35,459 bases of DNA from Bacteroidota bacterium (lineage in GTDB: Bacteria > Bacteroidota > Bacteroidia > Cytophagales > UBA9547), in contig RDZG01000096.1 of NCBI GenBank assembly GCA_004293915.1, positions 1 through 35,459 on the forward strand, in the 5' to 3' direction. Positions 1-35,459 of the stretch are shown here, one piece after another. Below the pieces are notes generated by a model, which had not been told where the DNA came from, did no database searches, and saw only the letters and a program-made list of their open reading frames with translations. Position numbers and translations under genes: made by a program. Each line of letters begins with the position of its first letter. Position 1 is the first letter of the stretch.

Positions 1-187
1 AAAGTACAATTTTAAGAACAATTTAGTCCTTTCGCCAACACAAAATGAATCAGAAGCAGCACAAAATTTGTTTGGCTTTTTGCGAAAACTTGACGAGTCA
101 GATTGTGATATTATACTTTCTGAATTTATTCCTGAAAAAGGATTAGGAAAAGCGGTTAATGATAGATTAAAACGAGCAGGTGCTTAA
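1..187 (+). CDS. Threonylcarbamoyl-AMP synthase (Sua5/YciO/YrdC family), 3' end only
   Basis: Only the last 61 codons are present, in the frame beginning at base 2 and ending in TAA at 185-187. The tail reads NLFGFLRKLDESDCDIILSE and then GLGKAVNDRLKRAGA. This matches the C-terminus of single-domain Sua5/YrdC proteins of Bacteroidota, which usually end in a leucine-rich helix followed by EGLGxAINDRLxRA. The family makes threonylcarbamoyl-AMP from threonine, bicarbonate and ATP for t6A modification of ANN-decoding tRNAs in the cytoplasm. The catalytic core lies outside the window, so the call rests on the C-terminal signature alone. The next gene starts 213 bp downstream behind its own promoter-like sequence, so it is probably a separate transcription unit. 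Confidence 0.72.
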   Translation, partial: KYNFKNNLVLSPTQNESEAAQNLFGFLRKLDESDCDIILSEFIPEKGLGKAVNDRLKRAGA

Positions 188-339
188 ATATGGAATTAAA
201 AACGGCATAAAAACGATTATTGCAAGATCGCAATCAGCATGGCGAAAATGGCTCGAAAATAATCATAAGACGGAAGAATCTGTTTTTAGCAATAAACTTA
301 ACAATTCAAAAATCATATTTATTTCATCCAAAAAATCAC

Positions 340-370
340 TTGTACTTCCGTTTTTCATCTATTATATTTG
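340..370 (+). promoter_or_regulatory. Bacteroidota-type promoter for the MoxR gene
   Basis: TTG at 340-342, a 20-base spacer, then TATATTTG at 363-370, an exact match to the -7 consensus TAnnTTTG. Predicted transcription start is about 377, giving a leader of about 24 bases before the ATG at 401. Confidence 0.55.
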
Positions 371-400
371 CCATCAAAAATTTAGTTTTAGAATCAAAAA

Positions 401-1387
401 ATGGAAGAAAATAGCACAATAGCCAAAGTTTCGCTACAAGATAAAATAGATGGTGTACTAGCAGAAGTTAGTAAAGTTGTTGTTGGGCAACAATACATGA
501 TTAATCGTCTTTTGATAGGACTTTTTACCAATGGACATATCTTATTAGAAGGTGTGCCAGGATTAGCCAAAACACTTACAATCAACACATTAGCCAAAGC
601 ATTAAATTTAGATTTTCAACGTATTCAGTTTACGCCAGATTTGCTTCCTGCCGATTTAATTGGAACTATGATTTATAATCAAAAAGAAGGTTCGTTTGAA
701 GTTAAACGTGGTCCAATATTTTCAAATCTTATTTTGGCAGATGAGATAAACCGTTCGCCTGCCAAAGTGCAATCGGCATTGCTCGAAGCCATGCAAGAAA
801 AACAAGTAACCATTGGTGCTACAACACATAAATTAGAAAAACCTTTTTTGGTTTTGGCTACTCAAAATCCTGTAGAACAAGAAGGAACTTATCCGCTTCC
901 CGAAGCCCAAGTGGATCGTTTTATGATGAAAATTTTTGTTGGGTATCTAAATAAACAAGAAGAGTTGGAGGTCATGCGCAGAATGTCTGATATGAATTTC
1001 AATCCAAATATTCAGCCCGTGTTGAATAAAGCAGATATTTTAGCCATCAGAAATGAAATCAATAAAATAAATATCAACGAAAGTTTAGAAAAATATATCA
1101 TCGAATTGGTTTTTGCTACACGTATTCCAAAAGAATATGGATTAAAACAAGAAGCCGAATATATCCAATTTGGAGCATCGCCAAGGGCAAGTATAAACTT
1201 GAGTTTGGCTGCCAAAGCTATGGCTTTTATGAACCGAAGAGAATATGTTTTGCCCGAAGATATTAAAGAAGTAGCAAAAGATGTGTTAAATCACCGTGTG
1301 ATTTTGAACTACGAAGCAGAAGCAGATGGCATTTCTACAAAACAAATAATTGATACTATTTTGCAAAAAGTGGCTATTGGTAAATAG
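401..1387 (+). CDS. MoxR-family AAA+ ATPase
   Basis: A 328-residue protein of normal MoxR length. Walker A is GVPGLAKT (residues 51-58), Walker B is LILADE (110-115) followed by INRSPAKVQSALLEAM, and sensor 1 is ATQNP (153-157). The C-terminal third has the ASPRAS and YVLPEDIKEVAKDVLNHR segments of the lid domain. MoxR ATPases act as chaperone-like remodelling ATPases in the cytoplasm, commonly helping to mature or insert partner proteins such as DUF58/VWA proteins. In Bacteroidota they usually head an operon with DUF58 and Bat genes. Here no such partner follows: the next gene is an rRNA methyltransferase 246 bp away, so this copy looks solitary. The ATG at 401 agrees with the family N-terminus and with the promoter just upstream. 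The substrate cannot be inferred. Confidence 0.93.
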   Translation: MEENSTIAKVSLQDKIDGVLAEVSKVVVGQQYMINRLLIGLFTNGHILLEGVPGLAKTLTINTLAKALNLDFQRIQFTPDLLPADLIGTMIYNQKEGSFEVKRGPIFSNLILADEINRSPAKVQSALLEAMQEKQVTIGATTHKLEKPFLVLATQNPVEQEGTYPLPEAQVDRFMMKIFVGYLNKQEELEVMRRMSDMNFNPNIQPVLNKADILAIRNEINKININESLEKYIIELVFATRIPKEYGLKQEAEYIQFGASPRASINLSLAAKAMAFMNRREYVLPEDIKEVAKDVLNHRVILNYEAEADGISTKQIIDTILQKVAIGK

Positions 1388-1573
1388 TTGATAGTTTTGG
1401 AGATTTGGTTATATTCTAAATTTACGTTTCCGTACTATTATAAATAAATGGCATTTTCGACTTTATTGGTTTATTTAAAACAATAATTATTTTATTCTAA
1501 CAACGTATAATATATACTATTTTTAGCAAATTTTTAACTATTTATAGCCTAGTTTTTAAAGCTATTTATCGAT

Positions 1574-1638
1574 ATTATTTCACTTCGATTTGATTTTTGA
1601 TTTAAACTTAGCAAAATTGTTAAAATTTATATTTTGAG
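1574..1638 (+). repeat. 65-bp dispersed imperfect repeat, copy 1
   Basis: This stretch matches the reverse complement of 19143-19207 at 57 of 65 positions without gaps. Shared blocks include ATTATTTCACTTC, TTTGATTTAAACTTAG and AAATTGTT. It lies immediately upstream of, and just overlaps, the TTG start of the rRNA methyltransferase gene. The remaining gene-free stretch (1388-1573) is AT-rich and shows nothing else I can support. Confidence 0.7.
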
Positions 1639-3007
1639 TAATCACAAAACAAACTTACCAGCAAAATTTTTAGCCCAAATTCAAACGGATTTATCAACCG
1701 AATTTGATTCTTTTTGCCAAGCAATGGCAGCAGATTCGCCTGTTTCTATACGCTTAAATTCTCGAAAAAAAGCAAATATTGAATTCGATAAAATTGTACA
1801 ATCGCCAGTTCCTTATACTGAATTAGGTTTTTATTTATCTGCCAGACCATCGTTTACATATGATCCACTTTTTCATGCTGGTTGCTATTATGTACAAGAA
1901 GCAAGTAGCATGTTTATTTCTCACATTATCAATCAATTATACACAAAAAATGATTCTGTAATAGCATTAGATTTATGTGCAGCTCCGGGTGGAAAAAGTA
2001 CTTTATTACTTGATAATTTATCGCCAAATAGCTTTTTGGTTGCAAATGAAGTTATCAAAAACCGAGCTATTATTTTACGAGAAAATTGCACAAAATGGGG
2101 ATTTGAAAATGTAGCAATCACAAACAACGAACCAAAAGATTTTGCTAAACTTCCTGATTTTTTTGACTTAATATTGGTTGATGCACCTTGCTCTGGCGAG
2201 GGAATGTTTCGCAAAGATGCTGCTTCTATAAACGAATGGTCGGAGGAAAATGTAAAAATTTGTACGCTACGGCAGCAACAGATTATAGCAGATATTTTGC
2301 CAAGCTTAAAACCAAATGGCGTTTTGATTTACAGTACTTGTACATACAACCAAAACGAAAACACCCAAAATATAAATCTATTTATTGAGAAACACGATTT
2401 AGAATTGGTAGGAATAAATACTCCAAAAGATTGGAACATCCATCAATCTCAAAAAGGCTGCTTTCAGTTTTATCCGCATAAAAACAAAGGAGAAGGATTT
2501 TTTTGTGCTGTTTTGCGAAAAAAATCATCAGATGAAATCAATAAAAAATACATTAAAACCAAAAACTTAAACTTTGTTTCAAAACTCGAAACTCAAGTTT
2601 TACTTGATTGGATTGAAAATACTACTGAAACAGATTTTATACACATAAACGAAAATATTCATGCCATAAACAAATCGCATATTGCTCATTTTCAGGCTAT
2701 TTTTGCCAATTTATATTGTATTGGTGCTGGTATTTTGATGGGGAAAATACTAAAAAACCAGCTTATTCCTGAGCATGATTTGGCACTTTCGGTTTTCATA
2801 ACAGGCAAAATAGAAAAAGCTGAACTCAATTTTTCAGAAGCCATAGATTATCTTAAAAAGAATGACATTTCTAATTTTAATTGTATTCAAGAAATTAAAA
2901 ATGGCTGGTTTTTAGTTACTTATAAAAATAAAAATTTGGGTTGGGCAAAAAAAATAGGTAATCGAACAAATAATTATTACCCAAAAGAATGGCGAATCAT
3001 GAAATAA
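1634..3007 (+). CDS. rRNA cytosine-C5 methyltransferase, NOL1/NOP2/Sun (RsmF-like) family
   Basis: A 457-residue S-adenosylmethionine-dependent RNA methyltransferase. The SAM-binding motif I is LDLCAAPGGKS (112-122). The two family cysteines are both present: Cys186 in DAPCSGEGMFRK and Cys236 in STCTY, the pair used for product release and for the covalent adduct with cytosine. The region after about residue 300 fits the PUA-like RNA-binding tail of RsmF proteins. The likely target is a cytosine of 16S rRNA; which one is not decidable here. The start is TTG at 1634: between it and the in-frame stop at 1598-1600 there is no ATG, GTG or other TTG, and the next ATG (codon 31) would cut into the conserved N-terminus (LPAKFL onward). 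The start overlaps the end of the 65-bp repeat. Confidence 0.9.
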   Translation: MSNHKTNLPAKFLAQIQTDLSTEFDSFCQAMAADSPVSIRLNSRKKANIEFDKIVQSPVPYTELGFYLSARPSFTYDPLFHAGCYYVQEASSMFISHIINQLYTKNDSVIALDLCAAPGGKSTLLLDNLSPNSFLVANEVIKNRAIILRENCTKWGFENVAITNNEPKDFAKLPDFFDLILVDAPCSGEGMFRKDAASINEWSEENVKICTLRQQQIIADILPSLKPNGVLIYSTCTYNQNENTQNINLFIEKHDLELVGINTPKDWNIHQSQKGCFQFYPHKNKGEGFFCAVLRKKSSDEINKKYIKTKNLNFVSKLETQVLLDWIENTTETDFIHINENIHAINKSHIAHFQAIFANLYCIGAGILMGKILKNQLIPEHDLALSVFITGKIEKAELNFSEAIDYLKKNDISNFNCIQEIKNGWFLVTYKNKNLGWAKKIGNRTNNYYPKEWRIMK

Positions 3008-3011
3008 AAAC

Positions 3012-3107
3012 CTACCTCAACACCTGAATCCAGCCTTTGTAAACTTCGGTAGTGTATGATAAAACATAGAAATATATGCCATCAGGAGAATTTGATGCAT
3101 CTACGAA
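3012..3107 (-). pseudogene. Remnant of a T9SS type B (gliding-motility-associated) C-terminal domain
   Basis: On the minus strand, 31 codons remain open before a TAG at 3014-3012. They read SPDGIYFYVLSY, then TTEVYKGWIQVLR and stop, which is the characteristic end of T9SS type B sorting domains (a GxYFYxxxY strand followed by a YKGxxxxxR strand and a terminal arginine). An in-frame TAA at 3110-3108 and no recognisable coding sequence beyond it show that the rest of the gene is gone. The stop lies 5 bp from the end of the convergent methyltransferase gene. This looks like the residue of a deleted secreted-protein gene rather than a small gene. The remaining bases to 3353 hold only the gapA promoter region. 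Confidence 0.6.
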
Positions 3108-3295
3108 TTACAAATTTTAGTTTCTTACATTCATTCAGTATTTTTTTGCCTCGAAAAAATTAGATTTGTTTTACCATTTATGAATACTTAGCCCTAAATC
3201 AAATTTATTGATTAAAAAAACATACCTATTCGTTAAATTAATATGATTTTTTAATGATTTACATCAAATCTATTATGTAAATTATAAAAATGGTT

Positions 3296-3303
3296 TATTT
3301 TTG
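3296..3303 (+). promoter_or_regulatory. -7 element, putative gapA promoter
   Basis: TATTTTTG exactly fits TAnnTTTG, 50 bases before the gapA ATG. The -33 region is poor (TTATG at 3273-3277), so the assignment rests on the -7 match and its position. Confidence 0.4.
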
Positions 3304-3347
3304 CGAACTCTAACGTAATTATTAATAAATTTCTAACCAAACTATAA

Positions 3348-4361
<1,014 letters not shown>

Positions 4362-4385
4362 TCTGTTAAATAGATAACAAAAAAG

Positions 4386-4414
4386 AGGTTTCTGAAATTC
4401 AGAAGCCTTTTTTT
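4386..4414 (+). terminator. Rho-independent terminator after gapA
   Basis: AGGTTTCTG, loop AAATT, CAGAAGCCT: a 9-bp stem with one G-U pair, followed by seven T. An A-run on the upstream side would extend the stem. Sequence from 4415 to 4596 is AT-rich and has no clear TAnnTTTG promoter for the next gene. Confidence 0.85.
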
Positions 4415-4596
4415 ATTTTGTGATTAGTATGAAATAAATCTATTTTTATATCATGTAATTTCAAAATTTAAAAAACCATTTGATTTGTAACATCAAATTT
4501 ATTTATTGAAATTGCGAACTATAAAAAAACGATAATTGTTATTATTGAAAACCTGTTGGTTATCATTCAAAATTTAGAATATAAAATCATAAGAAA

Positions 4597-5544
4597 ATGG
4601 CAGAAAAAGTAAGTGTTTTAATCATTGGTTCGGGTCCGGCAGGTTATTCGGCAGCAATTTATGCAGCAAGAGCGGGTCTAAAACCTGTTTTGTATCAAGG
4701 TATGCAACCAGGCGGACAACTTACAACTACTAACGATGTAGAAAACTATCCTGGCTATCCCAAGGGCATTACAGGTCCAGAAATGATGGAAGATTTTAAA
4801 GCCCAAGCCGAACGTTTTGGTACTGATATTCGCTATGGAATGATTACTTCTGTTGAATTAAATTCAGGTGGAGTTCACAAAGCCATTGTGGACGAAGAAC
4901 ACGAAATCGAAACAGAAGCTGTTATAATTTCCACAGGTGCATCTGCCAAATGGTTGGGTTTAGAAGCAGAACAACGATTAAATGGCAGTGGCGTTTCGGC
5001 ATGTGCCGTTTGCGATGGATTTTTTTATAGAGGATTAGATGTGGCAGTAGTTGGTGCTGGCGATACAGCTGCAGAAGAGGCAACTTATTTAGCTAAATTA
5101 TGTAAAAAAGTGCATCTAATTGTGCGTAGAGACGAAATGAGAGCTTCACTTATTATGCAAAACAGAGTGAAAGCAACGCCAAACATCGAGATTCATTGGA
5201 ATAGTGTTACCGAAGATATTTTAGGAAAAACCGAAGTAGAAGGTGTACGAATCAAAAATACGATTACTAACGAAATAAATGATGTAGCGGTGAAAGGCTT
5301 TTTTGTAGCGATTGGACATAAACCGAATACTGATATTTTCAAAAACCAATTAATTTTGGATAATGCAGGATATATCGTAACCGAAAAAGGCTCTACACGC
5401 ACCAATATTGAAGGTGTTTTTGCAGCTGGCGATGCCCAAGATAATATTTACCGTCAGGCGGTTACATCGGCAGGCACAGGTTGCATGGCTGCCTTAGATG
5501 CCGAACGCTATTTAGCTGCAAAAGAATCACATGTTATGGTTTAA
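4597..5544 (+). CDS. trxB: Thioredoxin-disulfide reductase
   Basis: A 315-residue low-molecular-weight thioredoxin reductase. It moves electrons from NADPH through FAD and a redox disulfide to thioredoxin in the cytoplasm. The FAD-binding GSGPAG lies at 11-16, the redox pair CAVC at Cys136/Cys139, and the NADPH-binding GAGDTAAE at 153-160 followed by RRDE. The second FAD contact GVFAAGDAQD is near the C-terminus. Length and order of motifs are normal for the family. It is a single gene on its strand; the next start is 84 bp away and encodes an unrelated enzyme. Confidence 0.96.
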   Translation: MAEKVSVLIIGSGPAGYSAAIYAARAGLKPVLYQGMQPGGQLTTTNDVENYPGYPKGITGPEMMEDFKAQAERFGTDIRYGMITSVELNSGGVHKAIVDEEHEIETEAVIISTGASAKWLGLEAEQRLNGSGVSACAVCDGFFYRGLDVAVVGAGDTAAEEATYLAKLCKKVHLIVRRDEMRASLIMQNRVKATPNIEIHWNSVTEDILGKTEVEGVRIKNTITNEINDVAVKGFFVAIGHKPNTDIFKNQLILDNAGYIVTEKGSTRTNIEGVFAAGDAQDNIYRQAVTSAGTGCMAALDAERYLAAKESHVMV

Positions 5545-5628
5545 ATGAGTTTTTATATAAAATTAGTTATAATTATTAAAGTCTTTTTGTGCAGTTAAAA
5601 TTTTAAATTATATTTTTCAGAACATACT

Positions 5629-8600
5629 TTGGATAGAATTGAGCATATAGAAAAATACAGAAAAAACATAAACTCAGCCAACAAAGAGCTTACTAAAAAA
5701 GAGCTTTTTAAGGATTTGTTACAAAAATTATATTCAAATCATGCTGATATTTCTGATTTAATTACTAAAATGAGCTTGGGTTCTGAAACCACAGTTTTGA
5801 ATATTCCTCGCAAAAACAAAATACACAGAGGTAGTGCCGACACGCTTTACAACAATGTAATTATCGAATTTGAAAATGATTTAAAAAAATCATTAACACA
5901 CGCAAAAGAGCAATTAGCTGGTTATTTATTAGGCAAATTTAATTCAGGAGATGGTTATAATTTTACTCTAATTGCATCAGATTTCATTACTTGGAAGGTA
6001 TATATAGTTGATATTGAGTGCATTGCGAATTTGGGTTCATTGCAAGAAGATGAATTGAAACTTGTAGAAATAAAAAATTCATCGTTTGTACTTTCTGAAA
6101 CAAATGGCGAAGATTTTTATTTTTGGATAGATCGTTTTCTATTTCGAGAAGAAAAAGAAAAAGCTACTTTAGAACGCATCGACCGTGCTTTTGGCTTACA
6201 AAGTTCTATATTCATAGAAAGCTTTAGATTGATGGATTCGCATTTTAACGACATTAAAAAATATGGAGAGATTCAAGTTTCGGTTGAGCAATGGCGTAAA
6301 TTTCTTTCTATTGCTTACGGAAGTTTCGAAGCATCAGATGCTAATTTTCTCATTCATAGTTATTTAAGTGTGTTTGCAAAACTATTGGCTTATTCTGTTA
6401 TAAGTAATGAAGATTTTATAGAAGACGAAAAAATGAAAGCCATTCTCGATGGCGAAGCATTTAAAAATAAAAATATTGAAAATTTTGTTGTTGATGATTT
6501 TTTTCATTGGATAAAATCTGATCGTACATTTACGGTTTTAAAAAAAGTATTTAGAATTATTGCCCAAGAAATCTCAACTTTCAGTTTTAGCCAAATAGAC
6601 GAAGATATTCTTAAAGGTGTTTATCAAGGTTTGATAGATATAGATACCCGACACAGTTTGGGAGAGTATTACACCCCAGATTGGCTTTGCGAAAAAGTAG
6701 TTTCCGAATATGATTTTAAAATAAATAGCAAAATTTTAGACCCAAACTGTGGTTCGGGTTCGTTTTTGAGAGCAGCAATTCAACGATTGAAATTTTTGCA
6801 TCCTAATATTTCGGCTACCGAAATAAATCATGCCATTTTTGGTATTGACATACACCCTTTGAGTGTACAAATTGCAAAAACAACTGTCCTGATAGCGCTT
6901 GGCAAAACCATTCAAAATGCACAAAAACCAATCAGACTAAATATAATTTTAGCAAACACCTTGCTTGCTCCCGATGGCACTTTGGAGCTTTTTGGAAAGA
7001 GTTTTAAAATGAGTATTGATAAAGAACTTTTGGTTCTTAATTCTCAAATATTTGACGATATAAAACTTTTTGACGATGCACTAGACGTTTGCGAAAGCCT
7101 TGCCGACAGCACATTAAACAAGAAAAAAATTGATATTATTGGGTTTGAAAACAATTTGAGGCGTGTACACAAAAACGGTGGTTTAACACCAACTGTGATA
7201 AATGATTTTTATAAAATATACGAAAGTTTCAAAAAAGTAAAAGAAACAGGAAGGGATAGTATTTGGAAATTTATTGTTCAAAATTTATATAAACCTTATT
7301 TTTTGGCTAATAAATTTGATTTTATAGTCGGAAATCCACCTTGGTTTACATATGCAAGTATCAAAAACGAGGAGTATCAAAAAACGCTGGATGCATTAGC
7401 CGTAAAATATAAAGTAATGCCAGCAAAAGTTGCAAACTATCCACATTTAGAAATTGCTGCCATTTTTCTGTCTTATTGTAGTGGCTATTTTTTGAGAGAA
7501 AACGGAAAATTGGCAATGGTTTTGCCTCGAAGTTTTTTTAATGCCGACCAACATGATAATACCAGAAATGGCTCATCAGTAGGATTTAAAATAACTTCGA
7601 TATGGGATTTAGAAAAAGTTTATCCACTTTTTAATATTCCTAGTTGTGTGTTTTTTGCCGAACATCAATTAGCTTCTACGAAAAAAAAGCTGGAATTTGA
7701 TGGACTTTATTTCTCGGGCAAAATACCTGCTCATAACTGCCATTGGGAAATTGCCGAACCAAAACTTACTATTACACCACAAAAATTATATTATGCAAAA
7801 CAAGGCAAATCTTCGGCTTTCAGTACATCACCAATAACTTCTTCTAAAAACAGATTAAACCCTTATAAAAACGAATTCAAACAAGGCGCAACAATTGTGC
7901 CTCGTACGTTTTATTTTATTGATATTAATCAAGATGTGCCCGAAAATTGGGACTCAAACCCAGATTGGAAAGATAGAATTTTCAACATAAAAACAGCCGA
8001 ACATGTAAAAGCCGATGCCAAAATGCCTTGGAAAAACATTCATTTTGCCGATAGAATGGAGTCAGAATTTATGTTTCGTACTGCATTAGCAAAAAATATT
8101 ATGCCTTTTTTGCTTTATAAACCTGAATTGGTTTTGCTTCCTATTATTGTTGAGACTAAAAATGAAGAAAAAAATATAAAACTTTGTACATCAGATTATT
8201 TACTTGATAATGGCTTTAGATATGCTAGTAAATGGTTCAATAACAATGAAAATATTTGGAACATACATCGAACTGAAAAAAACAAAAAAATCACTTTATT
8301 AAATTACCTGAATTGGCAAAATAAATTAACAGATCAAAACCTAAATTTGCCATATTTAGTTATTTACACAGCATCAGCCAAAGACGCAAACGCCACAGTT
8401 GTAAAACGAGCAGAACTAGATTTGGAGTTTATTGTAGAAAGTAAAGCGTATGTATTTTATACAAAAAAATTAGAAGAAGCATATTATTTATCTGGATATT
8501 TAAATGCTTCAAAACCTAATTTGATGATGAAAGACTTTCAGTCCAAAGGTTTGTTTGGACCTAGAGATGTACATAAAAAAATATTAGATATTTATTTTCC

Positions 8601-8808
8601 AAAATTTGATAAAACAGATGATAATCACATAGAATTGGCCCAATGGAGCGAAAAAGCTCATGAAAAAGCTAAAGTTTATATCAAAAGCAATCCACCAACG
8701 GAGCAAAACCTTAATTCTATTGCCTTAGGGAAATTGCGTTCTGAAATAAAAAAACATGTAAAGGATGAATTGTCGGAAATTGATACAATAGTAAGTAAAT
8801 TATTGTAA
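5629..8808 (+). CDS. Single-chain restriction-modification-like enzyme (type IIG / Eco57I-class N6-adenine methyltransferase)
   Basis: A 1059-residue protein with an adenine-N6 DNA methyltransferase core. SAM-binding motif I is DPNCGSGSF (371-379) and catalytic motif IV is NPPW (569-572) in FIVGNPPWFTY. The N-terminal segment contains GSADTLYNNVIIEFEND (about 68-84), resembling the PD-(D/E)xK nuclease fold often fused to such methylases, although the final ExK lysine is not clear. The C-terminal half, after about residue 700, would be the target-recognition part. Such enzymes cut unmodified foreign DNA and methylate self DNA from one polypeptide. No separate restriction, specificity or helicase gene lies next to it. 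The start is TTG at 5629, with no ATG between it and the upstream in-frame stop at 5596. A methylation-only role is an alternative if the nuclease is inactive. Confidence 0.8.
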   Translation: MDRIEHIEKYRKNINSANKELTKKELFKDLLQKLYSNHADISDLITKMSLGSETTVLNIPRKNKIHRGSADTLYNNVIIEFENDLKKSLTHAKEQLAGYLLGKFNSGDGYNFTLIASDFITWKVYIVDIECIANLGSLQEDELKLVEIKNSSFVLSETNGEDFYFWIDRFLFREEKEKATLERIDRAFGLQSSIFIESFRLMDSHFNDIKKYGEIQVSVEQWRKFLSIAYGSFEASDANFLIHSYLSVFAKLLAYSVISNEDFIEDEKMKAILDGEAFKNKNIENFVVDDFFHWIKSDRTFTVLKKVFRIIAQEISTFSFSQIDEDILKGVYQGLIDIDTRHSLGEYYTPDWLCEKVVSEYDFKINSKILDPNCGSGSFLRAAIQRLKFLHPNISATEINHAIFGIDIHPLSVQIAKTTVLIALGKTIQNAQKPIRLNIILANTLLAPDGTLELFGKSFKMSIDKELLVLNSQIFDDIKLFDDALDVCESLADSTLNKKKIDIIGFENNLRRVHKNGGLTPTVINDFYKIYESFKKVKETGRDSIWKFIVQNLYKPYFLANKFDFIVGNPPWFTYASIKNEEYQKTLDALAVKYKVMPAKVANYPHLEIAAIFLSYCSGYFLRENGKLAMVLPRSFFNADQHDNTRNGSSVGFKITSIWDLEKVYPLFNIPSCVFFAEHQLASTKKKLEFDGLYFSGKIPAHNCHWEIAEPKLTITPQKLYYAKQGKSSAFSTSPITSSKNRLNPYKNEFKQGATIVPRTFYFIDINQDVPENWDSNPDWKDRIFNIKTAEHVKADAKMPWKNIHFADRMESEFMFRTALAKNIMPFLLYKPELVLLPIIVETKNEEKNIKLCTSDYLLDNGFRYASKWFNNNENIWNIHRTEKNKKITLLNYLNWQNKLTDQNLNLPYLVIYTASAKDANATVVKRAELDLEFIVESKAYVFYTKKLEEAYYLSGYLNASKPNLMMKDFQSKGLFGPRDVHKKILDIYFPKFDKTDDNHIELAQWSEKAHEKAKVYIKSNPPTEQNLNSIALGKLRSEIKKHVKDELSEIDTIVSKLL

Positions 8809-8827
8809 TATCATAATTCCAAAAATC

Positions 8828-11095
8828 TTACAAAATCATCAATTTTGCAAAACTAAGCAATAGTGTTTTTTCGCCAACCGAATCAAAAGCTATTTTTGCT
8901 TTTCGTTCGCTTCCGTTTGATTCTATGGCTTCTACAGTTCCAAAACCAAATTTGGGATGTTCTATTTTCATGCCCGATTTCAATAATGTTGTATCGCTTG
9001 GCTTAAAATTTGGTGAAGCAACATGTTCGGTAGCTGTTGGTTTTGGAGCTTCTTTTTTAGGCAAATTAAATCCAGATTTTATAAGTTTATCGCCACCCAA
9101 TTTTGATGTTGCAGTTAAAAAATCATCAGCAAACATATCTTGCGATGATTTTTTAGGCACTTTTACATACCTTGCATCAACTTCTTGCAAAAATCGACTT
9201 GGTTCGCACTGAAACAATCTGCCATAGCGATAGCGTTGCAACGCATAAGAAAGGGTAAGTTTTTTTTCAGCACGGGTTACCGCCACATAAAACAACCTGC
9301 GTTCTTCTTCCAAATCGGCACGCGATTGCAACATCATTTGGCTTGGAAACAAATCTTCTTCCAATCCAACTATATATACATTCTTGAATTCCAATCCTTT
9401 AGCCATGTGGATTGTCATCAAAGTTACATAATCTGTACCTTGATTATCTTTGGCATCGGCAGTTGTAAGTAGCGAAACTTCTTGCAAAAATGCTCCCATC
9501 GATTTGTCTTCTTTTTCGGGATCTTCTACATATTCTTTAATGGCATTTAATAATTCTTGCAAATTTTGATAACGAGCCAAGCCTTCAACTGTTTTATCGT
9601 CATACAGTTCTTTCAAAATTCCCGATTCTTTTGCAATTTGATGTGCCGCTTCGTAAGCATCTTTAGTTTGGTTAGCTAGTTCAAAAGATTTTACAATATC
9701 CGAAAATTGTGTAACCGCAGTTGAAACTCTACCTGGCATAAATTTATCAATATTGAGCATAGCATCCCAAATCGAAACGCCATTATCAACGGCAGTAACA
9801 ATTATTTTGGCTACTGTTGCATCACCAATTCCACGTTTTGGATAATTTATAATGCGTTTGAAAGCTTCTTCATCATTATGATTTACAGTATATCGCAAAT
9901 AAGCTATCAAATCTTTAATTTCTTTACGTTGATAAAATGATAAGCCTCCTATAATTTTATAAGTAATATTCAATCTTCGCAAGGCTTCTTCTATTGAACG
10001 TGATTGAGCATTGGTGCGATATAGCACACAGAAATCGCTGTTTTTCTGTTGGTTATGATTTTTTTCCTCAAATATAGAATTTGCAACTAGTCTACCCTCT
10101 TCGTTATCCGAAGTTGCTTTTATCAAATCTATTAAATTGCCTTCTTCGTTCGATGTCCACACATCTTTTCGTAACTGAGCTTGATTGTGTTTAATGACCG
10201 AATTGGCTATTTTTACAATATTTTGTGTCGAACGATAATTTTGTTCGAGTTTCACAATATGCAAATTGGGATAATCTTTTTCAAAATTTAAAATATTTGT
10301 AATATCGGCACCACGAAAAGCATAAATACTTTGAGCATCATCGCCAACTACACAAATATTGTTGCGATTATGAGCTAACATCTTGGTAATCATATACTGA
10401 ACATAATTTGTATCTTGATACTCATCCACCATCACATAATGAAAACGCTTTTGATATTTGCTCAACACATCGGGATGAAGCGAAAAAAGTCGGCAAGTTT
10501 GAAACAATAAATCATCAAAATCCATACAACCTGCTTTGAAACAACGGTCGGCATATCTTTTATAAATTTGTCCAATTTTTGGACGCATAGCACTTTCGTC
10601 ATCCGACATCAAAATGGGGTTATTAAGATATTCGTTTGGCGAAATCAAACGGTTTTTTGCCGATGAAATTCTCGATAAAACCATATTTGCTTTGTAGATT
10701 TTATCATCTAATTCCATTTCTGTAACAATGCTTCGGATGAGCGATTTGCTATCGTCCGAATCATAAACCGTAAAATTATTTGGGTAACCAATTTTTTCGG
10801 CTTCCGAACGTAAAATACGAGCAAAAACCGAGTGAAACGTTCCCATCCATAAGTTTTTAGCATCTGTGCCAACCACTTTTTCGATACGTTCACGCATTTC
10901 TTTGGCTGCTTTATTTGTAAAAGTTAGCGATAAAATATGAAAAGCATCTATACCTTTCGATAGCAAATGAGCAATTCTATACGTCAAAACACGTGTTTTT
11001 CCAGAACCAGCACCCGCAATAATCATCAACGGACCTTCCGTATGCAACACTGCCTCACGCTGCGGCTCGTTTAATCCAACCAACAAATTTTCCAT
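8828..11095 (-). CDS. pcrA: ATP-dependent DNA helicase UvrD/PcrA
   Basis: A superfamily 1A 3'-5' helicase of 755 residues. Walker A is AGAGSGKT (27-34), motif II is VDEYQDTN (223-230), motif III is GDDAQSIYAFRGA (251-263), motif IV contains LEQNYRS, motif V is TIHMAKGLEFKNVYIVGLEE, and motif VI is FYVAVTRAEKKL. The C-terminus (HPKFGFGTVEAIES through LLLSFAKL) is the Tudor-like RNA-polymerase-contact domain of PcrA/UvrD. Roles are nucleotide excision repair, mismatch repair and removal of RNA polymerase or recombinase from DNA. I start at ATG 11095; a TTG two codons earlier (11101) is less likely. It converges with the preceding methylase gene, with only 19 bp between the stops. pcrA and uvrD are not separable here; the symbol reflects the C-terminal domain. 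Confidence 0.94.
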   Translation of the reverse strand: MENLLVGLNEPQREAVLHTEGPLMIIAGAGSGKTRVLTYRIAHLLSKGIDAFHILSLTFTNKAAKEMRERIEKVVGTDAKNLWMGTFHSVFARILRSEAEKIGYPNNFTVYDSDDSKSLIRSIVTEMELDDKIYKANMVLSRISSAKNRLISPNEYLNNPILMSDDESAMRPKIGQIYKRYADRCFKAGCMDFDDLLFQTCRLFSLHPDVLSKYQKRFHYVMVDEYQDTNYVQYMITKMLAHNRNNICVVGDDAQSIYAFRGADITNILNFEKDYPNLHIVKLEQNYRSTQNIVKIANSVIKHNQAQLRKDVWTSNEEGNLIDLIKATSDNEEGRLVANSIFEEKNHNQQKNSDFCVLYRTNAQSRSIEEALRRLNITYKIIGGLSFYQRKEIKDLIAYLRYTVNHNDEEAFKRIINYPKRGIGDATVAKIIVTAVDNGVSIWDAMLNIDKFMPGRVSTAVTQFSDIVKSFELANQTKDAYEAAHQIAKESGILKELYDDKTVEGLARYQNLQELLNAIKEYVEDPEKEDKSMGAFLQEVSLLTTADAKDNQGTDYVTLMTIHMAKGLEFKNVYIVGLEEDLFPSQMMLQSRADLEEERRLFYVAVTRAEKKLTLSYALQRYRYGRLFQCEPSRFLQEVDARYVKVPKKSSQDMFADDFLTATSKLGGDKLIKSGFNLPKKEAPKPTATEHVASPNFKPSDTTLLKSGMKIEHPKFGFGTVEAIESNGSERKAKIAFDSVGEKTLLLSFAKLMIL

Positions 11096-11215
11096 AAACA
11101 ATTTTTATTTTCAAATCAAAACTCGATTTGATTGTGCAAGTTAAAAATATAAAACCAAATGTTTTGAACGTGTTGAAAAATTGATGTTTTTTGATGCGAT
11201 TTTTGATTTGATACT

Positions 11216-12379
11216 ATGAATGACATAAAGCAAAAAATTTCGACTTTCAATATAGGTCGTGATACTGAAATTTTAAAACTCAAATACCAAAGAATGAGCG
11301 AAAATAGTTCACGCTTTTTTCGTGGAACTTGCCATTTATATTATCAAGATATTGCAGAAAATACATTTTTAGCAAATTCTCCAAAAGTTTGGATTTGTGG
11401 CGATTTGCATCTCGAAAATTTTGGAAGTTTTACTGGCTCCGATGGTATTTGCTATTTCGATATCAACGATTTTGACGAATCCATTTTAGCGCCTTTACTT
11501 TGGGATGTGAGCAGAATAATGGTAAGTATTGTAGTTTTTGGAAGAGATTTAAAACTAAAAGAAAAGCAAATACAAAACCTTCTAAATCAGTTTTTTGATG
11601 TATATATTACCAATATGAAGCGAGGGAAATCTCTAATATTGCATCAAAACACAGCTCATGGCGAAATTGCAGATTTACTCAAAAAAGTTTCTACTCGAAG
11701 CACAAACTTTTTACTGAAAACTAAAACAGAAAAGAAAGAAAAGTTTATAATTGAAGATGAAAAAACGTACAAACTGCCAAAAGAATTTAGGAGAAGTTTT
11801 ACAGATTTAATTCAAGAAAAATTAACTGCGCACGAAAATTTTAATTCGTATCAAATTTTAGATGTAGTTGGCAGAATTGCTGGCACAGGCAGTTTAGGCT
11901 TACCGAGATATTTGGTGCTTATTTATTCAAAAAAAGAAAAAAACACTTTGATTTTGGATTTAAAAACAGCACGAGCTTCTTCTTTAAATCAATTTACAAA
12001 CGTTGTTCAACCCAAATGGAATTCAGAAGCAGAAAGAATATGTTTTGCTCAAGATTTATTGCAATATCATGCACCAAATTTGCTCGAATCATGGGAAATT
12101 GCAGAAATTAATTATGTGGTTAGAGATTATCAACCATCTGAAGATAAAATCGATTGGTTTTCGATTGCTGATGAGCCAGAGAATTTAAAAAATATAATTT
12201 CTGATTTTGCAAAAATTTTGGCTTGGAGCCAAATTAGGGCTTGTGGCAGAAATGGAGCCGATAACTATGATATTATTTTTCAATTTATTGAAAATCAAAC
12301 AAATAAATCAAACTTATTGAATTTTGTGAATTCGTATTCAGAAAAAGTAAAGCAAGATTTTGACGAATTTTTGATGTAG
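11216..12379 (+). CDS. DUF2252 family protein
   Basis: A 387-residue cytosolic protein with the DUF2252 signature: FFRGT (34-38), CGDLHLENFG (61-70) and FDINDFDE (81-88), with a C-terminal RACGRNGADNYD segment. The GDLHxxNxG and DFDD-like motifs resemble the catalytic and metal-binding loops of aminoglycoside-phosphotransferase-like kinases, so a phosphotransferase fold is plausible, but the family's substrate is not established to my knowledge. It is divergent from the helicase gene. The 120-bp region between them holds a small AATCAAA/TTTGATT inverted repeat. No partner gene suggests a pathway. Confidence 0.85.
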   Translation: MNDIKQKISTFNIGRDTEILKLKYQRMSENSSRFFRGTCHLYYQDIAENTFLANSPKVWICGDLHLENFGSFTGSDGICYFDINDFDESILAPLLWDVSRIMVSIVVFGRDLKLKEKQIQNLLNQFFDVYITNMKRGKSLILHQNTAHGEIADLLKKVSTRSTNFLLKTKTEKKEKFIIEDEKTYKLPKEFRRSFTDLIQEKLTAHENFNSYQILDVVGRIAGTGSLGLPRYLVLIYSKKEKNTLILDLKTARASSLNQFTNVVQPKWNSEAERICFAQDLLQYHAPNLLESWEIAEINYVVRDYQPSEDKIDWFSIADEPENLKNIISDFAKILAWSQIRACGRNGADNYDIIFQFIENQTNKSNLLNFVNSYSEKVKQDFDEFLM

Positions 12380-12438
12380 GTCCACTCATATTTACATAAT
12401 TATATATCTTTATAACCTAGACTGATTTTTGATTGAAA

Positions 12439-12669
12439 ATGCATAAATATTGGGTTGTAGGTTTTTTTGTTTTGTATTTTTCTATTGGTTTAGCAATTTT
12501 TAAAGACTATGGGTTTTCTAATGACGAAGATTTTGAGCGTACAAAAGGTAAGGTTTATTTAAAATATATTTGTCAAAAAGCTCGACTAGACAACTATAAT
12601 CGCTATCATAAATATTTAGGAGGTGTTTATAATATGCACGAAATTGGGACAGATATCAAGGTCCAGTAA
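12439..12669 (+). CDS. Membrane glycosyltransferase (ArnT/PMT-like), N-terminal fragment of a frameshifted gene
   Basis: The first 76 residues contain one N-terminal membrane helix (YWVVGFFVLYFSIGLAIF) and the acidic first loop DYGFSNDEDFERTKG. Paired acidic residues in this loop are typical of GT-C lipid-linked sugar transferases (PMT_2/ArnT type). The frame runs into a premature TAA at 12667. In the -1 frame the sequence continues as DRYQGPVINIFLASIEV, joining smoothly onto the next entry. One extra G in the GGG at 12646-12648 would give HEIGDRYQGPVIN and restore a 522-residue protein. I chose the ATG at 12439 over a TTG two codons earlier. Confidence 0.7.
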   Translation: MHKYWVVGFFVLYFSIGLAIFKDYGFSNDEDFERTKGKVYLKYICQKARLDNYNRYHKYLGGVYNMHEIGTDIKVQ

Positions 12670-12680
12670 TCAATATTTTT

Positions 12681-14006
12681 TTGGCATCAATTGAAGTATT
12701 ATTTAATTTAGAGGATACTGAATTAATATTTCACTTACGGCATTTTATTACTTTTTTTATTTTTTTTATTGGCTGTATTGTACTTTACAAATTGTTGCAA
12801 AAAAGATACAAAAATACCAAAATAGCACTTTTAGGATGTTTATTTTTTATTTGTTGCCCACGATTTTTTGCCGAATCGTTTTATAATAGTAAAGATGTAT
12901 TATTACTTTCTTTTCATATTATAGCCTTATATTTTTTGTATTTATATATACATTCAGAAAAAATAAAACATTTGATTTTGTTTTCATTAATTGCATCAAT
13001 TTGTATCGATATTCGGATTATTGGCATGATAATTCCACCAATTGGAGCAGTTGTACTTTGTATAAAATATTTACAAAATCCTAATTGGAAAAAATTTGCT
13101 CTTCATTTGGGTGTTTTATTGGTTTCAACCTTAGTATTTACCATAATATTTTGGCCACTTTTATGGGAAAAACCATTTAAACATTTTGCAGAAGCTTACC
13201 AAACCATGAGCCATATTTTTTGGGCTGGAAAAGTGTTATTTATGGGTACTTATTATCAAGTGCCTGAGCAATCGTTACCCTGGTATTATGTACCTGTTTG
13301 GATTTTTGTTTCTACTCCTATTTTGAATAGTGTATTGTTTTTGATTGCATCTATCATAACAATTGTTTCCTTATTTAGTAATAAATTAACAAAGAAAATA
13401 TCTAATGAATTAGTATTTGATGTGCTATTGATTTTTCTTTTTTTAGGTATAATTGGTTCAGTAATAGCTGTAAATGGAACAATTTATGATGGTTGGCGGC
13501 ATTTATATTTTACTTATGCTCCAGTTTTAATTCTTTCTGTTTCTGGGCTCAATTTTATCATCAATTATTCGGCAAAAAAAAGTCATCAATACGTTGTATA
13601 TTTTATATTATCAGTAAGTTTTTTGACAACAATCATTGATATGATTCGTTTACATCCGTATCAAAATGTTTATTTTAATACCTTAGCAGGCAATAATTTA
13701 CGCCATGATTTTGAATTAGATTATTGGCGATTATCTTATTTAGAAGGACTGAAATATATTGCTAAAATAGACGGTTCAAAAAAGATAAAAGTTTTTATCC
13801 ATGGCAATACTTCGGTTGGATTAATGTTGCCTAAAAAAGATAGAGAACGGTTTGAGTGTGTTAACGATACCACTTTGGGATGTAAATATTTACTTGCAAA
13901 TTATCGTTACCATAGAGAATATTACGCATATAAAAATAAAATTTATGATATTGTTTTAAAAGGAGATACAAAAATCATGACTGTGTTTAATATTGAAAAC
14001 GAGTAG
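12681..14006 (+). CDS. Membrane glycosyltransferase (ArnT/PMT-like), main part of a frameshifted gene
   Basis: Continuation of the previous entry in the -1 frame. The frame is open upstream to about 12633, so the TTG at 12681 is only the first start-like codon and probably not a real start. It has about eight hydrophobic segments, for example HFITFFIFFIGCIVLYKLL and VLLVSTLVFTIIFWPLLW. The stretch FAESFYNSKDVLLLSFH resembles the PMT-like transferases, in which a short cytoplasmic-side helix precedes FxxSFxNSKD. The family moves a sugar from a polyprenyl-phosphate donor to protein or glycolipid on the outer face of the inner membrane. The donor and acceptor cannot be told. It converges with the minus-strand membrane protein gene. 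Confidence 0.72.
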   Translation: MASIEVLFNLEDTELIFHLRHFITFFIFFIGCIVLYKLLQKRYKNTKIALLGCLFFICCPRFFAESFYNSKDVLLLSFHIIALYFLYLYIHSEKIKHLILFSLIASICIDIRIIGMIIPPIGAVVLCIKYLQNPNWKKFALHLGVLLVSTLVFTIIFWPLLWEKPFKHFAEAYQTMSHIFWAGKVLFMGTYYQVPEQSLPWYYVPVWIFVSTPILNSVLFLIASIITIVSLFSNKLTKKISNELVFDVLLIFLFLGIIGSVIAVNGTIYDGWRHLYFTYAPVLILSVSGLNFIINYSAKKSHQYVVYFILSVSFLTTIIDMIRLHPYQNVYFNTLAGNNLRHDFELDYWRLSYLEGLKYIAKIDGSKKIKVFIHGNTSVGLMLPKKDRERFECVNDTTLGCKYLLANYRYHREYYAYKNKIYDIVLKGDTKIMTVFNIENE

Positions 14007-14069
14007 TTTTTTAAGGTTGATTGTTTTTTTACAACAAAAACCAAAATTTAGTGGTTGATATACCCAAAA

Positions 14070-14096
14070 TTTGTGCATGCTACTTTTTTGCACAAA
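14070..14096. repeat. Perfect hairpin between convergent genes
   Basis: TTTGTGCA (14070-14077) and TGCACAAA (14089-14096) form an 8-bp perfect stem with an 11-base loop. It lies between the convergent glycosyltransferase and membrane-protein genes and could act as a shared terminator or mRNA 3' end, although no clean T-run follows the stem on either strand. Confidence 0.4.
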
Positions 14097-14119
14097 ATCT
14101 GATATTGTTCACAAAGAGC

Positions 14120-14428
14120 TTATTCTTTTTTAAACAAAGTTACAATCCATGTGCTAAGTGTTAATAGTAAAGATAGAATCAATAAAACATTGAAAAACAT
14201 TTTTAACTGTGTCGCAAAACTTGCTAATGAAACTGCTAACAGGTTTGAAGATGGATAACCAGAAAAGGATATGGCAATAAAAACATTCTCGATATAATCT
14301 GCAAACCCAGTAAAAAGTGGAATGAGAAACAAAAACTTCATCCAGTTATTTCTTTTTCTGAATACTAAAAAGATAAGTGATGAAAATGTAAAGGCATAAA
14401 TTGCAGGGAAGAAAATATCGCAAAGCAT
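14120..14428 (-). CDS. Membrane protein of unknown function, C-terminal part of a frameshifted gene
   Basis: A 102-residue product of the downstream frame containing three predicted membrane helices: IYAFTFSSLIFLVF, MKFLFLIPLFTGFADYIENV and MFFNVLLILSLLLTLSTWIV. The listed ATG (14428) falls in the middle of what was probably one protein. Upstream residues in the other frame end LGVEGRSIYK, and one extra A in the minus-strand AAAA (plus strand 14433-14436) gives YKNFMLCDIFFPAIYAF and a 185-residue four-helix protein. I do not recognise the family. Confidence 0.6.
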   Translation of the reverse strand: MLCDIFFPAIYAFTFSSLIFLVFRKRNNWMKFLFLIPLFTGFADYIENVFIAISFSGYPSSNLLAVSLASFATQLKMFFNVLLILSLLLTLSTWIVTLFKKE

Positions 14429-14676
14429 GAAATTTTATAAATACTTCTGCCTTCAACGCCTAATTTGTCTAAGTCGATGGTAAAACTTTCAACATTATAA
14501 CCTTTTGCTTGTAAATCAAATGGTGTAAATGTTGGCGAAATTTCTTGCATAGAAGGTGTACTAGTTGGTAGACCTGGGGTATTCATGAAAACATTAAATA
14601 CAATTAGTAACCCCACGAGAATAAAAATGAAAGGTTTTTTAGATGTTCTGTCTATTATAGAATGTACATTATTCAT
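14365..14676 (-). CDS. Membrane protein of unknown function, N-terminal part of a frameshifted gene
   Basis: It starts at ATG 14676, only 5 bp after the stop of the SnoaL-like gene, so the two form one transcription unit. The N-terminal part has one membrane helix (FIFILVGLLIVFNVFM) and a non-cytoplasmic segment rich in Pro, Ser and Thr (TPGLPTSTPSMQEISPTFTP). The genuine frame appears to end near residue 82 (SIYK); the last 22 codons before the stop at 14365 look unrelated and are probably read out of frame. With a one-base correction the protein continues into the three helices of the entry at 14120-14428. Function is unknown; its neighbour suggests a role controlled by the HxlR regulator. 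Confidence 0.6.
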   Translation of the reverse strand: MNNVHSIIDRTSKKPFIFILVGLLIVFNVFMNTPGLPTSTPSMQEISPTFTPFDLQAKGYNVESFTIDLDKLGVEGRSIYKISCFAIFSSLQFMPLHFHHLSF

Positions 14677-14681
14677 GGTTA

Positions 14682-15140
14682 TTATTTTGATTGAAGCTGT
14701 TTGATTAATCCTAATGTGTCCCATGAGCCTTTGCCCATTCCATCTGTAACTATTCCATTTTTAAAAGTCCAAAACCATGAGCCTTTCCTAGTTGCTTTTT
14801 TGTTGGTCGGACTTATGCCAAGAAATGCACCTTTCTGAGTTCCAGTGGCTATCCATCTCACGGCAACCATATCATTTTCTGCAATCATAATATCTATTGT
14901 GATAATTAAGTCTGGAAATGCAGTACGTATTTGCTGGGTAAATGCTTTTTCTTCTTTGGCAAATTCTGGTACAAAATATTTGTCTGCAAATGTGGTATCT
15001 CCTTTATTGAATAGATTATCTACAATGTCGAGCATGAGTTTTTTATTGTCTGCATTAATTTTCATAGCATCTTTGGTTTGTGCAAAAGTTGTGGTACTAA
15101 TAAATAGCACAGCAATTAAAGAAAATATTTTATGTTTCAT
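14682..15140 (-). CDS. Secreted SnoaL-like (ester cyclase-type) protein
   Basis: 152 residues from ATG 15140. Residues 1-21 (KHKIFSLIAVLFISTTTFA, cut before Q) are a clear signal peptide. The mature part has the SnoaL/NTF2-like layout: N-terminal helices (MLDIVDNLFNKGDTTFADKYF), then AFPDLIITIDIMIAENDMVA, WIATGTQKGAFLGISPT and a final GSWFWTFKNG strand. The fold binds small hydrophobic ligands and includes polyketide cyclases, but export and the lack of a biosynthetic neighbour argue against a cyclase role, so the substrate is unknown. An ATG at 15152 would add four residues but lies inside the inverted repeat and at the predicted transcription start, so 15140 is preferred. It is divergent from the HxlR gene and probably under its control. 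Confidence 0.8.
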   Translation of the reverse strand: MKHKIFSLIAVLFISTTTFAQTKDAMKINADNKKLMLDIVDNLFNKGDTTFADKYFVPEFAKEEKAFTQQIRTAFPDLIITIDIMIAENDMVAVRWIATGTQKGAFLGISPTNKKATRKGSWFWTFKNGIVTDGMGKGSWDTLGLIKQLQSK

Positions 15141-15174
15141 TTTTGATATCATATTCTACAAACATATAAATTTG
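15140..15174 (+). promoter_or_regulatory. Promoter of the HxlR-family gene
   Basis: -33 element TTTTTG at 15140-15145, a 21-base spacer, and -7 element TAAATTTG at 15167-15174, an exact TAnnTTTG. Predicted start is about 15181, 35 bases before the ATG. It overlaps the oppositely directed promoter of the SnoaL-like gene. Confidence 0.6.
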
Positions 15175-15189
15175 CATTATGGTATCAAA
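15159..15189 (-). promoter_or_regulatory. Promoter of the SnoaL-like/membrane-protein operon
   Basis: On the minus strand, TTTG (15189-15186), a 19-base spacer, then TATGTTTG (15166-15159): a complete match to the Bacteroidota TTTG-N19-TAnnTTTG promoter. Predicted start is near 15152, so the leader before ATG 15140 is about 12 bases. Confidence 0.65.
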
Positions 15190-15215
15190 AAGAAACTATA
15201 AAAACTACTTACCAG

Positions 15216-15593
15216 ATGGTAACTACTCAAAAAAAGAAAAATACAGGAAATCCATTTGATTGTCCATTAACGGCTGCAATAGATAAAATAGGGGGAAGAT
15301 GGAAGCCGATTATATTATTCTATTTATCCAATGGAAGTAGGCGATTTGGACAATTGGGAGCATCCATACCTATGATTTCTAAAAAAGTTTTGTCACAGCA
15401 ATTAAAGGAGTTAGCTGACGATGGTCTTATTGTTCGCAAACAGTTTAATGAAGTTCCTCTACGTGTTGAGTATTCGTTGACTGATTTTGGTAAATCTGTG
15501 TTACCAATTCTTGATAAAATTTGCGAATGGGGAAAGCAATTTGTTGACATTACACAGTCAAAGGAAGTGTTGTTATACAAAACTTATAAATAA
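15216..15593 (+). CDS. HxlR-family winged-helix transcriptional regulator
   Basis: 125 residues, a normal length for the family. The signature CPLTAAIDKIGGRWKPIILF (16-35), RRFGQL and SKKVLSQQLKELADDGLIVR make up the winged helix-turn-helix, with the recognition helix around KKVLSQQL and the wing at YSLTDFGKSVLP. HxlR/YodB-type proteins are dimeric repressors or activators. Several respond to electrophiles or oxidants through a conserved N-terminal cysteine, and Cys16 here is at that position. The gene is divergent from the SnoaL-like gene and reads from a promoter interleaved with that gene's promoter, which suggests control of the neighbour and of itself. Confidence 0.92.
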   Translation: MVTTQKKKNTGNPFDCPLTAAIDKIGGRWKPIILFYLSNGSRRFGQLGASIPMISKKVLSQQLKELADDGLIVRKQFNEVPLRVEYSLTDFGKSVLPILDKICEWGKQFVDITQSKEVLLYKTYK

Positions 15594-15646
15594 ACTCAAT
15601 TGGATATGTTTTTCAAATATATCTATTTTTAAAACAATTCTATTTT

Positions 15647-15675
15647 AACCAATTCTATTTCTAAAAGAATGGTTT
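15647..15675 (+). terminator. Possible terminator after the HxlR gene
   Basis: AACCAATTCT, a 9-base loop, AGAATGGTT: a nine-pair stem with one bulged A, followed by a short TATTTT. Weak by sequence but well placed. An 11-bp direct repeat, CAATTCTATTT, overlaps it. Confidence 0.35.
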
Positions 15676-15810
15676 ATTTTCATTACAACTCAAGTATATT
15701 TCAAATTCATTAAACCTCATTCGATTAAAATTAATTTGAGTTTTTGAGTTATTTTGCTGGTTGTAGTATAAATTATGGGATAATTGTTACAATCCAGCAA
15801 AGCATTCAAT

Positions 15811-15873
15811 GTCTAGCAACCATTCCGTGACGTGTAGCAATCGTTGCTAGAAGTGTAGCAGCCGTTGAACAGT
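15811..15873. repeat. Three 21-bp imperfect tandem repeats
   Basis: Units start at 15811 (GTCTAGCAACCATTCC...), 15832 (GTGTAGCAATCGTTGC...) and 15853 (GTGTAGCAGCCGTTGA...), with a more decayed unit at 15790. Consensus is GTGTAGCAACCGTTG. The middle unit contains a TAGCAA/TTGCTA hairpin (15835-15849). The block is distinctly more GC-rich than its surroundings and sits in the 3' region of the minus-strand glycosidase. The rest of 15594-15892 is AT-rich and shows no gene. Confidence 0.6.
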
Positions 15874-15892
15874 CGAAAAAAACCTTAATCCC

Positions 15893-17584
15893 TTATTTTG
15901 CCGTTTTATAAATCGCATACGAACCCGCTTTGAGCGTTAGTTTGGTAGCTGTTTTGGTTGGTAAATACGAAACTTCGGTGCCAATAAGTTTGATTGTTTT
16001 TTTGGTAAATAAATTTGGGATTTCTACCGAAACTTCTTTGCAAGATGGATTGATGGCTACCACAATTTGTTCGTTGCCATTTGTACGTGCAAAAACAAAG
16101 GGATATTTATCTTTTTCGGCATACAAAACTTTGAAATCGGCATAACCAGCCAAGGCTTTTTCGGTTCTGCGAAGGGCAATTAGTTTTTTGATTGACGAAA
16201 GCATCGAAGATGGATTTTTTTCTTGCGAAGCCACATTTACAGCCGCTTTTGAGGTGTCGGTTGGCATCCAAAGTTTGGCATAAGGTGCAGTCGAAAATCC
16301 ATTATTTTTAGTATCGTTCCATTGCATAGGCGTTCTCGCACCTGCTCTGCCGCCATAGCAACCTTCTATGTATGGCAAGTTATATAATTGTTTCATACCG
16401 ATTTCATCGCCATAATATACAAAAGGTACTCCTGGAATGGCAAACGAAAAGGCAAAAATCATTTCTAATTCCGACTGCGAACGGTCAATATTTATCCGTG
16501 TCAAATCATGATTTCCGACTGGTATTGAGATATAACCTTTGTCTTTGGTGGCATTATATTGGTCCAAATAATCTTTAATGAAAGCCGAAATATCGCCTTT
16601 TCCATTTTTATCAAAATAACTATTTCCGTCAGGCGAAACTCCGTTTAAACTACGCCAAGTTTCTTTTCTAAACAAATTTTCGTACGAAGAAATCCAATGT
16701 AAATAATCGGCATGAAATCCACCCACTAAAGCGTGTTTTGGATACGACCATTCGGCTACAGTAAACGCTTCGGGCTTGATTTTTTGTATAAATTCACGCA
16801 CTTCGAGCCACCATTTGGCACAGGCTTTGAGTTCATCGTTGTCGTTTTTTACGAGTGAACCTGCCATATCCACCCTAAAGCCATCACTGCCCATTTCCAG
16901 CCAAAATTTTAAGATATTTTTCATTTCTGCACGCAATGCCAATACATCAGGATTATTTGTTGGCAGTTGCCAAGGTTTAGCCGAATCGGGTTTTGCAAAA
17001 CCAAAATTAAGGGCTGGTTGATGGTAAAAAAAGTTGGTCATATAACTACCAAAACGAGTGCCATAACCGTTTATCATTTTGCCTGCAAACTCGCTTCCGC
17101 CATTGTCCCAAGTGGCATTTGTCCAAATATACCAATTAGAATATTTGTTTTTTTCTTGTTTGGCAGATTCCTGAAACCAAGGATGGTCGGCAGAAGTATG
17201 ACCAGGCACAAAATCAATAATTACCTTCATGCCCCGTTTGTGGATTTCATCAAAGAGCAATTTTGCATCGGCATTGGTGCCATATCTTGCCCCTACTTTG
17301 TAATAATCCGACACATCATACCCCGCATCACGATAAGGCGATTCGTAAAACGGATTAAACCAAATGGCATTAACACCAAGCGATTTTACATAATCTAATT
17401 TTTCAATAATTCCTTTGATATCGCCAATGCCATCGCCATCCGAATCCTTGAAAGTTTGCGGATATATTTCGTAAAAAACGGCTTGATGTATCCATTCTGG
17501 CACGGGTGGTTTGGTGGCTTCTTGTGCAAAAACAATTGATTTTGTTACAAATAAGATGCTAAAGACGATTAAATATTTTTTCAT
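15893..17584 (-). CDS. Secreted GH13 family glycosidase (alpha-amylase / alpha-glucosidase-like)
   Basis: 563 residues with a signal peptide (1-20, KKYLIVFSILFVTKSIVFA, cut before Q). The GH13 barrel shows DSDGDGIGDIKGI (47-59), VIIDFVPGHTS (121-131), GFRVDMA with nucleophile Asp239, AEWSYP with acid/base Glu278, and GNHDLTR with Asp360. A small C-terminal beta domain follows from about residue 480. GH13 enzymes hydrolyse or transfer alpha-glucosidic bonds. ARTPMQWN and the region-II sequence place it near trehalose-synthase/oligo-glucosidase-like subfamilies rather than classical alpha-amylases, but substrate preference is not certain. No SusC/SusD pair or regulator is adjacent, so it is not in a recognisable polysaccharide utilisation locus. 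A periplasmic or exported location is expected. Confidence 0.92.
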   Translation of the reverse strand: MKKYLIVFSILFVTKSIVFAQEATKPPVPEWIHQAVFYEIYPQTFKDSDGDGIGDIKGIIEKLDYVKSLGVNAIWFNPFYESPYRDAGYDVSDYYKVGARYGTNADAKLLFDEIHKRGMKVIIDFVPGHTSADHPWFQESAKQEKNKYSNWYIWTNATWDNGGSEFAGKMINGYGTRFGSYMTNFFYHQPALNFGFAKPDSAKPWQLPTNNPDVLALRAEMKNILKFWLEMGSDGFRVDMAGSLVKNDNDELKACAKWWLEVREFIQKIKPEAFTVAEWSYPKHALVGGFHADYLHWISSYENLFRKETWRSLNGVSPDGNSYFDKNGKGDISAFIKDYLDQYNATKDKGYISIPVGNHDLTRINIDRSQSELEMIFAFSFAIPGVPFVYYGDEIGMKQLYNLPYIEGCYGGRAGARTPMQWNDTKNNGFSTAPYAKLWMPTDTSKAAVNVASQEKNPSSMLSSIKKLIALRRTEKALAGYADFKVLYAEKDKYPFVFARTNGNEQIVVAINPSCKEVSVEIPNLFTKKTIKLIGTEVSYLPTKTATKLTLKAGSYAIYKTAK

Positions 17585-17625
17585 TGGAAGTTTTTTTAAA
17601 ATGTAATTTGTGTTTGTTAAAACAC

Positions 17626-17659
17626 AAAGCTAAAAAATAGCTACAATAAAGCTAAAAAA
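17626..17659 (-). repeat. Two direct repeats with a -7 element upstream of the GH13 gene
   Basis: AAAGCTAAAAAA occurs at 17626-17637 and 17648-17659, 22 bp apart (about two helical turns). The nearer copy overlaps TAGCTTTG (minus strand, 17632-17625), an exact TAnnTTTG -7 element 41 bases before the ATG. No TTG is found at the -33 distance, so an activator site is possible. Confidence 0.35.
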
Positions 17660-17795
17660 GTTTTGTTGGAATATAAGTTAGATAAATCTTGTATAATGAT
17701 TAATTAGTAATTTTAAAAATGGTTACAAATTATTATAAATTGATTTGATTTAAAATATTGCAAATATGAAACAAAGCAGTTTTTTGCCAGGAATT

Positions 17796-17818
17796 CACTA
17801 ATTTTTAGTGTTTTTTTT
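17796..17818 (+). terminator. Terminator-like hairpin without an upstream gene
   Basis: CACTAA, loop TTT, TTAGTG, then eight T: a perfect 6-bp stem with a T-run on the plus strand. No plus-strand gene lies upstream before 15593. It may be a leftover, a transcription attenuator in a long leader of the next gene, or a block to read-through. Confidence 0.45.
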
Positions 17819-17976
17819 CGTGCCTTTGTGGCAAATATTTAGTTGAAATGATTTGGTCTTATCGTTATAGCAATTTTTTAAAGTCATATTTTGTTGTAAA
17901 TTTTAATACAGAACCATAAATACTTAAATTCGTAAAATTATGATTTGACTTGTAGTAAAAAAATACTTACTTAAAA

Positions 17977-19047
17977 ATGAAAAAATACTTGTTATTACTA
18001 ATACCATACTTTTGTTTTTCTCAACTAAAAACAAATAATATAAATCAAAAGCCTTATCTCAATGTTGAGCTTAGCAAGTCGATTAGAATGTTAAGCGATA
18101 GAGATTTCTATTATGGCGAAGATAATGCAACTATAGACTTTTCGTTTACAAATCCATTTGACTTCCCAATTAATGTATGTTCTCAGGTAAGTTATGTATT
18201 TATTGATGATTTAAAAAAAGGAATTATCTCTTGGGATTCTTTAAATAAAGGGGATTATATGCCAGATGGTCCTGATTTTAACTATGCAACCTATGCAAAA
18301 TCTTGTCAATTAGAAGGGCAGATGGGAAGTTATACTGCAGGTTTTCAAAAAATAAAATCTAAAGATAGTATTCTCTTAGGGAGTATTTTTTACCATTCTT
18401 TTCCAAAAGAATCAATAAAACCTGGCAGGTATAAAGTAATTTTAAGAATGCCTACAGAAAAAATGGGTTATGTGGAAAAAGATTTTATTATCATTATTAG
18501 AGACTATAAACAATCTGATTATTCTAAATATAAGGAGGTACTAAATAAAGTAAACAAATTGGGTTATCGTTCTATCAAAAATCACCCTATGATTGATTTT
18601 ATTTATAATGATACAAACAATGTATATTATCATGAGGCTTGTGAGAAAATGTGTTTAAGTGGAGGTGGGGTGTTAGCATCAACAAATAAAAGTTCTTTAG
18701 AAATCATTCAAAATATAAAATTAATTTCCAAAGAACTTTACAAAGACTTTAAAACATTAAAAATAATTTTTAATAACGCAAGCCCAAGGGGAAAAAGAGA
18801 TTTATTATATGCTATTTCGTCAAGAATAAACGACACAAAATACCAACTTTATGGCACAAATGAAAATGATAGAATTAATAACAACAACAATATATTGAAA
18901 TTAATTGAAAATTTCGATCCTATTTATTCTGAGGGATACATTAATAATTCATGTAACAAAGAACCTAAAAATAATAACAAACTCATTAATTATTCTGAAA
19001 AAAAATGTAAGAATAAAAGTAAAAGAACACTTAATTATAGTAACTAA
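17977..19047 (+). CDS. Secreted protein of unknown function
   Basis: 356 residues. The first 15 (KKYLLLLIPYFCFS, cut before Q) form a short signal peptide. Residues about 25-175 look like a beta-sandwich, with NATIDFSFTNPFDFPINV near the start and KPGRYKVILRMP and KDFIIIIRDY at the end, as in bacterial Ig-like domains that bind at a cell surface. After that comes a helical section (about 180-300) with DYSKYKEVLNKVNKLGYR and ISKELYKDFKTLKIIF, and a tail rich in Asn, Lys and Ser (about 300-356). I do not recognise the family. It has no sorting domain or lipobox, so a periplasmic location is likely. Lysine and asparagine content is higher than in neighbouring genes, which may mean recent acquisition. 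Confidence 0.6.
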   Translation: MKKYLLLLIPYFCFSQLKTNNINQKPYLNVELSKSIRMLSDRDFYYGEDNATIDFSFTNPFDFPINVCSQVSYVFIDDLKKGIISWDSLNKGDYMPDGPDFNYATYAKSCQLEGQMGSYTAGFQKIKSKDSILLGSIFYHSFPKESIKPGRYKVILRMPTEKMGYVEKDFIIIIRDYKQSDYSKYKEVLNKVNKLGYRSIKNHPMIDFIYNDTNNVYYHEACEKMCLSGGGVLASTNKSSLEIIQNIKLISKELYKDFKTLKIIFNNASPRGKRDLLYAISSRINDTKYQLYGTNENDRINNNNNILKLIENFDPIYSEGYINNSCNKEPKNNNKLINYSEKKCKNKSKRTLNYSN

Positions 19048-19142
19048 ATCTCTTTTCAGTGTATTTTATATTCATAAAAAATAATCGTTTTTGACTAAAG
19101 AATAATACAAGCCAATTAGCACAATTTTTTTATCGTACACTC

Positions 19143-19207
19143 CTCCAAAAATAAATTTCAACAATTTCACTAAGTTTAAATCAAATTTCAAATTGAAGTG
19201 AAATAAT
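19143..19207 (-). repeat. 65-bp dispersed imperfect repeat, copy 2
   Basis: Reverse complement of the repeat at 1574-1638 (57 of 65 identical). This copy additionally has perfect ends ATTTCACT (19164-19171) and AGTGAAAT (19197-19204), forming an inverted repeat with a 25-base centre. It ends 28 bp before the alpha-2-macroglobulin start. Confidence 0.7.
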
Positions 19208-19235
19208 AATTATAACTTGCATTAAATAAATAGAC

Positions 19236-22200
19236 ATGAATATCTTAAAAAACAAATTCTTATGGATTGCTGTTAGCGTTTTGGGTGCTACTGGTGCATT
19301 TTTTTATTTTTCAAAATCAAATTTACAAGCCAAAAGCAAGTTTAATCCTGCTTTCTCGGCTTATATTTCGGCTTATACGAGTGGAAAAATAAGCATTGAA
19401 TCTTCTGTTCGTGTGCAGTTTACTTCTGATGTGGTTTCGCAAGAAGTTGTAAATCAAGAAGTTGAAAACAATCCTTTTTCATTTAGTCCGTCTATTGAGG
19501 GCAAAGCAGTTTGGATTAATAAAAACATATTGGAGTTTAAACCCACAAAAGCCTTGGCATCGGCTACGGTTTTTGATGCAAAATTAAATATAGGTGATCT
19601 AATCCAAATGCCCGATGGATTAGAAACTTTTATGTTTGGTTTTGAAACCATGCCACAAAGCTATGAAATAGATGTTTTAGGTATTTTTTATCCTGACAAT
19701 ACCATCGAAAGTATGGTGCTGAGAGGGTATATAAATACTTTTGATCCAGCTGAAAATGAGGAAGTTGAAAAAATGTTTCCTGCTGATACAAAAGTAAAAT
19801 GGCAGCACGAAAATTCGAGAAAACATCTTTGGGAAATTCAAGGATTGAAACGCAAAAAAGATTCTTATGTTTTCAAACTTGCCCTCGATGGAACTGCCAT
19901 TCGTGCCGAAACCAATCAGGAAATTAGCTATCTTATTCCAGCAAAACAAAAATTTGAAATTATCTCTGCTGATGTGTTGAATAATGAAGGGCAGTTTGTA
20001 AAAGTAGTATTTTCTGATCCTTTATTAGCATCTCAAAATCTTTCTGGAATGGTAAGTTTGGGTACTTTGCCTGAGTTTAGAACCGTTTTAGATGCCAATG
20101 TTTTGTATGTCTATCCACCAGTTAAACAAACGGGAGAATTGCTTTTAAGCATTTTTGCAGGTATTAAAAATAGTGCAGGAACGCAACTTAAAAAAACTTT
20201 TACAAAAAACTTACTTTTTGAGGAATTGAAACCTGCCGTTCGCATTCTAGGGAAAGGAATTATTGTGCCGAGTTCAAATGGAATTACTTTGCCTTTCGAG
20301 GCTGTAAACGTGAAAGCTGTTGAGGTTTCTATATTTAAAGTGCATGAAAACAATATTGTTCAATATTTCCAAACCAATAGTTATAATGATAAATATGGTC
20401 CTAGCGAATTGCGAAGGGTTGGTAAAAAGATTATTCATAAATTAGTTCCCATAACAAACTCAAATACAGATGATTATAATTCTTGGAAAAAATATGCTAT
20501 TGATTTATCAGATTTGGTAAAACCCGAACCAAGTGCTATTTATCAAGTTTCGTTGAGTTTTAAAAAAGAACATAGCACGTATTCTTGCGATGGAAAACAA
20601 GATTTTACACCAGTTGTTGCTCAAACCATAACAAATGATGAAACTTTAGATGAAGACAATGCAGTTTTTGATTCGTATTATGGCGAAGATTATTATTATC
20701 CCGAAGATTATGAGTACAGCGAAAGAAACAATGCCTGTGAAAATTCTTATTATACATCAGAAAATACAAAATCAAAACGTTTACTCTATTTTTCGGATTT
20801 AGGACTGATTGCAAAACGCAATACCGCTGGCGAATTACTGGTTTTTGCATCCAATATTCTAACTACAAATCCTGAAAAAGACATAGAAATTCAAGTTTAT
20901 GATTATCAAAATCAATTATTAAATGCTCAAAAAACTGATGGCGATGGAAAAGCATTTTTTTCGCTTAAAGCCCGACCTTTTTTAGTAATTGCAAAAAAAG
21001 AAGCACAACGTTCGTATTTGAAATTAGACGAATCTGCGGCATTAACCACCACGTTTTTTGATGTTTCAGGAGCCGAAATTCAAAAAGGTCTCAAAGGTTT
21101 TGCCTATGGCGAACGAGGTGTTTGGCGACCAGGCGATAGTTTATTTTTAACTTTTTTGATTGAAGATAAATTGAATAAACTGCCTGAACATTACCCTGTT
21201 ACGATGGAATTATCAAATCCACAAGGGCAATTGGTTTATCAAACTGTAAATTCAAACGATGTAAATCGGTTTTATAGTTTTGTTTTCAAAACAGCCGAAA
21301 ATGCCCCAACTGGTCATTGGCAAGCGGTTTTCAAAATGGGTGGCATTCGTTTTTACAAAGACATTCGTATCGAAACCATTATGCCTAATCGCTTAAAAAT
21401 CAATCTCGATTTTGATAAAAAAGCCATACTTTCGAGTGATAATTCAATAAAAGCAAATTTAAAATCATTGTGGTTGCATGGTGCTCCTGCCTCAAATCTT
21501 TTGGGAGAAGTAAATTTGATTTATACCAAATCGGAAACAAAATTTAAAGGTTTTGAACGCTTTGATTTTGAGGATATTACCAAATCTTTTTATGCAGAAC
21601 AAACAGAAGTTCTAAATCAGAAATTAGATGCTAATGGGATAGCAAATTTTTCTGTAAATATGAATGATGAAATGGCAGCTTCGGGTATGCTTAATGCGTT
21701 TTTTAGAGTAAAAGTTTACGAAGATGGAGGTGCAGCCAGCACAAGTAGTTTTACCTTGCCTTATTCGCCATTCCGTTCTTATATTGGTATTGCAGCACCA
21801 AAAAGTAAAAACGACAATGCTTTTGTTTACGAAACTTCTACTCCACAAACTATAGAAATTGCAAATGTAAACGAAAGTGGTTCTGCCATAAATAGTTCGG
21901 TGGAAGTGGCACTTTATAAACTCGATTGGCGTTGGTGGTTCGACCGCAGCAATTCGGATATTTTTATGGATTTTAATGCGATTTCTCCTATTAAAACACA
22001 AAAAGTTGCCATCACTAACGGAAAAGGAAGTTTTAAAGTAACCATTGATGATCAAGATTGGGGCAGATATATGATTAGGGCAATTGATAAAAATAGTGGA
22101 CATGTTGCTACTAAAGTTTTGTTTTTCGATTGGCCCGGCTATGCTTCTCCAAGTGCTGGTAACCCAAATGGAGCCTCTGTTTTGAGTATTTCTACTGATA

Positions 22201-24095
22201 AAAAGGTCTATCAAGTTGGCGAAAAAATCAAGGTAAATATTCCAAGTGCAGGGGTTGGAAAAGCTTTGGTTTCTATCGAGTCTGGTTCTGATGTCATTCA
22301 AACCCAATGGATTGATACAAAACAAGGCTTAACAGTTTTTGAATGTGAAGCAACCGAAAAAATGGCACCTAATATTTTTGTAAACGTAACTTTATTGCAG
22401 CCTCATAGTCAAACCGTTAATGACATGCCTATTCGCATGTATGGAATTTGTCCTGTGTTGGTTCAAAATCCAAATACCATATTAAAACCTCAAATTATAA
22501 CAATTCCAGAATTTAGACCGTTAGAAAATTGTAAAATAAAAATAAAAGAAGAAAATGGCAAAGCCATGACTTATACTTTAGCCATTGTGGACGAAGGTTT
22601 GTTGGATATTACACGATTTACAACTCCAGACCCGTATGCAAATTTTTATGCTCGTGAGGCATTGGGAATTACATCTTGGGATTTGTATGATTTTGTAATG
22701 GGTTCGACCGCAGGACAAATGAGTCGGATGCTCAGTATTGGTGGCGATGAGGGTTTATCTAAAGGCAAAGATTCGCAATTGAATCGTTTTAGACCTGTAG
22801 TAAAATATTTAGGTCCATTTGTTCTCAAATCAGGAAGCGAAAACGAACATACTTTTTCAATGCCAAATTATATTGGTTCGGTAAAAATCATGGTTGTGGC
22901 TGCTGATAAAAATGCTTTTGGAAATGCCGAAAAAGTAGTACCTGTTCGCAAACCATTGATGCTTTTGGCAACCTTGCCTCGTGTGTGTGGTCCTGATGAA
23001 GAGATATTATTGCCCGTAAATATTTTTGCAATGGATAATAAAATCAAAATCGTAGATGTAAAACTCCAAACTTCTGGTGTGATTGCACCACAAGATGCAG
23101 ATAATCAAACATTTGATTTAAAAGGACAAAAAGATGGGATGGTGTTTTTTAAACTAAAAGTAAAACCTACTACAGGCAGTGGAACAGTAAAAATTACTGC
23201 TACTTCGGCAGGAGAAACAGCTATTTATGATGTAAAAATCGAATCCAGAAATCCGAATACAGAACAAACCAAAGTGATTGAAAAAATGCTCCAACCAAAT
23301 GAAGAATGGATATCAAATCTTTCTCCTTTTGGGATTTTAGGTACAAATTCTGCAATGCTTGAAGTCAGCAATATTCCTGCTTTAAATTTAGAATCACGAT
23401 TAAAATATGTAATTAAATATCCCTACGGCTGTGTCGAACAAACTACTTCTTCTGTATTTCCACAACTGGTTTTAGGCAATTTTGTAGAGCTAAACGAAGT
23501 CCAACAAACACAAATTTCGAATAATATAAAAGCCGGAATTGCTCGTTTGGCAACTTTTCAAACACCAGAAAGTGGACTTGGATACTGGCAAGGCGATAGT
23601 TATGTAAACGAATGGGGGACAAATTATGCCAGTCATTTTTTGGTTGAAGCCGAAAAAATGGGATATGTAATTCCTTCCACTATGTTGGCTTCATTAAAAA
23701 GATTTCAACAAAAAACGGCTCGAAATTGGCAACCTAATCGTCAAAATCAATATGCCTCCGACCAAGTACAAGCGTATCGTTTGTATGTGTTGGCTTTGGC
23801 AAATGCTCCCGAACTTGGGGCAATGAATCGATTAAAAGAATATGTTGGTATCTCTACCCAAGCAGCTTGGCGTTTGGCAGGTGCTTACGCTTTGGTTGGA
23901 CAAAATGAAGTAGCAAATGCCATTATTTCTAACCGCTCAAATACTATTCAATATCCTAAAAATGAACTATTTACAAACGATTATTTTGGTTCTGATATTC
24001 GTGATAATGCCATGATTTTGGATGTTGTGGCTCAACTTGGAATGAAAGATAAAGCTTTTATTTTGGCTAAAAATGTAGCAGTCAAACCTATTTGA
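19236..24095 (+). CDS. Bacterial alpha-2-macroglobulin, main part (frameshifted before the C-terminus)
   Basis: 1619 residues; with the next entry the restored protein would be 1852, close to the size usual for Bacteroidota homologues. An N-terminal membrane segment or uncleaved signal (FLWIAVSVLGATGAFFYF) lacks a lipobox cysteine. The macroglobulin MG domains fill most of the length, with FAYGERGVWRPGDSLFLTFL (about 622-641) as a typical bacterial MG motif. The thioester site is CVEQ (Cys1399-Gln1402) in YPYGCVEQTTS, followed by the alpha/alpha thioester domain. The family traps proteases in the periplasm by covalent attachment through the thioester. It is often paired with penicillin-binding protein 1C, which is not present here. 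The frame ends at TGA 24093 right after a TTT run. Confidence 0.9.
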   Translation: MNILKNKFLWIAVSVLGATGAFFYFSKSNLQAKSKFNPAFSAYISAYTSGKISIESSVRVQFTSDVVSQEVVNQEVENNPFSFSPSIEGKAVWINKNILEFKPTKALASATVFDAKLNIGDLIQMPDGLETFMFGFETMPQSYEIDVLGIFYPDNTIESMVLRGYINTFDPAENEEVEKMFPADTKVKWQHENSRKHLWEIQGLKRKKDSYVFKLALDGTAIRAETNQEISYLIPAKQKFEIISADVLNNEGQFVKVVFSDPLLASQNLSGMVSLGTLPEFRTVLDANVLYVYPPVKQTGELLLSIFAGIKNSAGTQLKKTFTKNLLFEELKPAVRILGKGIIVPSSNGITLPFEAVNVKAVEVSIFKVHENNIVQYFQTNSYNDKYGPSELRRVGKKIIHKLVPITNSNTDDYNSWKKYAIDLSDLVKPEPSAIYQVSLSFKKEHSTYSCDGKQDFTPVVAQTITNDETLDEDNAVFDSYYGEDYYYPEDYEYSERNNACENSYYTSENTKSKRLLYFSDLGLIAKRNTAGELLVFASNILTTNPEKDIEIQVYDYQNQLLNAQKTDGDGKAFFSLKARPFLVIAKKEAQRSYLKLDESAALTTTFFDVSGAEIQKGLKGFAYGERGVWRPGDSLFLTFLIEDKLNKLPEHYPVTMELSNPQGQLVYQTVNSNDVNRFYSFVFKTAENAPTGHWQAVFKMGGIRFYKDIRIETIMPNRLKINLDFDKKAILSSDNSIKANLKSLWLHGAPASNLLGEVNLIYTKSETKFKGFERFDFEDITKSFYAEQTEVLNQKLDANGIANFSVNMNDEMAASGMLNAFFRVKVYEDGGAASTSSFTLPYSPFRSYIGIAAPKSKNDNAFVYETSTPQTIEIANVNESGSAINSSVEVALYKLDWRWWFDRSNSDIFMDFNAISPIKTQKVAITNGKGSFKVTIDDQDWGRYMIRAIDKNSGHVATKVLFFDWPGYASPSAGNPNGASVLSISTDKKVYQVGEKIKVNIPSAGVGKALVSIESGSDVIQTQWIDTKQGLTVFECEATEKMAPNIFVNVTLLQPHSQTVNDMPIRMYGICPVLVQNPNTILKPQIITIPEFRPLENCKIKIKEENGKAMTYTLAIVDEGLLDITRFTTPDPYANFYAREALGITSWDLYDFVMGSTAGQMSRMLSIGGDEGLSKGKDSQLNRFRPVVKYLGPFVLKSGSENEHTFSMPNYIGSVKIMVVAADKNAFGNAEKVVPVRKPLMLLATLPRVCGPDEEILLPVNIFAMDNKIKIVDVKLQTSGVIAPQDADNQTFDLKGQKDGMVFFKLKVKPTTGSGTVKITATSAGETAIYDVKIESRNPNTEQTKVIEKMLQPNEEWISNLSPFGILGTNSAMLEVSNIPALNLESRLKYVIKYPYGCVEQTTSSVFPQLVLGNFVELNEVQQTQISNNIKAGIARLATFQTPESGLGYWQGDSYVNEWGTNYASHFLVEAEKMGYVIPSTMLASLKRFQQKTARNWQPNRQNQYASDQVQAYRLYVLALANAPELGAMNRLKEYVGISTQAAWRLAGAYALVGQNEVANAIISNRSNTIQYPKNELFTNDYFGSDIRDNAMILDVVAQLGMKDKAFILAKNVAVKPI

Positions 24096-24793
24096 ATACA
24101 CAAGAAATTGCATATTCGCTTTTGGCTATGTCAAAAATGTTGAATTTGATGGGCAAAAAAGACGAACTTAAATTTAATTTTTCGCAATCTGGACAAAAAA
24201 ACATACAAGCTCAAACTGCTTTGCCCTTGGTTCAACAAAAACTCGAAAGCGAAAAACCGAATCAAATCACAATCAAAAATACCTCAAAAGCAGTAGAATT
24301 TGTTCGCATTATTCAAATTGGTACTCCATCAGCAGGAAATGAGACATCAAATGCAGAAAATATTACATTGGATATAAAATATGTAAATCCAAAAGGCGAA
24401 AACATAGATATTTCAAGCCTAAAACAAGGCACAAAATTTTTTGCAATAATTAATATAAAACATTCAGGTATATTGCCTCGCTATCAGAATTTGGCATTAA
24501 AACAAATTTTTCCATCGGGGTGGGAAATCACAAATACTCGGTTAGAAACCCCAGAGTCAGTGGTGCCAAAAGCTAGTAAGTTTGATTATCAGGACATTAG
24601 AGATGATCGAGTTTATACTTTTTTCTCTTTGTCGAAAAACGAATCCAAGACCTTTTATGTAAACTTAACTGCATCTTATATTGGCAAATATTATCTGCCA
24701 GCTCAAAGTGTAGGCGCTATGTATCAATCGCAAATCAATGCTACACAAGCAGGAAAGTGGATAAACGTAATTGGGAATGGAGATATAAATTAA
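24092..24793 (+). CDS. Bacterial alpha-2-macroglobulin, C-terminal part
   Basis: 233 residues in the -1 frame relative to the preceding entry, overlapping it by 4 bp. It starts LNTQEIAYSLLAMSKML, which is the expected continuation of the thioester domain (TQE-AY-LLA), and continues into the receptor-binding-like terminal domain (FPSGWEITNTRLETP and FYVNLTASYIGKYYLPAQSVGAMY). One added T in the TTT at 24091-24093 reads PILNTQE and fuses both parts. The TTG at 24092 is therefore unlikely to be a true start. Nothing supportable was seen in the 247 bp to the next gene. Confidence 0.85.
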   Translation: MNTQEIAYSLLAMSKMLNLMGKKDELKFNFSQSGQKNIQAQTALPLVQQKLESEKPNQITIKNTSKAVEFVRIIQIGTPSAGNETSNAENITLDIKYVNPKGENIDISSLKQGTKFFAIINIKHSGILPRYQNLALKQIFPSGWEITNTRLETPESVVPKASKFDYQDIRDDRVYTFFSLSKNESKTFYVNLTASYIGKYYLPAQSVGAMYQSQINATQAGKWINVIGNGDIN

Positions 24794-25040
24794 GTAATAA
24801 ATATAATTTTGTTAATATAAAGTTTAATTATTGCAATATTTTATAAAAAATCTTTGTCTAATAATTACAGAGGTATATCGAATAAATTTAGGTATATTTT
24901 TATATAAAAATTATTCTTTGTACTTTTAAAGCGATTTATTACATTGTTAGTCATAAAGTATTTAATAAAATTTATTTACTTTTATTATGGCTCACGTATA
25001 AATATAAGAGTAGAAATATCATAAAATAATCATTTGCATT

Positions 25041-28000
25041 ATGAAATCAAAAATAATACTATTAGTTTCTTTATTGGGTTTTTCAAAAATTGTTTCGGGG
25101 CAAACACTACGTTATTGGGTTTCAGGCGGGAACGGATTTTGGACTAGTTCAACCAACTGGAGTACAAGTTCAGGTGGCACAAGTGGTGCAAGTGTTCCAA
25201 TAGGCACCTCTTTAGGCGCAGTTTTTGATGCAAATTCTGGTACTCCAGTTGTTAATTTGGCAAATGGTTTGGGTAGTAGTACAGTTTTAGGTTCTCTATT
25301 AGTTTCTAATGTTCCAAATATAACATTTACAGGAGGTGGAGGAGGAAGTAATGATTACATAATAGGAGCAGGTCATCCTGGAGTAGACTTAAGTATTCTA
25401 AACTCAAATGTTTTAGTTACTGGAGGTGGTGGAAATGCAATATTTAGATTATCAAATACTGGAGGCAATACAGGAAATATGATAAATTCTACAGTATTAC
25501 AGAGAGATAATGGTGGTACTGGAGCTTTTTTAGTTAATAATAATACCCCGTTCACGGTTTTTACTATTGATGGTACAAGCACATACATCGCAGAAAGAGG
25601 TCCCTCTTTCTTAGTTGGTATTTGGCAAGATGGTTCTAAAATGATTGTAAGAAACAGTGGTTTAACACCTGCACTTATGGATCAAAATTTTTATGATTTA
25701 ATATTTAATATTCCTGCAGCTAGCATGACAGTTAGTTCTTTATGTGGTGTTAGAAATAGTATAACAGTTCAAAATTCAAATACAACTGGAGTAATTTTAG
25801 GTGCAAACTATTCGTTACCTGGAGGGCTTAGCGTTTCAGGGACTGGCACGATAAATTTATCTACTTTTAATTACACATTCGGTGGGGTAGGTATTGTTGG
25901 ATCGGCTAATCGAATAATTACTAATAATAATAATTTAACTTATAATATTTCTTCTCCATCAAGTTTACCTTCAAATGGTGGTTCAGCACAATTAAATTCA
26001 GTTTCTATAAATTCGGTAGTTGATTTGTCATTAACAGGGAATACTAATATTTCAAATAACCTTACCTTAAATAACGGTGTCATCTTATTAGGAGCTAACA
26101 GCCTCTCTGTTGCTGGTTCTGTTTTGGGTTCGTTTTCTAATAATTCAATGATTAGCCAAAATAACACAGGTCGATTTATTAAAACTTATTCAAGTTTGCC
26201 ATCTACTTTTGTTTTTCCTGTTGGTAGAGGCTCAATTGGAGCATCCAACAATATATATATGGGGTTAGATATGATTTCTTTAACTGCTACTGCTCCTGCG
26301 AATGGCACATTATCTGTTTTTGCTTCTGAAACTCCTCCTACTATTCCAAATATTTCTGTTTCTAACCAAGCCATTAAAAAATATTGGAACATCAATGCAC
26401 CAGGCTTATCAAATGTGAATGCTTCTTTTACAACAACTTTTACAGGAGTTGATTTGGCAAACATTGGTTTAGAAAGCGAGTACGTTTCTGGCTATAATAT
26501 TTCACCTAGCATTTTATGGACTCCCGGTTTATTGTCTGAGGTTAATAATAAAGTAATTTCATTTAATTTGGTTGGTTCTGATAATCTTTCAGGAAATTAT
26601 TCGGCTGGCAATCCACTAGCGTTCGCATCTCCCACTTTATATACTTACAAAAATGGTTCTTGGAACGACCCCAATACTTGGACTTTAGACCCTTCTGGTA
26701 CTAGCCTGGTAAGTCCTCAAGTTCCTTCACCTTCTTCAACGCTTTATTTTTTAAATGGTCGAACGGTTACATTACCAAATAACATTTCAACCACTGGACA
26801 TAATTTAATTATAAATTCGGGTTCAACTCTGGATTTGAAAACTTTTCGATTATCAACACTTTCTGGTTTAGCCGGACAAGGGACTTTGAGATTAAATTCT
26901 AATCAATTTCCAACTGTGGTTGGTTTAAATACTTTTGTTGAAGTTGGCGGTGGAACAACTGAATATTATGATTTATCAACCACCCTTCCTAGTTATGTTC
27001 CTAAATACAATAATTTGATTGTATCTAAATATGATAATTCTGCTAATAATTATGTTTACAAGCAAAATGGTAATTTAGTTGTAAATGGATTTTTGAAAAT
27101 ATTCAACAGTACGAATACAGGCACATCTACTTTAGAAATTGGCGGAACCGTAGCAAGTAATATTACAGTTTTAGGGAGTTTTGTGGTTGGTGATGCCATT
27201 GGCGGACCTACAAATGCAGTTGCTTCTTTGAGCGGAGCAAATTTTCAACATAGATTAGTGATTTTTGGCGATTTACTTAATTATGGAACAGTAGATTTTT
27301 CAAATAATGCTCAATTTAGTGCACCTACTACTCAAACCTTAAGAATTGAGTTTAAAGGATCTTCTAACAATGCTTTTTTCTGCGATGGTCCAACCGAAAT
27401 TTATGATATGACAGTTAATAAAGGAACGGATCAGACTTATATTTTAAGTTTATCGGCTACATCTCCAACACATTTTAGATTCATGACTGATCTTAATGGT
27501 TTTCCTATTTTGATGGGTACATTGCGATTGGGTAACAATATTGTTTTGGATAGGCTAAAAACTAGTGGTAATTTTGACATTGGTTCAGATATAAATTCAG
27601 GTTGTCAATTATGGATTGATGGAGCAAGTGTATCGAGTGTTTGTCCAACTGGTAGCAATGGAGTTGCATTAGTACCTTATGGTAAATTTAGAATTACCTC
27701 TGGTTCGATTACAGTTACTGGAGCAGGTATAGTTCCTCGCTATGATGGAGAAATTTTTATAGAAGGAGGATATGTAAATGTGCCTAAAATTCGCACATCT
27801 GTGGTTGCTGGAGTTACTCCAAGAGGTACGTTTTTTATGTCTGGTGGTGTTTTAGATATTAATGGTAATGTCCCAAATAAAGAAGGTTTTGGAGATCATT
27901 CTGTTTTTATGTACCCGTTTGAAGATGCTTCTTACATAGTTTCTGGAGGTACAATAAATATATATTCTATTGGAGCAAATAATAATTTTGGTAGTTCCTT

Positions 28001-31000
28001 ATTTGTGCTTAATTCATTAGCTAAAAATATCAATGTTACTGGCGGAACTACAAATATGACTATTTCTGGAGCAGTAGATTTTAACAATAATATTAACTCA
28101 AGTGCGCCATTTTATAACTTAAACATTTTTAGAACCACGACTATAGGTGGAAATAGATTTATTGCTTTAAAAGATTTACAATTAGACCCTGCTTTTTCAT
28201 CTCCTGGATACAATACTTTTATTCCTGCACGTCCATTAACAGTTCTAAATAAATTATATATTGATGGTACAAATGCCCCACTTTTGAGTCTATCAGGACA
28301 ATCTCTATTTATTAAAAAAGATTTAGAATTAGCACCAAATTCAAGATTAGAACCTACTAGTTCGGATGTTTATTTTGATGGAAGTGTGGCTCAAGATATT
28401 ACGATGAATAGCACTTTTTTAGGAATTGCTCGTTCGTTAAATTTTTCTAACTCAAGTGCAAATTCTATCTTTTTGAAAGGTACATTATCTAATTTTACTA
28501 CCAATGGTTTAAACATAACTTCTGGGTTTGTAAACGATGGTGGCAAAACAATTAAAGTTTTAGGAAATGTATTAAATAATGGACGCATTTTTGGTAATGG
28601 TAAAATTGAATTTGTAGGAAGTTCTGCTGTTCAAAATATCAATGGAAACGGAAGTGGCGTTTTTGGTAATGTTGATTTAAATAATACCAATCCAGCTTCA
28701 GATGGCGTAAAATTAAATACAAACGCATCTGTAAAAGGTGTTTTGAATTTAGTATCAAATAAAACATTTGACATTAATACATTTAAAATTCGTATTGACA
28801 GTACAGCAGCAGCAAATGGAAGCATAATTTCGACTGGTGCAAGTTTTAGCAATACTAAATTTATTAAAACATCAGGAAATCAATCGGATGGAGGAGTGGA
28901 GCAATTTGTGTTAAATAATAATTCGTTTTTAGTTCCAATTGGTACAAATTCTACTTATTCACCAATAAATGTTTCTTTTACTGGAGTTACAGGTGCTAGT
29001 AATCAAGGGTATATTCAAATGTCTGTTAACAATGCTGTATTATCAACATTATCTATTACTGGAGTTCCAAATTCAGCATTATTATATAATTGGAGAGTGA
29101 GAGCAAGTGGCTTTATTTCAATGCCTTCTGTAAGTTATACATTTAATTCAAGTGTTGCGGGAATGTGGCCAACTGGAGTAATTGGAACTCCATCTAATTT
29201 TGTAGGAGGAAAAGTTATAATTCCAAATCGTTTTCCTGAAACTACAACAGTTACTTCAAATGGATTAATTTTGATTTCTTCTCATACTGTTCTTGCAGAT
29301 GCTTCTTATACCGCTGCTCAAGTTGGTAGATTTAATGGAAATGTTAGAATTTTTTATACAAGAAATTCAGATTGGGGTAGTGGTGCATATTGGGATGACG
29401 CAAACACATGGTCTTTTACTTCTAATTCAGGACCAGCTGATACGGGTGGTTTAATTCCTGGTCCTAATGATATAGTTTATCATGGGTATGGTTATCCTGC
29501 TGGCTCTGGAACTCAAGGTCCATTTGGAGGTGCTGGACCTCCTACGAATGGTTACCCTCATTGGACATCAATTAGAAATAATATTACTGTTGCAGGGGTT
29601 ATATTTCAAGACTTTCCAATCTCTACTGCATGGTACACAGCTATTTATTTAAGAGATAATGTAAATGCCAATTTGGGTGTAATAAGAAACCAAACTCCAA
29701 CAAACTCTTCGGGGTCAATTTTGTATTATATTGATAATGCTTTAAATAGAGCTACTTTAACTGCTGATTTAGGTGAATTTAGCAAAGGTTCCTTAAACGA
29801 AATTTATTATATACTTAGAAACAATGGTTCAGTACAAATTCAGCCAGGTATAACAGAATATCCAAATATGAGACTTGAAGGTGAGGGAGGAGCTTCTGGA
29901 ACAAGAATTTTTAACTTCCCTGATAATAATGTTTTAATTAATGGGTATGTTAATTTAACAGGAAGAGGAAATGTTTTGCAAATGAGTGCTACGACTACCT
30001 CTGGTGGAAATGTTACAATTAAAGGAAATTTAAACTTACAAAACTTTAATGAAGGTGATTCAGAGTTTAGATTTCCTTCTACTGGTACTGCTAAAACTTT
30101 GAATGTTGGAGGTTTAAATATTTTAAATAACTCAGCTGAGACTGGTTCTAGCGGTGCTCCAACAGCTAATTTTGGTGTTTCGGTAGATAATTCTACTCCT
30201 AGTTCTATTACACATAAATTAATTGTAAATAATAACATTACGCATCAACAAGGACGTTTTAATTTGTTTAATGGTAATAATCCAACTGACAATAATTGTA
30301 CTTTAGAATTTCAAGGTACATTTTCGGGTAGATACTTAAGAACCGGGGGAACTGTTCCAAATCTTTATAAATTAAATATCAATAAATCTAATGCAAATGC
30401 TTCTTTTTCTTTCAATAGCAGTGCCAATCTTTTGGGAAATGGAAATGAAACTATAAAACCCATTACATTTAATTCTGGGTTGTTAATCTTGAGTTCTTCT
30501 GGAATTAATTTTAATCTAAGTTCCGGTGGAGCAGTTGCCAACATTCCATGTAATGCAGGTTTGCAAGTAGAAAATGGAGCTATTGTTTCTATGTCTAGCA
30601 CAACAGGTTTAGTTTTGGATGGTAAATTAACCATAGGAAATAATGGAACTGCTAATTTTAACGATGGAACAAATAACACATTTATTGAATATTCTACTTC
30701 GGGTTGTGCCGAATTAAATGTATTAGGAAATGCATCATTAAATGTGGGTAGCCAAATTAGAAGAAGTTTATTTTCTAATGCAGGTGTGTTAAAATACACT
30801 CAAACAGGCGGGAATGTAACTATTGGTGGACTAGGTGCAGTGGCTACAAATGCTAAATTTGAATTAGATAATGCAGGAAGTTCTATCTCAATGACTGGTG
30901 GTAATTTTTATATTCAACGTGGTGGTGGAAATGCAACTTTTGGTGACTTATATTTAGACCCTGGAACTTCAAATATTACAGGTGGTTCTTTTATATTTAG

Positions 31001-34000
31001 TCCATTAAATGCTGGTTCAAATCAAATCTATCGTTTAATTTCAAATCCTTCTTTGCATAATGTTTCAATAAGTGGAAGTGGGGCAAATACAGCAAATGTA
31101 AATGTATTAGTAAATCCATTAGTAATAAATAATAATTTTAATTTATCAACTAATGGCTCTTTATCTGCCAATGGTTTTGGTTTAAATTTAAAAGGAAACT
31201 CAACAATTTCAGGTTCATATGTCACAGCTGGAAATACTACAAGTTTTACAGGTTCAGGTTTACAAAATTTGGTCTTATTGTCTGCCGTTTCTTTCAATAA
31301 CTTTTTAGTTAATAAATCCAATTCGTTATCAGTTACTGGTTTAAATACAACAGTTGCTGGATTGTTATCAGTAATTAATGGAACGCTTGACAATACTAAT
31401 TCTTTGGTTTCGACTGCAGATGTTTTCAATAGTAGTATCATTACAGGTTTAGGAAAATTAGTAATGGGTGGAACATTACCTAAATCTGTAACTGGAAATG
31501 ATAATGGAATTTTCAATAATATAGATATAACCAACTTCAATGGCGTTAATTTTTACAATGCTATTTCTATTAACGGAAATCTTAATTTCATTAATGATGG
31601 GATTTATATGGATGATAACCAATTAACGCTTGGTCTTAATTCTTCAATAATTGGATTTAATGCTTATAAATTTATTCGTACAAATGGTGTTTCTTCTGAT
31701 GATGGTGTCATTAAAGTTTTACCAGCCACAACATTTAATTATACCTTTCCTGTCGGATATTTTGGGAAATATACACCTGTAACTTACCAAGCAACTTCTA
31801 ATAGTGCAACGGGTTCTATAAAAGTAATTCCGGTAAATAAATTTCATCCTTTAAATACCGATCCTGCTAACACGCAATTAGATTATTATTGGATTGTTAC
31901 TTCATCGGGTTTTAGTGGACTTACTGTAAATCATACTTATACTTATAGTCAAGCCGATGTAGTTGGTACAGAGTCTTTATACAAAGCTGGAAGAAGTATC
32001 AATGGCGATTGGGTACCTTATTATGGCGGTTTTGCATCAAGTATTGGTGGTGTAAATCTTTCTAATAATCAAATTTTCGTTAACGGAGTTAATTTTGTTT
32101 TTGGAGAATATACCGCTGGAGAAACATCTGAATTTCAACAAGTTTTAACTTATTATTCGAGAGATGCAACCACTGGTGGAAACTGGGATGATGTTAATTC
32201 ATGGTCCACAATCGGTCATAATGGTTCTATTGCAGGATTTACACCCGTTGGACAACCAGTTATCATTAAACAAGGTCATACAATTTTTTCAAATGGAAAT
32301 TTAAGAGAAGCTTATTCTACTTCTTTATCTGGTGTTTTGGACTTAAATACTTCTTTTGGGCATAATTTAGGTATTATTCGCGGAAATGGTACTATTCGTA
32401 TCGCATCAGATCCAAGTTTATTGTTTGTATTACCTGCAGGTCAGATGACTGCCTTTTTGAATACTACAACTGGCGGAACTTTTGAATTTTATGGAACAAA
32501 TGGAGGAGATATTCCTGCTTTAAATCCTCCTGACTTTCCTCGTTTTAACAATGTGTTATTATCAGGTATTGGTTCTAGAAATATTACGTCCAATTGTATT
32601 ATTGGAGGAAATCTTTCTATCACTGGAGGAGTTTTGCGAGTGCCAAATAATTCAAATATTACAATTTATAAAAATTGGATAAACACAGTTGGCGTAGGTG
32701 GTTTTGCAAAAGGTTCAACAGCTCCAATTATGAGTTTTGTAGAACTTTTAGGTACAAATCAATCAATAATTGGTTCAAATTTATTTGCTGGCTTATTAGT
32801 TGCTAATGGAGGTGTGAAATCTGTAAGTGCTAATAATTCCGTTTCTGGAACGCTAAATTTATCAAATGGAATTGTTGATATGGGTTCAAATACGCTATCA
32901 ATGATAACAACTGATGCAAATGTCATAGGTGGTTCTGCCAACAGTTTTGTAAAAGGACTTTTACAAAAAAGAATATTAACTTCTGGTGTAGCTGTAAATT
33001 ATGAGGTTGGAGAAAACGGCTATTCGCCTTTAAGTGTAACATTCCCTTCTGTTTCTTCGCAAGGTAATTTAGCAGTAAAAGCGGTTGCAGGTGCTCATCC
33101 TCAAATTTCTACTAGCTGTATAAATTCTGCAAAAAGAGTAAATCGCTATTGGAATATTGTTTCTTCAAATCCTGTTAGTCCGCTTAATTATAATGCTACT
33201 GCAACTTTCAATAATCCCGCTGATATTTTAGGAGGAGCCAATACATCTTTATTTATTCCTTCAATTTACACAAGTAGTGTTTGGTCTTTGCCAGGCGTTG
33301 GAACTCGAAATTCAACATCTACGCAAGCAACTGGAATTACTTATTTCGGTGATTTGATTATTGGAGAACCTTCTTCTCCTGTAGGAGTTACAATTGTAGG
33401 ACCAGCTATGCCGGTTTGTGCTGGAACAATTCTTAATTTTACCGCCAATGGTGTAAATGGTGGCACAAGTCCTGGCTATAATTGGTATAAAGATGTTTCG
33501 GGAACTACCACCGCAGGTTTAGCTTTAACTCAAGTATTTTCAACAACAGCTTTAGGTAATGGAGATATAGTAAGAGTTACTTATACATCAAGTCAAGCTA
33601 GTTGTTTATTTAATAATCCAGCAGTTTCAAATGGAATTACTGTTTCTTATGGTGCTTCTGGTCAATGGATTGGAGCAGTTTCAAATGTTTGGACAGTTCC
33701 AGGAAACTGGTGTGGAGGTATCGTTCCTACTTCTGCTTCTGATGCGGTTATAAATACTGCACCGACTTATCCTTTGATTACAGCTACTACAGATATTCGC
33801 AATTTTAATTTGGGAGTTGGTACAAACATTACTATTAGTAGTCCATTTAGAATAGCTGGTGATTTTGTAAACAATGGTAATTTTATTGTTACTGGTAATA
33901 ATCAATTTCAGTTAAATGGTTCTGGAAATCAAGCGATTAGTGGTAGTTCAATTACAAGGTCTCCTAATTTACAAATATGGGGGGCTGGTACTAAAACATT

Positions 34001-35459
34001 AAACAGTGGGGTTGAGGTATCTAACCGACTCACTATGGGAAGTACATCAGCTGTTTTAGCTTCTAATGGTAATTTAACTTTATTATCAAATGCATCAGGT
34101 ACAGCAAGTGTAAGCTCTATGAGTGGCACAGCAGCGATAACAGGCAATGTTCGAGTTCAGAACTATATGGGATCGAAAATTAACAGACGCTATTTATCGT
34201 TTCCAGTAAGTGGAGCAACATTATTGCAATTAAAAAGCAGCATTTGGTTGAATGGACCAGCTAGCGATGCTAATTTTGACACACCAAACTTTATTCCATC
34301 TGTTTTAGTTTATGACGAAACAATGACAGGTCAGGTTAATATTGGTAAAAAAGTAGTAACGTCTACCTCACAAACGTTTGCTACAGGAGTTGGATATGAA
34401 ATTTTGGTAAGACCCAGAACAGTTGCTTCAAATGAAACTAGAGCAAACCAACCGACTACACCAGTTACGTTGGAAGTTGTTGGAACCTTAAATCAAGGCA
34501 ATCAAACTATTCCTATATCGTTTACAAACACAGGAAATGGAACAGCAGATGGTTATAATTTTGTTGGAAATCCATATCCATCTAATATCGATTGGACTGT
34601 TCCAGGTTGGACAAAAACTAATATTGCACCAAGTATCTATTTCTTAGATCCAGGTTCGAGTTTAACAGCAACTACCTCACTTGCAGGTCAATCATATACC
34701 TACATACCTGGAACAGGCTGTGTACCAGCAGTAGCAGGATGTAATAGTTTAATAGCCCAAGGACAAGGATTTTATGTATTGGCAACGGCATCGGGAGCAG
34801 TATTATCGGCAACAGAATCTGTTAAATCAATAGGCGTAGCAAGAAGAAACTTTAGGACAGAAGAAGACAATTCAACTGATTTGATAAGAGTAACAGCAAC
34901 AGCACCAAATGGAATGATAGATGAAACCGTATTGAGAGTAGGGGATAGTTTTACTGATGGTTACGACAATGCAGCAGTAGATGTTAAGAAATTTCCAAAT
35001 GCCAATATAAACCTATCGACAAAATCGCAAGAAGGCTATAATTTAGTATTGAATTCGATGCCAATAGCAGATACAAACAAAGTTATACCATTGGTTTTTG
35101 CATCGAACATATCGGGAGTTTATAGTCTAAAAGTGTCAACTAACTCATTGGCTACATCAGCACCACAATTGTATATAAGAAATAATGCAGATAGTAGTTT
35201 GGTAGAAGTTACGAGCGAAGAAACAGTAACATTTGTACATGTATCAAGTGTAACATCAGCACCAAAATATAGCTTGGTAATGAAAAAACCAGCGAGAGTA
35301 GAAACGCCACAAACACCACAAGAGCAGCAAAATCCACAATCGATAAAAGAAAATGGAAATAAAAACAGTGTTATGGTTTATCCAAATCCGTTTAGTGAAG
35401 GCATAACCATAGTTTTTGGCAAAGCAATTGAAGAAGAAGTAACGATTGTATTGCAAAAT
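25041..35459 (+). CDS. Giant modular surface protein exported by T9SS (3' end beyond window)
   Basis: An uninterrupted frame from ATG 25041 to the window edge, 3473 codons without a stop in the lines I read through. Residues 1-20 are a signal peptide cut before QTLRYW. The body is Asn-, Gly-, Ser- and Thr-rich, with many short strands as in beta-helical or beta-sandwich adhesins. Two module types recur: tryptophan-rich openings near residues 22, 533, 1434, 2369 and 2874, and PVG/YWNI modules near 378, 1274, 2211 and 2636. An Ig/PKD-like domain (about 2780-2872, PVCAGTILNFTA and YNWYKD) precedes the last tryptophan module. A common pre-sorting module has NPYPSNIDW (3177-3185). The last residues MVYPNPF (3445-3451) begin a type A T9SS sorting domain. 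Likely role: cell-surface adhesion or matrix; no enzymatic domain was seen. Confidence 0.9.
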   Translation, partial: MKSKIILLVSLLGFSKIVSGQTLRYWVSGGNGFWTSSTNWSTSSGGTSGASVPIGTSLGAVFDANSGTPVVNLANGLGSSTVLGSLLVSNVPNITFTGGGGGSNDYIIGAGHPGVDLSILNSNVLVTGGGGNAIFRLSNTGGNTGNMINSTVLQRDNGGTGAFLVNNNTPFTVFTIDGTSTYIAERGPSFLVGIWQDGSKMIVRNSGLTPALMDQNFYDLIFNIPAASMTVSSLCGVRNSITVQNSNTTGVILGANYSLPGGLSVSGTGTINLSTFNYTFGGVGIVGSANRIITNNNNLTYNISSPSSLPSNGGSAQLNSVSINSVVDLSLTGNTNISNNLTLNNGVILLGANSLSVAGSVLGSFSNNSMISQNNTGRFIKTYSSLPSTFVFPVGRGSIGASNNIYMGLDMISLTATAPANGTLSVFASETPPTIPNISVSNQAIKKYWNINAPGLSNVNASFTTTFTGVDLANIGLESEYVSGYNISPSILWTPGLLSEVNNKVISFNLVGSDNLSGNYSAGNPLAFASPTLYTYKNGSWNDPNTWTLDPSGTSLVSPQVPSPSSTLYFLNGRTVTLPNNISTTGHNLIINSGSTLDLKTFRLSTLSGLAGQGTLRLNSNQFPTVVGLNTFVEVGGGTTEYYDLSTTLPSYVPKYNNLIVSKYDNSANNYVYKQNGNLVVNGFLKIFNSTNTGTSTLEIGGTVASNITVLGSFVVGDAIGGPTNAVASLSGANFQHRLVIFGDLLNYGTVDFSNNAQFSAPTTQTLRIEFKGSSNNAFFCDGPTEIYDMTVNKGTDQTYILSLSATSPTHFRFMTDLNGFPILMGTLRLGNNIVLDRLKTSGNFDIGSDINSGCQLWIDGASVSSVCPTGSNGVALVPYGKFRITSGSITVTGAGIVPRYDGEIFIEGGYVNVPKIRTSVVAGVTPRGTFFMSGGVLDINGNVPNKEGFGDHSVFMYPFEDASYIVSGGTINIYSIGANNNFGSSLFVLNSLAKNINVTGGTTNMTISGAVDFNNNINSSAPFYNLNIFRTTTIGGNRFIALKDLQLDPAFSSPGYNTFIPARPLTVLNKLYIDGTNAPLLSLSGQSLFIKKDLELAPNSRLEPTSSDVYFDGSVAQDITMNSTFLGIARSLNFSNSSANSIFLKGTLSNFTTNGLNITSGFVNDGGKTIKVLGNVLNNGRIFGNGKIEFVGSSAVQNINGNGSGVFGNVDLNNTNPASDGVKLNTNASVKGVLNLVSNKTFDINTFKIRIDSTAAANGSIISTGASFSNTKFIKTSGNQSDGGVEQFVLNNNSFLVPIGTNSTYSPINVSFTGVTGASNQGYIQMSVNNAVLSTLSITGVPNSALLYNWRVRASGFISMPSVSYTFNSSVAGMWPTGVIGTPSNFVGGKVIIPNRFPETTTVTSNGLILISSHTVLADASYTAAQVGRFNGNVRIFYTRNSDWGSGAYWDDANTWSFTSNSGPADTGGLIPGPNDIVYHGYGYPAGSGTQGPFGGAGPPTNGYPHWTSIRNNITVAGVIFQDFPISTAWYTAIYLRDNVNANLGVIRNQTPTNSSGSILYYIDNALNRATLTADLGEFSKGSLNEIYYILRNNGSVQIQPGITEYPNMRLEGEGGASGTRIFNFPDNNVLINGYVNLTGRGNVLQMSATTTSGGNVTIKGNLNLQNFNEGDSEFRFPSTGTAKTLNVGGLNILNNSAETGSSGAPTANFGVSVDNSTPSSITHKLIVNNNITHQQGRFNLFNGNNPTDNNCTLEFQGTFSGRYLRTGGTVPNLYKLNINKSNANASFSFNSSANLLGNGNETIKPITFNSGLLILSSSGINFNLSSGGAVANIPCNAGLQVENGAIVSMSSTTGLVLDGKLTIGNNGTANFNDGTNNTFIEYSTSGCAELNVLGNASLNVGSQIRRSLFSNAGVLKYTQTGGNVTIGGLGAVATNAKFELDNAGSSISMTGGNFYIQRGGGNATFGDLYLDPGTSNITGGSFIFSPLNAGSNQIYRLISNPSLHNVSISGSGANTANVNVLVNPLVINNNFNLSTNGSLSANGFGLNLKGNSTISGSYVTAGNTTSFTGSGLQNLVLLSAVSFNNFLVNKSNSLSVTGLNTTVAGLLSVINGTLDNTNSLVSTADVFNSSIITGLGKLVMGGTLPKSVTGNDNGIFNNIDITNFNGVNFYNAISINGNLNFINDGIYMDDNQLTLGLNSSIIGFNAYKFIRTNGVSSDDGVIKVLPATTFNYTFPVGYFGKYTPVTYQATSNSATGSIKVIPVNKFHPLNTDPANTQLDYYWIVTSSGFSGLTVNHTYTYSQADVVGTESLYKAGRSINGDWVPYYGGFASSIGGVNLSNNQIFVNGVNFVFGEYTAGETSEFQQVLTYYSRDATTGGNWDDVNSWSTIGHNGSIAGFTPVGQPVIIKQGHTIFSNGNLREAYSTSLSGVLDLNTSFGHNLGIIRGNGTIRIASDPSLLFVLPAGQMTAFLNTTTGGTFEFYGTNGGDIPALNPPDFPRFNNVLLSGIGSRNITSNCIIGGNLSITGGVLRVPNNSNITIYKNWINTVGVGGFAKGSTAPIMSFVELLGTNQSIIGSNLFAGLLVANGGVKSVSANNSVSGTLNLSNGIVDMGSNTLSMITTDANVIGGSANSFVKGLLQKRILTSGVAVNYEVGENGYSPLSVTFPSVSSQGNLAVKAVAGAHPQISTSCINSAKRVNRYWNIVSSNPVSPLNYNATATFNNPADILGGANTSLFIPSIYTSSVWSLPGVGTRNSTSTQATGITYFGDLIIGEPSSPVGVTIVGPAMPVCAGTILNFTANGVNGGTSPGYNWYKDVSGTTTAGLALTQVFSTTALGNGDIVRVTYTSSQASCLFNNPAVSNGITVSYGASGQWIGAVSNVWTVPGNWCGGIVPTSASDAVINTAPTYPLITATTDIRNFNLGVGTNITISSPFRIAGDFVNNGNFIVTGNNQFQLNGSGNQAISGSSITRSPNLQIWGAGTKTLNSGVEVSNRLTMGSTSAVLASNGNLTLLSNASGTASVSSMSGTAAITGNVRVQNYMGSKINRRYLSFPVSGATLLQLKSSIWLNGPASDANFDTPNFIPSVLVYDETMTGQVNIGKKVVTSTSQTFATGVGYEILVRPRTVASNETRANQPTTPVTLEVVGTLNQGNQTIPISFTNTGNGTADGYNFVGNPYPSNIDWTVPGWTKTNIAPSIYFLDPGSSLTATTSLAGQSYTYIPGTGCVPAVAGCNSLIAQGQGFYVLATASGAVLSATESVKSIGVARRNFRTEEDNSTDLIRVTATAPNGMIDETVLRVGDSFTDGYDNAAVDVKKFPNANINLSTKSQEGYNLVLNSMPIADTNKVIPLVFASNISGVYSLKVSTNSLATSAPQLYIRNNADSSLVEVTSEETVTFVHVSSVTSAPKYSLVMKKPARVETPQTPQEQQNPQSIKENGNKNSVMVYPNPFSEGITIVFGKAIEEEVTIVLQN
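25104..33740 (+). repeat. Five tryptophan-rich protein modules in the giant gene
   Basis: Each opens with a pattern of aromatic-x-x-G-x-W followed about 6-10 residues later by NW/TW and then a xVP or PGP turn and a valine/isoleucine strand. Starts are about 25104 (GFWTSSTNWS), 26637 (GSWNDPNTWT), 29340 (AYWDDANTWS), 32145 (GNWDDVNSWS) and 33660 (WIGAVSNVWTVPGNW). DNA identity between copies is low, so these are old protein repeats, not recent duplications. Confidence 0.65.
26172..33300 (+). repeat. Four PVG/YWNI protein modules in the giant gene
   Basis: Modules begin F(I/V)(K/R) followed by about 15-25 residues, a (P/E)(V/I)G(x)n(Y/G)(S/T)P segment, and then a YWNI-type strand. Starts are about 26172 (FIKTYSSLP...FPVG...YWNI), 28860 (FIKTSG...VPIG), 31671 (FIRTNG...FPVG...YWIV) and 32946 (FVKGLL...YEVG...YWNI). 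They close each tryptophan-initiated section, giving a larger W-module plus strands plus PVG-module unit. Confidence 0.6.
35364..35459 (+). other. Start of T9SS type A sorting domain (truncated by window)
   Basis: NSVMVYPNPFSEGITIVFGK is the typical first strand of the type A C-terminal domain (VYPNPxxxxxxI). About 50-60 further residues would be expected outside the window. It is the signal for export across the outer membrane and surface attachment. Confidence 0.8.

Follow-up and report, generated by a model that had tools for sequence, protein, structure and literature searches.

A conserved palindrome over the hxlR start codon as a probable HxlR operator at a divergent hxlR/SnoaL locus of a Bacteroidota bacterium

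The locus lies in a 35,459-nt window (the whole stretch of DNA that was analysed) of a draft genome of 3.85 Mb in 156 contigs, and it comprises an hxlR gene, a divergently oriented SnoaL-like gene, and a membrane-protein-like gene behind the latter (Table 1). Both the promoters and the relatives of this genome are of the Bacteroidota kind. The HxlR-like winged helix domain of the hxlR product was confirmed (PF01638, E-value 6e-32, 109.8 bits against a cut-off of 20.8), and a search for structural relatives identified HypR, HxlR, and YodB as its solved relatives. The N-terminal Cys16, to which the first-pass annotation had drawn attention, is real and was found to be invariant in 8/8 aligned proteins; the same alignment showed that Cys103 is present in the close orthologs only. 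For the SnoaL-like gene, ATG 15152 is most likely the start codon rather than the alternative ATG 15140, because it is the sole ATG at that gene end with a match in two of the related loci described below (L031 and L033).

Orthologs of the SnoaL-like protein, showing 75–84% identity, were found in L031 (a Chitinophagales MAG), L032 (Fibrella), L033 (Fibrivirga), and L035 (genome G062). All four relatives carry the same trio, that is, hxlR divergent to the SnoaL-like gene with the membrane-like gene downstream of it. The ortholog search spanned the order, the class, the phylum, and two families, and its gain was a single locus (L035 of G062), while the plasmids searched yielded only relatives below 60% identity. 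The trio is rare; beyond these loci, none was detected in 390 genomes of the order, 395 of the phylum, and 295 of the class. The five HxlR–SnoaL gaps (window, L031, L032, L033, and L035) served as the comparative set. The third gene, whose product matches no Pfam or NCBIfam family, encodes about 186 aa in the relatives and is intact in L031, L032, L033, and L035. In the window it is split into two frames with a break near 14420–14430, which could mean that the gene is genuinely lost or that the draft assembly contains a homopolymer error.

Table 1 Features of the hxlR/SnoaL locus (positions are those of the window).
Feature	Position	Strand	Remarks
Third trio gene	14120..14676	-	Membrane-protein-like; frameshifted in the window
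SnoaL-like gene	14682..15152	-	PF07366, E-value 2e-18; apparent signal peptide
hxlR	15216..15593	+	125 aa; HxlR/DUF24 winged-helix regulator; invariant Cys16
hxlR -33-like TTTTTG	15140..15145	+	Within the first SnoaL codons
hxlR -7 element TAAATTTG	15167..15174	+	N21 after TTTTTG
SnoaL -33-like TTTG	15186..15189	-	Missing at that position in the four relatives
SnoaL -7 element TATGTTTG	15159..15166	-	N19 after TTTG
Predicted hxlR transcription start	15179	+	4 nt after -7; from the spacing in PMC6847099
Predicted SnoaL transcription start	15154	-	4 nt after -7; 4–5 nt rule of PMC6847099
Left arm TTTTTGATATCAT	15140..15152		In SnoaL codons MISKM (ATG ATA TCA AAA ATG)
Right arm ATGGTATCAAAAA	15179..15191		Only L035 and L031 retain its GGTATCA part
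Invariant run AAACTACTTACCA	15202..15214		13 non-coding columns, 5/5; last six are the left palindrome half
Palindrome TTACC-AGAT-GGTAA (TTACCA-N2-TGGTAA)	15209..15222		Overlaps the hxlR start codon; conserved 5/5

Other parts of the window were also inspected. A long gene that looks macroglobulin-like (19236–24095, plus strand, 1619 aa) runs to a stop and resumes in a different frame (24092–24793, plus strand, 233 aa), and this second frame break in the window is possibly a sequencing error. Another frame (25041–35459, plus strand) stays open for at least 3473 aa without a stop and runs off the window; the minus-strand frames inside it are probably its mirror. A large restriction-modification-like protein with the adenine methylase motif NPPW is encoded between housekeeping genes (5629–8808, plus strand).

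Both pairs of promoter-like elements reported in the first-pass annotation were located exactly at the positions given there when the sequence was read directly. Alignment of the five gaps showed that the position of the SnoaL -7 element is kept in all of them (the relatives read TACCTTTG, TACCTTTA, or TATCTTTA), at a distance from the ATG of 4 nt in the relatives and 6 nt in the window. The hxlR -7 element of the window recurs unchanged in L035; L031 has a degenerate form of it (TATATTGG), and it is unrecognisable in L032 and L033. The earlier proposal of divergent promoters for the two genes in this gap is thereby supported, with the SnoaL -7 kept in 5/5 loci and the hxlR -7 clear in 2/5. 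As for the TAHHTTTG rule of Bacteroidota sigma-ABfr promoters, the hxlR -7 conforms to it in both loci where it is clear; the SnoaL -7 fits fully in L035 and L031, carries a G at -9 in the window, and ends in A in L032 and L033. In Flavobacterium johnsoniae, transcription starts 4–5 nt after the -7 element (PMC6847099). Applied to these -7-to-ATG distances, the rule predicts that the SnoaL mRNA is leaderless or nearly so, with a leader of 0 nt in the four relatives and 1–2 nt in the window; such mRNAs are a minority type, accounting for 5.5% of all mRNAs in F. psychrophilum (PMC9723704).

At 15166/15167 the -7 elements of the two promoters meet end to end. This back-to-back arrangement is uncommon, though not unique: the exact pair CAAANNTATANNTTTG has 8 copies in the 3.85-Mb genome versus 5 for the reversed control, and a rough look based on open reading frames only placed about half of the 8 copies between divergent ones. 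Across the window, TTTG-N17-23-TANNTTTG pairs were not enriched (6 versus 4.9 expected). A scan for E. coli-type sigma-70 promoters, which gave 9 sites versus 6.7 expected in shuffles, was set aside.

The longest invariant run of the non-coding gap is AAACTACTTACCA (column shuffle 5e-5, a value that ignores the relatedness of the loci). It continues directly into NATGGTAA, and jointly they form TTACC-N4-GGTAA; the remaining gap sequence is only 48–74% identical among the five loci. An in-frame TAA in L032 and L035 halts any upstream extension of hxlR, which makes the left palindrome half non-coding. The right half also encodes MVT, with which the HxlR proteins of two more distant loci (L002 and L003) likewise begin, and coding constraint could keep this half. 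Despite the low identity of the rest of the gap, the distance between the SnoaL -7 and the palindrome is 42/43/43/43/43 nt (window first, then the four relatives). Counted from the predicted SnoaL start, the palindrome centre is at -61.5 in the window and at -62.5 in the four relatives. Relative to the predicted hxlR start, the centre lies at about +37 and the span is about +30 to +43. The perfect 6-2-6 palindrome has a single copy in the genome, and copies with one mismatch are at background level.

The same palindrome recurs at other HxlR genes. In L002, L003, and L004, which hold the nearest other HxlR genes (50–58% identical), GTTACC-N4-GGTAAC lies 37–59 nt before the start of the HxlR gene, whose divergent neighbour is an NmrA-like oxidoreductase gene; the palindrome is also found upstream of the HxlR gene of L026. 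In L002–L004 the HxlR -7 elements face a weak divergent -7, and additional GGTAAC/GTAAC half-sites lie close to the HxlR start in L002 and L003. The core TAC-N6-GTA was present in 11/28 upstream regions of HxlR homologs versus 1.3 expected (0/200 shuffles), a set that included four regions where the motif had already been seen. A held-out set of 40 further upstream regions, reduced to 28 once similar ones were removed, contained it in 7/28 versus 1.5 expected (1/500 shuffles), with GTTACCTTTAGGTAAC and CTTACCTCCAGGTAAC as examples. The exact motif is missing in 38/56 of the homologs tested. Other TAC/GTA spacings were mostly near expectation; TAC-N10-GTA (7/28, first set) and TAC-N4-GTA (6/28, held-out set) also exceeded the shuffles, and these spacings are perhaps operator subtypes.

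HxlR regulators are numerous in Bacteroidota. A limited literature search found no published HxlR operator from this phylum. In the HxlR (MarR/DUF24) family, a short TAC...GTA palindrome near the regulator's own gene is a known trait, and one is present at 15209–15222. YodB prefers TACT[7]AGTA (PMC8063818), and the recognition helices of DNA-bound HxlR are 34.8 Å apart (PMC7835342); the geometry of the palindrome matches both. Because the TAC...GTA motif is enriched upstream of HxlR genes and resembles the YodB operator, TTACC-N4-GGTAA at 15209–15222 is probably an HxlR operator, and this assignment is the firm part of our explanation. So simple an operator (core TAC-N6-GTA) would aid target prediction for Bacteroidota HxlR regulators.

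These data suggest, with a reasonable degree of likelihood, that hxlR and SnoaL constitute a self-regulating pair in which an operator over the start codon mediates autorepression by roadblock as well as activation of SnoaL from upstream. An HxlR dimer would bind TTACC-N4-GGTAA atop its own start codon and, from there, block elongation, thereby leading to autorepression. Relative to the SnoaL start, the same dimer would be centred near -62, which is too distant for it to occlude that promoter but corresponds to a class-I-type activator position. Around -62 is where upstream activators sit, and it is for these reasons that activation of SnoaL and the gene behind it by the bound dimer is proposed, a guess from geometry whose chances we regard as about even. 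Many HxlR-family proteins are repressors. The HxlR protein of Bacillus is an activator (PMC7835342). The -33 of SnoaL is unconserved, which would suit an activated promoter, yet -33 elements are weak across Bacteroidota anyway (PMC6847099). The SnoaL promoter would then yield a leaderless or nearly leaderless mRNA, and in the window and L035 the abutting -7 elements may add polymerase competition. The most elaborate version, in which the operator blocks hxlR, activates the leaderless SnoaL from -62, and the interlocked -7 elements sharpen the switch, is doubtful. To judge from its sequence, the locus is an ordinary divergent HxlR regulator/target pair of known type.

A different operator had been put forward in the first-pass annotation, in which one dimer on the inverted repeat at 15140–15152/15179–15191 could switch both promoters, giving a bistable-looking switch; two dimers on the repeat would be a variant of this model. 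The repeat is present as described, with arms complementary at 12/13 positions that a repeat search extends to 26 nt (81% complementary); such a 12/13 repeat in the 88-bp gap was matched by 2/300 dinucleotide shuffles, the repeat having been picked after the fact. Its arms frame both -7 elements symmetrically, and GGTATCA of the right arm recurs in two of the relatives. However, when the alignment of related gaps that had been suggested as a check was run on the five loci, the repeat proved unconserved, an outcome that the annotation had itself named as refuting its proposal: it is missing in 4/4 orthologs, where the best 13-nt repeat reaches 8–10/13, the level of shuffles. The left arm belongs to the coding part of SnoaL, and TTGATATCA was upstream of 0/28 held-out HxlR genes. 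HxlR-family dimers grip half-sites about 9–10 bp apart, and the centres of the two arms are separated by 39 bp, which argues against one dimer bridging them. This distance also compares poorly with the 34.8 Å between the recognition helices of DNA-bound HxlR (PMC7835342). Such a switch is highly improbable; the repeat is, on these comparative grounds, a one-genome accident, and the palindrome over the start codon is the better operator candidate. The locus illustrates that, unless orthologs are compared, a striking repeat in AT-rich DNA can be misleading.

Another reading keeps the promoters and gives the operator a minor part, with the abutting -7 elements alone making hxlR and SnoaL transcription mutually exclusive while the operator merely tunes hxlR. 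The predicted divergent starts are 25 bp apart, which would leave no room for two polymerases. The earlier idea of one polymerase at a time stands as a possibility for the window and L035, where the -7 elements abut; it does not carry over to the other loci, since a degenerate hxlR -7 in L031 and an unrecognisable one in L032 and L033 mean that the arrangement is not kept. We regard this reading as improbable. The palindrome might instead act in the mRNA, as a hairpin whose loop contains the hxlR start codon, and not as a DNA operator. A short fragment does fold into a 5-bp stem with the AUG in the loop (-3.8 kcal/mol), but the z-score is only -1.4, a longer leader folds otherwise, and in L002–L004 the palindrome is 37–59 nt from the start codon, making the hairpin very unlikely. 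The reading we prefer is the self-regulating pair with a DNA operator over the hxlR start codon.

Divergent HxlR–oxidoreductase pairs are known as the qorB/ytfG–ytfH type. The paralogous HxlR genes of L002–L004, divergent to NmrA-like oxidoreductase genes and preceded by the same palindrome, resemble this type, whereas the target at the present locus is a secreted SnoaL-like protein together with a membrane-like protein. With the HxlR-family (MarR/DUF24) repressors YodB and QsrR, the window HxlR shares the family, an N-terminal reactive-type Cys, and, in its probable operator, a short palindrome whose TAC...GTA half-sites are spaced by one turn of the helix (PMC8063818). It differs from them in the TAC-N6-GTA spacing within TTACC-N4-GGTAA, in the position of the palindrome over the regulator's own start codon, and in the second Cys (103) confined to close orthologs. 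The Bacillus subtilis HxlR/HypR structures 4a5m and 7bze are among its closest solved relatives. HypR is an activator of the HxlR family in which Cys49 takes part in pairing; in the alignment, the window HxlR has no Cys at that position. B. subtilis HxlR activates hxlAB (PMC7835342) and, unlike it, the window protein has CPL in place of Cys-x-Lys (the residue two positions beyond the Cys is not Lys), so a formaldehyde Cys-Lys cross-link is not expected. As to the promoters, both -7 elements match the TAnnTTTG pattern of Bacteroidota sigma-ABfr promoters, and the start spacing fits as well (PMC6847099), but a G at -9, as in the SnoaL -7 of the window, hardly ever occurs in F. johnsoniae (PMC6847099).
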